A stretch of 64,000 nucleotides of DNA, taken from assembly GCF_017051705.1 (NCBI RefSeq), contig NZ_JAFIDJ010000001.1, positions 124,001 through 188,000 on the forward strand, in the 5' to 3' direction. The notes under the pieces are model-generated. The model did no database searches and was not told the DNA's origin. It worked only from the letters and a program-made list of their open reading frames with translations. Position numbers and translations under genes: made by a program. The stretch's first letter is position 1. Every line of letters starts with the position of its first letter. Positions 1-64,000 of this stretch are shown in pieces. The stretch is from Algoriphagus lutimaris (lineage in GTDB: Bacteria; Bacteroidota; Bacteroidia; Cytophagales; Cyclobacteriaceae).

Positions 1-823
1 CTTTGATCATGGCTTCATACTTAGGATGAGGGATGTCCTGAATATCTCCAAACCAAGATCTATACAATGGATAGATTGAACCGACTACAGGTAAAGGAAT
101 ATACAGGTTTTCTGAGGCTGCTGTTAAAGGGAAAAGATGGTCTTTCCAGCTATATGCCCCATTATGCGGTCCATAAGCGCGCATGGGATGGTGCATGGCA
201 AATACAATGGTTTTATCTTGATTCTCTTCCAGGGTATAGGCCAGTGAAGCTAAAATTTCCTCTTCGGTTTTGAATTCACAATCGGATTCAACGCCTGGCT
301 TGTCTTTGGAATGCAGCCACCATTGGCTATCAAAGGCAATCAGCAATGTTTCTGAATCAAGTAGTGTTAGGTAAGGACCAGGGCAACCTCCAGAAGGGAC
401 TAAATTGACTTTTTCAGTAGGGTAATTGTCTTCAATATATTCTTCAGCATACAGTATTCGATTCCAACCTTCAGACTTTCCCTTTTTCCAATCATGATTT
501 CCTGGGACCATCCAGATTTTCCCGGAAATAGAAGAAAATAAATCAAGCTGAGTTTTCAATATGGCTTCTGCTTCTGGTCGATCTTCATCACTAATCGATG
601 GCATTCCTAATGGATAAATATTATCTCCTAGGTAGAGGATATGAGTGGGTAAATTCGGTTCCGAAAGCGCCTTTTGTTTTACTTTTTCAACAACTGGATG
701 ATGTTTGTTTTCTAATTCCCCTGCATCCCCAATTAAATAAAGCCTGAACTTTAAGTCAGCTTCTTGGGCATTGGTACTAACTACCCAGAAAAGAGTAAGG
801 ATGTAGAGAAACAGCTTTTTCAT
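1..823 (-). CDS. Secreted calcineurin-like metallophosphoesterase (partial, C-terminus outside window)
   Basis: Reading the minus strand from the ATG at 823 gives an open frame that leaves the window at base 1, so only about 274 N-terminal residues are visible. A Bacteroidota-type signal peptide (about residues 1-19, ending TNAQ) is followed by the metallophosphoesterase metal-binding series: GDAG (32-35), GDN (66-68), GNHDW (108-112) and a later HH pair (211-212). These residues coordinate the two-metal centre that cleaves phosphate esters. It is most like the secreted acid-phosphatase branch; the substrate is unknown. Its start overlaps the stop of the upstream gene by 4 bases, so the two are probably translated together. 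Confidence 0.85.
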   Translation of the reverse strand, partial: MKKLFLYILTLFWVVSTNAQEADLKFRLYLIGDAGELENKHHPVVEKVKQKALSEPNLPTHILYLGDNIYPLGMPSISDEDRPEAEAILKTQLDLFSSISGKIWMVPGNHDWKKGKSEGWNRILYAEEYIEDNYPTEKVNLVPSGGCPGPYLTLLDSETLLIAFDSQWWLHSKDKPGVESDCEFKTEEEILASLAYTLEENQDKTIVFAMHHPMRAYGPHNGAYSWKDHLFPLTAASENLYIPLPVVGSIYPLYRSWFGDIQDIPHPKYEAMIK

Positions 824-1674
824 GGCTGATAAGGGAATATAAGAATATTGGGTCGGCCATCCCTGGCTTCATTCGAAATGAAAAGTGTCCCATCTTTGGA
901 AAAAGTAATCCCTTCCGGTTGCTTGAAAAGAGCCGGGTTTAAATGATGAAAGCTAACAGGGTTAAATTCTTGATCTAATACCATAAGCCAGTGGTCACTT
1001 GAAGATAAGAGGTAGTATTTTTTTTCGATGGGATGGAAAGCAATAGCAGATGGTTGCATTTTGACTTTCTTAAAATCATCTTCCTTTAATAATGGTTCCA
1101 ATTGCTCATTCTTAAGAATAAAATTGGCATCCTCTTCAAAACTCATAGACTCTAAATTGAAAGCAAAAACTGAGGATTTATTGGAGCTTTTATCCCAACT
1201 ACAGACTTTGCAAAAAATCCAAATGAGAGGTTCGTCCGCAGATTTGATCAATGCCTCAAAATCTCGTTTTTCTTGAATAGGGAATTTATGGATAGTCGTG
1301 TTACTATATTCCGTTAATGGTTCCTCTACTTGATAGAGGTTTCCATTACTTTGAAGGACCCAGGCTTCATTGCCCATGAGCATGATATCTTCAATGTCTT
1401 TGTTTTTGGCAAACTTTTTTTTATCAGTGATTTTGCCTGAGTTAGGATTTAATTCAAAAATAACGGAAGACTCATCTTCAATCGCCCAAAGGGTTTGTTC
1501 ATTGATCCATTCCAGCCCAGAGATTTCCTCCAAATCATTGGAGAGGTTGAATTTTTCCACATTTTCCAAAGAGTAATGGGAGGGAAAACTGTAATAATCT
1601 GCCCGCTTATCCTGTGAATAACATTGACTTAAAAGCAGAAAGCAAAAAATGGATATATTAGATATTTGGTTCAT
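820..1674 (-). CDS. SdiA-regulated domain (YjiK-like) secreted beta-propeller protein
   Basis: 284 residues with an N-terminal signal peptide (hydrophobic 5-18). The body carries short repeated strands such as ISGLEW, IEDIML and PEGITFS, typical of the SdiA-regulated/YjiK family, a calcium-binding beta-propeller fold of unknown biochemical role that may have phytase- or esterase-like activity. It is the first gene of a two-gene minus-strand unit with the metallophosphoesterase, overlapping it by 4 bases. Family members often sit beside phosphatases, so a joint extracytoplasmic role in phosphate-ester use is plausible but inferred. Confidence 0.7.
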   Translation of the reverse strand: MNQISNISIFCFLLLSQCYSQDKRADYYSFPSHYSLENVEKFNLSNDLEEISGLEWINEQTLWAIEDESSVIFELNPNSGKITDKKKFAKNKDIEDIMLMGNEAWVLQSNGNLYQVEEPLTEYSNTTIHKFPIQEKRDFEALIKSADEPLIWIFCKVCSWDKSSNKSSVFAFNLESMSFEEDANFILKNEQLEPLLKEDDFKKVKMQPSAIAFHPIEKKYYLLSSSDHWLMVLDQEFNPVSFHHLNPALFKQPEGITFSKDGTLFISNEARDGRPNILIFPYQP

Positions 1675-1731
1675 GTATGATCGAGAACTAATATTCTTTT
1701 ATCTTAGAATACTCAAAATAAGGTAATAACA

Positions 1732-2910
1732 GTGGATAACCAATTGAAAAAATTCGAATCCTGGATGCGGGAAATGTTTGCTAACCGACAAATTCCTGAG
1801 GTTTGCTATCATAATCTGGACCATACCTTATTAATTGTAGAAAAAGTAAATGAGATAGGAAAGTACTATAAACTTTCTGATCAGGACCTTGAAGATCTAT
1901 TTTATGCCGGCTGGCTACATGATGTTGGTTACTGGGATGGAGTGGCTGAAGGACATGAACAGCAAGGAGCAGACCTTGCTCAGAATTGCCTGACCGAATT
2001 AGGTCTTCCTGACGAAAGGGTCCAACGAATTAAATCTGCTATTTTAGCTACTAAAGTTCCTCAGAAACCTAAGGATTTATTTGAATCGATTATTTGTGAT
2101 TCAGATTTGTACCATTTGAGTTCGGATTTATTTTATGAGCAGACACTTTTATTGAGAAAGGAAAAAGAAAGTGCATTAGGAAAGAAAATTCCGCTGGAAG
2201 AATGGCTAAAAGGTACTAGGGAGTTTATGGAATCCCACCATTATCAAACCGAATATGCTTTGAAGTATTTTCAACCTGGGAAAGAAAAAAACAAATTGAT
2301 ATTGGAAGAGAAAATAGAAGATGCAGAGTTGCTCGCAAAAAAAAAAGGAAAGAAAAAAGAGAAGAATAAAAAATCAGACCGTGGGATAGAGACCATGTTT
2401 CGCGTTACTTCCAAAAATCATATGGAGCTTTCCTCCATTGCCGATAATAAGGCCAACATTATGATCTCTGTCAACTCGATCATCATTTCCATCGTTGTCA
2501 CAGTTTTAATTCGAAAACTAGAGGAGTTTCCTAACTACACCATTCCGGCCATCTTATTAATTTCTACTTGTTTGGGAGCCATGGTGTTTGCCATTTTGGC
2601 TACCAGGCCAAAAGTCACCCATGGGAGTGTTTCGGAAGAAAGTATTGGAAAAAAGGAAAGCAACCTGTTGTACTTTGGGAATTTCTATGAAATGAGTCTT
2701 CAGGAATATACAGAAGGGATGCATGCGATGATTGAGGATGGGTCTTTCTTATATGATTCCATGATTAGAGATATCTATTTTTTAGGGAAGGTGCTGGCCG
2801 TGAAATATAAATTGCTTCGAAAAAGCTATAATATTTTCATGTTTGGATTTATTATCTCTATCCTTTCTTTTTTGATCGCCTCTATCTTTTTTGAGCCTTT
2901 GCAATATTAG
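1732..2910 (+). CDS. HD phosphohydrolase fused to Pycsar-type PycTM membrane effector domain
   Basis: 392 residues. Residues 1-185 form an HD domain with a plausible metal site: H27/H31, H63-D64, H75 and an aspartate at 123 or 125. A lysine-rich linker (about 186-217) leads to a domain matching the PycTM/DUF5706 family (about 218-392), with predicted membrane helices near 242-260, 270-290 and 368-388. In Pycsar antiphage systems stand-alone PycTM proteins disrupt the inner membrane when a uridylate or cytidylate cyclase makes cUMP or cCMP. No such cyclase is adjacent here. The HD domain could be a phosphodiesterase that limits the signal, but this is inference. It is divergent from the 820-1674 gene. 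Confidence 0.8.
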   Translation: MDNQLKKFESWMREMFANRQIPEVCYHNLDHTLLIVEKVNEIGKYYKLSDQDLEDLFYAGWLHDVGYWDGVAEGHEQQGADLAQNCLTELGLPDERVQRIKSAILATKVPQKPKDLFESIICDSDLYHLSSDLFYEQTLLLRKEKESALGKKIPLEEWLKGTREFMESHHYQTEYALKYFQPGKEKNKLILEEKIEDAELLAKKKGKKKEKNKKSDRGIETMFRVTSKNHMELSSIADNKANIMISVNSIIISIVVTVLIRKLEEFPNYTIPAILLISTCLGAMVFAILATRPKVTHGSVSEESIGKKESNLLYFGNFYEMSLQEYTEGMHAMIEDGSFLYDSMIRDIYFLGKVLAVKYKLLRKSYNIFMFGFIISILSFLIASIFFEPLQY

Positions 2911-3033
2911 AAGCAAAAACTCTGCTTTAAGAGAGTTATCCTCGGTATTTCCTATGGTTCGAGTAGCTGAAATTTTGCAATCGTGATAGTTTCCTGATGT
3001 TTCAAAATTAATTTTCGATTCAAATTCTCGAAT

Positions 3034-3378
3034 ATGAAAAAAGTACTCATCGTAGAAGACGATCCAAATATCAGTGAGTTGATTTAAATTCACCTGAATG
3101 ACCTAGGCTATCAAATTCAGGTTCGAAATAATGGAAGGTTAGGTTTCGAAGAGGCAAATTCAAATTCATTCGATTTAATTCTCTTAGATATCATGTCGCC
3201 AGAAATGGATGGGATTGCAATTTGCTAGCGTTTGAGAGCATTGGTTGATTATTCCCCCATTCTAATGATTACCGCCAAATCAGAGGAAATTGATAAAGTG
3301 ATTGGGTTGGAGTCAGGAGCGGACGATTACATTATCAAACCTTTTAAAATCCAAGAGTTTTATCAACATGATAATTAA
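3034..3378 (+). pseudogene. Response regulator receiver domain, broken (two nonsense codons, no output domain)
   Basis: Translation from the ATG at 3034 gives a recognisable receiver domain: MKKVLIVEDD at the start, LILLDI around the phospho-acceptor aspartate, and a C-terminal [10 protein letters not shown] with the conserved lysine. It is interrupted in frame by TAA at 3085-3087 and TAG at 3226-3228, each a single-base change from a sense codon. After the KPF motif it continues about seven residues and stops, so the OmpR-type DNA-binding domain and any partner kinase are missing. The last bases overlap the end of the DM13 gene on the opposite strand. This is a clear relic, not a frameshift artefact. 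Confidence 0.85.
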
Positions 3379-3824
3379 TTAAGTGGAGCATTACCAAAAG
3401 GAATTCCAACTGACCCACACCATAAAATAACATGGGTGTATTTTTCTGTGGTAACTCCTGAGGGGATTAAGAAGTAATTGGTTCCTGCATTTCGTACTAC
3501 CCCCATTGCCAATAAATCAGGATTTCCATTTCCAGGATCTGCCATAAAGGTATCCGAGGTAGAGAGAAATACTTTGACAGTTCCTGTTGCTAATGCAGTA
3601 TTGAAACTACTTCTAAATGGATTGAATTGGTGGCTTTCTGAGTCTACTCCAAGGGAGACAAATCCAGTTGATCCGGCACCGTTTTGATCTACAAAATTCC
3701 CCATCCTTAGGACATTAAAGGAGCCTTGGGGTAAGGTTGGGTCAATGAAAGTTGGTTCGGGATCATCTGAGCAAGCAACTAGGCCCAGAAAAGCGAAGTA
3801 AAAAAGGAGCATAATCTTTTCCAT
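3375..3824 (-). CDS. DM13-domain lipoprotein
   Basis: 149 residues. A lipoprotein signal peptide ends in LVAC with the lipidated cysteine at residue 18, followed by SDD. The C-terminal two thirds matches the DM13 domain: a VKVFLST strand, a nonpolar strand ending FLIPSGV, and the signature VILWC with its conserved cysteine, then FGNAPL. DM13 is proposed to act in redox or electron transfer through that cysteine. Expected location is the periplasmic face of a membrane or the outer membrane. No operon partner is visible. Confidence 0.75.
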
Positions 3825-3946
3825 GGTATTATTGGTTTTGTGATATTCAAAAATTGGCCTTAGGTTATCACAAAAAAATCACAGAAGAATAAAGCTTTTG
3901 TCGCAAAAATCGGCTTGTTTTGAAGGAGAACGATTACATCATTACA

Positions 3947-4246
3947 ATGAATCAACGAGATATTGATCAATTTTTGGCTTTACCATCACCTAAACAGCAC
4001 TTTTCAGCCGAGTTGAAAGCCTTGTATTATGACGGAAAAGGGGATTGGCAAACTGCCCATGATTTAGTGGATCAATTGCCCGGAAAGTCCGCAGCAAGGA
4101 TTCATGCCTATTTACATAGGAAGGAAGGTGACCAGTGGAATGCGGATTATTGGTATAGAAGAGCGGGAGAATCCATACCATCTGTTTCATTGAAGGAAGA
4201 ATGGGAGATGCTTCTTGAGCGCTATAATGAAAGTTTGGAGGAATAA
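3947..4246 (+). CDS. Small conserved hypothetical protein
   Basis: About 99 residues from the ATG at 3947; a TTG at 3920 would add nine residues but is less likely. No signal peptide or membrane segment. The protein is helical and rich in tryptophan and tyrosine (DWQTAHDLV, DYWYRRAGE), an arrangement reminiscent of a short TPR-like hairpin pair. I do not recognise a characterised family. It stands alone, followed by a strong bidirectional hairpin at 4306-4333. Confidence 0.6.
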   Translation: MNQRDIDQFLALPSPKQHFSAELKALYYDGKGDWQTAHDLVDQLPGKSAARIHAYLHRKEGDQWNADYWYRRAGESIPSVSLKEEWEMLLERYNESLEE

Positions 4247-4305
4247 AAACATAAAATTTATTTAGTTGATCTACATATATGGTTAATTAATGGGTGTTTT
4301 TAGTT

Positions 4306-4333
4306 AAAAAATACCCAATACTGGGTATTTTTT
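4306..4333. terminator. Bidirectional intrinsic terminator
   Basis: A 12-bp perfect stem (AAAAAATACCCA with TGGGTATTTTTT) around a 4-base loop. The A-run and T-run let it work in either direction. It lies about 60 bases after the stop of the 3947-4246 gene. Confidence 0.7.
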
Positions 4334-4378
4334 GAAAGTATAGAGAATGGTAATTTTAGAAAAATTTAATTTTCTGTT

Positions 4379-4600
4379 ATGAAATTCTTTTACTTAGCAT
4401 CTAGCCCAAATTCTGAAGGTGAATTTGAAATTCACGATCGTGAATGTGAGTTTATTCCGGATCTACATGAAAGAGAGTATTTAGGACCTTATAATAACGG
4501 CAAAGAAGCGATGCGGAAGGCATTGGATTTAAATCCCAAAGCAACTATTTGTGAGAAATGTGGTACGTCAGCTTTTCACGGGATTTTTTCTGACAAGTAA
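4379..4600 (+). CDS. Small Cys/His protein, possibly zinc-binding, hypothetical
   Basis: 73 residues. Two clusters of possible metal ligands are visible: H-D-R-E-C near residues 19-23 and C-E-K-C near residues 58-61. This spacing suggests a small zinc-binding fold, seen in short uncharacterised proteins of this phylum. No signal peptide. The gene lies immediately upstream of tRNA-Pro, and its last few codons are part of the segment duplicated at 21.26-21.43 kb. Confidence 0.6.
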   Translation: MKFFYLASSPNSEGEFEIHDRECEFIPDLHEREYLGPYNNGKEAMRKALDLNPKATICEKCGTSAFHGIFSDK

Positions 4601-4744
4601 TCTTTTATTTATAATTTTTTAAGATCCTACTTTATAAAATCATCGAAACTTGTAAATTCGAGCCTGTTTCGGGGTGTGGCGCAGTCCGGTTAGCGTACAC
4701 GTCTGGGGGGCGTGGGGTCGTGGGTTCAAATCCCGCCACCCCGA
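4568..4744 (+). repeat. Direct repeat copy 1 (end of small gene, spacer and tRNA-Pro)
   Basis: The end of the 4379-4600 gene, the spacer and the complete tRNA-Pro recur in the same orientation at 21258-21426. The roughly 55 bases upstream of the tRNA are nearly identical between copies; the tRNA part differs more. Confidence 0.8.
4670..4744 (+). tRNA. tRNA-Pro (anticodon GGG)
   Basis: Cloverleaf folded by hand. The acceptor stem CGGGGTG pairs with CACCCCG. The anticodon stem CACGT pairs with GCGTG around the loop CTGGGGG, placing GGG at positions 34-36. The T stem GTGGG pairs with CCCGC around TTCAAAT. The discriminator base is A at 4744. CCA is not encoded. A terminator follows within 10 bases. 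Confidence 0.93.
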
Positions 4745-4753
4745 CAATCATAG

Positions 4754-4782
4754 AACAGTTCTTCGGAACTGTTTTTTTTTTT
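4754..4782 (+). terminator. Intrinsic terminator of tRNA-Pro
   Basis: A perfect 8-bp stem AACAGTTC/GAACTGTT closed by a TTCG tetraloop and followed by a long T run. It starts 10 bases after the tRNA. Confidence 0.9.
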
Positions 4783-4882
4783 AGTTATAGAATTCAAGGT
4801 ATACATACTTTATTTTCACAAGCTTGGGAAATACTACGTGGGGTAAATGAATTGATAGTTATTTACTTCTTTTCATTTATAA

Positions 4883-4916
4883 ACAAAAAGCCTTGGCTCC
4901 AAAAGAAACCAAGGCT
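4883..4916 (-). terminator. Intrinsic terminator of the nine-gene minus-strand operon
   Basis: On the minus strand, AGCCTTGG and CCAAGGCT form an 8-bp stem with a 12-base loop, followed by TTTTTGTTT. It lies just past the stop at 4923 and marks the operon end. Confidence 0.85.
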
Positions 4917-4922
4917 CTAAAT

Positions 4923-6245
4923 TTAGCATCCCCATTTGTATGGAGGTGGCTTGATAGACTCGCTGCAGGGGTTACCGGGTTCTGATGCATTTCTACATCG
5001 TTCTAGACCCTCTTCAATCGTGTACTTTGGATGTGGATAGGGTTGACCTTCGAAGAAGAGATCCATCTGTGCCAAGGCACAAATCATCATCTCATCATCT
5101 TTTGAAGGCGGTTTTGGTGCACCAATTCCATCTTTGTTTCCATACCATCTCATACAGGCTTGGGCCTTAGCATCTTCAGGATCTATACTGGGATTTTCAG
5201 AATAAATCTTAAGGAAAGTGGCTGCGACCAAATCTTGTGCTTCATACTGGCTGATATTAGGAATTTTGGTCTTGTCGTCCGTACAAAGTCCGGTCACGCC
5301 TGCCGCGATCATATGATTGCCTATGAGGTAGGGAGTTTCTCTTTTCGAATCTGGCCTCACCTTAAATTTCCCTGTTTGCATCACATTTACTTGAGGTACC
5401 TTGTCCACTTGCGGCAGAATGTCTGTGTATGCTGTTCTAAACCAACCTGGCGCCTGTGGATCGTAAAGAGGCGAACCACAAATTAATAGAGGAAGCGTGT
5501 ATTTGCTGTCTTCTGGTAAGTCCGGGGGAGAAAGATAAAGCTCCAACATTGACTTGATATAGTCTCGATCTGGTCCTCCGTCAAAAAAGCCAGAGGCCAT
5601 CATGATCGGGAAATAATCATTGGCATATTCACTCTCACCGGAGCCAGGAGCCGCAATAGGATTTACATCAATAAAGGTTTTGTACCTACTGATCTCAGAA
5701 GGGTCCACTCCGGCAGCCTCAAGAATCCGTCCCCAACGCTGGAAAGTCATAGCATTATCAAAGGTACCTGCCTGCAATACTGCCCATGGTGGATAGTGTA
5801 GGAGCAGAAGGCCTTTTTGTCCCATGACGTTCAGTCCGAGTGGAGGGAATAACTGCCATTTTGAGGTGCCGTCAGCAGGATTTTTGTTGACATGATATCC
5901 TTCCATTGGATTCCAAACCCCTAGTTCTTGAAGCAATTCTTTACCCCGTATTGCCTTGATGGCATAGTCTTTACTGAAAATTTTTGCATGGGTCGTACCG
6001 AAATTGACTAGCAAATCAATATCAACTTCGGCGTCAATTTCTATCAAATACTCCCCATCGACTAAGTCCACTTCGACCTTATCTATTTTAGAAATCCCGT
6101 CGGCTTTCAAGGAATTTGTGGTGTAATGTGCGATCACATCGCAAAAGTTTTTAACCTTTAATTTTTTGGGGTCCGCGTCTTTGGCGGGAGGGTAAAGTTG
6201 ATCTATAAAATGGGCAGAGCCCAGGGAGTATCTGTAAACAGTCAT
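4923..6245 (-). CDS. Unknown protein A of the glutathione-associated operon (homologue of protein B)
   Basis: 440 residues, no signal peptide or membrane helix, not a family I recognise. It is a distant homologue of protein B at 17519-18544. Both carry, in the same order and similar spacing, LH[FY]PP (A 149-153, B 134-138), RW (170, 155), APG (199, 184), ND (209, 196), GSP (257, 225), TP-x-L-x-x-NH (304-311, 261-268) and QDL (337, 290). The order APG, GSP, NH(PS) loosely recalls the motif layout of the uracil-DNA glycosylase superfamily; this is a weak guess. It is the last gene of the operon, 23 bases after the HAD gene, and precedes the terminator. It has an unusual Cys-containing C-terminal tail. 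Confidence 0.7.
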   Translation of the reverse strand: MTVYRYSLGSAHFIDQLYPPAKDADPKKLKVKNFCDVIAHYTTNSLKADGISKIDKVEVDLVDGEYLIEIDAEVDIDLLVNFGTTHAKIFSKDYAIKAIRGKELLQELGVWNPMEGYHVNKNPADGTSKWQLFPPLGLNVMGQKGLLLLHYPPWAVLQAGTFDNAMTFQRWGRILEAAGVDPSEISRYKTFIDVNPIAAPGSGESEYANDYFPIMMASGFFDGGPDRDYIKSMLELYLSPPDLPEDSKYTLPLLICGSPLYDPQAPGWFRTAYTDILPQVDKVPQVNVMQTGKFKVRPDSKRETPYLIGNHMIAAGVTGLCTDDKTKIPNISQYEAQDLVAATFLKIYSENPSIDPEDAKAQACMRWYGNKDGIGAPKPPSKDDEMMICALAQMDLFFEGQPYPHPKYTIEEGLERCRNASEPGNPCSESIKPPPYKWGC

Positions 6246-6268
6246 AAGCTTAAAATTTATTTCAAAAA

Positions 6269-7012
6269 TTATTTATTCCATCCAGTGAAATCAGAGATCA
6301 CATGAACTGAATCACTTGTGTATTTATCACTTGGATTCCAGGTAGTTTTTACCCAAAAATTCATTGCGTTGCAAAAGTGTTCTTGAAAAACCTCACAGTT
6401 ATGTGGTTCATTATCAAAAGTTGCGATCACGTTTCCATTCAAGGATTGAATTGATTTTATAGCATCAGCTTTATAGTCGGCATCCTTTTGGTCTACGTCT
6501 AGTTTTAAATTGAGTTCACATCTGCCTTGCCAAAACGGGAAGCCTCTGTTGGTAAGGCTCAATGTGGTGCCTTGGCCCATTCCATTTCTTAATCCACGGT
6601 CTCCAATATGCCTTCCGGTCAGGTAGTAGATCAGAGCGCCGCTTTGATAGCAAGCGTTTACAAAGTCTACAGCTCCAGGATTTGGAAGGTCTAAAGCCAC
6701 GTAGTCGTCAGTGAAAAAGGTAGACCCCCAATAGTTTCTAAATGGTGTAAGTGAAGCACTATTTGGATCTAAGCCGGCTTGAGTGAGCGCGAAGGACACA
6801 TTCCAGTTCATATCACCCAGAGTAAGGCCGGATGCTACTTTCACAAAATCAGGATACTTGTCTCCTTGGTCTGCGGCGAAGTTTTGAATGATAACAAGAT
6901 TTCTGCGTGCTGTGGCGAATAATGTGTCGTCCAGATCGAAGACTACAATTGGGAGACCTTTGGAGGATTTGATATTGGCAAGTACTTGTTGAAGGGGGGG
7001 GAAGTTTTCCAT
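6269..7012 (-). CDS. HAD-superfamily hydrolase
   Basis: 247 residues. Motif I is VVFDLDDT with the nucleophile D26 and the acid D28; motif II is YYLTGR (T132); a lysine near 181 fits motif III; motif IV is ATFDNEPHN (D200). These are the residues of a magnesium-dependent phosphatase. The insert between motifs I and II is about 100 residues, the size of a C1-type cap. No signal peptide, so cytoplasmic. The substrate cannot be told. It is the eighth gene of the operon, 42 bases after the glutamate-cysteine ligase gene and 23 before protein A. Confidence 0.8.
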   Translation of the reverse strand: MENFPPLQQVLANIKSSKGLPIVVFDLDDTLFATARRNLVIIQNFAADQGDKYPDFVKVASGLTLGDMNWNVSFALTQAGLDPNSASLTPFRNYWGSTFFTDDYVALDLPNPGAVDFVNACYQSGALIYYLTGRHIGDRGLRNGMGQGTTLSLTNRGFPFWQGRCELNLKLDVDQKDADYKADAIKSIQSLNGNVIATFDNEPHNCEVFQEHFCNAMNFWVKTTWNPSDKYTSDSVHVISDFTGWNK

Positions 7013-7054
7013 AATTCGTAAAAAGGTTTAGATGTAAAAAGATAAAGTAAAAAC

Positions 7055-8413
7055 TCAGATAATCAATGAATTATTTATTTGAAACTCCCGGATCAAATCA
7101 TCGGCAGGAGAGATTTGCTGACTAGTGTACTGCTCGAAGTACTCTAAGAGTAAATTCAGTTGCTCCTGACCTCTGAACTCAGAGGGTAAGGAAGTAAATC
7201 CTGAAATTGCCAGTTCGAAAAGCTTCAGAGCATAGTTGAAAAGAGCTTCATCCTCTAGTCCAAAACTCGCTTTATTCCAAAACTGCTTTAAATCGGGGAG
7301 AATTTCTTCGGTGAGTTCCAAGACCGCGTCTATGCTTTGATCATGGTATAATAGCCCACAGCAGAATGCCATTGGGACTAATTGCCATTTTTCTGGTAAT
7401 GCATCGCAGGACCGGAGTTCCAGAAAGCCTTTCAGTCTCACCTCTGGAAAGAGCAGTGTAAAGTGATTTCTAAGATCATCTATCGTAGGAGAAATCCCAG
7501 AAACGGGATTTTGAAGCCAGTCACTGAAGGAAAATCCCTTTGGAAGTGGCTTTGCTCCCAATCGATGGATATGGATCAGTGGTGCTTTCAATCCGAAATC
7601 CAAATAGGAATCGATTAATGAGTCAAGGTCCTGGTTTTTTTTGAAATCCAAGGGAAATCCAGTTCGCTGATGATCAAGATTTTGCCAAAGAAAACTTCGA
7701 TGCGACTTATGCGAAGTAAGCTTGACTGCTTGGATAGGAGAATGTGAGAAAATTGCAGTGAGAAAAGGCGCAATTAAATTGGATGCGATGATTCTTTTTC
7801 GTCGGGTTTCTTTGCTTTCTCCTAAATCTAAATTGATGTGAATAGAGCAAGTCAATAGCATCATTTGTTTTCCACTCAGGCTGATGCCGTTCAGATATTG
7901 CTGTAATGCCTGATATCTTGGTTTTGGCAGCTGCAGTCCGATTTGATTTTCATTAAGCCAGGGATTGGTACCATAAGATGCAAATCGGATTTCCTCATTT
8001 TGGGAAATGTCATTGAGAAAAGCCCAAGTGGATCCCAGTTGCGTTTGAATTTGATCAAAGCTGTTACAAGGAGCTGTAGCCACTTCCAATTGACCACCTG
8101 GCTCAAATTGAATAATGTCTCCGTGGGAAAGAATCACCTTATCTAAAAATCGTTTCTGGTGTTCTGGTAGGGAATAAAACACCGATTCTTGCGAAGTAGA
8201 TTTAGCAGTTTTTTCTATGGCTCCTGCAAGAGAATCTACCCCTTCATAAAGGGGGACTGGTACAATGGTTTTTTGATCGATGCGGTATGGAAAGCTTTCG
8301 ATTTCCAACCCGATTAATCCGGGCTTAGATGGATTTTTTTGAAGCTTTGGGCTGAAGAGCTCATCCTCAACAAACTTTCGACAAATATCCTGATTTAGGT
8401 TGGTGAATTCCAT
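7055..8413 (-). CDS. gshA: Glutamate-cysteine ligase (GCS2/EgtA or plant type)
   Basis: 452 residues. It should make gamma-glutamylcysteine from glutamate, cysteine and ATP, the first step of glutathione synthesis. Diagnostic motifs of the GCS2 family are present: GLEIES (35-40), QFEPGGQLE (102-110), a TCSIHINLDL strand with metal/ATP-contacting residues, TGFPLDF, and RLKGFLELRSCDALP near the C-terminus. Length fits the plant/EgtA branch rather than the roughly 520-residue E. coli GshA. Gamma-glutamylcysteine could also feed another thiol such as ergothioneine, but glutathione synthetase lies two genes upstream in the same operon, favouring glutathione. The spacing to the DNase II-like gene is 22 bases. 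Confidence 0.88.
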   Translation of the reverse strand: MEFTNLNQDICRKFVEDELFSPKLQKNPSKPGLIGLEIESFPYRIDQKTIVPVPLYEGVDSLAGAIEKTAKSTSQESVFYSLPEHQKRFLDKVILSHGDIIQFEPGGQLEVATAPCNSFDQIQTQLGSTWAFLNDISQNEEIRFASYGTNPWLNENQIGLQLPKPRYQALQQYLNGISLSGKQMMLLTCSIHINLDLGESKETRRKRIIASNLIAPFLTAIFSHSPIQAVKLTSHKSHRSFLWQNLDHQRTGFPLDFKKNQDLDSLIDSYLDFGLKAPLIHIHRLGAKPLPKGFSFSDWLQNPVSGISPTIDDLRNHFTLLFPEVRLKGFLELRSCDALPEKWQLVPMAFCCGLLYHDQSIDAVLELTEEILPDLKQFWNKASFGLEDEALFNYALKLFELAISGFTSLPSEFRGQEQLNLLLEYFEQYTSQQISPADDLIREFQINNSLII

Positions 8414-8435
8414 TAAAAAATAATTGAGGGCATAA

Positions 8436-9506
8436 TTACATTCTGTCGATATGTTCAGTTTTTTCTATCACTTTTTCTATTATTTCGATCTTTTTGAGGG
8501 TCTCCCAGAGTATAAGATTTTCAAATGCGATACCCCCTCCACCACGTCTTTCTTGGCTGATTTGGCGATTGATATCTGCGATAATGATCATGTTCTTTCG
8601 TTCATCAAAAGATATTCCCCATTTCGCATGGTCTTTTGAAAAACCCCAGCGGTATCCGTCCAAACCTATTTTTGATAAATCAATATCTACAATATCCTCT
8701 GTCAATTCGGATTTTACAGAATCGATATCATCAAAGACCATCCCACGGCGCCAAGTTTCGACACTCAGATTGATGGCCAAGGTGGGTCCGATCAAATCTT
8801 TCCAAAAATCAAAACCTATTTCTCCATTGGCCTTGGGTTTACTCCAAATCCTATTCTTAGCGATGAGTGAAAAAGTTTTTCCTGCCTTTGAAGTAAATGT
8901 CAGATTCGCGGGCTTGCTTGGTTTTTCATAAGGAAGATTTTTTGCAAACTTATAAATCGCGTCTTCCGCAGAGGCTTCCTCCAAATTGGATTCATAGACT
9001 TGACCTTCATTTTGGGTATGTACCACCTCAGCTATCGCATTGGCGGTTTCATAATCTTTTAAGCTTATGCAAAGATAAGTTTGGCCAAATTTTCGTTCAT
9101 TTTCCGGAAGTTCGATTTCAGCGCTAGTTGGGAATCTAGGAGTGGAGTGGAGGAGGTAAAAGCCAGAATTAGTTTCTTTTGAAAAAGCTAAAATTCCCTT
9201 AGAATGGCCCTTTTGACCTTGATTTTTAGGTTTGGGATTTTTTGGAGTTGGAGGAATTTCATCATTCCAAAGTACAAAACCACCTTTTTTTGGACTTGAA
9301 AAAATCTGGTTCAGAGTCAATCCCAAGGCCGACTTTTCTTCATTCAACCGTGTTGAAGATAATTTGACCCCGTCTGTTGACTGAGCGTCAAAATAAAGAA
9401 ATTCAAATCCCGAAGAATCCTTTTTTGGCCCTACGTTCATTGGAAGTTTGTACATAAACCACCAATCAACTGGTTTGCCATCCTCATTACTCAAAGGTGA
9501 AATCAT
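8436..9506 (-). CDS. DNase II-like endonuclease
   Basis: 356 residues, close to the length of animal DNase II. The N-terminus has DWWFMYKLP, matching the family's VDWW-x-x-YK-x-P start. Two HxK motifs occur at the expected places: GHSKG (H101, K103), followed by GFYLLHSTPRFP, and DHAKW (H293, K295). In DNase II these pair up in a phospholipase-D-like fold and cut DNA without metal at acid pH. There is no evident signal peptide, unlike the lysosomal enzymes, so where it meets DNA is unclear. It overlaps the upstream glutathione synthetase gene by 4 bases (ATGA), indicating coupled translation. Bacterial members are sparse. Confidence 0.85.
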   Translation of the reverse strand: MISPLSNEDGKPVDWWFMYKLPMNVGPKKDSSGFEFLYFDAQSTDGVKLSSTRLNEEKSALGLTLNQIFSSPKKGGFVLWNDEIPPTPKNPKPKNQGQKGHSKGILAFSKETNSGFYLLHSTPRFPTSAEIELPENERKFGQTYLCISLKDYETANAIAEVVHTQNEGQVYESNLEEASAEDAIYKFAKNLPYEKPSKPANLTFTSKAGKTFSLIAKNRIWSKPKANGEIGFDFWKDLIGPTLAINLSVETWRRGMVFDDIDSVKSELTEDIVDIDLSKIGLDGYRWGFSKDHAKWGISFDERKNMIIIADINRQISQERRGGGGIAFENLILWETLKKIEIIEKVIEKTEHIDRM

Positions 9507-10492
9507 GCCAACTTAGTTTTCGAATTGGAAACTATCTCCTCGATACACGAATAGAATTCTGCTGCACAATTCGTGGAAAAGAAATGATCTATCTCCTTGA
9601 TTCCAGTAGGGCTGGTGACGTTGATCTCTGTGAGATAATCGCCAATTACATCTATACCAACGAATAGAAGGCCTTTATCCTTGAGGATTGGACCAAGTTC
9701 GCGGCAAATCCAAAGGTCCTGATCTGTGAGTTTAAAGCCTTCAGCCTTCGCTCCCACAGCTAAATTCCCACGATGATCCCCTTTGCTGGGAATTCGGGTG
9801 ATTCCGTAGGGGATGGGCTCTCCATTGATTAGGATAATCCGCTTATCTCCCTTGATTTCAATCTCTGGAATATAAGCTTGGGCTTGCACATATTCGGTTT
9901 CTTTTCGAGTGATTTCTTCAAGAATTACATTGGTGTTGATATCTCCTTCAGCGATAACGAAAATGGATTGACCCCCCATTTTTCCTGTTGGCTTCACTAC
10001 GATTTTCTGGTGTTTGGTTAGAAATTCTTTAAGACGCTCTTTAGAGCGGGTGAGTATGCTCGGTGGGCAGCATTGCGGAACCCAAGCCGTAAAGACCTTT
10101 TCATTGACATCTCGAAGGGATTGAGCCTTATTCACCACGAGTACTCCTTGAGCTTCAGCGAGCTCCAAAATATAGGTGGACATTATAAACTCAATATCAA
10201 AAGGAGGATCTTTTCGCATCAAAATGACATCCAGGTCCCCTAAAGAAGTTTCCTCTTGGCTTTGGATCTCAAACCAATTGGACTGACTATTAAATAGCTT
10301 AACCCAGGTCAATTTGCCTTTTGCCTCGCCGTCTAGAATGAACAAGTCTTTCATTTCCAGATAAGCTACTTGGTGTCCGCGGGCCTGAGCTTCCAGCATG
10401 AGCGCTAGCGAAGTGTCTTTTTTAGGGTTGATCGAGTCTATTGGATCCATTACCACTCCTATTTTAAGGCACTTTTTGTTAGTTTGATCCAT
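9503..10492 (-). CDS. gshB: Glutathione synthetase (ATP-grasp)
   Basis: 329 residues, typical for GshB. It joins gamma-glutamylcysteine and glycine using ATP. Visible landmarks: the N-terminal GVVMDPIDSI strand-loop (E. coli begins similarly), the ATP-grasp strand IVVKPTGKMGGQSIF, KGDKRIILINGEPIPYGITRIP and the C-terminal TEINVTSPTGIKEID that binds metal and ATP. It follows the large kinase/cyclase gene by 52 bases and overlaps the DNase II-like gene by 4 bases. Together with the ligase at 7055-8413 it completes the glutathione pathway, which is uncommon in Bacteroidota. Confidence 0.92.
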   Translation of the reverse strand: MDQTNKKCLKIGVVMDPIDSINPKKDTSLALMLEAQARGHQVAYLEMKDLFILDGEAKGKLTWVKLFNSQSNWFEIQSQEETSLGDLDVILMRKDPPFDIEFIMSTYILELAEAQGVLVVNKAQSLRDVNEKVFTAWVPQCCPPSILTRSKERLKEFLTKHQKIVVKPTGKMGGQSIFVIAEGDINTNVILEEITRKETEYVQAQAYIPEIEIKGDKRIILINGEPIPYGITRIPSKGDHRGNLAVGAKAEGFKLTDQDLWICRELGPILKDKGLLFVGIDVIGDYLTEINVTSPTGIKEIDHFFSTNCAAEFYSCIEEIVSNSKTKLA

Positions 10493-10544
10493 AGGTCGCT
10501 GAGATAAAAAAGGTTGTGTTGAAAAACAGGATAAAGTTTATTAG

Positions 10545-13500
10545 TTATTTGAATGTCAAAACCTCATAACCTTCCCATGATTCAGAAGGTGGGTTGTCGG
10601 CGTATATGCTTGCCCTCTCTAGCAAAAGCCTGAATACAGGGTCCTCTGGATTGATTTTGGACCCTTCAAGAAAGGCCTTTTTTGCATTCTTGAAATCCCG
10701 ATCATAGTAAAATTCAAAGGCCTCCGATAGCAGTTTCATCGTAGATTCTTTTTGAGCTCTCCGCTCTTCATTCTCGGCATCTAGGACTTCATACAGCCTG
10801 ATGGCTTTTTCTTTACCTTTTACTGCCACCCGGTCTACCATGCGAATGGAGAATTTTTCAGGTTCGTCTAAGGCCAAAAATGTATTTTCGCCAATCAAAA
10901 ACTGCGAGCCGTAGGTTTTGGTGAGGTTTTCAACTCTAGATGCAAGGTTTACCGTGTCTCCCAAAACAGAACACTGCATGCGGTCAAGGCCCCCCATTGT
11001 ACCTAAAACCAGAGGACCTGTGTTTATCCCAATTCCCATGTTGAGTTGGGGCCGGTTTAAAGCACGGGATTGTTGATTGAAACGCCAAAGTTCTTGTCCC
11101 ATTTTCACTCCAGCCTCCACGGCTTGCTGAGCTGGTACGGCAAACAATGCCAAAATTTCATCTCCGGAATACGAATCGATAAACCCTCCGGCTTCAGTGA
11201 TATGGGTACCTTGCTTGCTGTAATATTCGTTCAAAAGTTCAATCACCGCTTGAGGAGTCAATAGCTCTACCAAAGGAGTGAAATCCCGGATATCCGAAAA
11301 TAGTACAGACATTTCCATGGAGACAGATTCACCCAATGCCACTTTTGCTATATCATTATGTCCCAAATGCTTCAGGAATTGGCTTGGGACAAATCTCTTT
11401 TGTGCCTTTAGCAGGATGTCTTGTTCCTCGTAAATTCTGGAGTTTTCTATTGAAATGGCCGCCTGTGCAGCAAGAAGTTTTATCACCTTAATCCTCCCTT
11501 CGGTAAATGCGCTATGGGTTAGATTATTTTCCAGATAGATCGCCAACTTCTGATTTTTATGATCAGCGATGGGTACACACATAACCGAGAGTGGCTTCGT
11601 CAGGAGGATATATGGATCTGTTGAGAAGTTATTGGGTTCAGATGCATTGCCTATCACGATGGGCTCATTGGTCCGAATGGCAGTATTGATAATGGTGATA
11701 GGTAAGCGGTCCGATTCCATAGTAAGCTCTGAAGCACTTTGGGTGGAATAGTCCTCCTCCAGATTGGATGCAAGAATGGATAATTGCCCATTGCTATCTT
11801 GCACCAGAAAGCCTCTTTGAGCCCCGGCGTTTTCGATCAGAATGTCGAGAGTAGCTTTCAGAAGTTTATCCAAAACAAGCTCTCCTGAGATAGATTGGGA
11901 GGCTCTGAACACAGAATTCATATCCAATTGATCACCACTAAAGATATCTGAACTTACACTTCTTTCGGAGGTTTTGGAGCGCAGGGTTTTGCCTGAAGAA
12001 TATGGATTGCTCTGTCGGAAAATATCATATTCTTTTTCCATTTCCTCTATTTTACGATGAGCTCCCCATCGGTAATAGAGATAATGTGCGGCTTTCAAAT
12101 ATCCTTCAGCTGCCTTTTCCAAGTTAATCCGAAGCAGGTATCGTCCAGCCATTTCATTGGCCATTGCTTCATCTCTCACAAAAGAATTGGCTTTTGCTGC
12201 CTGAATCGCGGCTTCGTAGAGTTGGATTGCAGTATTGGTTTGGCCAAAATGCCCTTCAAGCTCTGCTTCCATCAGTAGTTTGAGGTGTTCAAAGTTTTCA
12301 GGACAATGCGCAGCCCAAAAACTCATTCGCTCCAAGCTCGCCTTCATTTTTCGGATGCTCAAAGCCTGTCCTTCTTCGTCCTCCAACTCAAAATACATGG
12401 AACGGACCAAAAAGGAAATGATATGAAAGCGCACTAGTTGCGGCAACGACATCACGGAAGCCATGAGCTTCTCTTGCTCCAAAATATGTTCTATGGCTCC
12501 TTTGGGATGATTATAGAGCAAATAAATCTCAGATTTATAAATATGGTAGTTCGCGATACCCGTCATAAATCTTCGTTCGTGCATACCTTTCACGCACTCT
12601 TCCTCATTGAAATCCTCATTAGACATGGAGAAAGTACTTTCAGTAAGGCCTTGGAAGTTCAATTGCATTTGAAGAAACAGGGTGCCCGAATCGTATGAAT
12701 CTTGATATTCGCAGTCTTTGACGATAGTTAGGAGCTTTCTATGCTCTTTGGTTACATATTCCAAGTCCAAACTGGGGTCCCAAATAATGCAATCCTGTGC
12801 ACTGTAAGCCAAATAGAGTAAATCACCAGATTGATAACCCGCTTCTATACCCTTTTTAAACCATGGAGTCATACTTGACCAATGCTTGCTCCAGTGATGA
12901 ACGAACATGGCATATACATACATGATTCTTGACCTGAGAGCCAAATCGTCAAAAGACTCGATCAAGTCAACACTGAGTTTTCCGTATTTGTAGCCTTTGG
13001 CGGGATCGTCCAAGAACCCACAAAGAATCATCCCATACGCTCCGTAAGCAAAAGCAGTTTCGGGACTATTTCCATATTTCAGAGCGAGATTTACGGATTT
13101 TAAGGTTAAGTATGGGAAAAGAGTGCCACTGCCAGATAAGAATGCTGCGGCAAAAATTTCCATCAAAAGCTGACTGGCTATTCGAGCTTTAGGGTCAGTG
13201 AGAGGAGGTGCTTGGATTAAATCTTCCACAGCTCTTCCCTTGAGATTAATGACCACATTTTGGACTTCCTGATCTACATCGGCTTGTGTGGGGTTTTCAT
13301 TAAATACGAATCCAAGAGCTAACAGGCCTTCTTGAGCAGCCACAATGGACTCCTTCATTTTACCAATGGTGGCATATTGCCTCGTCCGAGCGGAAAGAAC
13401 AAGTGCCTTTTCGATCTCGGATCTGGAATGGGAAAGCATGATTTCGGTCCATTTCTCCGCGTTTTCCCGATCACCGGTTAGGTAGAAACAGTGCTGAAGC

Positions 13501-15956
13501 TCTTCGGCTAGCTTCCATTTGAGGGAATAATTTTTTTCCCAATCAATATCTTGAAGAATTTCTAGGCTGATTTTGAGAAAGTTGAGGGCAGAAGCGTAGG
13601 CTGAAGACTGCTTGGCTTTGATGCCTGCTTGTAAGTTCAGATCAGCAATTTCAATCAGTTCTTCTTGGTCTTTGACCAGAACTCTTCCTTCATTTAGATG
13701 ACTCACCACATCCATCAAAACATCCTCCAGGCCATTTTCCCGAGTATGATTCAGGATGAGTTTGCCAATCGAAAGATGAACTTGCTTTCTTTTTTCAGGC
13801 AAGATCATGGTGTAAACTGCCTGCTGCACCCGGTCATGCTGAAACTTGTAGGAAGGATTTAGATGATTTGACTCTAATTCAAAACGATCTGAATTTACTG
13901 GATCTTCTCCTCCCTCTCCAACTCCAACAAGTTTATAATTCTCATTAAGCGGCAGAATCATGTTTGCTTTTAGGGCATCATAGAGCTGTACTGCCGTTTT
14001 CTCCATCGTACTTTCCCCAATGATGGCCAGCGTTTTCAAGTCAAATTTAGCCCCTATACAGGCAGCGAGCTGAAGAATATTTTGGGTCTCGGGCTTGAGT
14101 CTATTCTGTCCCTCCACCAAAAAATCAATGACATTATCACTTTGCTGGACACGTTTTACTTGTTCCAATTCTACTTCCCATTTGCCTAAGCTGGAATTGA
14201 AGTAAATACTACCTTGCTCGTGAAGATTCTTAAGAAGCTCAATCGTAAAAAATGGATTTCCATCGGTTTTTTCGAAAAGAATCTTAGATAATGTATCCGT
14301 GTCTTGGTCCACTCGCATGAGGGTGTCCTCTGTGATTTGACGTACCGCATCTATGCTCAATGGCTGCAAAGAAAGATGGTCAACCTTTCGCTTTTCTTCA
14401 ATTTCGTTTAACGTGAGACGAAAAGGGTGGGATTGGTCCACCTCATTGTCGCGGTATGCCCCTATGATCAGAAGGTTGCTCAAGTCCTGATTGGTAACCA
14501 ATCGCTGAATTAAATTGAGCGTAGGAATGTCACTCCACTGCAAGTCGTCCAAAAAGATGACCATGGGGTGAAGCTTGTTTGCAAAGACTTTGACAAAGTT
14601 CAAAAATTGAATTAAGAATCTATTTTGGGACTCTTCTGGTGAAAGTTCCTGAACTACCTGCTGAGGACCGATGATCAACTCTAGTTCTGGGATTAGATCG
14701 ATGATGAGTTGAGCATTGCTTCCTAGAGCCTCAGAGATTTGTTCATTCCAATGATCGAGTCTTTCTTTTGGCTCACCCAAAAGTTGTCTTACAAGATCTC
14801 GAAAAGCATTAGAAAGGGCTCTATAAGCGGTGTTTTGCTTGAATTGTTCAAATTTTCCATGGATCAAGTAGCCATGCTTTTTAACGATGGATCGTCCTAA
14901 TTCATGAACAAGGACTGATTTTCCCACTCCTGAATAACCAGCCACTAGGCAAAATTCAACCGCCCCATCTGCGGCTTTTGTAAAAAACTCTTCGAGCTTC
15001 TGCAGCTCTGCATTACGACCGTATATTTTTTGAGGGATCTGAAATTGACTTGAAGCATCGAATTGTGCCAGTTCGAAGTCTGGGTTGTCTTTTCCATTTT
15101 TAAGATCATCCCAGATTCTTTCTAAATCAGATTTTAATCCAAAACTACTTTGGTACCGATCTTCTGCGTTTTTTGCGATCAATTTGGCTACCAGATTGGA
15201 TAAAGCCATTGGTATTTTGGGACTGACTTCATGAAGTGGATCAGCCTTCTTACTGATATGAGCGTAAACCCATTCCAAGGCGTCATTCGCCTGAAAAGGT
15301 AGCTTTCCTGAGAGCATCTGATAGAAGGAAATTCCCAAGGCATAGTAGTCAGTTCTATAATCTATGTCCCGATTCATCCTTCCCGATTGCTCGGGAGAAA
15401 GGTAGGGGAGGGAACCTTCGATGACTTTGGAAAAGGTAACATCTTGATGCTCCCGAAAAAGCTCAGAAGATGCGCTGAAATCAATTATTCGCAAATCCTT
15501 GGTCTCGGGATCAATTAGGATATTTCGAGGTACCAGGTCCTTATGAATAATCCGGTTTTCGTGTACGACTCCTAGAGCCGCCACAATTTTGATTGCAATC
15601 TCGAAAAACTCAGCCAAGGGAATGGTTTTGTTCTCCAGACTTTCTAAATATTGGCTGAGGGAAATTCCAAATGGCTCCATGGCGATGGCAAGATTCCCAT
15701 TACCATAGGGAATGAGTTCAAATGCCTTGATCACATCTTGCCCTTGAACTTTCGTGAGAATATTGAATTCTCTGCGGATACTAGCGAGCCACTCTTTTTT
15801 AGGGTAGTGGTCCTGAAGCGTTTTCAGGACCACTTCTTGATCATCCAGAGTTCTTTTGGCTCTGTAAATCACGTGAGGAAAAGAGTCACAGATTTTCTCC
15901 AATACCGAATGGTTCGGAATCCTATCCGTGATGCTATTCTCCTTTTTCTTACTCAC
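10545..15956 (-). CDS. Giant Ser/Thr kinase - AAA ATPase - helical repeat - GAF - adenylate/guanylate cyclase
   Basis: 1803 residues. Domains in order: a protein kinase (about 20-290; K45, HKDLVPRN catalytic loop, IDFS in place of DFG, SPEQSGRM); a predicted ATPase (about 315-600; Walker A GYSGVGKS, Walker B IFLDDLQWSD); a long TPR-like helical region (about 700-1290); GAF (about 1345-1500); a class III nucleotide cyclase (about 1585-1710; FSDIRDFT and GDEILALF carrying the metal aspartates, GIGINTGPLVLGTMGG); and a short C-terminal tail. The first four resemble cyanobacterial/proteobacterial PknK-like sensors that usually end in a histidine kinase or a diguanylate cyclase; here the output is a cyclase. 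Catalytic residues look intact. It starts 4 bases after the DUF4336-like gene, so it is inside the operon. Confidence 0.9.
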   Translation of the reverse strand: MSKKKENSITDRIPNHSVLEKICDSFPHVIYRAKRTLDDQEVVLKTLQDHYPKKEWLASIRREFNILTKVQGQDVIKAFELIPYGNGNLAIAMEPFGISLSQYLESLENKTIPLAEFFEIAIKIVAALGVVHENRIIHKDLVPRNILIDPETKDLRIIDFSASSELFREHQDVTFSKVIEGSLPYLSPEQSGRMNRDIDYRTDYYALGISFYQMLSGKLPFQANDALEWVYAHISKKADPLHEVSPKIPMALSNLVAKLIAKNAEDRYQSSFGLKSDLERIWDDLKNGKDNPDFELAQFDASSQFQIPQKIYGRNAELQKLEEFFTKAADGAVEFCLVAGYSGVGKSVLVHELGRSIVKKHGYLIHGKFEQFKQNTAYRALSNAFRDLVRQLLGEPKERLDHWNEQISEALGSNAQLIIDLIPELELIIGPQQVVQELSPEESQNRFLIQFLNFVKVFANKLHPMVIFLDDLQWSDIPTLNLIQRLVTNQDLSNLLIIGAYRDNEVDQSHPFRLTLNEIEEKRKVDHLSLQPLSIDAVRQITEDTLMRVDQDTDTLSKILFEKTDGNPFFTIELLKNLHEQGSIYFNSSLGKWEVELEQVKRVQQSDNVIDFLVEGQNRLKPETQNILQLAACIGAKFDLKTLAIIGESTMEKTAVQLYDALKANMILPLNENYKLVGVGEGGEDPVNSDRFELESNHLNPSYKFQHDRVQQAVYTMILPEKRKQVHLSIGKLILNHTRENGLEDVLMDVVSHLNEGRVLVKDQEELIEIADLNLQAGIKAKQSSAYASALNFLKISLEILQDIDWEKNYSLKWKLAEELQHCFYLTGDRENAEKWTEIMLSHSRSEIEKALVLSARTRQYATIGKMKESIVAAQEGLLALGFVFNENPTQADVDQEVQNVVINLKGRAVEDLIQAPPLTDPKARIASQLLMEIFAAAFLSGSGTLFPYLTLKSVNLALKYGNSPETAFAYGAYGMILCGFLDDPAKGYKYGKLSVDLIESFDDLALRSRIMYVYAMFVHHWSKHWSSMTPWFKKGIEAGYQSGDLLYLAYSAQDCIIWDPSLDLEYVTKEHRKLLTIVKDCEYQDSYDSGTLFLQMQLNFQGLTESTFSMSNEDFNEEECVKGMHERRFMTGIANYHIYKSEIYLLYNHPKGAIEHILEQEKLMASVMSLPQLVRFHIISFLVRSMYFELEDEEGQALSIRKMKASLERMSFWAAHCPENFEHLKLLMEAELEGHFGQTNTAIQLYEAAIQAAKANSFVRDEAMANEMAGRYLLRINLEKAAEGYLKAAHYLYYRWGAHRKIEEMEKEYDIFRQSNPYSSGKTLRSKTSERSVSSDIFSGDQLDMNSVFRASQSISGELVLDKLLKATLDILIENAGAQRGFLVQDSNGQLSILASNLEEDYSTQSASELTMESDRLPITIINTAIRTNEPIVIGNASEPNNFSTDPYILLTKPLSVMCVPIADHKNQKLAIYLENNLTHSAFTEGRIKVIKLLAAQAAISIENSRIYEEQDILLKAQKRFVPSQFLKHLGHNDIAKVALGESVSMEMSVLFSDIRDFTPLVELLTPQAVIELLNEYYSKQGTHITEAGGFIDSYSGDEILALFAVPAQQAVEAGVKMGQELWRFNQQSRALNRPQLNMGIGINTGPLVLGTMGGLDRMQCSVLGDTVNLASRVENLTKTYGSQFLIGENTFLALDEPEKFSIRMVDRVAVKGKEKAIRLYEVLDAENEERRAQKESTMKLLSEAFEFYYDRDFKNAKKAFLEGSKINPEDPVFRLLLERASIYADNPPSESWEGYEVLTFK

Positions 15957-15960
15957 TTAA

Positions 15961-16677
15961 CTAGACGTTAAAAAACCTATTGAATGTTTGGTGGTACTCA
16001 GCCTGAGCATTGTTTATAAATGGATAACCATGACCGCAAAGCGCATGTTCGAAAGGAATTTCTTTCAAGCGGATAAAATCACTTGGCTCAGGTTTACTTT
16101 CGTGAAGCCAAGCTAGTCCCAAGTTTGCTTTGACGAAGAAATTCATATTGGCCATGGTACTTACCGTTTCGGGGTCAAAAAACTCATCTGGTTCTACCCA
16201 GTTCTGAAGAGAGTCGCAAGCGATCATCACTCCACCTTCACGATCTAGTCGGAGAATGCCTTCTGGTCTTTTTACTGATTTGAATTCGAAAAAGGAGCAA
16301 TTGCTAAATGGCATTTCTCCGCCTTCGGTAAGCCATTTGTCGACTTTAAGATCTTTTTGAACATCCATGCCTGGCATAGCCCAAAAGGTAGCTTTATAGT
16401 GGTCTACGTAAAACGGATCGTCTACGCCGTGCATGTCCCCGATTCGTACCACATTGACCACCTTTCCTAGCTTGTCTAGTTCTGCCAGTCCTTCATCACT
16501 CAGGCGAACAGAATTGATAATGGTGAGATTTCCATTTTCTCGGACCACTGTCATATTTCTACTAAACTGCCACATAGAGCCAAAAAATTCATTTTTCATC
16601 GATCCAGTCACGAAAAATACGTCTGGTAATACTTCCTGAATGTTGCCATGAGGAAGTGCGTCTTGATAATGTGCCAT
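15961..16677 (-). CDS. DUF4336-like metallo-beta-lactamase-fold protein
   Basis: 238 residues, no signal peptide. The segment MTVVRENGNLTIINSV and the following LGKVVNVVRIGDMHGVDDPFY match the DUF4336 family, which has a metallo-beta-lactamase fold with a degenerate HxHxDH motif; here H-G-V-D-D is what remains. A late GHG (near residue 217) sits where the fold's C-terminal histidine falls. Some members could hydrolyse thioesters, such as glutathione conjugates in glyoxalase-II-like enzymes, which would suit this operon, but that is inference. It lies 48 bases after the GGCT-like gene and 4 bases before the giant signalling gene. Confidence 0.65.
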   Translation of the reverse strand: MAHYQDALPHGNIQEVLPDVFFVTGSMKNEFFGSMWQFSRNMTVVRENGNLTIINSVRLSDEGLAELDKLGKVVNVVRIGDMHGVDDPFYVDHYKATFWAMPGMDVQKDLKVDKWLTEGGEMPFSNCSFFEFKSVKRPEGILRLDREGGVMIACDSLQNWVEPDEFFDPETVSTMANMNFFVKANLGLAWLHESKPEPSDFIRLKEIPFEHALCGHGYPFINNAQAEYHQTFNRFFNV

Positions 16678-16725
16678 AACTAAACTTAATTTGTGTGTGA
16701 TAAACGTTTGATAAATATCTTATTT

Positions 16726-17517
16726 TTAAAAATAATATTGTTCCATTCTGCCTAAGTATTGGAATTCTTTTTCGTATTCGTGCAAATAGGCATTGAGATA
16801 GTTTTTCGCTCCTATAGAGATTTTCCCCTTTTTGATATCCTCCATGGTTTCCTTACCAGTACTGCTATCATGTCTTTTAGCATGAAATAGCGTCATGTCC
16901 TTGCCACCAAATAATGACTTTACCGGTGCTAGCTTTGGTCTACATTCAGACATGTCAAAAACAAATCCTGATAGCACGGTCAGGTTTGGATTATCTCTGA
17001 CCTCATCGAAAGTGAAAATTCGATTCGAACTTGGGTTGAAACTAGGATAATCCTTGAGTTCCAATATTTCCTGGGACTCAAGATTTGAAATATATTTCGG
17101 TGAAAATTCGGCTTCTTTGGCTCCTTTCAAGATGATGGAAAGATATCTACGAGTAGGGAGACAAGATTCATTCAGATAAGCTGGAAGTCCTACATAGGCA
17201 AAGGCCTTCTTTATTGATCCATCGAGTGTTTCTACTTTGACTTCGACTCTGTCGTATCCCACGCCCTTGGATTCCATGGCGTCCAGCGAAGCCAAACTCT
17301 CATCCGGGCAGGCATGGAGCATTCCCTCCACGAAGGATTCTGCATTGGAGGATGGCTCGATATTGCCCATACCACCTTCATGTTTAAACCAATGCTCAAC
17401 ATTGAATTTCAATTCCCATCCTCTCAAAAATGCTCGCTCGGACGAAAATGGATTCACTCCTTTGGCTCGGAGTGAGATCATATTGATGTTGGAACCGTAC
17501 CCGAAGTAATAGAACAT
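16726..17517 (-). CDS. Gamma-glutamylcyclotransferase-like protein
   Basis: 263 residues. It begins with YFGYGSN (4-10), the GGCT substrate-binding loop, and has DAMESKGVGYDR with E82 in the position of the catalytic glutamate. The family releases 5-oxoproline from gamma-glutamyl peptides or glutathione. The N-terminal 150 residues are GGCT; the rest is an extension I do not recognise. It starts 1 base after protein B ends, so the two are tightly coupled. In an operon that also makes glutathione, a role in turnover or editing of gamma-glutamyl compounds is the natural reading. Confidence 0.8.
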   Translation of the reverse strand: MFYYFGYGSNINMISLRAKGVNPFSSERAFLRGWELKFNVEHWFKHEGGMGNIEPSSNAESFVEGMLHACPDESLASLDAMESKGVGYDRVEVKVETLDGSIKKAFAYVGLPAYLNESCLPTRRYLSIILKGAKEAEFSPKYISNLESQEILELKDYPSFNPSSNRIFTFDEVRDNPNLTVLSGFVFDMSECRPKLAPVKSLFGGKDMTLFHAKRHDSSTGKETMEDIKKGKISIGAKNYLNAYLHEYEKEFQYLGRMEQYYF

Positions 17518-17518
17518 C

Positions 17519-18544
17519 TTATGGGTTGAAATTATAAGCTTGATCCTCTTGATTCATGATTTCTGCAAGCCTTGGATTTGCAGTCCAGTAGGCTGTGAGA
17601 GATTCCAAAACTTTGAAGGGGCAATCATTTGGGTGCTTAGACATTCGGGCTTGCCATCCTGCGGAAATCAAATCCTGAGTTAGAAGTTTCTCTTTAGCTT
17701 CCGAATAGGGTTTGTCTGCATAGTACAAGTACTCACTTGGATGATTGGCCGCCAAAACGGGTGTTTTGGTGTCATCATCAAAGAAGTGGATTTCGGCTAT
17801 TTTCAACGTATCAAAATATCCATCAATTTGATCAGAGTAATTTTTCTTTAGCCAGTCATGTACAGGACTTCCATGGGCCACAAGTGGAACCGTGGTCTTT
17901 TTATATGTCCTAAGTCTCGCCTGAAGCATGACTTTGACATAATCCGTGAAGGTATCATTGAAGGGGTTAATCCCATCGGCATCCCCACCAGGAGCACCTA
18001 AGGGCACACAATCCACCACACTCTCCAATACCGAGAAATTGGTGTCATGCACGCCATTGTAACCTAGAAGATTTTCCCATCGACGGTTGGTAGGAGAAAA
18101 CAAATAATCGGTATAGTCATAAGTCTCAATCGGTGGGAAATGCAAAAACTGCACAGATCGAGTGTTAGCCATAGCAGTTCCAAACGGCAAAATAAATCTC
18201 ATTTCCTTTCCCGTGCTCTTAATCACCGAATCAATCATGGACTGTTTGTCCCGCTTTATTTCCAGTGCCTTTTGAGCAGCAGAAATGAAATCTGGAACTT
18301 TGGTTTCATAGGCCGATAGATCATGATGTGGGCTAGAAAGTTTTAAATTATACGTACCGTCTTTTTGCCAAACCTTAGCCCAAGCCCCAAAAAAACCATC
18401 GCGCTGAAGCGTGAGGTTAAATGCATGTCCGATGAAAGTTTCCAGATTTGTAAGTCCAGCGATACTTTTTTCGGCCGTGAAAGAGAATATTTCGGCTAAA
18501 TCATCCTCCTTGCAAGATAGGGTAAGATCAACACTGTTTTTCAT
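17519..18544 (-). CDS. Unknown protein B of the glutathione-associated operon (homologue of protein A)
   Basis: 341 residues, cytoplasmic by sequence, no family recognised. Shares an ordered set of motifs with protein A: LHFPP 134-138, RW 155-156, APGG 184-187, ND 196-197, HGSPVHDWL 224-232, NHPS 267-270, QDL 290-292. HGSP...NHPS is a little like the late motifs of uracil-DNA glycosylase-fold proteins; untested. It is the first gene of the nine-gene operon and starts 241 bases from the likely start of the divergent phospholipase-like gene (18786). Confidence 0.7.
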   Translation of the reverse strand: MKNSVDLTLSCKEDDLAEIFSFTAEKSIAGLTNLETFIGHAFNLTLQRDGFFGAWAKVWQKDGTYNLKLSSPHHDLSAYETKVPDFISAAQKALEIKRDKQSMIDSVIKSTGKEMRFILPFGTAMANTRSVQFLHFPPIETYDYTDYLFSPTNRRWENLLGYNGVHDTNFSVLESVVDCVPLGAPGGDADGINPFNDTFTDYVKVMLQARLRTYKKTTVPLVAHGSPVHDWLKKNYSDQIDGYFDTLKIAEIHFFDDDTKTPVLAANHPSEYLYYADKPYSEAKEKLLTQDLISAGWQARMSKHPNDCPFKVLESLTAYWTANPRLAEIMNQEDQAYNFNP

Positions 18545-18785
18545 AGAATATAAGCTTTACTTGAAAAAGAATTTTTTGATAAAAAGATGATTTAAAAAAC
18601 GAGGAGTTCAATCCTAGATAAGTCCAAAATCATAGAATGAAATATACATTTATTGTTTTGAAAATATGACTTTTTTTAGAAAAAAATCATTTTTAATCTG
18701 GCTTATTATCCCTACTTTTCATTCCTTCAACCACGTTTGTGGACTTAGTAATTTTTGTTTTTATAACCATTTATTTTCTAAAATC
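18545..18785. promoter_or_regulatory. Divergent control region between the operon and the phospholipase-like gene
   Basis: AT-rich 241-bp spacer between the ATG of protein B (minus) and the preferred ATG of the phospholipase-like gene (plus). Both promoters must lie here if the layout is as read. I could not fix a convincing TTTG/TAnnTTTG pair in either direction. Confidence 0.5.
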
Positions 18786-20945
18786 ATGAGTACTTTCCTT
18801 TTTAGTCGTAGTGATTCCTCAGCAAAATTTACAGTTTGGAAATTTGATCCGCAGAGTGACCAAGTTTTTTCTAAAGTAGATGTTGATCCTAACTTTACCC
18901 TAAATCAAGGTTACCAGCTCGCTTCGGTTGGCGGGTATCTCCTTAGCTGGGGTCCAAATCAAAAAAATGCTCCATGTCTTCCAGACGGATTTCCTTTCGA
19001 GCTTTTGGAACCAAATGCCGAGCCAGGCAAGCCTTTCTCTGTGAAGGCCATCCAAAAAGGTGCTTTGCCTCCCAGTAAGTTTTGGGGGTATCGAGGGCAT
19101 TATTCCTCAAGCCAAGACGAGCAAAAGACCCTTCCACTGATTTCCATGGGAAATTTCTTGATGTTCTTCGTAGGCGGAAAAGGTCGTGGCACTTACACGT
19201 TATACAATTTTGATCCCAAGCCTTCAGATCCATTAAACCCTGATCCAATCCCAAGCGGATTTACTCCTCAGGGTGGATTTCCAAGTATCCATGAAGGTCA
19301 TGAGTTGGTTAATTTTGGGAATTATGTTTTGGATCGTTTTCCTGATGGAAGCACTTATCGAATCTGGAATTTTGATCCACAAAATACGGTGCCTCTATCC
19401 ATTCCAGAAGTCAACACAGGAGAGTGGAAAGGAATTACTTCAGCACACAAAGTAATTGCAGTAGGTAAAAAATTGTTGACTTGGATTCCAGGGGAGCTGA
19501 ATTTTTCTCTTTGGTCTGTCAATCCTTTTGCCAAAAACCCGTTCACGGAAGAAGTTTGTGGAGGAAGTTTGCCTACTGAGTTTAAGTCAGGAAGTACTAT
19601 ATCTTGTTTTGAAAGCCTGGAGGAAATTAAAGTTAAGGATGCTCCGGCGCCTGGCACCTTGGATTTCATGCGTACAAAAATCAAGAAAGTCGTCTACTAC
19701 ATGGTGGAAAGTCGCTCTTTTGATAATGTATGTGGCTGGCTGTATGAAAATGATTTAGCTAAAATCAATTACATCGGTTCGGATAAGCCTTTTGAAGGAG
19801 CGAGTAGCTCAAACACCAACCCTTATCAAGGCAAGAGTATCCCACAGAGCAAATACCAAAATGGAGCTTTGAGTGACCAGTGGGATTTGAAAGCAGAGAG
19901 TCAGGATCCTTTTCATGATACCTCTGATGGACTCTCCCAAATGTTTAATGATGAAGGGCAAGGCTATGCTAAACGAGAAAAACCAAGTATGGAAGGTTTT
20001 GTGGAAAACAACTCAAATCCGGAAGTTATGCTGTCTTTTACACCTAATCAACTTCCAGTTTTGAATGGGCTGGCCAACAACTTTGCCATTAGTGATGAGT
20101 GGTTCAGCTCGGTACCTGGAGGCACAGATATCAATCGTTCTTTTTCAGTTACAGGTTCTGCTATGAATCGTCTTGACACATGGGAGGGAGGAAGTATTTA
20201 TGCAAACTGGGCAGATTATCCGCATAGACCTTCACTTTGGAAGATTTTGTATAACAATGGAATCAAGGATTGGAAAATCTTTAATGTGATTGATTGGTTG
20301 GGTAAGCCTTTTACCTATCACTTGTATCTGGAAGGACAAGTACCATCCATCGATGCATATCCTACGCCGTATATCAATAGTTTGAATACATTTAAAATGC
20401 AGGCGAGATACGGTGAGTTGCCTTCTTTCAGTTTTCTAGAGCCGATTTGGATTGCTCCCGTGGGAACTACCTCATACCATCCTGGAGGTGACATGGTCCC
20501 CGCCGAAATTCAATTGAATGAAATCTATGAGGCGATTAAAAACGGACCAAATTGGGAGGATACCTTGCTGGTAATCACCTTCTCTAAGAATGGTGGTCTG
20601 TATGATCACGTTGCGCCACCTTATGCAGCTAAACCTTTCGCTAATGATGGGGTAGATGGTTTTGAGTTTGATATATTAGGGCCAAGAGTCCCTACAATTA
20701 TGGTTTCTCCTTGGATCAAAGAAAACACAGTCATCAGATCAGGGGAGGACACACCCTTTGACTCCACCTCATTTGCTGCCACTTTGCTGAAATGGTATGG
20801 TGTGCCTAAGTCACGTTGGGGAATGGGTGATAGGATGGATCAGGCACCCACTTTTGAAGCAGTCTTTCAAGAATCTGCCCCAAGAAAGGATAAACCTGAG
20901 TTTGAGCGACCTTTTGACAAGTCCTTTCCAAAGATGGATAGTTAA
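18786..20945 (+). CDS. Phospholipase C/acid phosphatase-family (PF04185-type) protein with N-terminal repeats
   Basis: About 719 residues from the ATG at 18786. An upstream in-frame ATG at 18666 would add 40 residues, but that stretch is AT-rich and unlike the rest. Residues 1-270 hold about four degenerate repeats with a [FY]-x-[LIV]-W-x-FDP core followed by a G-x-x-x-x-x-x-G-x-x-L segment, like propeller blades. The rest is the phosphoesterase domain: ESRSFDN near 308, GGTDINRSFSVTGSA, GGDMVPAEIQ, YDHVAPP, GPRVPTIMVSPW. The family normally has ENRSFD and DE-x-GG as metal ligands; here they read ESRSFD and SKNGG (near 598-602), so activity is doubtful. No clear signal peptide. Confidence 0.8.
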   Translation: MSTFLFSRSDSSAKFTVWKFDPQSDQVFSKVDVDPNFTLNQGYQLASVGGYLLSWGPNQKNAPCLPDGFPFELLEPNAEPGKPFSVKAIQKGALPPSKFWGYRGHYSSSQDEQKTLPLISMGNFLMFFVGGKGRGTYTLYNFDPKPSDPLNPDPIPSGFTPQGGFPSIHEGHELVNFGNYVLDRFPDGSTYRIWNFDPQNTVPLSIPEVNTGEWKGITSAHKVIAVGKKLLTWIPGELNFSLWSVNPFAKNPFTEEVCGGSLPTEFKSGSTISCFESLEEIKVKDAPAPGTLDFMRTKIKKVVYYMVESRSFDNVCGWLYENDLAKINYIGSDKPFEGASSSNTNPYQGKSIPQSKYQNGALSDQWDLKAESQDPFHDTSDGLSQMFNDEGQGYAKREKPSMEGFVENNSNPEVMLSFTPNQLPVLNGLANNFAISDEWFSSVPGGTDINRSFSVTGSAMNRLDTWEGGSIYANWADYPHRPSLWKILYNNGIKDWKIFNVIDWLGKPFTYHLYLEGQVPSIDAYPTPYINSLNTFKMQARYGELPSFSFLEPIWIAPVGTTSYHPGGDMVPAEIQLNEIYEAIKNGPNWEDTLLVITFSKNGGLYDHVAPPYAAKPFANDGVDGFEFDILGPRVPTIMVSPWIKENTVIRSGEDTPFDSTSFAATLLKWYGVPKSRWGMGDRMDQAPTFEAVFQESAPRKDKPEFERPFDKSFPKMDS

Positions 20946-20963
20946 TTAGCTTGAAAATTGAAA

Positions 20964-21097
20964 GAAGCTGTCTTATAAGGGGTATTCTGGTCAGAATGAG
21001 CGAAGGCGAAGTCTACTTGGGTACCAACAAGCAACATTTCAATCCCGTATCCCTTCGGGACTAATGTGATAGAAGTAATTTATGAGACAGCCTTCTT
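20964..21097. repeat. Inverted-repeat element, MITE-like
   Basis: GAAGCTGTCTTATAAG at 20964-20979 is matched, inverted, by a GAAGGCTGTCTCATAA-type end reading back from 21097. The interior (about 100 bp) contains a GAGCGAAGGCGAAGTC-like stretch and the small hairpin CCCTTCGGG, both common in non-coding Bacteroidota repeats. No transposase is present. It could also serve as the terminator region of the gene ending at 20945. Confidence 0.45.
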
Positions 21098-21122
21098 TTT
21101 TATCCTTTAGTACCTAGATTTT

Positions 21123-21226
21123 AAAAAAAAAAGGCTCCAAAAGGAGGCTTTCGAATGCCGTTATCAACTAAACGTGAGAAAAGCTTTACTCCGTGTGAGT
21201 AATTAAGCCATTTTCAATTTCGGCAT
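21123..21226 (-). ncRNA. Candidate structured small RNA with intrinsic terminator
   Basis: On the minus strand, ATGCCG (21226-21221) pairs with CGGCAT (21160-21155), enclosing a hairpin of TTACTC/GAGTAA with a 5-base loop (21186-21202). Directly after comes a GCCTCC-TTTT-GGAGCC hairpin and a run of ten T. There is no ORF. The order fits a short independent transcript; no family was recognised. Confidence 0.4.
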
Positions 21227-21257
21227 ACCGTCAAATCGATTTTAAACCTCAAAGGTT

Positions 21258-21426
21258 TAGCTTCTGAGGGTTTTTCTGATAAGTAATCTTATTTTAAATT
21301 TTTTGAGATCCTACTTTATAAAATCATCGAAACTTGTAAATGCGAGCCTGTTTCGGGGTTTGGTGCAGTCCGGTTAGCGTACACGTCTGGGGGGTAGGGT
21401 TGTGGGTTCTAATCCCGTTACTCCGA
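21258..21426 (+). repeat. Direct repeat copy 2 (decayed copy of the tRNA-Pro locus)
   Basis: Same orientation as 4568-4744. It includes traces of the small gene's last codons (TCTGATAAGTAATC against TCTGACAAGTAATC), a nearly identical 55-base leader, and a degenerate tRNA. Confidence 0.8.
21354..21426 (+). pseudogene. tRNA-Pro(GGG) pseudogene
   Basis: Aligned to the intact tRNA at 4670-4744 it keeps the D arm and the anticodon loop CTGGGGG. It has lost 2 bases after the anticodon, so the anticodon stem CACGT now faces GTAGG with two mismatches. Several substitutions, mostly C to T, weaken the acceptor stem (one G-T and one T-T). It is not expected to fold as a working tRNA. Confidence 0.8.
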
Positions 21427-21485
21427 ATTTATAATCAATGGGTTACGAGTTAAAATCTTGTAGCTCCATTTTTATTTGTCTTTGA

Positions 21486-21617
21486 AAAGCATTCTTTATT
21501 GATACAGGGGATAGTCTTTTTCAAATTAAAAACCCCGAATGGTTAGTAATTCAGCTATGGGATTATTATAGAAATAAGGTTAATCCTTATCGTTTTGAAT
21601 TTAAGATTTGTTCTTGA
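21486..21617 (+). pseudogene. Possible gene fragment, unidentified
   Basis: An open stretch of 43 codons ends in TGA and has protein-like composition (IDTGDSLFQIKNPEWL, then QLWDYYRNKVNPYRF). It begins right after an in-frame stop and has no start codon. This looks like the tail of a lost gene, but the call rests on composition only. Confidence 0.3.
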
Positions 21618-21676
21618 ATATCAATGATTTAATTATTCCATCATTAACTCAAAATCCTGGATACGCTAATTAATTT

Positions 21677-21720
21677 ATTCGCCTGGGCAATTTTAAAAAC
21701 TGCCCAGGTGAATCTTTTTT
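21677..21720 (+). terminator. Intrinsic terminator, no obvious gene upstream
   Basis: A 13-bp stem (ATTCGCCTGGGCA with TGCCCAGGTGAAT, one G-T pair) with an 11-base loop, then CTTTTTT. It points to plus-strand transcription through the decayed tRNA region, or to a lost gene. Confidence 0.75.
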
Positions 21721-21928
21721 GAATAAATATATGCTTTGTTTCCAATATCAAAGACGGAGTAAAAAGGTAAATTTCTTTTGAATTCATTCGATTCAGAGAA
21801 ATTGATCCCGTATATTTCGTGTTGAAAAATTCGAGGATAACGCTTTTTTAGACTTAATAGTCCATTTGTCAAAATGCTAAGCAAGTAAGTTCCTGAGAAT
21901 ATAACATTTCAATCAATTTTATTAACCT

Positions 21929-23731
21929 ATGCTTTTGAATCCCAGATTACTTGGGTTAGGAATAGCTTTGACTATTTCAGTCCCAGTTGTAACAGCACAG
22001 GCACAAACTGTATCCAAACTCACCTTGGATTCCTTCACAAACAATAAAGGAAGTTGGTCAGAAGTTGGAAGTGTTTGGTCTGACCTTGCTCCAAACAGTC
22101 ATCAATTGATCTCTGAAGGGGAAGGAATTATTCTTTTTAACGCACCTTCTAAGAAAAAACCCGGCGCAGATATCATTTCTTCCGAGAAATTTGGAGATGT
22201 AGAACTGAAATTAGTTTATATGATGGCCGAAGGTTCTAATTCAGGACTTTACCTTCAGGGTCAATATGAAATCCAATTATTGGATAGCTGGCTAGAAAAA
22301 AGCCCTAAGGCTGGAAGTAACGGTGGAGTGTATGAGCGATGGGACGATTCAAAACCTGATGGTCAAAAAGGTTACCAAGGATACGCTCCTAGACAAAATG
22401 TAAGTAAGGCTCCGGGTGTTTGGCAAATCTTAGAGGTTGGCTTTGAGGCACCGAAGTTTTCTGCAAGTGGAGAGAAAATCCAAAATGCAAAGTTCAGATA
22501 CATTCGATTAAATGGAGTGACCATCCATGAAGACCTAGAGCTCTTTGGGCCAACCAGAGGTGCACTAGCTGGAGGAGAAGTAGCGGAAGGCCCAATTAGA
22601 ATCCAAGGAGATCATGGAGCTGTGGCCATTCAGTCTCTAGAAGTAAAAAGACTGGATTTGTCTTCACCAGAAATTAAAACCATCAATTACTCGGTTTTCC
22701 CAGGTGTTTTCAATGAACTTCCTTCGGAGTCCAGTTTGAAACCTGCCAATGTTGGAAGTGTTAAATCATTCGATGAATTTAAAACTGGAATTACGGGTTC
22801 AAGCTTGACAAAATTTGAAGGCACTTTAGATATCAAAGAAGCGGGGAATTATACTTTGGATTTAGAAGTTCCTAGAGGTCTTGGAGCTTTGGTAATTGGA
22901 AACAATTCTTCAGCAGTAGAATTGAAAGAAGGGAAAGTACGAGTAGAGAAATCATTATCTACAGGAACTGTGCCTTACACGATTTGGGTTTCCAAGCCAA
23001 GAGATTGGACAGCTCAAGGATTCAACTTGACCGCAAATGCGGAAGGTATGTGGCCAGTGATTATGAGTGAACCAGCGCTTGCTTATAATAATTCCGTGGA
23101 TCCAATCTGGGTAAAAACAGATGAAACCCCAGTATTGAGAAGCTTTGTAGAGCTTCCTAATAGATCGAAATTATCCCATGCTGTTTCTGTTTCTTCTGAG
23201 TATGGTACTCACTTTACCTACGACTTAGAAAGTAATCAACTTATTCGAGTATGGAGAGGTGAATTTTTAGATGCTACTCCCATGTGGCATAGTAGAGGGA
23301 ATGGAGTTTCTAGACCCTTAGGTACTACTACAGAATTGAGCTTAGGTACCCCATTATTATTAACCAATTCCTTCGAAATATCTGAAGAAGAATTAAAAAG
23401 TATTGGGTATCAGGTATTGGGTACAGGAGATATTGTATTCAATGCCAAAACCTCCAATGGAGGAGAGATGAAAGACCATATTCAATTGATGTCTTCAGGT
23501 AAAGGAATCACCAGAACAATCCAATTGTCTGGAGCAGGATCTTATATGATCAAAGTGCTTCCAGGTAGCTCTTTGAAGAAAGTATCCAAGACTTTATACC
23601 TCATTGAAGATACTGGAGCATACTTAGAAGTATTAACAGATGGGGTAACGCCTCAACTTGGTAGTTCTGAAGAAGGAGAAGGTGTTTTTCTGCCTCTAAA
23701 TTCAAATTTGAGCTATGTTATTTTATTCTAA
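21929..23731 (+). CDS. Secreted DUF1080 (3-keto-disaccharide hydrolase-type) protein
   Basis: 600 residues. A signal peptide (1-25, ending AQAQ) is followed by a DUF1080 domain (about 30-242), recognised by GSNSGLYLQGQYEIQLLDSW and the late GPIRIQGDHGAVAIQ strands. This concanavalin-like fold includes enzymes that hydrolyse 3-keto-glycosides. A PA14-like beta region (about 250-370) and an unassigned C-terminal part follow. It is the first gene of an operon with the cytochrome-c protein at 23745; the reading frames lie within 13 bases of each other. Confidence 0.85.
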   Translation: MLLNPRLLGLGIALTISVPVVTAQAQTVSKLTLDSFTNNKGSWSEVGSVWSDLAPNSHQLISEGEGIILFNAPSKKKPGADIISSEKFGDVELKLVYMMAEGSNSGLYLQGQYEIQLLDSWLEKSPKAGSNGGVYERWDDSKPDGQKGYQGYAPRQNVSKAPGVWQILEVGFEAPKFSASGEKIQNAKFRYIRLNGVTIHEDLELFGPTRGALAGGEVAEGPIRIQGDHGAVAIQSLEVKRLDLSSPEIKTINYSVFPGVFNELPSESSLKPANVGSVKSFDEFKTGITGSSLTKFEGTLDIKEAGNYTLDLEVPRGLGALVIGNNSSAVELKEGKVRVEKSLSTGTVPYTIWVSKPRDWTAQGFNLTANAEGMWPVIMSEPALAYNNSVDPIWVKTDETPVLRSFVELPNRSKLSHAVSVSSEYGTHFTYDLESNQLIRVWRGEFLDATPMWHSRGNGVSRPLGTTTELSLGTPLLLTNSFEISEEELKSIGYQVLGTGDIVFNAKTSNGGEMKDHIQLMSSGKGITRTIQLSGAGSYMIKVLPGSSLKKVSKTLYLIEDTGAYLEVLTDGVTPQLGSSEEGEGVFLPLNSNLSYVILF

Positions 23732-23744
23732 ATCAGGCCAGAAG

Positions 23745-25661
23745 ATGAAAAAGATGAATTTAAAAAGATGGATCTTGGCCGCAATGAGTGTGGCGTGTAT
23801 TAACACCACTTTTGCTCAGGAATCGCCAAAAGAAGAAGATTATTTTAAGATAACAAGAGTGCCGGCACCAGAAGGTTTACTTTTGGAAGTGGGTGGCTTG
23901 ACCATGTTGCCAAATGGTAATTTAGGGGTGTCTACCAGAAGAGGAGATGTCTTTGTGGTAGAGAATCCTACCTCTTCTAGACCGTATTTCAGAAAATTTG
24001 CATCAGGGTTACATGAGGCCCTTGGCTTGCATTATGAGGACGGTGCATTCTATGCTGTACAGCGAGGTGAGTTGACTAAAATGGTGGATACCAATGGTGA
24101 TGATAAAGCAGATGTATACGAAACTGTAGCAGCTTGGCCTTTATCAGCCCATTACCACGAATATAGCTTTGGACCAAAAGTAGCTTCTGATGGGTCATTT
24201 ATAGTAACTACTAATGTGGCTTTTGGAGATCAAGAATGGTGGAGAGGTGAAAGCCGTGTTCCATTCCGTGGTTGGACTTTGAAAGTTCATAGAGATGGAA
24301 CCATCGAGCCTTATGCTACGGGAATGAGATCTCCTGCAGGTGTGAATGTATTGAATGGGGATGTGTTTTACACTGAAAATCAAGGTGATTACCAGGGGTC
24401 TGGCGGCTTGTGGCATTTGGAGAAAGGTGATTTCTCTGGACACCCAGCAGGCTTACGATGGTCCGGATTGCCTAATTCTCCTATAGCTATTACTTCTGAA
24501 GAATTTGATAAAGTAGTGGATCCTCAAAAGGTGAAGGATGAAAATGGAAGATATATCAAGCCGGAAAATGTGGTGGACGATAACTTTGTGACCCTATACG
24601 AAGCAAAGAAATCCTTGCCGGCAATTAAGCTTCCTGCAGTTTGGTTCCCATATGGGGTTCATGGTATTTCCACTTCAGAACCAATTCTTATACCTGAAGG
24701 TTTCTATGGTCCATTTGCAGGTCAATTACTGGTAGGTGATCAAGGCCAAAGTAAGATTATGAGGGTAGTGCTGGAGAAAGTAAAAGGAGAATACCAAGGA
24801 GCTTCTATCGATTTTAGAAATGGCTTTCAGTCTGGAGTTTTAAGAATGGCTTTTGCCGATGATCAGTCTTTATTCGTTGGTGAAACCAACAGAGGATGGG
24901 GGTCTGCAGGTGATGCTAATGAAGGATTGCAGCGATTGGTATGGAATAGAGAACTTCCTTTTGAAATGAGAACAGTCAAAGCAAAAGTAGATGGCTTTGA
25001 AATCGAATTTACCAAGCCGATCAATAAGGAGTCTGCTGAGGATTTAAGTTCTTATGAAGTAAGTAGCTATACTTATAAATATCATCCAGTTTACGGTAGT
25101 CCTCCAGTAAGAAACATGGAGCACGAGATCTTGGGTGTTGAAGTGTCTGAAGATGGAATGAAAGTGCGAATTGCAGTGAAAGATATGAAGCAATATCATG
25201 TTCATAAAATCAGCTTACCAGGCATAAGAGAAGCGATTGATTCTCACGAATTAATTCACCCAGATGCTTATTACACCTTAAATAATATTCCGGACGGCAC
25301 TAAAATGGTCATCAAGCCTAAGCCTGTTCCAGTGGTGGAAGAGAAGCCAGCTACTAAAAAAGAATCTCCAGCTCCTGCGAAGGTACTGGCCGCTGTGGAA
25401 GCGATTCCTTCTGAAGCTGAAATCAAGACTTTATTGGCAAAAAATACCTGTACTGCTTGTCATGCTGCAGATAAAAGAGTAGTAGGTCCTGCTTTTAAAG
25501 ATGTGGCAGAAAGAGGGTATACTCCAGAGCAAATCGTTGAATTAATCTATAATCCAAAGCCTGAAAACTGGCCCGGATATGCAACTCCAATGGCACCGAT
25601 GCCCCAAGTAAAAAGGGAGGATGCATTGAAGATTGCTAGATGGATTAATTCATTAAAATAA
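23745..25661 (+). CDS. Sorbosone-dehydrogenase-like beta-propeller with C-terminal cytochrome c domain
   Basis: About 638 residues from the ATG at 23745, which begins a signal peptide (MKKMNLKRWILAAM..., ending TFAQ); an upstream in-frame start at 23715 would hide it. Residues about 30-400 form a six-bladed glucose/sorbosone-dehydrogenase-like propeller (GLTMLPNGNLGVSTRRGDV, RSPAGVN, LLVGDQGQSKIMRV). An E/P/K-rich linker leads to a single c-type haem site CTACH with a later methionine (MAPMP) as likely axial ligand. It probably oxidises a sugar or 3-keto precursor in the periplasm, passing electrons to the haem. It is paired with the DUF1080 gene and followed by a terminator. Confidence 0.85.
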   Translation: MKKMNLKRWILAAMSVACINTTFAQESPKEEDYFKITRVPAPEGLLLEVGGLTMLPNGNLGVSTRRGDVFVVENPTSSRPYFRKFASGLHEALGLHYEDGAFYAVQRGELTKMVDTNGDDKADVYETVAAWPLSAHYHEYSFGPKVASDGSFIVTTNVAFGDQEWWRGESRVPFRGWTLKVHRDGTIEPYATGMRSPAGVNVLNGDVFYTENQGDYQGSGGLWHLEKGDFSGHPAGLRWSGLPNSPIAITSEEFDKVVDPQKVKDENGRYIKPENVVDDNFVTLYEAKKSLPAIKLPAVWFPYGVHGISTSEPILIPEGFYGPFAGQLLVGDQGQSKIMRVVLEKVKGEYQGASIDFRNGFQSGVLRMAFADDQSLFVGETNRGWGSAGDANEGLQRLVWNRELPFEMRTVKAKVDGFEIEFTKPINKESAEDLSSYEVSSYTYKYHPVYGSPPVRNMEHEILGVEVSEDGMKVRIAVKDMKQYHVHKISLPGIREAIDSHELIHPDAYYTLNNIPDGTKMVIKPKPVPVVEEKPATKKESPAPAKVLAAVEAIPSEAEIKTLLAKNTCTACHAADKRVVGPAFKDVAERGYTPEQIVELIYNPKPENWPGYATPMAPMPQVKREDALKIARWINSLK

Positions 25662-25692
25662 TAATGGTAGAAATAATTGAGTTTTAAATCTG

Positions 25693-25727
25693 AAAACCGA
25701 GATTCTAGTAGCGTCTCGGTTTTTTTT
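25693..25727 (+). terminator. Intrinsic terminator after the DUF1080/cytochrome operon
   Basis: AAAACCGAGA and TCTCGGTTTT form a 10-bp stem around an 11-base loop, followed by a T run. It begins 32 bases after the stop codon. Confidence 0.85.
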
Positions 25728-25809
25728 GGTTAATAAAATGGGGAAGAGCAGGATAGGTAGGTAAAATGATTTGCTAATATGCATCTTGTTTACTCCTAAA
25801 AGCTACAAA

Positions 25810-27300
25810 ATGATGCGTCTTTCTCTTCTTATTTTTGGATTGATCCTGTCCTTTCCCCTACAAGCTAAAACCAGAACACTGGACTCACTTACAAAAGAGA
25901 AACCCAAGAAACCCAATGTGGTTTTTATTTTAGCAGATCAATGGAGAGCTCAGGAATTAGGATATGCAGGAAGTGAAAATGTGATTACTCCTAATTTGGA
26001 TGCCTTAGCCGAAGAAAGCTTGGTATTTCACAATGCAGTTTCCGTAAGTCCAGTGTGTACCCCATGGAGAGCCAGTTTTATGACAGGACAGTATCCTTTG
26101 ACGAATGGGATTTTTTACAATGATAAACCCTTACCCACGGAAGCACTAACTGCCGGGAAAATTTACAAGAAAGAGGGGTATCAAACAGGGTATATAGGTA
26201 AATGGCATTTGAATGGTCACCCGAGAGGAGCTGATTCTTTTGCATCCCGAGACTTGCCAGTTCCAAAGGAAAGGAGACAAGGGTTTGATTATTGGAAAGT
26301 CAGGGAAGTGACCCACAATTATAACAACAGTTTTTATTTTGATGAAAACAATGAAAAGCACGTCTGGGAAGGGTATGATGTGTTTCCTCAAACTGACAGT
26401 GCCATCAGTTTTATCAATAAAAACTCGGATCATCCATTTTTTCTCATGTTATCTTATGGTCCTCCTCATGACCCTTATTTCTCAGCTCCAGAGGAGTTTA
26501 AGAAAATGTATCATGAAGATCAGATTAAACTTAGACCAAACGTTCCGGAGGAATTGCAGGATAGTGCCAGGCACGTTTTGGCAGGTTATTATGCCCATTG
26601 TACCGCTGTAGATAAAGCCATAGGAGATTTGTTGGTAGCCCTAGATGAGGCGGGGCTTAAGGACAATACCATTTTGGTCTTTTCTTCTGAGCATGGGGAC
26701 ATGTTGCTTTCCAAAGGTGTACTTAAAAAACAACGTCCATGGGATGAGTCTATCAAAGTTCCTTTGCTGATACGATACCCTGATAGGTATGGGAATTCCC
26801 GAAAGGATATCTATGATCCCATCAATACTCCTGATTTGCTGCCTACACTTTTGGGCATGAGCAATATCGACATCCCTAATAGCATGGAAGGAACCAATTT
26901 CTCCAAGCAACTGAAAAAGGATAAGGATTTAGGAAACGAAGCAGCCTTGGTTATGCTGCCTGTTCCGTTTCATGAATGGAAATTTATGAATGGAGGACGG
27001 GAATACAGAGCAATTAGAACCAGAAGATATACCTATGTCAAAGATCTGTTAGGGCCTTGGCTACTTTATGACAATGAAAAAGATCCCTATCAAATGAATA
27101 ATTTGGTAGGAAAGGATGAATTCAAAGAGTTACAGCAGGAATTAGAGCAGATTTTACAAGCGAAACTAACCAAAACAAACGATGAGTTTTTGCCTGCTGA
27201 CCGATACATGGAAATGTGGAATTACCTCTATGATCATCCGGGAGGTAGAAGTGATAGCACACGCTTGGGAAACTATTTACAAATTAATAGAAATGATTAA
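25810..27300 (+). CDS. S1-family sulfatase
   Basis: About 497 residues from the ATG at 25810, which opens a signal peptide (MMRLSLLIFGLILSFPLQA); the upstream TTG at 25771 is unlikely. The sulfatase core is clear: NVVFILADQWR for metal binding, VCTPWRASFMTG (C-x-P-x-R, whose cysteine becomes formylglycine), GKWHL, and SEHGDM with the second metal aspartate. It removes sulfate esters from glycans. It lies after the DUF1080 operon and before the FAD oxidoreductase, fitting sulfated-polysaccharide degradation. An anaerobic or aerobic sulfatase-maturing enzyme is needed but not in this window. Confidence 0.9.
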   Translation: MMRLSLLIFGLILSFPLQAKTRTLDSLTKEKPKKPNVVFILADQWRAQELGYAGSENVITPNLDALAEESLVFHNAVSVSPVCTPWRASFMTGQYPLTNGIFYNDKPLPTEALTAGKIYKKEGYQTGYIGKWHLNGHPRGADSFASRDLPVPKERRQGFDYWKVREVTHNYNNSFYFDENNEKHVWEGYDVFPQTDSAISFINKNSDHPFFLMLSYGPPHDPYFSAPEEFKKMYHEDQIKLRPNVPEELQDSARHVLAGYYAHCTAVDKAIGDLLVALDEAGLKDNTILVFSSEHGDMLLSKGVLKKQRPWDESIKVPLLIRYPDRYGNSRKDIYDPINTPDLLPTLLGMSNIDIPNSMEGTNFSKQLKKDKDLGNEAALVMLPVPFHEWKFMNGGREYRAIRTRRYTYVKDLLGPWLLYDNEKDPYQMNNLVGKDEFKELQQELEQILQAKLTKTNDEFLPADRYMEMWNYLYDHPGGRSDSTRLGNYLQINRND

Positions 27301-27404
27301 TTGAAGTGCTTTACTAGATTTAACTAACTTGAGGAATGGGGGATTAATTGTTTTTCTAGGTTCCTTATCTTGATATATCAATTAGATTTTTAAGTGTTTA
27401 TGAT

Positions 27405-29069
27405 GTGAGAAACTTCATTCTTTTATTTCTACTTTTCACCTTTTTTTCCTGTGCTGAACAGAACAAGGAAATCGTAGTTTCTAAATTTTATTCTGCAGAT
27501 GTTATTATTTATGGAGGAACCTCTGCGGCGATAATAGCAGCTGTACAGGTAAAAAAAACGGGAAAATCTGTGTTGGTTGTTTCTCCAGATCAGCATTTGG
27601 GCGGACTGTCTTCAGGTGGACTTGGTTATACAGATACTGGTAATAAATCAGTGATTGGTGGACTGGCCCGTGATTTTTACAGCCGGGTTTATTCTCATTA
27701 CCAGCAGGATTCGGCCTGGAAATGGCAGGCACGGGAAGAGTATGGGAATAAAGGGCAAGGCACCCCAGCGATTGATGGGGATGCGAGGACGATGTGGATT
27801 TTTGAGCCTCATGTAGCGGAACAAATTTTTGAAGACTATGTAAAAGAATACCAGCTTCGATTGTTCAGAAATGAATGGCTAGATCGGAGTAATGGGGTTG
27901 TTCTGAATGCAGGGAAAATCACCACCTTCAGGACCCTTTCGGGAAAAACCTTTGAGGGGCAGGTCTTTATTGATGCAACTTACGAAGGAGATTTAATGGC
28001 TGCAGCTGGTGTTTCTTATCATATCGGGAGGGAATCCAATGAAGTTTATAATGAAACTTGGAATGGCGTGCAGGTAGGTGTCTATCAGCATGGTCATTAT
28101 TTTAAAGATTCAATTAGTGCATATACGGTGCCCGGAGATAAATCGAGTGGCTTATTGCCAGAAATAGCTGATACTTCTCCTGGTGAAAACGGACAAGGGG
28201 ATTCCAGGTTACAGGCATATAATTATAGAATGTGTTTAAGCCGTCACCCTCAAAACCAAGTAGCTTTCGAAATGCCTGAAAATTACGATCCTGCCCGGTA
28301 TGAGTTATTGGCAAGAGTATATGAATCAGGTTGGAATGAAACCTTTCAGAAATACGATCCTATTCCCAATTTAAAAACAGATACCAATAATCATGGTCCT
28401 TTCAGTACTGATTACATAGGTAAGAATTATAACTACCCTGAAGCAAGTTATGAGGAGCGAAGGGCTATTTTAAAAGACCATACAGATTATCAAAAAGGAT
28501 TGATGTATTTCCTGGCAAATGATCCCAGTGTCCCAGATGAAGTAAGAAATGAAATGGCGCAATGGGGGCTAGCCAAAGACGAATTTCAGGATAATGGGAA
28601 TTGGCCACACCAGATTTATGTGCGTGAGGCCAGAAGGATGTTAGGTGATTATGTAATGACCGAGCATGAAGTGTTGGGAAACAGAGAAGTACCTAATCCA
28701 ATTGGGATGGGATCTTATTCACTGGATTCCCACAATGTTCAAAGGTTTGTGACCCCAGGCGGATATGTTCAGAATGAAGGAGATATTGGTGTCCACCCTA
28801 AGCAGCCATATAGCATTTCATACGGAACCCTAGTGCCACGAAAATCAGAGTGCACCAACTTGTTGGTTCCAGTTTGTGTTTCCAGTTCCCATACTGCTTT
28901 TGGATCCATTCGAATGGAACCTGTATTCATGATATTAGGTCAATCAGCTGCTGCAGCCGCTGCTTTAGCCATAAACACAGGTCTCCCTGTTCAAGATGTT
29001 GATTATCAGGAGCTACGAGAGATTTTGTTAAATGAAAAGCAAATACTGGAATTGGATGGAAAGTTGTAA
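27405..29069 (+). CDS. FAD-dependent oxidoreductase lipoprotein (PF12831-type)
   Basis: 554 residues starting with GTG at 27405; no ATG is available in frame nearby. The lipoprotein signal ends FFSC (cysteine about residue 16). The nucleotide-binding loop reads VIIYGGTSAAIIAA, followed by GGLSSGGLGYTDTGN. VFIDATYEGDLMAAAGV and the C-terminal VPVCVSSSHTAFGSIRMEP are hallmarks of the FAD-dependent oxidoreductases found in polysaccharide-degradation loci. It probably dehydrogenates a carbohydrate or hydroxy acid. It is collinear with the sulfatase gene, 104 bases downstream. Confidence 0.88.
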   Translation: MRNFILLFLLFTFFSCAEQNKEIVVSKFYSADVIIYGGTSAAIIAAVQVKKTGKSVLVVSPDQHLGGLSSGGLGYTDTGNKSVIGGLARDFYSRVYSHYQQDSAWKWQAREEYGNKGQGTPAIDGDARTMWIFEPHVAEQIFEDYVKEYQLRLFRNEWLDRSNGVVLNAGKITTFRTLSGKTFEGQVFIDATYEGDLMAAAGVSYHIGRESNEVYNETWNGVQVGVYQHGHYFKDSISAYTVPGDKSSGLLPEIADTSPGENGQGDSRLQAYNYRMCLSRHPQNQVAFEMPENYDPARYELLARVYESGWNETFQKYDPIPNLKTDTNNHGPFSTDYIGKNYNYPEASYEERRAILKDHTDYQKGLMYFLANDPSVPDEVRNEMAQWGLAKDEFQDNGNWPHQIYVREARRMLGDYVMTEHEVLGNREVPNPIGMGSYSLDSHNVQRFVTPGGYVQNEGDIGVHPKQPYSISYGTLVPRKSECTNLLVPVCVSSSHTAFGSIRMEPVFMILGQSAAAAAALAINTGLPVQDVDYQELREILLNEKQILELDGKL

Positions 29070-29104
29070 TCCACCAATTCCAATTATAAATGCTTTCTAG
29101 GATT

Positions 29105-29692
29105 TTAATTTCTCGGTGGAGTAATCATAATATGCGCCCGATGCGTTCCTGGATCCATAATCCAAGGCATTCCTGGTGCACTAGGTTTTAATGGCAACCC
29201 AGTGGTTTCGGAAGTTGCCCAAGGCAAATAAACTACATAGCGAAGGTAGGTGTCTGAGACTTCTCCTGTGGAGGGTGTATAATTTTCTTCATCAGCAGTC
29301 AGAACATAAAGGGTAGCACCATTCTTTGGCATTTTGAGTTTGCCACTTTTGGCTTCTGCTTCTCTGGTATCAAAAATTTCCTGAGAAGATTTTCCTTCTT
29401 TCTTGAGTTCTCTACCTCTTACCATAAATGGTTCTAAATCATTCTGGTAGCTCGCCACACTAAAACCAGGAGAATTTGGATCATCCGCAATACAAATCAT
29501 TTCGTTGCTCCCTTTTCTCAATACAGTAAAAGTGCCGTTGGAATCATATCCATAGACAGTTGCTTCTGCTCTTTTTTCTTCAGGAGCGGCCAAGACAGCA
29601 GTTTTTATTTGAACTTCTTTGGAAGGGATATCCTGGGAGAATCCCTTGATAAAGATCAGTAGAAGGAAGGTGGTAAATAAAGACGTTTTCAT
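29105..29692 (-). CDS. Secreted hypothetical protein
   Basis: 195 residues with a signal peptide (1-19, ending GFSQ). It has a compact body with GTFTVLRKGSNEMICIADDP and a C-terminal MDPGTHRAHIMITPP motif. The C-terminal histidine pair is a possible metal or haem site, but I do not recognise a family. It is convergent with the FAD oxidoreductase gene; the stops are 35 bases apart. Confidence 0.65.
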   Translation of the reverse strand: MKTSLFTTFLLLIFIKGFSQDIPSKEVQIKTAVLAAPEEKRAEATVYGYDSNGTFTVLRKGSNEMICIADDPNSPGFSVASYQNDLEPFMVRGRELKKEGKSSQEIFDTREAEAKSGKLKMPKNGATLYVLTADEENYTPSTGEVSDTYLRYVVYLPWATSETTGLPLKPSAPGMPWIMDPGTHRAHIMITPPRN

Positions 29693-29744
29693 AGATCGGT
29701 TAATTGGGTTAATCCAATTTACGATTTATTTATTCATTTTTTCC

Positions 29745-30731
29745 TTAATATTCAGATACATTCACCACGTAAAACTCCCGAGAGGATTCTCCATTTCGAA
29801 GTTTGTATTGGATTTGCTTAATCTTACCTGTTGGAGTCCAATTTTTGCCATCCAATTGATAAGTACGAAACCGTCTGATCAGAGAGGTTTCAACGATGGC
29901 AAATTCATCCTGTCCTCTAAATCCTTCTTTTTGTTCCTCTGTCATTTCAGGCATACTTATTATGCTCATGGATTTTCCATTATTCACGGAATATCCAATT
30001 AAAAAAGCTTTCATCTCCTGATCATAGGAGTTAAAATAAATAAGGATTTCTGGCCATCCATCACTATTCAAATCCTCAATTTCAGATCTGATATACGCTC
30101 CGTCAATTTTGTGATTAACCGGGCTGTTGTCTATTTCCAACCCATGAGGTTTAATTTCTAAAATGGTAAAGGGATTTTGCTCTGTGGCTTTGATATCGAA
30201 ATCAATCCCTTGAAGGGAAAGTGTTTGGTCAAAAGTGAAGTTTTTGATTTGGCTTTCATCCAAAGGTTCATGAATCCTGGTGTAATGATTTTTTAAACTG
30301 GCCCCTCCATTACAATAAAAGTGAAGCATCTCATCTGCTTCTGGAGAATCTCCTTCAATCCAAAGACTATCCCCTTTGACTTTGAAAAAGATGGTTGCAT
30401 CCATAAAGCTAGTCACTAATGTTTGTTCATCGAGTGTGTCCAATTGGGTTGCCCAACGACAGCTGGGACGTTTTAAATCTGATCTAGAGCTTATTTCTGC
30501 CGATAATTCACCCAATTCATTCTGGAGAATTCGTACTACCGTCCAATCGTATCCGTCTTCTCTGTTTTTGTAGTATTCCGTAACAAAATCACCTAAGAAA
30601 TTTTCAGAGGTTTGTTCTGTGTTGTTTTCAATTCCATCTTCTTTAGATAAGTTGGAAGTTGAGGTAGAGTTTGAACATGCAAACTCAAAAAATAAAAAAC
30701 TGGATAAAAGTAAGTAATAGACCTTCTTCAT
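29745..30731 (-). CDS. Lipoprotein with C-terminal PliI-like (lysozyme inhibitor) domain
   Basis: 328 residues. The lipoprotein signal ends FACS (cysteine about residue 19). The N-terminal half (about 40-165) has a beta-rich domain with two cysteines. The C-terminal half (about 185-328) has LNSDGWPEILIY, GYSVNNGKS, GFRGQDEFAIVETSLIRRFRTY and IKQIQYKL, the pattern of PliI, the periplasmic inhibitor of invertebrate-type lysozyme. It would protect peptidoglycan against such lysozymes. It starts 5 bases after the DUF1801 gene ends, forming a two-gene unit. Confidence 0.75.
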   Translation of the reverse strand: MKKVYYLLLSSFLFFEFACSNSTSTSNLSKEDGIENNTEQTSENFLGDFVTEYYKNREDGYDWTVVRILQNELGELSAEISSRSDLKRPSCRWATQLDTLDEQTLVTSFMDATIFFKVKGDSLWIEGDSPEADEMLHFYCNGGASLKNHYTRIHEPLDESQIKNFTFDQTLSLQGIDFDIKATEQNPFTILEIKPHGLEIDNSPVNHKIDGAYIRSEIEDLNSDGWPEILIYFNSYDQEMKAFLIGYSVNNGKSMSIISMPEMTEEQKEGFRGQDEFAIVETSLIRRFRTYQLDGKNWTPTGKIKQIQYKLRNGESSREFYVVNVSEY

Positions 30732-30736
30732 AAGAG

Positions 30737-31117
30737 TTAAATAAGACCTGCATCAATATATAAAGATACACCTTGTCCAATCATACTTTCTATTTCTTTC
30801 CTTAATTCAAAGGTAGTTTTTTTGAAATGAAAACAACTTTTACCATGTTGGCATTTTCGTAATTCTGAAGAAATGGGAAGAAAGGCATTAGGGTGCGTGT
30901 AAATCGGAAAAAAGTAAAGCCTTGCTTCCTTTGGTTTTAGCACTACGCTCCCTACATAGTGCCCGTCTACTTTTTGCTTTCCTTGCATCGCAGGCTTGGT
31001 TCCACACACTTCAAATACAGACGGATTATCTTTGCTTATTTTTAGGGGTGGGACATGTTTTTTAAAGCTTTCTATTAAGAATGTTCTTATTTCCTCCGGT
31101 GTGTCCATGGACTTCAC
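30737..31117 (-). CDS. DUF1801-like (YdhG) small protein
   Basis: 126 residues, no signal peptide. Strands VGSVVLKPKEARLYFFPIYTHP and the C-H-G-K-S-C-FHFKK segment match the DUF1801 family, a YdhG-like fold of unknown function. The C-x-x-x-x-x-x-x-C pair is conserved-looking. It is upstream of the PliI-like lipoprotein gene by 5 bases and probably in the same transcript. Confidence 0.7.
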   Translation of the reverse strand: MKSMDTPEEIRTFLIESFKKHVPPLKISKDNPSVFEVCGTKPAMQGKQKVDGHYVGSVVLKPKEARLYFFPIYTHPNAFLPISSELRKCQHGKSCFHFKKTTFELRKEIESMIGQGVSLYIDAGLI

Positions 31118-31178
31118 TAATCATTAGATTCCAAGCTCAGAATAAACCCAAATAGTGGAAGTCTGAGAGTTCCTGAAT

Positions 31179-32312
31179 TTAATAATTTAGGGACCAAATT
31201 CCAGCTTTTTCTGCTGGACTCACTTGTAGGCTGGAATCATTGACTATTGCTAAGGGTTGACCATCCGTTCCCAATTCCCAAAACTCTCCTCTTAAATATA
31301 CACTCAATCCTACTGATGGGCTGGTGTTTTGGATGTGTCTTGGTAATCCATATTTGTAATAAGCTTCCCGGTTAGTTAGTTGACTGGTATCTGAATCATT
31401 AACAAATTCTGGACTAGGTCTTCTATTGTAGCCCTTCCAAAGCTTTTCCATACTTCCATCTCCTAACTGATATGAAGGTACCAAGACCAAATCCGGAGAT
31501 TCGGAATCCACTTGTTTGAAAGGAGCAGAGTACCAGCTGTCTTCCGAAATAATTACAGAGGCTTTTGAAAATGGAAATTGAAAAGTTTGAACTGATTTTA
31601 ACTCTGGTTCTTTAATAAACTTCAACTCTTCTGTATTTGGATAGGTTTCAAAAATGGGGGCTCCTAGTATTTTTCCATCTGGGCCAAATACAAATGATAC
31701 ATTGTATAATTCTTTTTGATTTTCAACCGACAGTCCTTCATCTGAAACATAAGGGCCTGGTAGAATAATAGAACCTGCTACTATATGTGTTTGGGTTTCT
31801 TTGGATAGTTCACTGAAGGTATCATAATACACCTGCGCCATTTGTCTGGATTTCATTCGAAGGATTGCGGAAATCGACTTGTCACTTTCGTCTCCAGTTT
31901 TAATAATACCTAGGAAGTAGTCAAATACATTGCTTAAAATAAGGGTTCCTAAAGCATCTTTGAGAGTTTCTTTATCTTCTAATGCATGTTTTTCTCGAAG
32001 CATAAATAACCAAGTTCCAATGTATTCCGGAAAAAGGATGATGGTGTTTTTTTTAATGAACCCTTTTTCTGATGCGGCTTGGATATATTGGCGAATTTTT
32101 AGTTTAAATCGTTCGGGATTAAAGTAATCGGATGGAACCATATAGGGTTGGATTCCGATTATATTTCGCTCTAAAGAATCAGCTGGGTTGATTTCCTGAA
32201 TTACTGAGATATAGGGATCAGGAGGATCTAAGGGCAGGTTTCTTCCTTCATATGACCAAATGAGCCAAATAAATATAATTAGTGTAAGGAGACTGAAGAA
32301 TCTTTTAATCAT
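31179..32312 (-). CDS. Nitrilase-superfamily-like protein with catalytic Cys replaced
   Basis: 377 residues. An N-terminal membrane anchor (about 5-20) precedes a carbon-nitrogen-hydrolase-like fold: FPEY with E96 as the expected glutamate, YNVSFVFGPDGKILG, and VIISEDSW where active members have C-E-[DN]. Here the nucleophile position is S256, and the usual lysine motif after G-x-I is not evident. It is therefore probably not a standard amidase; it may bind ligand or be a pseudoenzyme. Apolipoprotein N-acyltransferase is a membrane-linked relative but lacks this layout. Confidence 0.65.
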   Translation of the reverse strand: MIKRFFSLLTLIIFIWLIWSYEGRNLPLDPPDPYISVIQEINPADSLERNIIGIQPYMVPSDYFNPERFKLKIRQYIQAASEKGFIKKNTIILFPEYIGTWLFMLREKHALEDKETLKDALGTLILSNVFDYFLGIIKTGDESDKSISAILRMKSRQMAQVYYDTFSELSKETQTHIVAGSIILPGPYVSDEGLSVENQKELYNVSFVFGPDGKILGAPIFETYPNTEELKFIKEPELKSVQTFQFPFSKASVIISEDSWYSAPFKQVDSESPDLVLVPSYQLGDGSMEKLWKGYNRRPSPEFVNDSDTSQLTNREAYYKYGLPRHIQNTSPSVGLSVYLRGEFWELGTDGQPLAIVNDSSLQVSPAEKAGIWSLNY

Positions 32313-32398
32313 TCACTGATTAGAGGTTTATAAGTGATGCATCAAACTTAGCAATTTCACTAGAATTGGGAGTTTAAATCAAGAATTTTCAATTAGAA

Positions 32399-34735
32399 TC
32401 AATTCATTTCAAACCCAAATTTTTCGCCTTTTTTGAGCATAATGGTAGTTTCTGATCCATTATAGATAAGGGTAATGGTTTGATTGATTCCTGAAACTAA
32501 TGAAAGCATGACGATTTCCCCATTCGCCCAAGTCATATCTACAGTAATATTTCCACGGGCTTTGATACCTCTTACAGTCCCATCCGACCAGGCTTTAGGC
32601 AAGGCTGGAAGAAGACGGATAATGCCACTTTCATGTGATTGAATTAGCATTTCTGCCACACCTGCAGTATATCCGAAATTCCCGTCAATTTGGAAAGGAG
32701 GATGTCCATCAAATAGATTGATGTAGAGTGAATTGGTGATTAATTTCTGAATATGTTCATGGGCCATTTCTCCATCAAGTAATCTTGCAGAAAAATTGAT
32801 CAGCCATGCCCTGGACCAGCCAGTTCCTGCTCCACCATTGGCCAATCGAAACTCCAATGTTTTCCTTACTGCATCAAAAGCTTCTGGAGTATCACTTTTT
32901 GTGATGGAGTTGCCAGGATGAAAAGCATAGAGGTGTGACATATGTCTATGCCCTTTTTCAGGTTCTTCATAGGGTTGGTCCCATTCTAGAATTCTCCCGT
33001 CTTCTCCTATCTGTACTCCAGGTCGTAGTATCGTTAATTGCTCAGCGATTTTATTTCTAAGGCGAGATTCCGAATTTAATATTGTAGCTGCCTGCAAGAA
33101 AGAAGTAAACACATCGGCAATAATTTGTTGATCCATTGCAGCTCCCATGGTTGTGGCAACCGATTCTCCTTTGGAATTAATGAATTGATTTTCCGGAGAA
33201 GTGGAGGGTGAGGAAACCAATGTGTTTTCACCTGGGTAATTGACCAGCCAATCTGAATAAAATGCAGCTACTTCAGAAATAGCCGGGAACCCCCGGTCGG
33301 CTAAAAATCTTAAATCTCTGGTAAATAAATAGTGATCCCAATAATGCCTTGCCATCCAGCCACCGGCGCCGACCCAACCTCCCCAATATGCAGTAGCGGC
33401 CCGCATAAATGGCACTTGCCATAAATCCGTAGCATGGGGTAAAAAGGATCCTCGCATGTCAAAATTGGTTTGGGCTACCTTTCTTCCATTGTAAATAGCT
33501 CCGTCGATGAAGTCAAAAAGTGGCTGGTTTAACTTGCTCAAGTTGGTGACATCTGCCAGCCAATAATTCATTTGCAAGTTGATATTGAGATGATAATCTG
33601 CATTCCATGGTGCATTGATATGTTGATTCCAGATCCCTTGTAGATTGGCTGGATTAGAGCCAGGTCTACTAGAAGAAATCAGCAAATACCTCCCATAATC
33701 AAATAGTAATTTTTCCAAATACAGATCAGTGGCTCCTTCTTTTACACGCTTTATTCGGATATCAGTGGGTATTTCATTGATGGAATTGTTGCCCAAGGTT
33801 AATTCCATATTGTCAAACCATTCTTGATAATCCTCTATATGTTGGGCAAGGCTTTGTTCCCAAGACTTGCCTTTGATGACCTCAATAGATCTTTCTGCAG
33901 CAGATTCATAATTTTTATTATAAAAACTTGTAACGGTGACCAGTTTCAAGAGTACTTCCTTTGTTCCATTTAGATCTAAGTAATCCTTTTCGGTTAGGAT
34001 TTTATCCTCTTCCGATTCTGCAATTAATAAGGTTCTGAATTTTACACCCTCCAATATTGGGTAAGGTTTGGAATCGATTTGCCCTTTTCTTTGGGTGGCC
34101 ATTCCTACCATTTCAAGCATATTGGGAGCTAGTGTAGATGATTCAGCAGTAGTAAAGTCTTCATCTTCAGGTCTACTTAGCCTGATTTTACCTGTAAAAC
34201 CTGCCGGATGATCCGTATGTAGTCGGATAAGTATGGCGTCATCAGGCATGCTGGCAATGACCTCTTCCGTGACTTTATATCCTTCGCTTTTAAAAGTAGT
34301 GGTGGTAGTTGCAGTATTGAGATCCAATTTCCTTTTGTAATCGCTGATTTGTTGGAAATTAAAATCAAGCCAAAGGTCTCCTAAGGTTTGGTGGGATCTA
34401 GTGATCCCTTTTCTAGAAAATGCAGCTACCAGCAAGGAATCCGCTTTTTTATTGTCTCCCTCCAATAAATAAGCTCTCACCTGATCCAAGTCTTTTCTTC
34501 TTCCTTCTGCCAATCCCCAATCATCCCGAGAACCTGACCACATAGAATCTTCATTGAGTTGGATTCTTTCCATGGAGGGCTTTCCAAATACCATGGCTCC
34601 TAGGCGGCCATTACCTACAGGTAATGCTTCTTCCCATACTTCAGCTGGTTGGGTGTACCATAGAATTGATTTTTGGGAAAAACTTAGTGTGTAAAAGCAA
34701 AAAAATGCAGCTATAAAGGTGACTAGGCGTTTCAT
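32399..34735 (-). CDS. Glycoside hydrolase family 95 (alpha-L-fucosidase/galactosidase)
   Basis: About 778 residues from the ATG at 34735, which starts a signal peptide (MKRLVTFIAAFF..., ending SFSQ); the upstream in-frame start at 34774 would bury it. GH95 hallmarks: LWYTQPAEVWEEALPVGNGRLGAMV, the QLNEDSMWSG loop, LLISSSRPGSNPANLQGIWN, NADYHLNINLQMNYW and the C-terminal HPPFQIDGNFGYTAGVAEML. Members cleave alpha-1,2-fucose or alpha-galactose from glycans in the periplasm or outside. With the sulfatase 5 kb away it suggests use of fucose-containing sulfated polysaccharide. Confidence 0.93.
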   Translation of the reverse strand: MKRLVTFIAAFFCFYTLSFSQKSILWYTQPAEVWEEALPVGNGRLGAMVFGKPSMERIQLNEDSMWSGSRDDWGLAEGRRKDLDQVRAYLLEGDNKKADSLLVAAFSRKGITRSHQTLGDLWLDFNFQQISDYKRKLDLNTATTTTTFKSEGYKVTEEVIASMPDDAILIRLHTDHPAGFTGKIRLSRPEDEDFTTAESSTLAPNMLEMVGMATQRKGQIDSKPYPILEGVKFRTLLIAESEEDKILTEKDYLDLNGTKEVLLKLVTVTSFYNKNYESAAERSIEVIKGKSWEQSLAQHIEDYQEWFDNMELTLGNNSINEIPTDIRIKRVKEGATDLYLEKLLFDYGRYLLISSSRPGSNPANLQGIWNQHINAPWNADYHLNINLQMNYWLADVTNLSKLNQPLFDFIDGAIYNGRKVAQTNFDMRGSFLPHATDLWQVPFMRAATAYWGGWVGAGGWMARHYWDHYLFTRDLRFLADRGFPAISEVAAFYSDWLVNYPGENTLVSSPSTSPENQFINSKGESVATTMGAAMDQQIIADVFTSFLQAATILNSESRLRNKIAEQLTILRPGVQIGEDGRILEWDQPYEEPEKGHRHMSHLYAFHPGNSITKSDTPEAFDAVRKTLEFRLANGGAGTGWSRAWLINFSARLLDGEMAHEHIQKLITNSLYINLFDGHPPFQIDGNFGYTAGVAEMLIQSHESGIIRLLPALPKAWSDGTVRGIKARGNITVDMTWANGEIVMLSLVSGINQTITLIYNGSETTIMLKKGEKFGFEMN

Positions 34736-34823
34736 ATATTTTGGGTTTGGATTTAAGATTACAAAAAAACCCATTCTACCACCAATAGAATTTGATTAAA
34801 AATCATTCTTATTGGAAGAAAAT

Positions 34824-35396
34824 TTACTGTGAAACTAGAAACTCTTTAAATTCTGGGGTGTTAAAATTGCTCATCCCTTGTTGGTAAAAAACAATTTTTC
34901 CTTCTGGGTTGACCACTAAGGTAGTTGGAATCGCCTCACTCTGTAAACTAGGGTTTAGGCCAAAACTAGCATGAGCGGAAGGGAAGCTCCAAGATTTGCT
35001 TTCGATTAATTTCCTGCTTTTCTCAATATCATTGTCCACGCCGATCATCAAAAATTCAATATTTGGCTCATTTTTTACCGACTTATAGAGCTCAGAAATA
35101 TGAGGCATTTCAGCCCGACATGGGCCACACCAAGAAGCCCAAATATTGATAAAAAGAGTTTTCCCTTTATAATCCTCTAGGTTGATTCTGTTGCCTTCAA
35201 AATCCATAAATTGACCTCGATAATCAAATGTTTCTTCAGTAAGGTCAGGGACTTCAATATTCGGTTTGATCAGACCAGTAGATAGAAGTACAGATTGTAT
35301 TCCTCCTATAATAACTGGGAGTAATCCAGTAAAATAGAGAAAGGCCACTATTGCACCCATCACAGCCCAACTTTTTATTTCTTTTTTCCAATCCAT
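34824..35396 (-). CDS. TlpA/ResA-like membrane-anchored thioredoxin
   Basis: 190 residues. A single hydrophobic anchor (about 12-40), then a thioredoxin fold with WASWCGPCRAEMP, the C-x-x-C redox pair, and a cis-proline region EAIPTTLVV. It faces the periplasm and is expected to reduce or exchange disulfides, for example for cytochrome c maturation. It stands alone, facing away from tex. Confidence 0.9.
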   Translation of the reverse strand: MDWKKEIKSWAVMGAIVAFLYFTGLLPVIIGGIQSVLLSTGLIKPNIEVPDLTEETFDYRGQFMDFEGNRINLEDYKGKTLFINIWASWCGPCRAEMPHISELYKSVKNEPNIEFLMIGVDNDIEKSRKLIESKSWSFPSAHASFGLNPSLQSEAIPTTLVVNPEGKIVFYQQGMSNFNTPEFKEFLVSQ

Positions 35397-35561
35397 TGCT
35401 TAGGGAATACGAGATTTGATATGAGTAGTTTGGTTAATTTTAATATTCAAAATTACTTCCACATTTCCAGTCGTTTAGTGACATCGGATACAATTCTTTC
35501 TTTTTGTCTCAAAAAGGAGGCTTAACTTGTGGTTTGAATTAGGACTGACATACCATTTTAT

Positions 35562-37805
35562 ATGAATTACGAGATTAAAATTGCCGCTGAACTCAGTATC
35601 AGACCAGAACAGGTCAAAGCTACTATTGGCTTGCTAGATGAAGGTGGAACGGTACCATTTATTTCCCGATATAGAAAAGAGGCTACTGGAACCCTTGATG
35701 AAGTCCAGGTAGCAGGAATTCGAGATAGGGTGTTACAATTGAGGGAGTTGGATAAGAGGAAAGAGGCAGTATTGAAATCTATTGAGGAGCAAGGGAAATT
35801 GACGCCGGAATTAAAGGCTAAAGTTCAGGATGCCGAAACTATGGCCAAGTTGGAAGATATTTACCTTCCTTTCAAACCCAAAAGAAGAACCAAAGCAACG
35901 ATTGCGAAGGAAAAAGGGTTGGAACCATTGGCTGAATTGATTTTTTCTCAGGAGTCTATCCAACTCGAATCTGAGGCAGAGAACTTTGTAGACCAAGAAA
36001 AGGAAGTCGCAACTGTAGAGGAGGCCTTACAAGGAGCCAGGGATATCATGGCTGAATGGATTAATGAAAATGCCGAGTTGAGACAAAAGATGCGAAAGCT
36101 TTTCTTGGAACATGGTGTGTTTACTTCAAAAGTGATTCCTGGAAAAGAGCAGGAAGCTATCAAGTATAAGGATTACTTCGATTGGTCTGAACCCATACAT
36201 TCTGCACCATCCCATCGTGTTTTAGCAATGAGAAGAGGGGAAAAGGAGCTGTTCCTGATGTTGGATGCTGTCCCTGATGAGGCTTTGGCTATAACTCAAA
36301 TGGAAAAGATGATTTTGGCGGATGAAGCCAATACTTCCATGGACCAAGTGAAAATGGCAGTAAAAGACAGTTATAAAAGACTGTTGAAGCCAAGTATGGA
36401 AACTGAAATCCGACTTTTGACAAAGAAGAAAGCGGATGAGGAAGCCATCAAGGTATTTACTGAGAACTTGAAGCAACTGTTGTTGGGTGCACCACTTGGC
36501 CAAAAGTCAGTAATGGCCATAGATCCTGGATTCAGAACGGGTTGTAAATTGGTTTGCCTAGGCCCCCAAGGACAATTTTTACATTATGAGGCGATTTATC
36601 TGCATGAACCACAACGCAGAACTGCAGAAGCAGGAATGAGTATCAAAGGTTTGGTAGAAAAGTATTCCATTCAAGCCATTGCCATTGGAAATGGAACTGC
36701 TGGTAGAGAAACGGAGACCTTCGTAAAAGGTTTGGGGCTACCAACATCAGTGATTGTCACCATGGTCAATGAAGCAGGAGCTTCTATCTATTCTGCATCA
36801 GATGTAGCCAGAGAAGAATTTCCGGATTTGGATTTGACAGTAAGAGGGGCTGTTTCTATCGGTAGGAGGTTGATGGATCCTTTGGCAGAATTGGTAAAAA
36901 TAGATCCAAAATCCATTGGTGTAGGACAATACCAGCATGATGTAGATCAGAATGCCCTAAAACATGCTTTGGATGATACCGTGATGTCGGCAGTGAATGG
37001 AGTAGGAGTGGAAGTGAACACTGCTTCCAAACAATTGCTGACTTATGTCTCTGGTTTAGGTCCTGTGTTGGCGCAAAATATCATTGAATTTAGAAATGAA
37101 AATGGTCCGTTTAAGAGCCGGACTCAATTGAAAAAAGTACCAAGGTTAGGTGATAAAGCCTATGAGCAAGCCGCTGGATTTCTTCGGATTTCAGAAGCTA
37201 AACATCCATTAGATAGATCGGCAGTTCACCCGGAGAGATATGATTTGGTAGAAAAAATGGCTAAAGATGTCAATGCCTCTGTCTCAGACTTAATGAGTTC
37301 GGAAGATTTACGTTCCAAAATTATCTTGAAAAACTACGTGTCTGAGACGGTTGGGTTACCTACACTTCAAGATATCTTGGAAGAATTGGCTAAACCTGGA
37401 AGAGATCCTAGAGAGACCTTTGAAGTCTTTGCCTTTGAGGAATCAGTAAATAGTATTGGAGATTTGAAGACAGGGATGAAGTTGCCAGGTGTGGTGACCA
37501 ATATAACGGCATTCGGAGCTTTTGTGGATGTAGGAGTTCATCAGGATGGATTGGTTCACTTAAGTCATTTGGCAGATCGATTTGTGAAAGATCCCAATGA
37601 AATTGTTACGGTAAATCAGAAGGTCATGGTAACGGTGATGGAGGTGGATATTCCAAGAAAAAGAATTGGGCTGAGCATGAAATCCGATCCTTTTGCAGAA
37701 AGAGGAAAAAAAGTGGAGAAAAGCCAACACAGACCCAAAAGGAAAGAGGAGGAAGGGACCATGGCAGAAAAATTGGCTATGTTGAAAAAACAGTTTGGTA
37801 AATAA
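35562..37805 (+). CDS. tex: Tex, RNA-binding transcription accessory protein
   Basis: 747 residues, the usual Tex length. The N-terminal helical part has VPFISRYRKEATGTLDE; the YqgF/RuvC-like domain has MAIDPGFRTGCK; the helix-hairpin-helix pair has GLGPVLAQNIIEFRNENGPF; a C-terminal S1 domain (about 642-715) has VTNITAFGAFVDVGVHQDGLVHLS. It is a nucleic-acid binding protein linked to transcription and widely conserved. Single gene followed by a shared terminator. Confidence 0.97.
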   Translation: MNYEIKIAAELSIRPEQVKATIGLLDEGGTVPFISRYRKEATGTLDEVQVAGIRDRVLQLRELDKRKEAVLKSIEEQGKLTPELKAKVQDAETMAKLEDIYLPFKPKRRTKATIAKEKGLEPLAELIFSQESIQLESEAENFVDQEKEVATVEEALQGARDIMAEWINENAELRQKMRKLFLEHGVFTSKVIPGKEQEAIKYKDYFDWSEPIHSAPSHRVLAMRRGEKELFLMLDAVPDEALAITQMEKMILADEANTSMDQVKMAVKDSYKRLLKPSMETEIRLLTKKKADEEAIKVFTENLKQLLLGAPLGQKSVMAIDPGFRTGCKLVCLGPQGQFLHYEAIYLHEPQRRTAEAGMSIKGLVEKYSIQAIAIGNGTAGRETETFVKGLGLPTSVIVTMVNEAGASIYSASDVAREEFPDLDLTVRGAVSIGRRLMDPLAELVKIDPKSIGVGQYQHDVDQNALKHALDDTVMSAVNGVGVEVNTASKQLLTYVSGLGPVLAQNIIEFRNENGPFKSRTQLKKVPRLGDKAYEQAAGFLRISEAKHPLDRSAVHPERYDLVEKMAKDVNASVSDLMSSEDLRSKIILKNYVSETVGLPTLQDILEELAKPGRDPRETFEVFAFEESVNSIGDLKTGMKLPGVVTNITAFGAFVDVGVHQDGLVHLSHLADRFVKDPNEIVTVNQKVMVTVMEVDIPRKRIGLSMKSDPFAERGKKVEKSQHRPKRKEEEGTMAEKLAMLKKQFGK

Positions 37806-37808
37806 AAA

Positions 37809-37846
37809 ACAAATCCCCGGACCATGGCTCGGGGATTTGTTTTTTA
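37809..37846. terminator. Bidirectional intrinsic terminator
   Basis: An 11-bp stem ACAAATCCCCG/CGGGGATTTGT with A- and T-runs on both sides, lying between the convergent tex and LLM oxidoreductase genes. Confidence 0.9.
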
Positions 37847-38830
37847 TTTGAATAATTCAGCGGCGATTTCAAGCGATCTATGTCTTTTTTCGGGATCATA
37901 AATATTGCAACTGATCATTAATTCATCTACTTGAACTTGATCGAAAAAGCTTTCGAACTGAGGCTTTAGACTTTCTTTTGTTCCAATGAAGGTACATGCC
38001 ATCATATTTTGAATGGCAGCAGCTTCAGGTTCAGTCCAGATTCCTTCCATGCTTTTTACAGGTTTCTTAAGAGGGTAAGAAGTGCCTCTGATGACACCGA
38101 GGGCAGTTTGGAAAAAGGAAGTTGCCAAGTAATGTGCCGCGGCTTCAGAATCAGCAGCAATGACATTTACGCAAGAGATGAAATAGGGCGTTTTTTGTTG
38201 TTCGGAAGGCTGGAAATTCTCTCTGTAGTATCTAGATGCCTGAATTAAATACCCGGGGGCAAAATGGCTGGCAAAAGCATAAGGTAATCCCTTTTGAGAA
38301 GCTAAAACGGCGGAACTCATGCTGGAACCCAATAAATAAAAGGGAACATTCAGTCCTTCTGACGGGAAAGCCCTAACTTTGGAATCAAGGTTGTCTTCAG
38401 AAAAATACTGTTGTAGATCATCTAGATCATTAGGGAATTCTTGTACAGATTCGTGACGCCCCCTTCTTAATGCTGTTGCGGTAGTTTGATCGGTACCAGG
38501 TGCTCTTCCTAATCCCAAATCAATCCTATTGGGAAACAAAGTGGCTAAGGTTCCAAATTGTTCGGCGATAATCAAAGGGCTGTGATTCGGAAGCATGATT
38601 CCCCCAGACCCAAGACGGATTTTTTTGGTGCCTTGAGCCAAATATCCTATTAATATTTGAGGAGCGGAACTGCCGACATAGGCCATGTTATGATGCTCGG
38701 CTAACCACATACGGGTATAACCCAACTCTTCGGCCTTTTGTGCTAAAGCCAAACTTCTAGCATAGGCATCTGATGCGTCAAATCCTTCTCGAAGAATAGA
38801 AAGGTCAAGTAAAGAATAGGGGATTGTCAT
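37844..38830 (-). CDS. LLM-class flavin-dependent oxidoreductase
   Basis: 328 residues. Luciferase-like monooxygenase fold: [45 protein letters not shown] and [13 protein letters not shown] are hallmarks of the MsnO8/YhbW group, which uses reduced FMN (or F420 in other taxa). The substrate is unknown. Cytoplasmic, single gene. Confidence 0.92.
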
Positions 38831-38970
38831 TTAAAATTTTTCAATTGGTGCTGGTCTGAAATACCATCAGACACGTTAACTAATTGAAATGATCCTCGAA
38901 AAGTTTCTTCACCCATAAATTAATGTTGATTTCCGGTTGATTTTTATTAGGACTTTAGGAGTTCAGGATA

Positions 38971-38999
38971 AAAACAAAAGGCTCAACTTAAGTTGATCC
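38971..38999 (-). terminator. Intrinsic terminator of the TonB-dependent receptor gene
   Basis: On the minus strand GGATCAACTTAAGTTGAGCC forms a near-palindromic hairpin followed by TTTTGTTTTT, directly after the stop at 39008. Confidence 0.7.
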
Positions 39000-39007
39000 C
39001 AATGGTA

Positions 39008-41785
39008 TTAAATGGTGTCTTGCTCTCTACGGCGGTCCCCACCACTATTCATCATATCGTTGTAATCATTCATGTCCATCCCTTTGCTAAATCTTCGGAT
39101 ATTAAATGAGAAAGTAACCATGAAATATCTTTGGAGGACATTATTCTGAACATCTTCAATGTATACATCCGTTACGTTTCTTCTCACACTGGTATTTTGA
39201 CCAAGCATGTCATATACATTCAGTGAAATTTCTCCTCTTTGATTATTGAATACTTTTTTTCCTATACTCATATTCATGAGTAAAAAGTTATTGTCAAAGC
39301 CTTCAGAAAGTCCAGAATTGATTTGATGGTTCAGGTCCATTCGATAGACAAAACCCTCCCAAATGATCCAACTGAAATTCAATCTGGTTCGTTGGTTGAA
39401 GTATTTGTTGTTCAAATTGGAGTTCAAGGTATTTTCGACATTGTTGAAAGACATCCTGGTAGAAATATTGAAGTCCACCTGATCGCTGATATTACTGCTC
39501 AAAGAGATACCAGTACTTAGCCTGGTAGAGTTATTGAAACTCAACACATCATTTACTTGACCAGGTCTTTTATTGTAGCTAAAGCCTCCGTTGATATTTA
39601 AATTGGACTTGATAAAGCCTACAGGCATCCCATAACTTACCCAAGATCTGAAATCCTGAAAACCATCCAGGTTCACGGGTCTAAATAATTGAGATCCTTT
39701 TTCCAAGATGATTCCACCTGGAAGTTCTGTGGTTTCATCTGCTATGTAGGAACTATTGGCAATGGAGTTTTCCACTAATCTTGATTGTGCAAAAACAAAC
39801 CAGGATTTATCGGTATCCGGGTTCCTGCTTCTAAATCTTAATCTAATTCGGTTGGAGTAAGATTGGTCCAAATTAGGATTACCCGTTCTCAATTGAAGTG
39901 GGTTGGAATTATCGATTACACCTTGCAGTTGTTGAACGGAAGGGGCATCGGTATTGGTATCATAGTCCAACTCCATGTTGGTATTGTCCGAGAATTTGTA
40001 ATCAAATCGAACGGTCGGCAAGAAACTTACAAATGTTCTCTGTAAGTCAAATGGGGCAGGGAAAAATTGATCGTTTTGTAGTTTTGCATGTTGATATTCT
40101 CCTTCTATTTGTATTTGAACTTTTTCTTTTCTGAATTGATATCCAAGTTCTGTTTCTTGTCTAAGGTATTTACTTTCAAAACTATTACTCAAAGCGGTAT
40201 CCAACTCGAGATCCAAACCAGACAAATCTTCATTTAGAATGTCGAACGTAAGTTGATCAGAATCATCTGCACGGTTTCCGATTTCATATTCAATTTCCAT
40301 CATCCCATGCTTTCCTATTGGTTCGGTGTATGAGATTCCCGTTTGCCAATTCGTACCGGTTCTATCTCTTGAAATTTGCTGGTTGATAATCTCTGTTCTT
40401 TCCGTAGGTTGGAAATAAAGGTTTTCTGCCCTCCTAAATGCCAGGTCCTCATTCCAATGGTATCCTGCATTTGCTCTCAAGGTAAGTGATCTGCCTTCTT
40501 TGTCGAACTTATGTCCGTAATAGAGTCTGTTGTCTATATCGAAATCATCATTATCTGCGGTTCGGATATTTTCGGTCTGATTAAGAGGGCCATCTGTATT
40601 GACCGACTCTCCTAAGAAATAGGAGTTTTCCCGATCATTGGCAGCAGAAAATCTTGGACGATAAACAATTCTGTTTTTTTCATCAATATTATATTCCAAG
40701 CGCATGTCAAAACGATGTTCCTGATTGGTTCTGGTATTTCGGCTGTTTTCAGTATAGGTTTGACCATCATTTGCATCGGTGACATATTCTCTAAAAAGAG
40801 AAGAAATCCCATTGTTTTCTCTATTTCTATAAAGGTAACTTCCGCTAACCTTAATTTTTTCACCCCAAAGGTCTGAGTAATTAAGCCCAAGAATATTGGT
40901 TTTTATAATCCCGTTTTGCGGCCTATTATTTCCTTGCGCATTGGGATCTGAGGAGAAATTCTGAACGTTGATGTTATTGCTTAAACCCGTAAAAGTAATT
41001 CTTTGGTCTTCATTAAAGGCATTGATACTTGCCCCAAGTAAATAACGATCGTCTGTACCATACCCGGTCGAAACTTTTCCAAACTGGCCTTTTCTTCTAT
41101 TCGGTTTGGTAACGATATTGATTGTCTTTAAACGTTCCCCATCATCAAAACCACTGAGTTGTGCCTTTTCGCTTTTTTGGTCAAAAATCTCTATTCCTTG
41201 AATTACTTCCGCAGGTAAATTTTGAAGAGCCGTTTGTACATCTCCTCCAAAGAAAGGTTTGCCATCTACTAAAATCTGTGCAATGGATTCTCCTTGAGCT
41301 TGCAAGGCACCATCAATCATGGCTACTCCGGGTAATTTTTCTACCAAGGATTGAGCACTTGCATCTTTCATGGTTTTAAATGCATCCGCATTAAACAGGG
41401 TGGTATCGCTTTTTTGTGTGCCCGTAGATCTTCTTGCAGTAATCGTCACTTCTCCAAGTTCAGTGGCGGTCTCTCGCAATAAAAGATTTCCCAAATCAAG
41501 GTCTTTAGAGATCTGTATGGTCCTAAATAAATCTTGGTATCCCAAGTACTGGACTTTGAGAAGGTATTCTCCATCCTTAACTTCTTCAATATCAAAATTT
41601 CCGTCCAGGTCAGAAATCATTCCGTCTATTTGGGTAGAATCTGAAAATGTTAAAAGAAGAATTGTGGCATTGGGAATACTTTGTTGAGATTCAGCATCGA
41701 TGATTTTACCTTTCACAGAATAGGTTTGTGCAAAGGCGCAGTAAATAGCTCCAATTAAAAATAATAGAGTTAAATATAATTTCAT
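39008..41785 (-). CDS. TonB-dependent receptor-like outer membrane protein
   Basis: 925 residues. Signal peptide (1-19, ending AFAQ); carboxypeptidase-regulatory-like beta domain (about 22-110, SVKGKIIDAESQQSIPNATILLL); plug domain (about 120-225, VEKLPGVAMIDGALQAQG, ILVDGKPFFGGDVQTALQNLPA); then a long beta-barrel of the outer membrane beta-barrel family 3 type. These proteins move or secrete ligands across the outer membrane with TonB. No SusD partner is adjacent, so it is not a classical glycan-import pair. The stop is followed by a terminator. Confidence 0.9.
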   Translation of the reverse strand: MKLYLTLLFLIGAIYCAFAQTYSVKGKIIDAESQQSIPNATILLLTFSDSTQIDGMISDLDGNFDIEEVKDGEYLLKVQYLGYQDLFRTIQISKDLDLGNLLLRETATELGEVTITARRSTGTQKSDTTLFNADAFKTMKDASAQSLVEKLPGVAMIDGALQAQGESIAQILVDGKPFFGGDVQTALQNLPAEVIQGIEIFDQKSEKAQLSGFDDGERLKTINIVTKPNRRKGQFGKVSTGYGTDDRYLLGASINAFNEDQRITFTGLSNNINVQNFSSDPNAQGNNRPQNGIIKTNILGLNYSDLWGEKIKVSGSYLYRNRENNGISSLFREYVTDANDGQTYTENSRNTRTNQEHRFDMRLEYNIDEKNRIVYRPRFSAANDRENSYFLGESVNTDGPLNQTENIRTADNDDFDIDNRLYYGHKFDKEGRSLTLRANAGYHWNEDLAFRRAENLYFQPTERTEIINQQISRDRTGTNWQTGISYTEPIGKHGMMEIEYEIGNRADDSDQLTFDILNEDLSGLDLELDTALSNSFESKYLRQETELGYQFRKEKVQIQIEGEYQHAKLQNDQFFPAPFDLQRTFVSFLPTVRFDYKFSDNTNMELDYDTNTDAPSVQQLQGVIDNSNPLQLRTGNPNLDQSYSNRIRLRFRSRNPDTDKSWFVFAQSRLVENSIANSSYIADETTELPGGIILEKGSQLFRPVNLDGFQDFRSWVSYGMPVGFIKSNLNINGGFSYNKRPGQVNDVLSFNNSTRLSTGISLSSNISDQVDFNISTRMSFNNVENTLNSNLNNKYFNQRTRLNFSWIIWEGFVYRMDLNHQINSGLSEGFDNNFLLMNMSIGKKVFNNQRGEISLNVYDMLGQNTSVRRNVTDVYIEDVQNNVLQRYFMVTFSFNIRRFSKGMDMNDYNDMMNSGGDRRREQDTI

Positions 41786-42073
41786 GTAGTTGGTTTTGGA
41801 AATCTTGCTTTTACTAGGCTAACAAGAGTAGTTTCAATAGGTTTAGATTCACTTCAAAGAACGACCTTAAAGAGAGAATTTGATATGTAATATTGTCTAA
41901 GCGGTCAAATGAGTTATTAAGCAGTTATTTTGGAAAGGAGATTTGAGAGGAAATATTTGGTATTATGGTCTGATAATGAAATAATTGCATTGGATTGACA
42001 GTTTTTGTCGGAATTAAATGTTTATTTTTAGATCATTTGAATGTTTATAAAAGTAACATTTGTAAATTAGCTG

Positions 42074-42349
42074 ATGTTAAATCACAGTGTTATGGAAAAT
42101 CAAGATAAAATCAGCATTACTTCAAAAACCTTGGCATCAGGAAATCGTCAAGTGAAATTTTTTATTGAGGATGAGGAAAGACCTCAGTATGGTTATTTAT
42201 TGATGACAGAGCCCAAATCGGTAGGAGAGATAATTGAGGAAATTAAACTTCGTATGGAGAGAAGAAAATCAGCCGCCTTAAATATGAATCCATTTTTTCC
42301 TTTGCAGCCTACGCAAGATGATCACAATTTTTACTTATTCTCAGCATGA
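42074..42349 (+). CDS. Small hypothetical protein coupled to the S24 regulator
   Basis: 91 residues, or 85 if the second ATG at 42092 is used. No signal peptide. Lysine- and glutamate-rich with a helix EIIEEIKLRMERRKSA. Its stop overlaps the ATG of the S24 regulator by 4 bases (ATGA), which implies coupled translation and a linked role. No known family. Confidence 0.6.
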   Translation: MLNHSVMENQDKISITSKTLASGNRQVKFFIEDEERPQYGYLLMTEPKSVGEIIEEIKLRMERRKSAALNMNPFFPLQPTQDDHNFYLFSA

Positions 42350-43116
42350 GCTTCCTTTCTTCTAACCTGAAATTTTTGCGTAAACAAAAGGGGATTACGC
42401 AGAATGAGCTGGCAGAAAAACTAGCAGTACAGCGTACCATGATTTCTGCTTATGAAGATGGAAGGTCTGAGCCAAAACTTCAAACTTTGAAGTTACTCAG
42501 TGGAATTTTGGAAGTGGGGTTGGAAGAATTGTTGGAGCATGATATTGAAACGAAAGGAAGGAAAGTGCTTCAGAAGAGAGGGATTAATATCTTAACCATC
42601 GCGACCAATGATGAAAAAGAGAATATTACCATGGTCCCACAAAAGGCTTCTGCTGGCTATCTCAATGGGTATTCTGATCCGGAATATATGGAAAGCTTAC
42701 CCCAGTTTAACCTTCCAAATCTTTCCCAAAACGTTACTTACCGTGCCTTCGAATTGGCAGGAGATAGCATGCTTCCTTTGATACCAGGTACCATTGTGAT
42801 TGGAGCTTATGTAGATCAGCTCAAAGACATAAAGAGTGGAAAGACCTATGTATTGGTTACTGCTACGGAAGGGGTGGTCTATAAGCGAGTGTTTAATTAT
42901 TTAAATGAGAACGGGAAGCTTTTTTTAGTATCAGATAATGATCATTATAAACCCTTTGAGATCCGGGGAGAGGACGTGTTAGAAGCATGGGAGTCAAAGG
43001 CATTTATCAGTACTGATTTTCCAAATCCAGGGGATAAAAAGAAACCCATTACTTTAGAAGATCTAGGTGAAATGATTCAGGATATCCAAGCAGATTTAAG
43101 AAACATCAAGGGTTGA
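42346..43116 (+). CDS. LexA/CI-like transcriptional regulator (HTH_XRE + peptidase S24)
   Basis: 256 residues. An N-terminal XRE helix-turn-helix (about 7-61, QNELAEKLAVQRTMISAYEDGRS) is followed by an S24 peptidase domain. The cleavage site is A103-G104; the catalytic pair is S141 (LAGDSMLP) and K180 (VVYKRV). Such repressors self-cleave under DNA-damage stress. A C-terminal coil-like tail (about 225-256) is extra. It is downstream of and overlapping a small gene, and its end overlaps by 11 bases the end of the convergent TIR gene. Confidence 0.9.
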   Translation: MSFLSSNLKFLRKQKGITQNELAEKLAVQRTMISAYEDGRSEPKLQTLKLLSGILEVGLEELLEHDIETKGRKVLQKRGINILTIATNDEKENITMVPQKASAGYLNGYSDPEYMESLPQFNLPNLSQNVTYRAFELAGDSMLPLIPGTIVIGAYVDQLKDIKSGKTYVLVTATEGVVYKRVFNYLNENGKLFLVSDNDHYKPFEIRGEDVLEAWESKAFISTDFPNPGDKKKPITLEDLGEMIQDIQADLRNIKG

Positions 43117-44185
43117 TCCGCTGTAATGAAACATTAGTGGTTGTTCCCAGTGTAGGGAAGGATATGGTGCCTATCCAACTTCCCCCTGCATTGGAGGTGT
43201 TAAGTATTAACTTACCACTGATCTGTACTAAGGAATTATAATAATCTGCAGTCAATTGGGTGCCTGAAATGGTGCCATTTCCTTCCCCAACTTCCACGTC
43301 GTATATATTGTATTCCAAAAACTCAATAGAATCATCGTATTGGTTAAAGACTAGGGTACTTGTATTTCCTTGAGGATCGGATAAAAGCCAGAATCCTGAT
43401 ATATCATCTACATAAACCTCCGTGGAGGTGGCATTGCTTGGCTCTTCCAATGAATTGTCTTGAGTTGTCGTGGAATTTTCTTCTGGGATTTGGGCTGGAG
43501 GAGAATCTTTCTCTGTAGATTGGCTGAGTCCATTGGTCAATTCAGTATTCTCTTCAAAATCATCGTAAATAGGATCTTCTTCCGGCAAACTCAATAACTG
43601 AATCAAAACGATAAGGCCTACTAATCCACCAAGGAACCAGAGGTAATTTTTAGCGAACCAACTTTTCTGTTTAGTAGGTCTAGATGTAATAGGAGTAGGT
43701 TTGGTCGGTTGGGGTTTGGGTTCGATGATTTTGCTCAGAGCAGCCACCAATTGATCGCAATCATATTTCCATCTGGAACTGCTGATCTCCTGGGCGTGTC
43801 TCCGAGTCAAGCCTTGAAGGTCTTCAGGTAATTGATCCGCTGTGGGCATAACCGCTCCGTTGACCAATACCGGAATGACCCGTATATCTCTTTTTAAAGC
43901 GGCAGAGATCTCAATTCTAATAAAATCTCCCTCATTAAAAATCCGTGGATTTCCTTCGGTATCTTTAATGTTGAGCCAATGCGGACCGATCATCGCAATC
44001 AGCACCTTACAAGAATTTAGTGCTTTTTCTATAGCTTGAATAAAATCCAACCCAGCTTCTAGGGTTTCTACATCTAAAAACACACTGTCTTCACCATAAA
44101 TCTCTTGAAGATGATCTACTAATCTTCCTGCTTCTCCAGAAGCATCCTGACGGCGATAGCTTACGAAAATTTTATTGTCAGCCAT
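43106..44185 (-). CDS. TIR-domain protein with one transmembrane helix and C-terminal extracytoplasmic domain
   Basis: 359 residues. The TIR domain covers about 1-150 (IFVSYRRQDASGEAGRLVDHL, E92 in IRIEISAAL as possible NADase glutamate). A proline-rich linker and one membrane helix (about 181-200) follow, then an acidic Ser/Thr/Glu-rich stretch (about 203-255) and a beta-rich domain to the end (GFWLLSDPQGNTS...). The arrangement, cytoplasmic TIR plus sensor-like outer domain, is seen in Bacteroidota proteins of unknown role and may be defensive or signalling. The ATG follows a terminator hairpin by 1 base. The stop overlaps the convergent S24 regulator. Confidence 0.85.
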   Translation of the reverse strand: MADNKIFVSYRRQDASGEAGRLVDHLQEIYGEDSVFLDVETLEAGLDFIQAIEKALNSCKVLIAMIGPHWLNIKDTEGNPRIFNEGDFIRIEISAALKRDIRVIPVLVNGAVMPTADQLPEDLQGLTRRHAQEISSSRWKYDCDQLVAALSKIIEPKPQPTKPTPITSRPTKQKSWFAKNYLWFLGGLVGLIVLIQLLSLPEEDPIYDDFEENTELTNGLSQSTEKDSPPAQIPEENSTTTQDNSLEEPSNATSTEVYVDDISGFWLLSDPQGNTSTLVFNQYDDSIEFLEYNIYDVEVGEGNGTISGTQLTADYYNSLVQISGKLILNTSNAGGSWIGTISFPTLGTTTNVSLQRINP

Positions 44186-44213
44186 AAAAAAAAGTCCCTG
44201 GTTATCAGGGACT
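44186..44213 (-). terminator. Intrinsic terminator/attenuator abutting the TIR start codon
   Basis: AGTCCCTG/CAGGGACT with a 5-base loop, followed on the minus strand by a run of T that ends just before the TIR ATG. It ends transcription from the 44257-45015 gene, or controls TIR expression. Confidence 0.75.
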
Positions 44214-44256
44214 AATTTAATAAAAAATAGGATGTAAGGAAGGGTTGTTTGTACTG

Positions 44257-45015
44257 TTATCCTTCCAATAAATCACTAAATATTTCTTTGATTTTGCTTA
44301 CGACATCATTGGACGGGTCAATGTTAACCACCCCTTTTCCTAATTCATGCCATAAACCATCTCCGCATTCAATGTATGCTCCACGTTTATTTCCAGGATT
44401 TTCTTTAGCTATTTCATAGTTATAATCAGGCGTGAAGATCAATTTCATCAGTTGGACAGTATACTCCCAATTGATGTTTCGCTCTTCATTTCCTTCCACA
44501 AAAATTACTTCCCTATCGGAAAATCGGATCGTGATAGAACAATCTTGGATTTTTTCTGAAGTGACTTGCCGATAATGAATGGTAAGTGGAGCCTCTTTTT
44601 TAGTAGTTTCATAAATAGCCTGAATGATATCCTGACCAAAAACCATCCAGTCATCTTGATCTGCAGGGATTTTCACTTTTCCTTGAACACCAGATTCGGT
44701 CAGTTTTAGAATAATTCCTCCTTCTTCCAAGCTTTTACCAGACCACTTTGTCTCCGAGAGTTTGTTTTGAATGGCCTTGATCCAGGTTTTATTCAGAGGA
44801 CCTTCATAGGAGAAATCATCTTGGGCAGTAAATCCTTCATCGAAGATTTCTGCCTCACTGATTTCATCCCTATCTGTATAATGTAAGTCTAATTTACAGC
44901 TTAAATCACCTTTGCTCCAGTCAAGAGAAATTCTATATACATGACTATATGGGGGTGGGATTATTCCGGAATCAAACTCTATTTCTAATCCTGTAAGTTC
45001 TTCTTGTTTGGGCAT
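44257..45015 (-). CDS. Hypothetical protein
   Basis: About 252 residues from the ATG at 45015 (MPKQEEL); an upstream in-frame codon at 45036 would add seven. No signal peptide, no membrane helix. Beta-rich with charged surface, acidic C-terminus ending SDLLEG. No family recognised. It is upstream of the TIR gene, with a hairpin between. Divergent from the 2OG oxygenase gene. Confidence 0.6.
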   Translation of the reverse strand: MPKQEELTGLEIEFDSGIIPPPYSHVYRISLDWSKGDLSCKLDLHYTDRDEISEAEIFDEGFTAQDDFSYEGPLNKTWIKAIQNKLSETKWSGKSLEEGGIILKLTESGVQGKVKIPADQDDWMVFGQDIIQAIYETTKKEAPLTIHYRQVTSEKIQDCSITIRFSDREVIFVEGNEERNINWEYTVQLMKLIFTPDYNYEIAKENPGNKRGAYIECGDGLWHELGKGVVNIDPSNDVVSKIKEIFSDLLEG

Positions 45016-45088
45016 GATAAAATTTGCTTTGCGCAAAAGTAATTTTTTTCACTGAAATAGAAGTTATTTGTACGGTTAAACGCAACAT

Positions 45089-45700
45089 ATGGAATCAATA
45101 TCAGAGCACATCGCCTCAGAGATTTACGATAAATCTTATGCGATAATTGATGATTTTATTAGTGAAGAATTAAGGGCTTCCCTTTTAAAGGAACAGTCAG
45201 AGCTGTTGGAAGCAGGAAAATTTAGGATTGCTGCAGTTGGGAAGGGTGAAAAAAAGCAAGTAAGAACAGAGATCAGAAATGACCAGGTTCTGTGGATTGA
45301 TCCAGATAATCTAAACCAGTTTGAGCAACAATACTGGTCTAAAGTAGATGAAATCAGAAAGGCTATTAACCAAAGGTGTTACCTGGGACTGAGGTCATTT
45401 GAAGCGCATTTTGCGAGATATCCCATTGGGTCATTTTATGTAAGACATATGGATCAGTTTCAACAAGTACTTTATCGTTTGGTGACAGTAATCATTTATT
45501 TGAATGATTCATGGGAACCAGAAGATGAAGGAATGTTGAGAATGTACTTGCCTCAAGAGGATGGTTCAGAAAAGACCTTAGATATACTGCCCAAGGGAGG
45601 AAGGTTAGTAGTTTTTATGAGTGGAGAGATTCCTCATGAAGTAATGCCTACTAAAAAAGAACGAATCAGTATTACTGGTTGGCTACGGGATATTGATTAA
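45089..45700 (+). CDS. 2OG-Fe(II) oxygenase, prolyl 4-hydroxylase-like
   Basis: 203 residues. HxD in VRHMDQF and the later IPHEVMP supply the 2-His-1-carboxylate iron site, and R in RISITGW binds 2-oxoglutarate, as in the PKHD/SM-20 prolyl hydroxylase family. Substrate not known. The stop overlaps the stop of the convergent DUF2141 gene by 4 bases. Confidence 0.88.
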   Translation: MESISEHIASEIYDKSYAIIDDFISEELRASLLKEQSELLEAGKFRIAAVGKGEKKQVRTEIRNDQVLWIDPDNLNQFEQQYWSKVDEIRKAINQRCYLGLRSFEAHFARYPIGSFYVRHMDQFQQVLYRLVTVIIYLNDSWEPEDEGMLRMYLPQEDGSEKTLDILPKGGRLVVFMSGEIPHEVMPTKKERISITGWLRDID

Positions 45701-46116
45701 CGTAATTTTATTTTGACTGTGACAGGTTTGTCTTTGACTTTAAAAGATGCTTTGCTGAAACTTGGAGGTCCAAATAATAGAGATGGATTATTTGAGAAAC
45801 CAAATTTATCCAAAGGGTATCCAATTTGGTTTTTCTTAATCTCTCCATCCATATCCTCGTCGTGAAAAACAGAAAATGCGTATTCCCCAGGATCAATATC
45901 TTTTAAAACTATTTCGGCCTTTTTGTTCACCACAGGAAGGCTTAACTTTTTTATAGCCTTGTTTATTTCTGAAGGAAAACCATCTTTTTTGTTAAATAAA
46001 AGTACCTGAACCACTCCTTCATTGACCTCGGTTTCTTCAATTATTAAATATATCTCTCCTTTTGGAGAAGGGAGAAAAGAGGAAAATGAAATAAATAGAG
46101 CTAAAAGCAAGTTCAT
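45697..46116 (-). CDS. Secreted DUF2141 protein
   Basis: 139 residues with a short signal peptide (1-19). The DUF2141 signature is present: VVQVLLFNKKDGFP, DIDPGEYAFSVFHDEDMDGEI and FGPPSFSKASFKV. The family is extracytoplasmic and of unknown function. It overlaps the start of its upstream neighbour menE by 4 bases, so it is coupled to it. Confidence 0.8.
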   Translation of the reverse strand: MNLLLALFISFSSFLPSPKGEIYLIIEETEVNEGVVQVLLFNKKDGFPSEINKAIKKLSLPVVNKKAEIVLKDIDPGEYAFSVFHDEDMDGEIKKNQIGYPLDKFGFSNNPSLLFGPPSFSKASFKVKDKPVTVKIKLR

Positions 46117-47183
46117 TTTATTGATTGAATGGTTTTTGGTCTGTTAATCTTACCCGTTGTTGTACGGATAAACTCAGGAATTAGCTGAATTTCTTTTGGG
46201 ATTTCATATTTATGAAGGATTTCTTTTAACTCCTCCCGCAAACTTTCTGCCTTCTCTGCTTCCGTATCCAAAGTTTCAATAATTAAAATCAATTTTTGTC
46301 CCAACTTTTCGTCTGGTGAGCCATAAAAGAAATAGGATTGATTAGGAAAAAAGTTTTGGATACTACTTTCAATTTTTGCTTCCAAAACCTCAGGATGAAA
46401 TTTGATTCCTCCGGAGTTAATCGCAAAATCGGCTCTTCCTAACCATGAAAATCGGTTGTCGTCATGCAATTCCACCAAATCGTTGGTCTGAATGGTTTGA
46501 TAATTACTCATAGCAGATGTTATCCAAAGTGCTCCTCTAGAATCCTGTCCTATTTTCACTCCAGGCAAGGCCTTATAAATCATGTCTCCTTCTCCAAATG
46601 TCGCGATGGCAACATGGGAAACGGTTTCAGTCATCCCATAGGTCTGGAATGCATTCAATTTCTCCTTCAAGATGGAGGATCTGAGCTTTTTTGAAACGGG
46701 AGCTCCTCCGATAATTAGGTGTTCTAAAGACTTTAACTCCTCAAGATTTGTAGATAAACTTTCTTCCACTTGAATGGGAACCATGGCTACAAATTTTGGA
46801 AAAAAGTGTTTAGGAAGGCTGGAAAGTGGTTTCGAACTTGGTTCAACGACTAAGATAGGGCAATTCCAAACTATAGCCCGGACCAGCATCATTTTACCCG
46901 CGATGTATTGGGTATTCATACAACAAAGCATTTCTGTCCCAGCAGTTATGCCAAAAAAGGATTGAGTGGCAGTAGCACTTGCAGTCATTTGAGAGCGTAG
47001 GACCTGGATAGGTTTGGGAGTGCCTGTAGATCCTGAAGTTTGCAATTCAAAAGATTCTTGGCCTGTCAACCATTCCTTACAAAATGTGAAGGCAGGGATG
47101 GCAAAATTCGGTAAATCAGAAGGGGTATGTATGAAATCTTCTTTGGAAGAATACCTATTTGTTCCAATAATCAATTCAAACAT
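46113..47183 (-). CDS. menE: o-Succinylbenzoate-CoA ligase (MenE-like)
   Basis: About 356 residues from the ATG at 47183 (MFELIIGTNRYSSKE); an upstream codon at 47222 is unlikely. AMP-binding-enzyme motifs: LQTSGSTGTPKPI, TYGMTETVSHVA, INSGGIKFHPEVLEAKIES and TTGKINRP with the C-terminal lysine. It is shorter than typical acyl-CoA ligases, as menaquinone-pathway members in this phylum often are. The next-door menB supports the MenE role. Overlaps DUF2141 by 4 bases. Confidence 0.88.
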   Translation of the reverse strand: MFELIIGTNRYSSKEDFIHTPSDLPNFAIPAFTFCKEWLTGQESFELQTSGSTGTPKPIQVLRSQMTASATATQSFFGITAGTEMLCCMNTQYIAGKMMLVRAIVWNCPILVVEPSSKPLSSLPKHFFPKFVAMVPIQVEESLSTNLEELKSLEHLIIGGAPVSKKLRSSILKEKLNAFQTYGMTETVSHVAIATFGEGDMIYKALPGVKIGQDSRGALWITSAMSNYQTIQTNDLVELHDDNRFSWLGRADFAINSGGIKFHPEVLEAKIESSIQNFFPNQSYFFYGSPDEKLGQKLILIIETLDTEAEKAESLREELKEILHKYEIPKEIQLIPEFIRTTTGKINRPKTIQSIK

Positions 47184-47288
47184 AGAGAAACAGGTCTTAG
47201 ATTGATGAAAGTAGAGCAGCAAACTAACAACATTTTTCCGCGAAGCCTGTTATCTTGCAGCGAAAATTCAGCTTAAAATTTGATCATC

Positions 47289-48122
47289 ATGGAGTGGATT
47301 ACTGCAAAAGAATACGAAGATATCACCTATAAAAAGTGCAATGGCGTAGCACGAATTGCTTTTAACCGACCTGAAGTAAGAAATGCTTTTCGTCCAAAAA
47401 CAACCTCTGAGCTTTACGACGCATTTTATGATGCGCAAGAAGACACCTCAATTGGAGTTGTTCTGTTAAGTGGCGAGGGACCTTCTCCTAAAGATGGGGG
47501 TTGGGCCTTCTGTTCAGGAGGAGATCAAAAAGCGAGAGGAAATCAAGGATATGTAGGAGAAGATGGATACCATCGATTGAATATTTTAGAGGTTCAGAGG
47601 CTGATCCGATTTATGCCAAAAGTAGTCATTGCAGTGGTACCGGGATGGGCTGTAGGTGGAGGTCATAGTTTGCATGTGGTTTGCGATTTGACCTTAGCTA
47701 GTAAGGAACATGCCATTTTCAAGCAGACTGATGCAGATGTAACCAGTTTTGATGGAGGATACGGGTCTGCCTATTTGGCTAAAATGGTAGGCCAAAAGAA
47801 AGCGAGAGAGATCTTCTTCTTAGGAAGAAACTACTCAGCACAAGAAGCTTTTGAAATGGGAATGGTCAATGCCGTGATTCCTCATGAGGAGTTAGAAGCG
47901 ACAGCTTATGAGTGGGCTCAAGAAATATTGGAAAAATCTCCAACCTCTATAAAAATGTTGAAATTCGCTATGAATTTGACAGATGATGGAATGGTGGGGC
48001 AACAGGTGTTTGCTGGTGAAGCCACTCGATTGGCTTACGGTACAGAGGAAGCGAAAGAGGGTAGAAATGCGTTTTTGGAAAAGCGAAAGCCTAATTTCGG
48101 TTCTAATAAATGGATTCCATAA
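47289..48122 (+). CDS. menB: 1,4-dihydroxy-2-naphthoyl-CoA synthase
   Basis: About 277 residues from the ATG at 47289 (MEWITAKEYEDITYKK). Crotonase-fold enzyme of menaquinone synthesis. Landmarks: RIAFNRPEVRNAFRPKT, the CSGGDQKARG oxyanion loop, GWAVGGGHSLHVVCDLTLAS, and TDADVTSFDGGYGSAYL with conserved acid residues. It acts after MenE on o-succinylbenzoyl-CoA. Divergent from menE, with about 105 bases between the starts; the promoters for both lie there. Confidence 0.96.
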   Translation: MEWITAKEYEDITYKKCNGVARIAFNRPEVRNAFRPKTTSELYDAFYDAQEDTSIGVVLLSGEGPSPKDGGWAFCSGGDQKARGNQGYVGEDGYHRLNILEVQRLIRFMPKVVIAVVPGWAVGGGHSLHVVCDLTLASKEHAIFKQTDADVTSFDGGYGSAYLAKMVGQKKAREIFFLGRNYSAQEAFEMGMVNAVIPHEELEATAYEWAQEILEKSPTSIKMLKFAMNLTDDGMVGQQVFAGEATRLAYGTEEAKEGRNAFLEKRKPNFGSNKWIP

Positions 48123-48154
48123 GTTAAAAGAAAAGGTTTTGATCTTACAAAATT

Positions 48155-48197
48155 GCCTCAAAACAAGGTTGGATTCACCCTTGTTTTGAGGCTTTTT
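48155..48197 (+). terminator. Intrinsic terminator of menB
   Basis: A perfect 14-bp stem GCCTCAAAACAAGG/CCTTGTTTTGAGGC with a 10-base loop and then a T-rich tail. Confidence 0.9.
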
Positions 48198-48203
48198 CTT
48201 TTG

Positions 48204-49427
48204 TTATTGAATGGATTGATAGACCATTTGTCTCATTTTATCTCCCCAATAATTACTATACGGATTCATTTGGGTCATAAAAATAGAAATTAGATCTTCT
48301 TTAGGATCAATAAAGAAGAAAGTACAATACGCTCCACTCCAAAAGTACTGGCCAACTGAACCCAATTTCTTGGCATCTGCTAGATCTTCCAATACTGCAA
48401 ACCCAAACCCGAACCCATGCCCCGCTCCGTTATATAAACCATCTGCCTGATCCATGGTCATCAACTCTATTGTTTTTGGACTTAGGAATTGAATTCCATT
48501 GGATTCACCATCATTCAAAAGCATTCGGGTGAACTTTAAATAATCTTCAGTAGTGGAAAACAAACCATGTGTTCCTCCATATACTGTATTCCCTGAGGTA
48601 GGAGTTTGGTTTTTCTGCTTGATCAAATTCCCATTTTCATCAATCGTATGAACCTGAACCATTCTGTCTTGTTGCTCTTCATTCAGATTATACCCTGTGT
48701 TTTTCATTCCCAAAGGGTCAAAAAGTCGCTGTTGAAGGAAATCTGCAGTGGTCATTCCAGAAAAAGTTTCAATTAACAAGGAAAGCACATCCGGAGAAGC
48801 AGAATAATACCATTGTTCTCCTGGTTCACCGATCAAAGGTAAGCTTGCAAGTGTTCTTACTCTGCTTTCAATGGTTTCTTGAGGAGACCTATACAAAGCC
48901 TCTCCAATTTCCTCCTCTAACTTTCCTCCTGCAATTCCATGCGAAAAACCGGCAGTATGACTCAAAAGTTGTGCGATGGTAATTTTGTTTTTTGCAATCC
49001 TGGTTCCTCCTGCAATTCCTAGGCTTGGATTATTGGCAATTTTAAAGTCTTTAAACCATGGAAGATATTTTTCAACAGGGTCGTTCAATTGAAAATACCC
49101 TTCTTCATAAAGCATCATGATGCCCGTAGTAATGATGGGCTTACTCATGGATTGGATGAAAAATAGTTGATTTTTGAGCATTGGCTCATTTGAATTGACA
49201 TCGCTTACCCCATAAGCTTTATGTTGGATCACTTCCCCATTTTTATAGATTAGTGTGACGGCTCCAGGGATTTTTTCTTGATCGATATGTTGATCGATCA
49301 TATTTTCATACCTGGCTAAGCGGTCTAAAGAAATTAGGCTTTGTTCCTGTAAAACTGATTGGGCAAATACTCCGTAGCTAAGTAAAAAAAGAATTAAAGC
49401 AGATGGAAAAAGTTTAGTTTTAAGCAT
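48204..49427 (-). CDS. Secreted serine hydrolase, class C beta-lactamase family
   Basis: About 407 residues from the ATG at 49427 (signal peptide ending GVFAQ). The catalytic S-x-x-K is in FFIQSMSKPII; the second motif is Y-S-A in YYSASPD; a late HGFGFGFAVL region completes the fold. Family members include esterases, D-Ala-D-Ala peptidases and beta-lactamases; the exact role cannot be told. Its end is convergent with menB. Confidence 0.85.
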   Translation of the reverse strand: MLKTKLFPSALILFLLSYGVFAQSVLQEQSLISLDRLARYENMIDQHIDQEKIPGAVTLIYKNGEVIQHKAYGVSDVNSNEPMLKNQLFFIQSMSKPIITTGIMMLYEEGYFQLNDPVEKYLPWFKDFKIANNPSLGIAGGTRIAKNKITIAQLLSHTAGFSHGIAGGKLEEEIGEALYRSPQETIESRVRTLASLPLIGEPGEQWYYSASPDVLSLLIETFSGMTTADFLQQRLFDPLGMKNTGYNLNEEQQDRMVQVHTIDENGNLIKQKNQTPTSGNTVYGGTHGLFSTTEDYLKFTRMLLNDGESNGIQFLSPKTIELMTMDQADGLYNGAGHGFGFGFAVLEDLADAKKLGSVGQYFWSGAYCTFFFIDPKEDLISIFMTQMNPYSNYWGDKMRQMVYQSIQ

Positions 49428-49500
49428 GTTGGGTCGGGTTATTGTTTGCTGAAACTGTGATTTCAAAGTTAAGGTAATGAATTGAAATTGATTAAAATCT

Positions 49501-49535
49501 AAAAAGCCCTTTCAAGAGGAATGAAAGGGCTTTTT
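49501..49535. terminator. Bidirectional intrinsic terminator
   Basis: AAAAAGCCCTTTC/GAAAGGGCTTTTT, a 13-bp stem with a 9-base loop, just downstream of the DJ-1/PfpI gene. Confidence 0.85.
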
Positions 49536-49558
49536 AGACTTATTTTAATATAAGAGTA

Positions 49559-50134
49559 TTAGATCTCAATTTTCACACCTAGCACCTTCAAGAACTCCCT
49601 GATCCACGCGGCATGTCCAGGCCAAGCTGGAGATGTGACTAGGTTCCCATCCACATAGGCATCAGTAGCAGGAATTTCTTGAAACTCACCTCCTGCTATG
49701 GTTACTTCAGGACCTACAGCTGGGTAAGCGGTAAGTTTTCGCCCTTTAACAACCCCTGCTGCAGTTAATATTTGTATCCCATGGCAAATTGCAGCCACTG
49801 GCTTATTGGATTCAAAGAAATGTCTGACTATTTCCAAAACTTTGGCATTTAATCGTAGATATTCTGGAGCCCTTCCACCTGCAATGGCAATTCCAGCATA
49901 ATCTTCTGGTTTCACTTCATCAAAAGTGTAATTCAAGGTAAAATTGTGACCTGGCTTTTCAGTGTATGTCTGATCTCCTTCAAAATCATGAATCGCAGTC
50001 TTGATGGTTTCCCCTTTTTTCTTTCCAGGGCAGACAGCGTGTACTTCAAATCCTACCATTTCCAGCATTTGGAAAGGAACCATGGTTTCATAATCTTCTG
50101 CAAAATCTCCTGTTAGGAATAAGATCTTTTTCAT
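49559..50134 (-). CDS. DJ-1/PfpI family protein
   Basis: 191 residues. The nucleophile elbow [10 protein letters not shown] with its conserved cysteine and [10 protein letters not shown] with the supporting glutamate/arginine loop identify the DJ-1/PfpI family (proteases, glyoxalase-III-like or chaperone enzymes). Cytoplasmic, single gene; the role may be in carbonyl stress. Confidence 0.9.
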
Positions 50135-50254
50135 CTTTTTTCTGGTTTAGTTTAAAAATTTGGTTTCTGTTTATACAACGGAAATAGACTAAAAAACATT
50201 CTTGGATAACAGTTAATTCTTTGCATTTTCATAGTAAATTTTAATAAATAGTCT

Positions 50255-51091
50255 ATGAATCATTTTGAGAGTACGTATGAGGCTCCTGATGGAGTAAAAC
50301 TTTACTTGCAGGCATGGATGCCGGATCAACCGAAGGCTTCTCTGTTATTGATTCATGGACTAGGGGAGCATAGTGGTCGGTACACAGCGTTGGCAGAAAC
50401 CCTGGTTTCTATAGGGGTTTCTGTTTTCTCTTTTGATGGAAGAGGTCATGGCAAGTCTGCCCCAAATGAACCAGACGCATATTTTGAATCGTATTTAAGT
50501 TATCTAGAGGATATTCATGTGCTGTTTGAAAAAGCAAAAAACTACCAGGCCTCTCTCCCCATTTTTCTTTATGGCCATAGTATGGGAGGAGGCTTTGCAG
50601 CAGCCTATGTATTGAAATATAACCCCGAATTAAACGGTGTGATTTTAAGTAGTCCTGCCATTATGGAGGACCCCAAAACGCCCAAAATACTGAAGTCTAT
50701 TTCTGGACTAATCAGTAAATTTTTACCTAGGCTGAAGGCTTTAAAACTTGACCCCAAAGGAATTTCCAAATTGAAAAAGGAAGTTCAAAGATACTTAGAT
50801 GACCCGCTTATTTACAAAGATGCTTACCCAGCCCGTACAGCTGCTGAAGTATTCAATATGATGAAATACATTCAAGAGCATGTAGTTGAATTTGATCAAT
50901 CTGTTCTTTTACTACATGGGACCAGTGATACCTTGACCAATCCGGAGGGATCTAAACTCCTTTTTGAAAAATCTAATTCTATTGATAAGACACTCAAGTT
51001 GATTCCTGGAGGGTACCATGAATTGATCAATGATACCGATAGCGAGTTGGTTCTGGAATTAATTAAGAATTGGCTAAAAGATAAACTTTAA
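50255..51091 (+). CDS. Alpha/beta hydrolase, monoacylglycerol lipase-like
   Basis: 278 residues. LLIHGLGEHSGRY (oxyanion loop), FDGRGHGKS, the nucleophile elbow YGHSMGGGF, HGTSDTLTNPEGS with the acid and GGYHELIND with the catalytic histidine match the Hydrolase_4 lysophospholipase/monoglyceride lipase group. No signal peptide. Single gene, ending shortly before a pseudogene on the other strand. Confidence 0.9.
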   Translation: MNHFESTYEAPDGVKLYLQAWMPDQPKASLLLIHGLGEHSGRYTALAETLVSIGVSVFSFDGRGHGKSAPNEPDAYFESYLSYLEDIHVLFEKAKNYQASLPIFLYGHSMGGGFAAAYVLKYNPELNGVILSSPAIMEDPKTPKILKSISGLISKFLPRLKALKLDPKGISKLKKEVQRYLDDPLIYKDAYPARTAAEVFNMMKYIQEHVVEFDQSVLLLHGTSDTLTNPEGSKLLFEKSNSIDKTLKLIPGGYHELINDTDSELVLELIKNWLKDKL

Positions 51092-51120
51092 GTTATCGGA
51101 ATTCCCAATAGGTACAAAAC

Positions 51121-51862
51121 CTAAGTAGGACCGGAATTAATCCTTCCCACTTCCCAATGGAATTGCTCTTGATTGTTTAATTGCTCAATCAAGCGGTTCA
51201 TTTCCTCCTCGGAGTAGGTTCGAGGCAGGACGCCATTCCATCCTACCAAACGGATAAACACACTATTGGATCAAATAAGTAAAAAGTGGTCTTCCTAAAT
51301 TAAAAGGCCTAATGAAAGGGGTGGTCAGTAATACGGTAATAGGGGGAGAAGGACATAGCTAATAAGCATGGGAAAGATCTTTCTTGACCTTCTGCTATAA
51401 AGGGTGTTTGTTGAGAGGTCACCTCATTTTCCAGGTTTTGAATGGCATCTTTGGGCGACAATGATGAAGAGACAGGAATTGAGTTCGTAACCCTGTATAC
51501 ATTTTGGAGACTGCACTGGCATCAATTGACTTAGTTGAAAATTCGATATTGGAGGATTGGGAGGCAGTATATTCAAACGCCTTTAGGTTTGGAAAATAAT
51601 CTGGAAGAAGAATAGTGAATTCAGGATGTTTTAAAATCAAATCCTTATTCAAGGATAGAATTCCATCACCATTTCCGGAAGCCAAATCAATGACTTGATT
51701 CGTTCCTGAAGATTGAAGACCTTTTTCAATCTACCGAATCAGGGGTACAAATATGTTTGTTTTGTTTAACTATAAGTGTGGGAAATCAGTACCATAAATT
51801 CGTGGAAATCCCGGAAACCAAAGTAGGTCCTCAAATTCGAAAAGATGAATTCAATTCATGGG
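51121..51862 (-). pseudogene. SAM-dependent methyltransferase, degenerate
   Basis: Across all three minus-strand frames a single class I methyltransferase is visible. In order: an N-terminal FEDLLWFPGFP segment, then LNKTNIFVPLIR followed by an in-frame TAG where tryptophan is expected, IEKGLQSSG, the SAM loop VIDLASGNGDG, GLRTQFLSLHHCRPK, a frameshift to DAIQNLENEV, QERSFPCLLA, then a further frameshift and the C-terminal EQFHWEVGRI ending at a TAG at 51121. At least two stops and two frameshifts show that it is dead. An 88-codon open frame at 51419-51685 is only its middle part. Confidence 0.8.
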
Positions 51863-51947
51863 AGCGTGAGTGGATTCTTATTTAATTTAGCCAATTCTAA
51901 ATGAAACCTTTGGAGAATATCTACACGCATGGGTAGCAGCTGCCAAC

Positions 51948-54110
51948 TTAAATTCCGGGGGCATTTGGGAACATTAAGCTTTTGTAGTATTCCAAATCTC
52001 CTTCTGGTTGCTCTATATCACTTGGGAATGGCCTTTTGGAAAAGGTTTGAAAATAAAGTAAACAAGCATTTCTCCACCATTCCGCTTCTTCCTCTTGAAT
52101 GTTTAGCAATTGCCGGACATGCTCAAACTCCTCAGAATCAAGTTCAGGTTTTAAACTGGCCCAAGTATGTTGCATAGTCCTCACTTTCTTAACCCCTCGG
52201 TCATAATGATAGGCAATTCCCTCCCATAAGGTATGTCCATCCTTTAATTTAAAGTCCCAAGGTAAGTGGTGGAACCAAAGTAGGTACTTTTCAGGTATTT
52301 GATTTGGCTCTGACCAAGCATCCTTAATTTCCGGGGCATATTGGCTCAATGCATCACTTCCTGTGCTAGTCCTGTCAAACCCGATACCCAAACTGTCAGC
52401 CTGGTGATAATAAGGAGCTGTCCAATCAGCACGACCTCCCATCACCCAAGGACCTGGTCCATAATGATGACTTCTTCCCATGATATGATGGAGACCAAGT
52501 GGAGTCATATAATCTACAGCTGCCTCATGTGATTCCAGCATGATTTCCTCAATTTTGGATACGACTACCGAATTTTGACCGAAGGTCAATTTAATCCATT
52601 CATTGGCAATATCAGCCGAATTGGCATCAGGATTCCAAGCTAATTTTCCAAAAGCATACCAGTTGGCCTGGCCAAATAAGTGACCTGTCCAGTTTCTATC
52701 CGTACCGATATTGGATACCCCTGCCATCAACGTGACCTCTTGGTTGGTTTCATTGCCTTCCAAAAGGCTTGCAACGGTGGTAGTTGGGTTTGGTCTTAAT
52801 ATTTTAGTTTTTAGTACTTCTTCCCACATGGGGGCAAGGAAAACCAATTGGGTAGCTTGTCCCAGGTATTCTTGGGTGATCTGAAATTCCATTCCCACAT
52901 TGGTTTGATTGATGGATCCGAAAAGTGGATGGAAGGGTTCCCGAGGTTGGAAGTCAATTGCTCCATTTTTTATCTGGATAATGACATTCTCCCTAAACTT
53001 TCCATCCAGGGGTTCAAATTCAAAATTGGCTTGCTTATGTCGGTCCTGATCCTCTTGAAACGAATACACGAAAGCTCTCCAGATCAGCAAACCTCCATGT
53101 GGAGCCAATGCCTCAGCTAGCATATTGGCACCTTCAGCATGGTTTCTTCCATATTCATGAGGGCCTGGTTGACCTTCTGAATTTGCCTTTACTAAAAAGC
53201 CTCCAAAGTCTGGTATGTAGGAATAGATTTCGGCCGTTTTTTCTTTCCAGAAATCGACTACTTGACCATTTAACGGATCAGCAGTTTCCAACCCTCCAAT
53301 CTGAATGGGAGCAGAGAATCTTGCAGTCAGAAATACTTTGATTCCATAGGGTCTGAAAATGTCTGCAAGCACTTTCACTTTCTTCATGAAATCAGTAGTT
53401 AAGATCAAGGCATTCGCGTTTACATTGGTTAGGGAAACAGCATTAATTCCAATGGAGGCATTTGCTCGAGCATAGTCTATATACCTAGGATCTACATAAC
53501 CGGGAAGTCTATGCCAGTCCCAAATCGAAAAGCCAGCATAGCCTCTTTCTACCGTTCTATCCAGATTATCCCAATGGTTTAACATTCGTACTTTAACTTT
53601 CGGGTTATCAGAATGAATTGAACTTTTATTGAAAGTATTACTTTGGACTGTTTTGATCCAATTGAAAGTCCCATATAGTACTCCTATGGGAGTATTTCCA
53701 ATGATTGAAAAATAGCTTTTCCCATCAATTTCTACTGGGCCTGTCCAAAAGCCATCGTTACCGAGTGCCTTAATTTCGGCTTGTTGTTCCAAGGATAAAA
53801 CCTGGGAAAATTCTTGCCGAGTACCTAAATAAAACTTAGCAGATAGCAACCTTTCCTGACTGAAAGTGGGACTGGTTCCAATCCATGATTCCGCTGCTAA
53901 ATTCAGCTCTTTTTTGATTACTTCATAGGTAGGGTTTTCCCCGAAAAAATATACCCCCGAGAGAAATTCTGTAACATCATTTTGAAGGGTCGAGTTGGGC
54001 AGGGGCTGGTAGTCCAACCAAAGTTTATAGCCATCATTTCCGAAGGAAGAATAGCAATTGCCTAGCCAAAGGGAAACGAACAATAGGAGTAGGTTGATGG
54101 GTTTTTGCAT
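51948..54110 (-). CDS. aguA: GH67 alpha-glucuronidase
   Basis: 720 residues with a signal peptide (1-21, ending NCYSS). GH67 motifs: MLNHWDNLDRTVERGYAG, VKANSEGQPGPHEYGR with the general acid glutamate, KNGAIDFQPREPFHPLFG and NVGMEFQITQEYLGQ with the other two catalytic acids. It removes 4-O-methyl-glucuronic acid from glucuronoxylan oligosaccharides. Neither xylanase nor transporter is adjacent. Confidence 0.95.
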   Translation of the reverse strand: MQKPINLLLLFVSLWLGNCYSSFGNDGYKLWLDYQPLPNSTLQNDVTEFLSGVYFFGENPTYEVIKKELNLAAESWIGTSPTFSQERLLSAKFYLGTRQEFSQVLSLEQQAEIKALGNDGFWTGPVEIDGKSYFSIIGNTPIGVLYGTFNWIKTVQSNTFNKSSIHSDNPKVKVRMLNHWDNLDRTVERGYAGFSIWDWHRLPGYVDPRYIDYARANASIGINAVSLTNVNANALILTTDFMKKVKVLADIFRPYGIKVFLTARFSAPIQIGGLETADPLNGQVVDFWKEKTAEIYSYIPDFGGFLVKANSEGQPGPHEYGRNHAEGANMLAEALAPHGGLLIWRAFVYSFQEDQDRHKQANFEFEPLDGKFRENVIIQIKNGAIDFQPREPFHPLFGSINQTNVGMEFQITQEYLGQATQLVFLAPMWEEVLKTKILRPNPTTTVASLLEGNETNQEVTLMAGVSNIGTDRNWTGHLFGQANWYAFGKLAWNPDANSADIANEWIKLTFGQNSVVVSKIEEIMLESHEAAVDYMTPLGLHHIMGRSHHYGPGPWVMGGRADWTAPYYHQADSLGIGFDRTSTGSDALSQYAPEIKDAWSEPNQIPEKYLLWFHHLPWDFKLKDGHTLWEGIAYHYDRGVKKVRTMQHTWASLKPELDSEEFEHVRQLLNIQEEEAEWWRNACLLYFQTFSKRPFPSDIEQPEGDLEYYKSLMFPNAPGI

Positions 54111-54271
54111 AGTCTTAAAATTGGGGATTTCTATCCAAAAAGCAATTGTTATTTTAGGAATGAAAAGATACCGATATAAATCAATGTCTTACCTGACAAT
54201 CCTTGTCAAATTGATGAAGAAACTACCAAAATAAGAAGTGCCTTCCTTATATTCGATTCTAACTTTTAGCC

Positions 54272-57200
54272 ATGGATCAAAAACCATTCATTATCTATAA
54301 GTCTTCTGCGGGTTCAGGAAAAACCTATACGCTGACCCTGGAATACTTGAAATTAGCCCTTCAAAGTCCACATGCCTTCAAGCAAATCCTTGCTGTCACC
54401 TTTACAAATAAGGCGACACAGGAAATGAAAGAGCGGATATTGGAGGAATTGAATCGATTGAGATCAAAGGTAGATCCTCAAGAGAAAATGGATGCTGAGT
54501 TAATGAAAGCATTAAATGTGGATGAATCAGGGTTAAAGGTTTTGGCCCAACAAACGCTTACTGCCATTCTTCATGATTATGGCAGATTCTCTGTGAGTAC
54601 CATCGATAGTTTTTTTCAGAAGGTAGTCAGGGCATTTGCCAGAGAGATTGATCTGAATGCCAAGTTTGATGTGGAAATGGATCAAGCTGCAGTACTGGAT
54701 CGGGTGGTTGATCGGGTGGTAATGCTGGTGATGGAAGATGAGTTTCTTCATAAATGGTTGGTGGATTATGCCTACGAACAAATCCAAAATGGGAATTCAT
54801 GGGATATCCGAAGAAACATACACGGATTAGGTCAACAGATTTTTCAAGAAGACTTCAAAAAGTTCGCACCGGAGATCAAAGAATTTTTAAAAGAAAAGGA
54901 AAACATCTCCTCGCTCCAGAAGATGGTCAGGGAGCGGAAATCCGAAATTGTTCAATTAGCCAAAGAGCTTGGGACTCATGCCAATTCGATACGGGTTTCC
55001 AATGGCTTGGAATGGACTGATTTTGCAGGCGGATCCCGGACCTTTGCAAAAGTTTTTAGCCAATTAGGAGATAAAAATCAACCTATTCCAAAATTGACTG
55101 ATGCAACACTTGCTAAAATAGACCAACCTGATGGCTGGTTTTCGAAATCCAGTAAATGCATTGATCAGATTCAATCGGCATACGAACAAGGGCTTAACCA
55201 GATCCTAATTCAAATGGATGCTTTGACTTCCAGATGGAATACCTTGCAGGCAATAGCCAAAAACAGTTATGTCTATGGAGTTTTCAAAAACTTGTTGGAT
55301 GAGTTAAGTCTGGTAAAAGATGAAGAGAACATCCTTCTCATATCGGATGCAAATGAGTTTCTCAAAGAAATTACAAAGGGGAATGACACCCCCTTCATCT
55401 ATGAGAAAGTAGGCAACCAATACAAAAATTACCTCATTGATGAGTTTCAGGATACCTCCGGCTTCCAATGGGATAGCTTTAAACCTTTGTTGGAAAACTC
55501 CTTAGGACAACATCAAACCAATTTACTGGTAGGGGATGTGAAGCAATCCATTTATCGCTGGCGTGGGGGGGAGATGAAATTATTGCTCACTCAAGTAGAA
55601 GAGGAGATCGGAACCGACCGGATTGCTTTGAAAAATCTGGATACGAATTTCAGAAGCCTTCCTCTTATCATTCAATTTAACAACGAGGTATTCAAAGCGC
55701 TTCCTAAATCCATGGAGCAGGTCTTAACCGCTGATTATGGTGTAGGAAATCCCCAAATTCTGTCCCAGGCTTATGAAGATTCATTTCAGCATGTTTCTTC
55801 CAAAAAGATGAATTCAGACTTTAAGGGAAAAGTAAAATTGGAATTTATTGATCCCAAGAATGTGGAGGATGAAAGTAGTTTTGACGAATTGGTGTTGGAT
55901 AAGCTACCTGATGTGGTCAAGGAGCTTCAAGATCATGGATATGAACTCAAAGACATTGCTTTTCTGGTAAGAAAAAAAAATCAGGGAGAGGCGATTGCAG
56001 ACAAAATGATGGAATATGCTGCTGAAAACCCTGACTCATCATATGGTTTTGACGTGCTTTCTGATGAGTCCATGTTTCTTAATAAAGCTGCTTCAGTCAA
56101 AGCATTGGTTTCCGGCTTCCACTATTTACATAATCCTGCTGATCAAGTGCAATACAAAACCATGTGGTATCATCTGGCTTTGCTGAAAAATGAACTCATC
56201 TCGCATGAATTGTTTGCTTTGGATAAAATGCCTTCCTATTTGGATGATATGGAAAAAGCTTTTAAGGAGAAAGAAAAAACCATGCTTCAATTGCCTTTGA
56301 TGGAAGCACTGGAGGAGTTGATTCAGGTTTTAGGACTTATGGAGCTTGGAAATGAAAAAGCTTATATTTCTGGGTTTAAGGAAGCAGTGTTTGATTTTAC
56401 AGCAAATAACAGGGCTGATCTCAGTGGCTTCTTGGATTGGTGGGAGGATCAGCAATTAAAGCGTACCGTCAAAATTCCTGAAGGCCATAATGCGATGAGG
56501 ATAATGACCATTCATAAGTCCAAAGGACTTCAGTTTAAAGTGGTACTCATGCCATTTTTGAAATGGACCATATTTGATACGAATAAAGGAAATGTGATTT
56601 GGTCGCCTTTTGAGGATAGAGAGAAGGGTTTATCGGCGATTATTCCTTTAAATCTGAATAATGAATTGGCCAACTCTGATTTCCGCGAGACTTATGCAGA
56701 GGAGGCTACCATGGCCTATTTAGATAGTTTGAATATGCTTTATGTGGCTTTGACGAGGGCTGAAGAAGTTTTTTATGGGTTTTCACCATTTAAAGAAACA
56801 ATCAAATCCCAAAACTACATGGAAGTTCAATTGCAGCAATTGATTCAATTAGATGCTTCAGAGGAAGGGGGATTAAGCTTTAAAACTTATTTTGACCAAG
56901 AGTCAAAAGTGTTTGAATTAGGAGATTGGCCAGAAAGCCAAGTGAGGAAATTGGAACCCCATCAGGCGCCTGACCTTCGTTGGGCCTATAAAAATTGGGC
57001 TGAGGTATTAAAGCTGAAGAAGTATGCCGTGGATTTTTCATTAGAGGGCTTGGAACAGCGAAAGAAACAAAAATTTGGGTTACTAGTGCATGAAATTCTG
57101 GAACTTTCGATCAATCATCAATCCGCCTTGCAGCATCTTCAAAAGTTTTATTTCGAAGGCAGAATAAGCGAGGAAGAGAAGCGTATTGTCGAGCAGCAGT

Positions 57201-57490
57201 TGGGACATCTTTTCGCTGATCCTACTTTTGCCTCCTGGTTTAGTTCAGAAGGAGTATTACTTGCAGAACAAGGAATTTTACTTCCTGGAGGAAAGCAAAA
57301 ACGGCCAGATCGGATCATTCTAAATGATCAAGAGGCATTGATTGTAGATTTTAAAACCGGCGAGAAGCAAAGCCGCTATGCAGAACAAGTGCGAGAGTAT
57401 ATGAATTTAGTGGCCAATTTGGCTAAAAGGCCTATCAAAGGATATTTATGTTATTTAGAGACTGGTTTAATTGAGGAAGTGTATGCATAG
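54272..57490 (+). CDS. AddA/RecB-like helicase-nuclease subunit
   Basis: 1072 residues. UvrD-type helicase motifs: Walker A SSAGSGKTYTL, AVTFTNKATQEMKERI, DEFQDTSGFQW (motif II), GDVKQSIYRWRGGE (III), TIHKSKGLQFKVV (V), LYVALTRAEE (VI). A C-terminal RecB-type nuclease domain has LIVDFKTGEKQ with its active-site D and K. It would process DNA double-strand ends for recombination. The next gene starts before this one ends (overlap about 8 bases), and forms the AddB-like subunit. Confidence 0.9.
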   Translation: MDQKPFIIYKSSAGSGKTYTLTLEYLKLALQSPHAFKQILAVTFTNKATQEMKERILEELNRLRSKVDPQEKMDAELMKALNVDESGLKVLAQQTLTAILHDYGRFSVSTIDSFFQKVVRAFAREIDLNAKFDVEMDQAAVLDRVVDRVVMLVMEDEFLHKWLVDYAYEQIQNGNSWDIRRNIHGLGQQIFQEDFKKFAPEIKEFLKEKENISSLQKMVRERKSEIVQLAKELGTHANSIRVSNGLEWTDFAGGSRTFAKVFSQLGDKNQPIPKLTDATLAKIDQPDGWFSKSSKCIDQIQSAYEQGLNQILIQMDALTSRWNTLQAIAKNSYVYGVFKNLLDELSLVKDEENILLISDANEFLKEITKGNDTPFIYEKVGNQYKNYLIDEFQDTSGFQWDSFKPLLENSLGQHQTNLLVGDVKQSIYRWRGGEMKLLLTQVEEEIGTDRIALKNLDTNFRSLPLIIQFNNEVFKALPKSMEQVLTADYGVGNPQILSQAYEDSFQHVSSKKMNSDFKGKVKLEFIDPKNVEDESSFDELVLDKLPDVVKELQDHGYELKDIAFLVRKKNQGEAIADKMMEYAAENPDSSYGFDVLSDESMFLNKAASVKALVSGFHYLHNPADQVQYKTMWYHLALLKNELISHELFALDKMPSYLDDMEKAFKEKEKTMLQLPLMEALEELIQVLGLMELGNEKAYISGFKEAVFDFTANNRADLSGFLDWWEDQQLKRTVKIPEGHNAMRIMTIHKSKGLQFKVVLMPFLKWTIFDTNKGNVIWSPFEDREKGLSAIIPLNLNNELANSDFRETYAEEATMAYLDSLNMLYVALTRAEEVFYGFSPFKETIKSQNYMEVQLQQLIQLDASEEGGLSFKTYFDQESKVFELGDWPESQVRKLEPHQAPDLRWAYKNWAEVLKLKKYAVDFSLEGLEQRKKQKFGLLVHEILELSINHQSALQHLQKFYFEGRISEEEKRIVEQQLGHLFADPTFASWFSSEGVLLAEQGILLPGGKQKRPDRIILNDQEALIVDFKTGEKQSRYAEQVREYMNLVANLAKRPIKGYLCYLETGLIEEVYA

Positions 57491-60347
57491 TTTTTTGAAA
57501 AACACAGCAAAAGAAATCCTCGAATCAGGGTTGGATTTGCAACATATTACCCTGGTATTGCCTAACCGGAGAGCGGGCTTATTTTTCACTAAACATTTGG
57601 GCGGCTTAATTCAGGAGCCTACTTGGATGCCAGAGGTAAAAACCATTGAGGAGCTATTTTATGAATTAGGAGGTGAAAGACCGGCAGATGACCTGACTTT
57701 GATCTTCGAATTGTATAAAGTTTATCAAGAACTTAATCCTGAGCCCGAAACCTTTGACCGCTTTTATTTCTGGGGAGAGATGATCTTGAAGGATTTTAAT
57801 GATGTGGACCAATTTATGGCCGATGCCAGCAAATTATATCACCACTTATCTGAAATCAAAGAGATTGAGTCTGATCTGAGTTTTTTGAACGAAAGTCAAA
57901 TCGAGCTGATTAAGCAATTTTGGTCTTCCTTTGTCAGACAGGATCGGGATCATCAGGAGAAGTTTTTGAAATTCTGGCAATTGTTGGGGCCGCTTTATTC
58001 TTCTTTTAAAGCCTCATTGGAAGTTTCCGGTTTAGCTTATTCAGGAATGATTTACAGGAAAGTGGCGGAATCACTGAGTAAAATTACTACTCCAAAAAAG
58101 AAGTTTCATTTTATAGGGTTCAATGCATTTACAGGAACTGAAGAAGCCTTGATCAAGTACTATATTACCGAATTTGATGCAAAGATTTATTGGGATATAG
58201 ATGTCTACTATGTGGAGGATAAAGTCCAGGAGGCAGGTATGTTTTTTCGTGACTATCGAAAAGATTTGGTATTTGGTCCTACATTTCCTGAGGTAATACC
58301 TACTCATATTGAATATAGAAAAGCAGCAATTCATACCTATGCTACACCTCTAAAAATCAATCAGGCGAATCTGGTTGGAGCACTTTTGGAGAAAGTACCG
58401 GCAGGAGAATCTTGGGAAGAAACGGTGGTGATATTGCCAGATGAGCAAATGTTATTTCCAATACTTCATACACTTCCAGAGCAGGTAGACAAAGTGAATG
58501 TAACCATGGGGTACCCAGTAAAAAATGCTCCTGTGTATTCGTTTTTGGAAGCGGTATTGGAAATGCAGCGCTTTATTAAGGTAGAGGATGGACAGGTATT
58601 ATTTTACCATTCAGCAGTCAAGAATTTGTTAAGCTCTGTGTACTTGAAAAGTGTAAACCCGGGGTTTGCCAAAAAACTGCTGGAGGATATGCAGTTGTTG
58701 AATCAAATTCATATCCCAGTAGATAGACTTGCCGAAGGAGGGAGTTTGTATCGGCTGATATTCCAAAAGCTGGAAAACGATAGTCTCTTTCCTTATCTGA
58801 CCCAGTTAATGGAAGCCTTGGCTGATCAACTGCAGGAGGAGCCTTTGCAGCGATCCTACTTGTACCAATGTTTTAAACAATTGACCCGCTTAAAAGAAAT
58901 TTTTGCTGGTCAGGATATTTTAAGCATCAATCGAGAGTTTTTTATTCGCCTGTTTCGTCAGGTATTTCGGGAAGTGAAGTTGCCTTTTGAAGGGGAGCCT
59001 CTTTTGGGATTACAGATCATGGGGGTGTTGGAGTCCAGGAATTTGGATTTCAAACGTGTTATCATTTGTAATATGAATGAGGATAGTTTTCCTCCAGCAG
59101 CGGGGTTAAATTCCATGATTCCATTCAATATCCGAAAAGCTTTTGGCTTGCCTGTACAGGAGCAGAATGATTCTATTTATGCCTACACTTTTTACCGATT
59201 ACTTCATAGCGCAGAAGAGGTGCATATGATTTACACCACCGCCTCTGATCAAGGTAAAGCTGGAGAAAAGAGTCGATACATTCAACAAATGGCTGTTGAG
59301 CTAGGGAGGAAGATGGAGGAAGAGGTGATTTTTATTCCAATAGATCAAAAATCCCCAGAGGTTATTAGCATAGAGAAAGATGAAGAGGTATTAAATCTAT
59401 TGGATAAATACCTCTTGGATGATCATGGTTTTTCCAAAACCGCATTTTCACCTTCTGCCTTAAGTGTTTTTTTGGATTGCAGGTTGAAATTCTATTTTCA
59501 GTATTTGGCAAATATTCAAGAGAAGCAAGAAGTCAGCGAGGAAATAGACGCAGCTGTATTTGGTAACCTGGCCCATCTAAGCATGGAGTTTTTGTATCAG
59601 GATTTCGCAATAAGGAAGAAGAGGACCGTGTTGGAGAAATCCGATTTTAAAGAGTTGAAAACCAATTGGGTTTTTCCTGCTATAGAAAAAGCGATCAGGA
59701 AATTTTACCACTTAGAAGGGGAGGCCAATACCAAGCTAAATGGGCAAATGGCAATTGCCCGTGATGTGCTACAGAAATATTTGCATCAAATTTTAAAAAT
59801 TGATGAGGAATCAGCTCCATTTAAACTCGTTTCCCTTGAAAAGGAGAAAAAGTATGCTGCGGCTTTAACAATTGAAACGTATGCTGGAAATCAGAAAGTG
59901 GCACTTCGTGGGATTATAGATCGGGTAGATGAACATAATGGAACCATCCGCCTGATAGATTATAAATCAGGAAAAGACAATAAGAATTTTCCAGATGTCT
60001 CCTCTTTATTTGATCGAGATAATAAATCTCGGAATAAAGCAGCTATGCAAACCATGTTTTATGGATTAATTTATCAAGAGACGATGGCTGGAAATACTGC
60101 CCCATTGAAACCCGCGATTTTCAATCTTAGAGAAATGTTTAATGATGATTTTAATCCCTATTTGCAGCTTAAGGAAGGAAGAAAACCTGGCATAGAGGTA
60201 AATGATTATCGAGAGTTTGAGGAAGATTATAAGGCCGGGTTAAAATCCCTTTTGGAGGATATATATAATCCCAATCAATCCTTCGATCAAACCGATGACC
60301 TCAAAAAATGTGGATATTGTCCATACAAAGAGATTTGTGGTAGATAA
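57483..60347 (+). CDS. AddB-like PD-(D/E)XK nuclease subunit
   Basis: About 954 residues from the ATG at 57483 (MHSFLKNTAKEI); an in-frame start at 57471 is also possible. The N-terminal half resembles an inactive helicase fold (LVLPNRRAGLFFTKHL). The C-terminal nuclease (about 680-954) has SALSVFLDCRLKFYFQYL, then GIIDRVDEHNG, IRLIDYKSGKD and a final C-x-x-C-x-x-x-x-x-C (CGYCPYKEIC); with the earlier cysteine these likely hold a 4Fe-4S cluster as in AddB. It pairs with the preceding helicase. Confidence 0.88.
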   Translation: MHSFLKNTAKEILESGLDLQHITLVLPNRRAGLFFTKHLGGLIQEPTWMPEVKTIEELFYELGGERPADDLTLIFELYKVYQELNPEPETFDRFYFWGEMILKDFNDVDQFMADASKLYHHLSEIKEIESDLSFLNESQIELIKQFWSSFVRQDRDHQEKFLKFWQLLGPLYSSFKASLEVSGLAYSGMIYRKVAESLSKITTPKKKFHFIGFNAFTGTEEALIKYYITEFDAKIYWDIDVYYVEDKVQEAGMFFRDYRKDLVFGPTFPEVIPTHIEYRKAAIHTYATPLKINQANLVGALLEKVPAGESWEETVVILPDEQMLFPILHTLPEQVDKVNVTMGYPVKNAPVYSFLEAVLEMQRFIKVEDGQVLFYHSAVKNLLSSVYLKSVNPGFAKKLLEDMQLLNQIHIPVDRLAEGGSLYRLIFQKLENDSLFPYLTQLMEALADQLQEEPLQRSYLYQCFKQLTRLKEIFAGQDILSINREFFIRLFRQVFREVKLPFEGEPLLGLQIMGVLESRNLDFKRVIICNMNEDSFPPAAGLNSMIPFNIRKAFGLPVQEQNDSIYAYTFYRLLHSAEEVHMIYTTASDQGKAGEKSRYIQQMAVELGRKMEEEVIFIPIDQKSPEVISIEKDEEVLNLLDKYLLDDHGFSKTAFSPSALSVFLDCRLKFYFQYLANIQEKQEVSEEIDAAVFGNLAHLSMEFLYQDFAIRKKRTVLEKSDFKELKTNWVFPAIEKAIRKFYHLEGEANTKLNGQMAIARDVLQKYLHQILKIDEESAPFKLVSLEKEKKYAAALTIETYAGNQKVALRGIIDRVDEHNGTIRLIDYKSGKDNKNFPDVSSLFDRDNKSRNKAAMQTMFYGLIYQETMAGNTAPLKPAIFNLREMFNDDFNPYLQLKEGRKPGIEVNDYREFEEDYKAGLKSLLEDIYNPNQSFDQTDDLKKCGYCPYKEICGR

Positions 60348-60362
60348 ATGCCTTCTGAACTA

Positions 60363-60986
60363 TTAGAATAAGAGGCCTGCTCTGAAAACAAAACTTCTAA
60401 ATAGGAAATCGTTTTCTGTGAAAGTACTAAATCCTGGAGGTAAAAGATCAGTAGGAATGGAAGGGGAGCCAGGAGGTAAAAAGGTTCCAACAAACTGAGA
60501 GATTTGTTGACGTTTATAAGCAAAACTCAACGTTAGAGCTGATTTCCCTTTTTTTGCGGGAAAACTAGCTCCGAAGGATGGACTAACTAAATAACCTCCT
60601 TCATACCAGCTTTTACTCCATTCATTTTCCTCTTTTTTCTCCAAAAGGGCTGATCCTCCGCCTATGTCCAATCCAGCAAATACATTCGGCTTTCCTGTTT
60701 TTCCCAAAAAGCCTCTCCATCCCAATGCCAATGGGATGATGGAGAGTTGATTGTATTGATCCAATCCAGTCGAAAACCCTATTACATGATTTTTGGTAAT
60801 GCGGACTCCATGAAATGTGATAAAACTGACATCAATTCTATTTTCTTTACTGCCGTCCCATTGTTCCGATCCTTTACCATATAAAAAACCCAATTCGGTC
60901 TGATTAAAATAGGCTTTGTCCTGAGCGATACTGTTCAGGTAAAAAAATAAGGCACAGGATAGTAGAATTGTAGTTTTTAGGCTCAT
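60363..60986 (-). CDS. Outer-membrane-beta-barrel-like protein
   Basis: About 207 residues from the ATG at 60986 (MSLKTTILLS..., signal peptide ending SIAQ). Beta-rich with alternating strands (VRITKNHVIGFSTGLDQ, GLDIGGGSALL, SALTLSFAYKRQQ) and a C-terminal aromatic/hydrophobic end (FRAGLLF), as in small porin-like beta-barrels. It starts 5 bases after the LVIVD gene stops and is probably co-transcribed with it. Confidence 0.7.
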   Translation of the reverse strand: MSLKTTILLSCALFFYLNSIAQDKAYFNQTELGFLYGKGSEQWDGSKENRIDVSFITFHGVRITKNHVIGFSTGLDQYNQLSIIPLALGWRGFLGKTGKPNVFAGLDIGGGSALLEKKEENEWSKSWYEGGYLVSPSFGASFPAKKGKSALTLSFAYKRQQISQFVGTFLPPGSPSIPTDLLPPGFSTFTENDFLFRSFVFRAGLLF

Positions 60987-60991
60987 TTGCT

Positions 60992-62242
60992 TCAATAAAC
61001 ATTGACAGGGTTGCTTACTTGAATACAACTAAGTTTCCTCAATTTGGAGGGATTACTATAATCAAACTGACATACCCCATCTGGGCCAATCACAATCAAA
61101 GAATTGGGACCAGGAATTAAGTCAACTGATTTTTCTTTTTCCAAAAACTCCAACTGGTTTTGATCAATCGCCATCACATCACTTATATTGAAGCTTTTCA
61201 GTCCATGTACCCCTTCGGTTACATATAGGTATTCTCCTGCCAAGCCTAGGCCATGGGGGTTAAGCATAGCATAAGACTTTTTCAGTGTAGGATTGTATAG
61301 ATCATTTATATCAATTACCTGAAGTTCATTAACCCCATTCCAGCAAGCTGTCCCATTTCTTAGTGTTACGAAAGCGTAGTCTTCATTGACCACAACCGGG
61401 TCACATGCCTGTACATGTTCGTAAACAGACATTCGGGTAGGGGAGCTAGGAGTGCTGGCATCATAGATATGCATTCCATTGTTAGAGCCTATGAATAGGA
61501 TGTCCTTAAAAGGGAAAATAGTTTCTATCCCCCATCCAAGGTCAATGGGTTTCACAAATGTTGGATCTGCAGGTACTTCCACATCAAACACCCGCATCGT
61601 GGATTCATCTACTGCATATAAGTGCTGATTTAATAAGGTAAATCTGGCCATGGACCCGCCTGTTCCATAGCTTTGGGATGCTGCAGCATAATTAGCAGAA
61701 AAGCTCAAAGCATCACTCATTACCCATCCTCTTTCTACTTGCCAAGTAGCACTTTCAGTGGTTATGATAGTATCTTGAAAGGTGATTATTTCTCCGGTAT
61801 CGTGACGGTATAGATGGTTAAAGACATCTTCCACTCGTTTTACTAATTGGATATGGTTTATGTCGCTGATGTCAAAGGCCAGTAAGTCCACATAATTATC
61901 CGCATAAAGGATTTTTCCATTGACAGCCATGTCTACATTGCCTGCGATTGGAATGAAACTGAGGTTGATTGGTCTGGATGGATCTTCATTGTCTAGAATA
62001 TGAATTCCTTTAGTTGGTTCATTTATGAATAGGTAATCCTCATAGATATAAATTTTACCTGGATTATCTAAATCCTTGGCAGGTTCAATAGCAATCGTTC
62101 TTGCCCTTACATCGCTCATTTCCAAGTATACAGGCATCATGGTGCGATAGGTGTAGGTGCTAGTTACTTCATCATGACAGGATGAAAAAATAAGAACTGC
62201 TATAAAGAAAAGTAAGAGTTTAGGAGTATCGAGAGATTTCAT
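60992..62242 (-). CDS. LVIVD-repeat lipoprotein
   Basis: 416 residues. Lipobox FSSC (cysteine about residue 22). Multiple LVIVD-type repeats (GIHILDNEDPSRPINL, LLAFDISDINHIQLV, MRVFDVEVPADPTFV, MHIYDASTPSSPTRM, LQVIDINDLYNPTL, LKSFNISD), a beta-propeller family exposed at the cell surface in many Bacteroidota. Role unknown. Precedes the small beta-barrel gene by 5 bases in the same operon. Confidence 0.88.
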   Translation of the reverse strand: MKSLDTPKLLLFFIAVLIFSSCHDEVTSTYTYRTMMPVYLEMSDVRARTIAIEPAKDLDNPGKIYIYEDYLFINEPTKGIHILDNEDPSRPINLSFIPIAGNVDMAVNGKILYADNYVDLLAFDISDINHIQLVKRVEDVFNHLYRHDTGEIITFQDTIITTESATWQVERGWVMSDALSFSANYAAASQSYGTGGSMARFTLLNQHLYAVDESTMRVFDVEVPADPTFVKPIDLGWGIETIFPFKDILFIGSNNGMHIYDASTPSSPTRMSVYEHVQACDPVVVNEDYAFVTLRNGTACWNGVNELQVIDINDLYNPTLKKSYAMLNPHGLGLAGEYLYVTEGVHGLKSFNISDVMAIDQNQLEFLEKEKSVDLIPGPNSLIVIGPDGVCQFDYSNPSKLRKLSCIQVSNPVNVY

Positions 62243-62480
62243 ACTTCAGTTAGTTAAGAAAACAAAAAGATATAATCCTGTGACGTAGCCAAACTATAAT
62301 CTGCAACAAGTCAAGATGCTAATATTTTATAGAGGCAATATTTTCTAAAATCTTGAGTTAATTAATTTTCTTAGAAAAAATTAAATTAACTATTAATTTA
62401 GAATAAAAAGATAACAATCACATGAATAAGGCTTCGAACCTCTAGATGTTAAAGGATGAATTGAACTTTCAATGCAGGGA

Positions 62481-62933
62481 TTAAATAATCTCTTTTGCTA
62501 CTTTCATATGAAGTTCATTCATCATCATTAAAGCAGCCGAACCATACCATTCTTTCAGTTCCATTTTTAATACTCCTGCTTGAATGGAAGGGTCTGTCTC
62601 GGTGAGGGATTTGGCATCTTCTAAATCCTGCACATCAAAAATATAAAGACCTCTTAGGTCCTCATTCCCAAAAAATGGGCCTGCCATCACTAATTTTCCT
62701 TCTTCTGCCATTCTGGTGATATTAGCCATATGACCTTCTTGAAGCTTACTTCGCTCTTCTGTGGTGTACTCACTTACTCGGTCGCCTCTATAGAGGAAAG
62801 CGATGACATATTTTTTCATTCCATATTGATCGGCCCCTACTTCTTCGGCTAATTTGGGATCATAACTGGACTGGGCGTTAGAAAAACTAATTGAGCAAGC
62901 TAGTAAGGCGATAGAAAGGAGAAAGGTTTTCAT
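62481..62933 (-). CDS. Secreted YCII-domain protein
   Basis: 150 residues. Signal peptide (1-20, ending SNAQ). Residues 40-130 match the YCII fold: VIAFLYRGDRVSEYT, an HMANITRMAEEGKLVMAGPF segment with a histidine and the later LTETDPSIQAGVLKMELKEWYG. YCII proteins are small dimers of uncertain, possibly enzymatic, role. Its start is 12 bases after the DUF389 gene ends; the two form one transcript. Confidence 0.8.
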   Translation of the reverse strand: MKTFLLSIALLACSISFSNAQSSYDPKLAEEVGADQYGMKKYVIAFLYRGDRVSEYTTEERSKLQEGHMANITRMAEEGKLVMAGPFFGNEDLRGLYIFDVQDLEDAKSLTETDPSIQAGVLKMELKEWYGSAALMMMNELHMKVAKEII

Positions 62934-62945
62934 ATCAGTAGGGGA

Positions 62946-64000
62946 TTAGTTGAGGATAAGACCAACAGTGTCTGCTTTAGTTCTTAATTTAAGCCATTCA
63001 GTCAATTTTTCAGTTTCAGAAGCATTAGGTTTCGAGGAAAACTCTGCATAGGCAACCAAAAGTGTGTCTGTTTTTTCATTTTCCAAGTCAGTGACCAATG
63101 ACCTGTTTAAGGTGAATTTACGAAGCTTGGGATGATTGATCTTTGCTTCTTGTGCTATATCATTCCCAAGAAATCGTACTTCTCCATAATTCGCGACTTC
63201 ACTTTCAAGCAAGGCGATGCGTTGATCCTTATCTTGAATGATTTGTTCATTTCGTTCATACAGATCTTTTAGGATATCCGAACGCAATAAATTCATATCT
63301 GTAATTCCCGCATTATTTTGATTGATCTTGATATCCGTATCCGTTAGTCCAAAGGTGATAGCTTTTTCTTTGATAAGCTCGATGGTTTCCTGGTCTATTT
63401 GATCTCCAATCAAACTTACCTGGATTGTTTTATTTGAACTGGAATAGGTGAAATTGGAATTAAGTACTTGCGTTCTAGGAAAAACCATTTCCTGGCCTAC
63501 GAAAGTTTTTGCTTGTTCTTCCCAGATGGATCGGATGACAATCCCATATGCTAAATAGACACTTGGTACGATCGTAATAATGGTAAATATGGTAATGTAG
63601 GTTTGTACTCGTTTTTCTTTTTTATGATCTAAAAATTCCTTTTTAGGAAAATTCATAAACCGAACAATCAAATATGTGGAGAGACTTATAAAAACTGAAT
63701 TGATAAAAAATAAATAAAAGGCACCGATGAAATAATAAAGATTCATGGTTGCTAAACCATATCCAGCAGTACAAAGGGGAGGCATTAATGCAGTGGCAAT
63801 TGCCACCCCAGGTATTGCATTACTTTTCTCTTTTCGGGAACCTGCAATGATTCCAGCAAGCCCTCCAAACAGAGCAATTAGAACATCCCAAATGGTGGGT
63901 TCTGTTCGTGCCAAAAGTTCGGATTGGGCATCATCCAAAGGTGTGAAATTAAAGTAAATTGTGGAGGTTAAAATCGCGATAAAAACGGCAACTCCAAGAT
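62946..64000 (-). CDS. DUF389 membrane protein (partial, N-terminus outside window)
   Basis: The minus-strand frame is open through the window edge (LGVAVFIAILTSTIYFNFTPLDDAQSELL upstream of the codon at 63938), so about 350 C-terminal residues are visible. It is the DUF389 family: DVLIALFGGLAGIIAGSRKEKSNAIPGVAIATALMPPLCTAGY is its diagnostic core, followed by more membrane helices and a soluble C-terminus (about 130-330 of the visible part) with a coiled segment near IIQDKDQRIALLES. Transport role is suspected in the family, not established. Confidence 0.88.
   Translation of the reverse strand, partial: LGVAVFIAILTSTIYFNFTPLDDAQSELLARTEPTIWDVLIALFGGLAGIIAGSRKEKSNAIPGVAIATALMPPLCTAGYGLATMNLYYFIGAFYLFFINSVFISLSTYLIVRFMNFPKKEFLDHKKEKRVQTYITIFTIITIVPSVYLAYGIVIRSIWEEQAKTFVGQEMVFPRTQVLNSNFTYSSSNKTIQVSLIGDQIDQETIELIKEKAITFGLTDTDIKINQNNAGITDMNLLRSDILKDLYERNEQIIQDKDQRIALLESEVANYGEVRFLGNDIAQEAKINHPKLRKFTLNRSLVTDLENEKTDTLLVAYAEFSSKPNASETEKLTEWLKLRTKADTVGLILN

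Follow-up and report, generated by a model that had tools for sequence, protein, structure and literature searches.

Two enzymes of the uracil-DNA-glycosylase (UDG) superfamily, Brig1 and Brig3, have a defence function according to the excerpts of the two reports available to us (PMC11078745, PMC13160076), and in the same excerpts Brig3 is encoded in an operon (PMC13160076), while no glutathione genes, DNase II or giant kinase are named there for the Brig loci. Other described relatives of the genes studied here are found in classical GshA/GshB glutathione synthesis, among bacterial DNase II enzymes and non-specific phospholipases C, and among TOMM kinase/cyclase fusions and PknK-like STAND kinases. 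We compared with these a gene set of Algoriphagus lutimaris which looks like an undescribed system; text searches of the literature found no description of a system matching it. Tentatively, and with more reserve than conviction, we read the set as a module that acts on DNA in the cytosol under the control of a sensor and makes its own glutathione.

The window, i.e., the whole stretch of DNA analysed, comprises 64,000 nt (NZ_JAFIDJ010000001.1, positions 124,001-188,000, forward strand). Its ORF list places nine co-directed minus-strand ORFs at 4923-18544, running from protein B (341 aa; 17519-18544) to protein A (440 aa; 4923-6245) with intergenic gaps of 1, 48, 4, 52, -4, 22, 42 and 23 bases, as the first-pass annotation had described with its nine minus-strand genes spaced by -4 to 52 bases. 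The terminator and the divergent gene that it had noted at the two ends of the operon are likewise present: a strong intrinsic terminator (minus strand, 4918-4887) with a 14-pair stem followed by a T run adjoins the stop of A at 4923, and a plus-strand gene with a listed start at 18666 lies beyond B. Genome searches within Bacteroidota were used to sample the distribution of the set. Protein A is carried by 7 of the 73 genomes of the genus that were searched, and in all seven carriers the γ-glutamylcyclotransferase-like (GGCT), metallo-β-lactamase-like (MBL-like), kinase, GshB, DNase II, GCS2, HAD and A genes and the divergent gene follow each other in identical order; the grouping is, therefore, not accidental, and the co-directed genes form a unit kept by a minority of species. 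In genome G513, from another family, A and the kinase co-occur in a set that lacks DNase II, HAD and B, and these three were therefore taken as accessory, with the nuclease outside the minimal core. The first-pass annotation had treated the set as one unit and had proposed to compare the neighbourhoods of A, B, the nuclease and the kinase across genomes. This comparison showed that the grouping recurs in the genus, with A, nuclease and kinase together in 7/7 carriers, but that B joins in only four of the seven and that the nuclease (like HAD and B) is missing in G513. Among 395 Bacteroidota genomes, DNase II was found in four, of which three carry the set. In the window, the set sits between an intact tRNA-Pro (GGG) gene (plus strand, 4670-4745; ARAGORN, Rfam) at the left edge and, at the right edge, a decayed tRNA-Pro copy with upstream DNA (plus strand, 21271-21426), which is 90% identical over 160 columns to 4585-4744. 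In a close relative (G018) and in G067 the flanks are kept, but an unrelated SusC/SusD-sigma-factor cluster occupies the site and the set is absent. With its direct repeat at the tRNA-Pro gene and its absence from close relatives, the set shows the marks of a tRNA-associated genomic island and looks like a transferable one; the ten genes between the repeats gave no integrase family match in Pfam and NCBIfam searches.

By homology, the operon encodes both steps of glutathione synthesis together with a GGCT-like protein, and the GCS2, GshB and GGCT labels given earlier were confirmed by scores above the cut-offs. The GshB protein (minus strand, 9503-10492) passes two NCBIfam equivalog cut-offs (416.1 vs 272 and 394.4 vs 299.05 bits) and gives 348.8 bits to 1gsa. 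The GCS2-type glutamate-cysteine ligase (minus strand, 7055-8413) scores 116.6 bits vs a Pfam cut-off of 21 and 134-137 bits to plant enzymes in the PDB, and falls below the NCBIfam equivalog cut-off for the ergothioneine ligase EgtA (180.9 vs 370.8 bits). The GGCT-like protein (minus strand, 16726-17517) matches AIG2_2 (41 vs 27 bits), GGACT (33.7 vs 22.8 bits) and human GGCT (E = 1.8e-4). The pairing of a GCS2-type ligase with an equivalog-level GshB in one operon resembles classical GshA/GshB synthesis but is here embedded with a nuclease, a phospholipase, A/B and a giant kinase. It is possible, though doubtful, that regulated glutathione synthesis and turnover is the main job of the operon in species otherwise without it, with the kinase/cyclase as switch and with the hydrolases and A/B repairing or recycling damaged DNA and lipid. 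Consistent with this, GCS2, GshB and GGCT are all retained in the G513 core, the GshB of the set is the only strong copy in the window genome (G000), which has no other GCS2 either, and 56 of the 73 genus genomes hold only weak GshB-like matches (≤70 bits). In contrast, five of the seven carriers possess a further GCS2-family gene, and a second strong GshB is found in G079; the counts cover GshB and GCS2, with GshF fusions and the PF04262 ligase outside the search, so absence of glutathione elsewhere does not follow from them. The presence of DNase II, the phospholipase C-like (PLC-like) enzyme and A in the set is also left unexplained.

By the same kind of evidence, the set encodes a DNase II and a PLC-like enzyme. 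DNase II enzymes carry two HxK-type catalytic motifs, and both are present in the operon protein (minus strand, 8436-9506) as GHxKG and DHxKWG, invariant in 7/7. With 241.9 bits vs a Pfam DNase_II cut-off of 23, and full-length homology (207 bits) to 5i3e, which we take to be the DNase II of Burkholderia thailandensis, the protein is, judged from its sequence, a genuine DNase II, as it had been labelled. Its setting differs from that of the Burkholderia pyrrocinia DNase II, which lies near R-body genes; a link to R-bodies was considered and dropped, as the window genome gave no RebB match, in a search in which the controls gave no match either. The divergent, PLC-like protein (plus strand, 18666-20945; core) matches PF04185 (181.2 vs 23 bits), and its closest relative among solved structures is non-specific phospholipase C4 (8hav; 131 bits over the catalytic domain), from which it differs by an extra N-terminal part of ~295 residues, counted from the probable start, and by its operon setting. 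The earlier HAD label needs qualifying: the HAD-type phosphatase-like protein (minus strand, 6269-7012) stays below the Pfam cut-off for Acid_phosphat_B (22.8 vs 27 bits), though it keeps a DLDDT motif invariant in 7/7. The core MBL-like protein (minus strand, 15961-16677), which has no firm family, had been assigned to DUF4336, which was not supported (nothing at E 0.01), and matches only Lactamase_B_5 at E = 0.025. These hydrolases bring up the unlikely reading that, under starvation and with the kinase/cyclase in control, the PLC-like enzyme, DNase II and HAD phosphatase free phosphate from lipids and DNA of the cell itself, which the glutathione genes would meanwhile shield. The kinship with phospholipase C4 and a DNase II gene adjoining a PF04185 gene in G291 as well would fit, and a plant review, in the excerpt at hand, presents phosphate recycling as the breakdown of nucleic acids and phosphoesters inside the cell (PMC9888252). 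However, G513 keeps the glutathione genes without DNase II and HAD, no set protein matches a phosphate transporter or Pho regulator family in Pfam or NCBIfam, and A, B and glutathione turnover are given no role.

Proteins A and B had been described as homologous, as lacking a known family and as lying at the two ends of the operon, all of which holds (E = 1e-12, 24% identity; no family match, and no Pfam UDG match at E 1). The UDG superfamily was proposed for them from motifs, ahead of any structure search. Low-confidence models of both proteins resemble this superfamily: in the VIA rows for B, UDG, TDG or UdgX entries account for 12 of the 50 listed and for 12 of the 13 with at least 140 residues aligned, and in those for A, UDG-type entries account for 6 of the 50 listed and for 6 of the 7 with at least 130 aligned, while Foldseek returned nothing at E ≤0.05 for either model. 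Comparison of A and B with UDG families by hhalign gave at most 3%, but seven of eight UDG-versus-UDG control pairs also stayed below 30%, so that the profile test is uninformative. Motif A of UDGs holds a catalytic Asp or Asn, or Glu in family 4, whereas the aligned stretch in A and B, its position assigned by eye, reads LH-[Y/F]-PP in 11/11. Since the usual catalytic residue is missing, A and B were not filed in the UDG superfamily; we infer from the models that they may be divergent proteins of UDG-like fold that bind or excise DNA bases. The best-scoring UDG for B, 4ZBY, is also the best structural match of Brig1 in the excerpt of that report (PMC11078745), and the possible UDG-like fold would be what A and B share with Brig1 and Brig3, from which they differ in the missing residue, in the low confidence of the fold and in loci that mostly do not look like defence islands.

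The giant protein (1803 aa; minus strand, 10545-15956; core) has, by homology, the kinase/ATPase/cyclase architecture read from it earlier, with Ser/Thr kinase, AAA_16 (STAND-like), GAF and class III cyclase domains. Its kinase and Walker motifs are kept in 8/8. Class III cyclases usually have Lys and Asp at two positions that are Ser and Gln here, again in 8/8, and the cyclase product is, thus, not predictable. It resembles TOMM kinase/cyclase fusions and PknK-like STAND kinases through matches of TIGR03903 and kinase models to its kinase and ATPase regions. It differs in a score that falls far short of the equivalog cut-off (125 vs 706 bits), in an extra GAF domain and in the altered cyclase. 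No known defence system matches the set: in PADLOC-DB, nine of its ten proteins match no model, and the giant protein gives only generic kinase and cyclase matches, e.g., PD-T4-6 and PycC. A scan of 126 of the 133 flank ORFs (the PLC-side flank in G016 was left out because it nearly repeats that in G023) matched 88 families, and the strongest defence matches among the 25 listed come from a single type I restriction locus of G079. For the most part, the flanks do not look like defence islands. A suicidal anti-phage response is distinctly unlikely; in it, the giant protein would sense the infection and turn cytosolic DNase II and phospholipase C against the DNA and membrane of the host, with A/B recognising modified phage DNA. 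The patchy, island-like distribution at a tRNA gene, the kinase and cyclase resemblances to PADLOC models and the existence of Brig1 and Brig3 speak for it, whereas the PADLOC and flank results, a G513 set without DNase II and glutathione genes without an obvious role speak against it. An HD-PycTM gene at 1732-2910 had seemed a cyclase partner of Pycsar type; at E 1e-40 it occurs in 3/7 carriers and 25/66 non-carriers, and the link was rejected.

In the sensor-controlled, DNA-directed module that we tentatively prefer, the ATPase, repeat and GAF parts of the giant protein would detect an invader or a stress, and phosphorylation, a cyclic nucleotide or both would then activate the module. Abnormal bases may be the targets of A and B, and the DNA would be processed by DNase II and the HAD enzyme. 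The PLC-like enzyme may act on lipid, either as a companion or as an effector of last resort, and operon-made glutathione would support or limit the chemistry. In the excerpt seen of one report, glutathione reacts with abasic sites (PMC12564780). A more specific version, which we regard as improbable, is that the kinase/STAND/cyclase sensor controls the divergent glycosylase-fold pair, DNase II and phospholipase, and that the operon's own glutathione is the chemical partner that attacks abasic sites made by A/B, leaving cleaved, glutathione-capped ends that would resist repair in the DNA of an invader, or be manageable in that of the host. The data are compatible with both candidate functions suggested in the first-pass annotation, thiol-linked stress control and nucleic-acid targeting. 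Across species, the set brings a pathway of thiol synthesis together with hydrolases of DNA and lipid and a single giant signalling protein; should A and B prove to have a glycosylase fold, glutathione and the processing of DNA bases would be linked within a single genetic unit. The set also offers a physiological setting for DNase II of bacteria, an enzyme whose role in the cell seems to have received little study in the papers found.

Relatives of individual set genes were also looked for on mobile elements. Viral contigs gave no confirmed relatives of A, of DNase II or of the MBL-like protein, which neither helps nor hurts the reading as suicidal defence, and phages yielded no relatives of the MBL-like protein. 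Plasmids held no relatives of A or B, one DNase II and three Vibrio MBL-like genes; the one Vibrio MBL-like locus inspected held no other set gene. A wider contig scan, with B as sole query, gave one match in Bacillota, which lies in a 799-aa ORF resembling by eye a cellulose-synthase subunit, with no other set gene there, and was taken as chance. As for the divergent gene, the listed start at 18666 may be too early and the true start is probably 18786: alignments begin at residue 41 (= 18786) in four of seven relatives, and at residues 20, 30 and 32 in the others.

The gene set is, with near certainty, a real, conserved and island-like unit. Protein A (440 aa; 4923..6245, minus strand), used as a search query, was found in 7 of 73 genus genomes, the window's own (G000) included, and all seven of these carriers keep the other core genes together with the DNase II, HAD and divergent phospholipase C-like (PLC, PF04185) genes in the same order and orientation, with protein identities to the window of about 41-78% in the six others. 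Protein B (341 aa; 17519..18544, minus strand) was present in 4/7 carriers. A genome of another family in the same order, G513, has gamma-glutamylcyclotransferase-like (GGCT), metallo-beta-lactamase-like (MBL-like), kinase, GshB, GCS2, A and PLC genes, the last downstream of A and on its strand, and its locus lacks DNase II, HAD and B; thus, the gene content of G513 and the seven carriers defines a core of seven genes and three accessory ones (DNase II, HAD, B). In G513, 567 bases (locus L046, 1737-2303) separate GCS2 from A, the site of DNase II and HAD in other carriers, and this stretch matched neither of the two. In the order, phylum and genus samples, which overlap one another, A/B profile matches were obtained in 5/390 genomes of the order and 3/395 of the phylum, and the MBL-like protein in 4/241 genomes of the order, every one a carrier. 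A search of the open-licence literature found no paper on this gene combination, which does not prove that none exists.

The first-pass annotation had placed all ten genes correctly. The nine minus-strand genes are transcribed in the order B, GGCT-like, MBL-like, giant kinase/cyclase, GshB, DNase II, GCS2, HAD and A, with intergenic gaps of -4 to 52 bases and a 14-pair terminator downstream of A. The divergent PLC gene (18666..20945, plus strand) may start at 18786 instead of 18666, judging from its relatives: alignments of seven of these with the listed ORF begin at residue 41 in four and at residues 20, 30 and 32 in the rest. PLC of G016, G023, G034 and G075 begins at a conserved Met, without the 40 optional residues, a hydrophobic stretch among them, with which the window ORF starts; G062 and G079 also have N-terminal extensions. 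Hydrophobic N-termini are absent by eye from A, B and DNase II; from these N-termini, with the PLC extension variable among carriers, we infer a cytosolic location.

GshB scored above two glutathione-synthase equivalog cut-offs and at 348.8 bits against 1gsa. The best solved-structure matches of the GCS2 protein were chloroplast glutamate-cysteine ligases (134-137 bits) and it did not reach the EgtA cut-off. The PLC protein is similar to non-specific phospholipase C4 (131 bits). The 1803-aa giant protein (10545-15956) combines a kinase, an AAA_16, a GAF and a cyclase domain, and both its kinase motifs and its Walker motifs are retained in 8/8; its cyclase part (residues 1590-1674) has Ser and Gln in all eight relatives at positions usually occupied by Lys and Asp, a hint that the product is unusual or absent. 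Neither A nor B, which are mutually homologous, matched any family, and the MBL-like protein had no firm family match.

DNase II matched 5i3e of Burkholderia thailandensis (207 bits) and was found in 4/395 phylum genomes, namely three carriers and G291. The copy in carrier G062 (locus L026, 5833-6903) has one in-frame stop, reflecting either decay or a sequencing error, and those of the other six carriers have none. In G291 (L032, 7418-16375) DNase II adjoins another PF04185 phosphoesterase, a DNase II/PLC-like pair outside the operon, and a nearby gene resembles, by eye, a molybdenum hydroxylase. On a Burkholderia pyrrocinia plasmid (L037, 8773-24436) its neighbors are tyrosinase, PNP_UDP_1-domain, metallophosphoesterase and ferritin-like genes, and three R-body (RebB) genes.

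As to function, our leading, tentative reading is a sensor-controlled DNA-handling system that supplies its own thiol. A review (PMC12564780) describes 3'-GS-ddR, a glutathione-capped 3' end formed from abasic sites and glutathione with spermine present; given this reaction, base-handling proteins and glutathione synthesis in one operon would be chemically sensible. GSH-S_ATP was matched strongly (E at most 2.4e-49) in 17/73 genus genomes, the seven carriers through the operon and ten non-carriers by virtue of a different GshB, also present in G079 besides its operon copy; in the remaining 56, no match exceeded about 70 bits. In this survey, which covered GSH-S_ATP and GCS2, the operon copies were the sole strong GshB and sole GCS2 of G000, the operon GCS2 was the sole one of G075, and the other five carriers had a second, different GCS2. 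A role in thiol stress is somewhat less probable, and one in phosphate recycling less probable again. Cell-suicide defence, overlapping in parts with the sensor-controlled DNA-handling reading, is less probable still: PADLOC models gave no match for nine of the ten proteins, and the giant protein matched through its kinase and cyclase domains. A scan of 126 of 133 flank ORFs (>= 150 aa) had as its strongest matches, among 25 of 88 matching families listed, a type I restriction system in G079, about 6 kb from A. Published work describes the defence enzymes Brig1 (PMC11078745) and Brig3 (PMC13160076) of the uracil-DNA glycosylase (UDG) superfamily; 4ZBY, the best structural match of Brig1 (PMC11078745), is also the best-scoring UDG for B, on a low-confidence model of B. 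An HD-domain and PycTM (Pycsar effector family) gene lies about 2 kb from the operon (1732-2910, plus strand); it was found in 28/73 genus genomes (E 1e-40, some matches partial) and is not tied to the operon.

An intact tRNA-Pro (4670-4745) and a decayed copy with its upstream DNA (21271-21426; 90% over 160 columns) flank a site (4670-21426) that is occupied by other gene clusters in the close relatives G018 and G067. G018, whose two flanks share 87-93% DNA identity with those of the window, carries a single tRNA-Pro and, at the operon site, a stretch of about 7.3 kb in which SusC/SusD-like, anti-sigma and sigma-factor genes are clustered; G067 has a similar cluster in about 9.1 kb (genes named by eye from translations). 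The G034 operon likewise adjoins tRNA-Pro, a second copy of which was not detected there. Among the flanks listed, G016, G023 and G062 have the operon at another location, common to all three, and G075 and G079 have the PLC-side flank in common. No integrase family match was found among genes between the repeats, and operon G+C (42%) is slightly above that of the flanks (38-39%). These data are compatible with acquisition as a unit, and also with loss and swapping. G018 (L103, 12904-16729) and G067 (L105, 2099-6008) differ from the window at a second place, near its position 3360, where both have about 3.8-3.9 kb of additional DNA.
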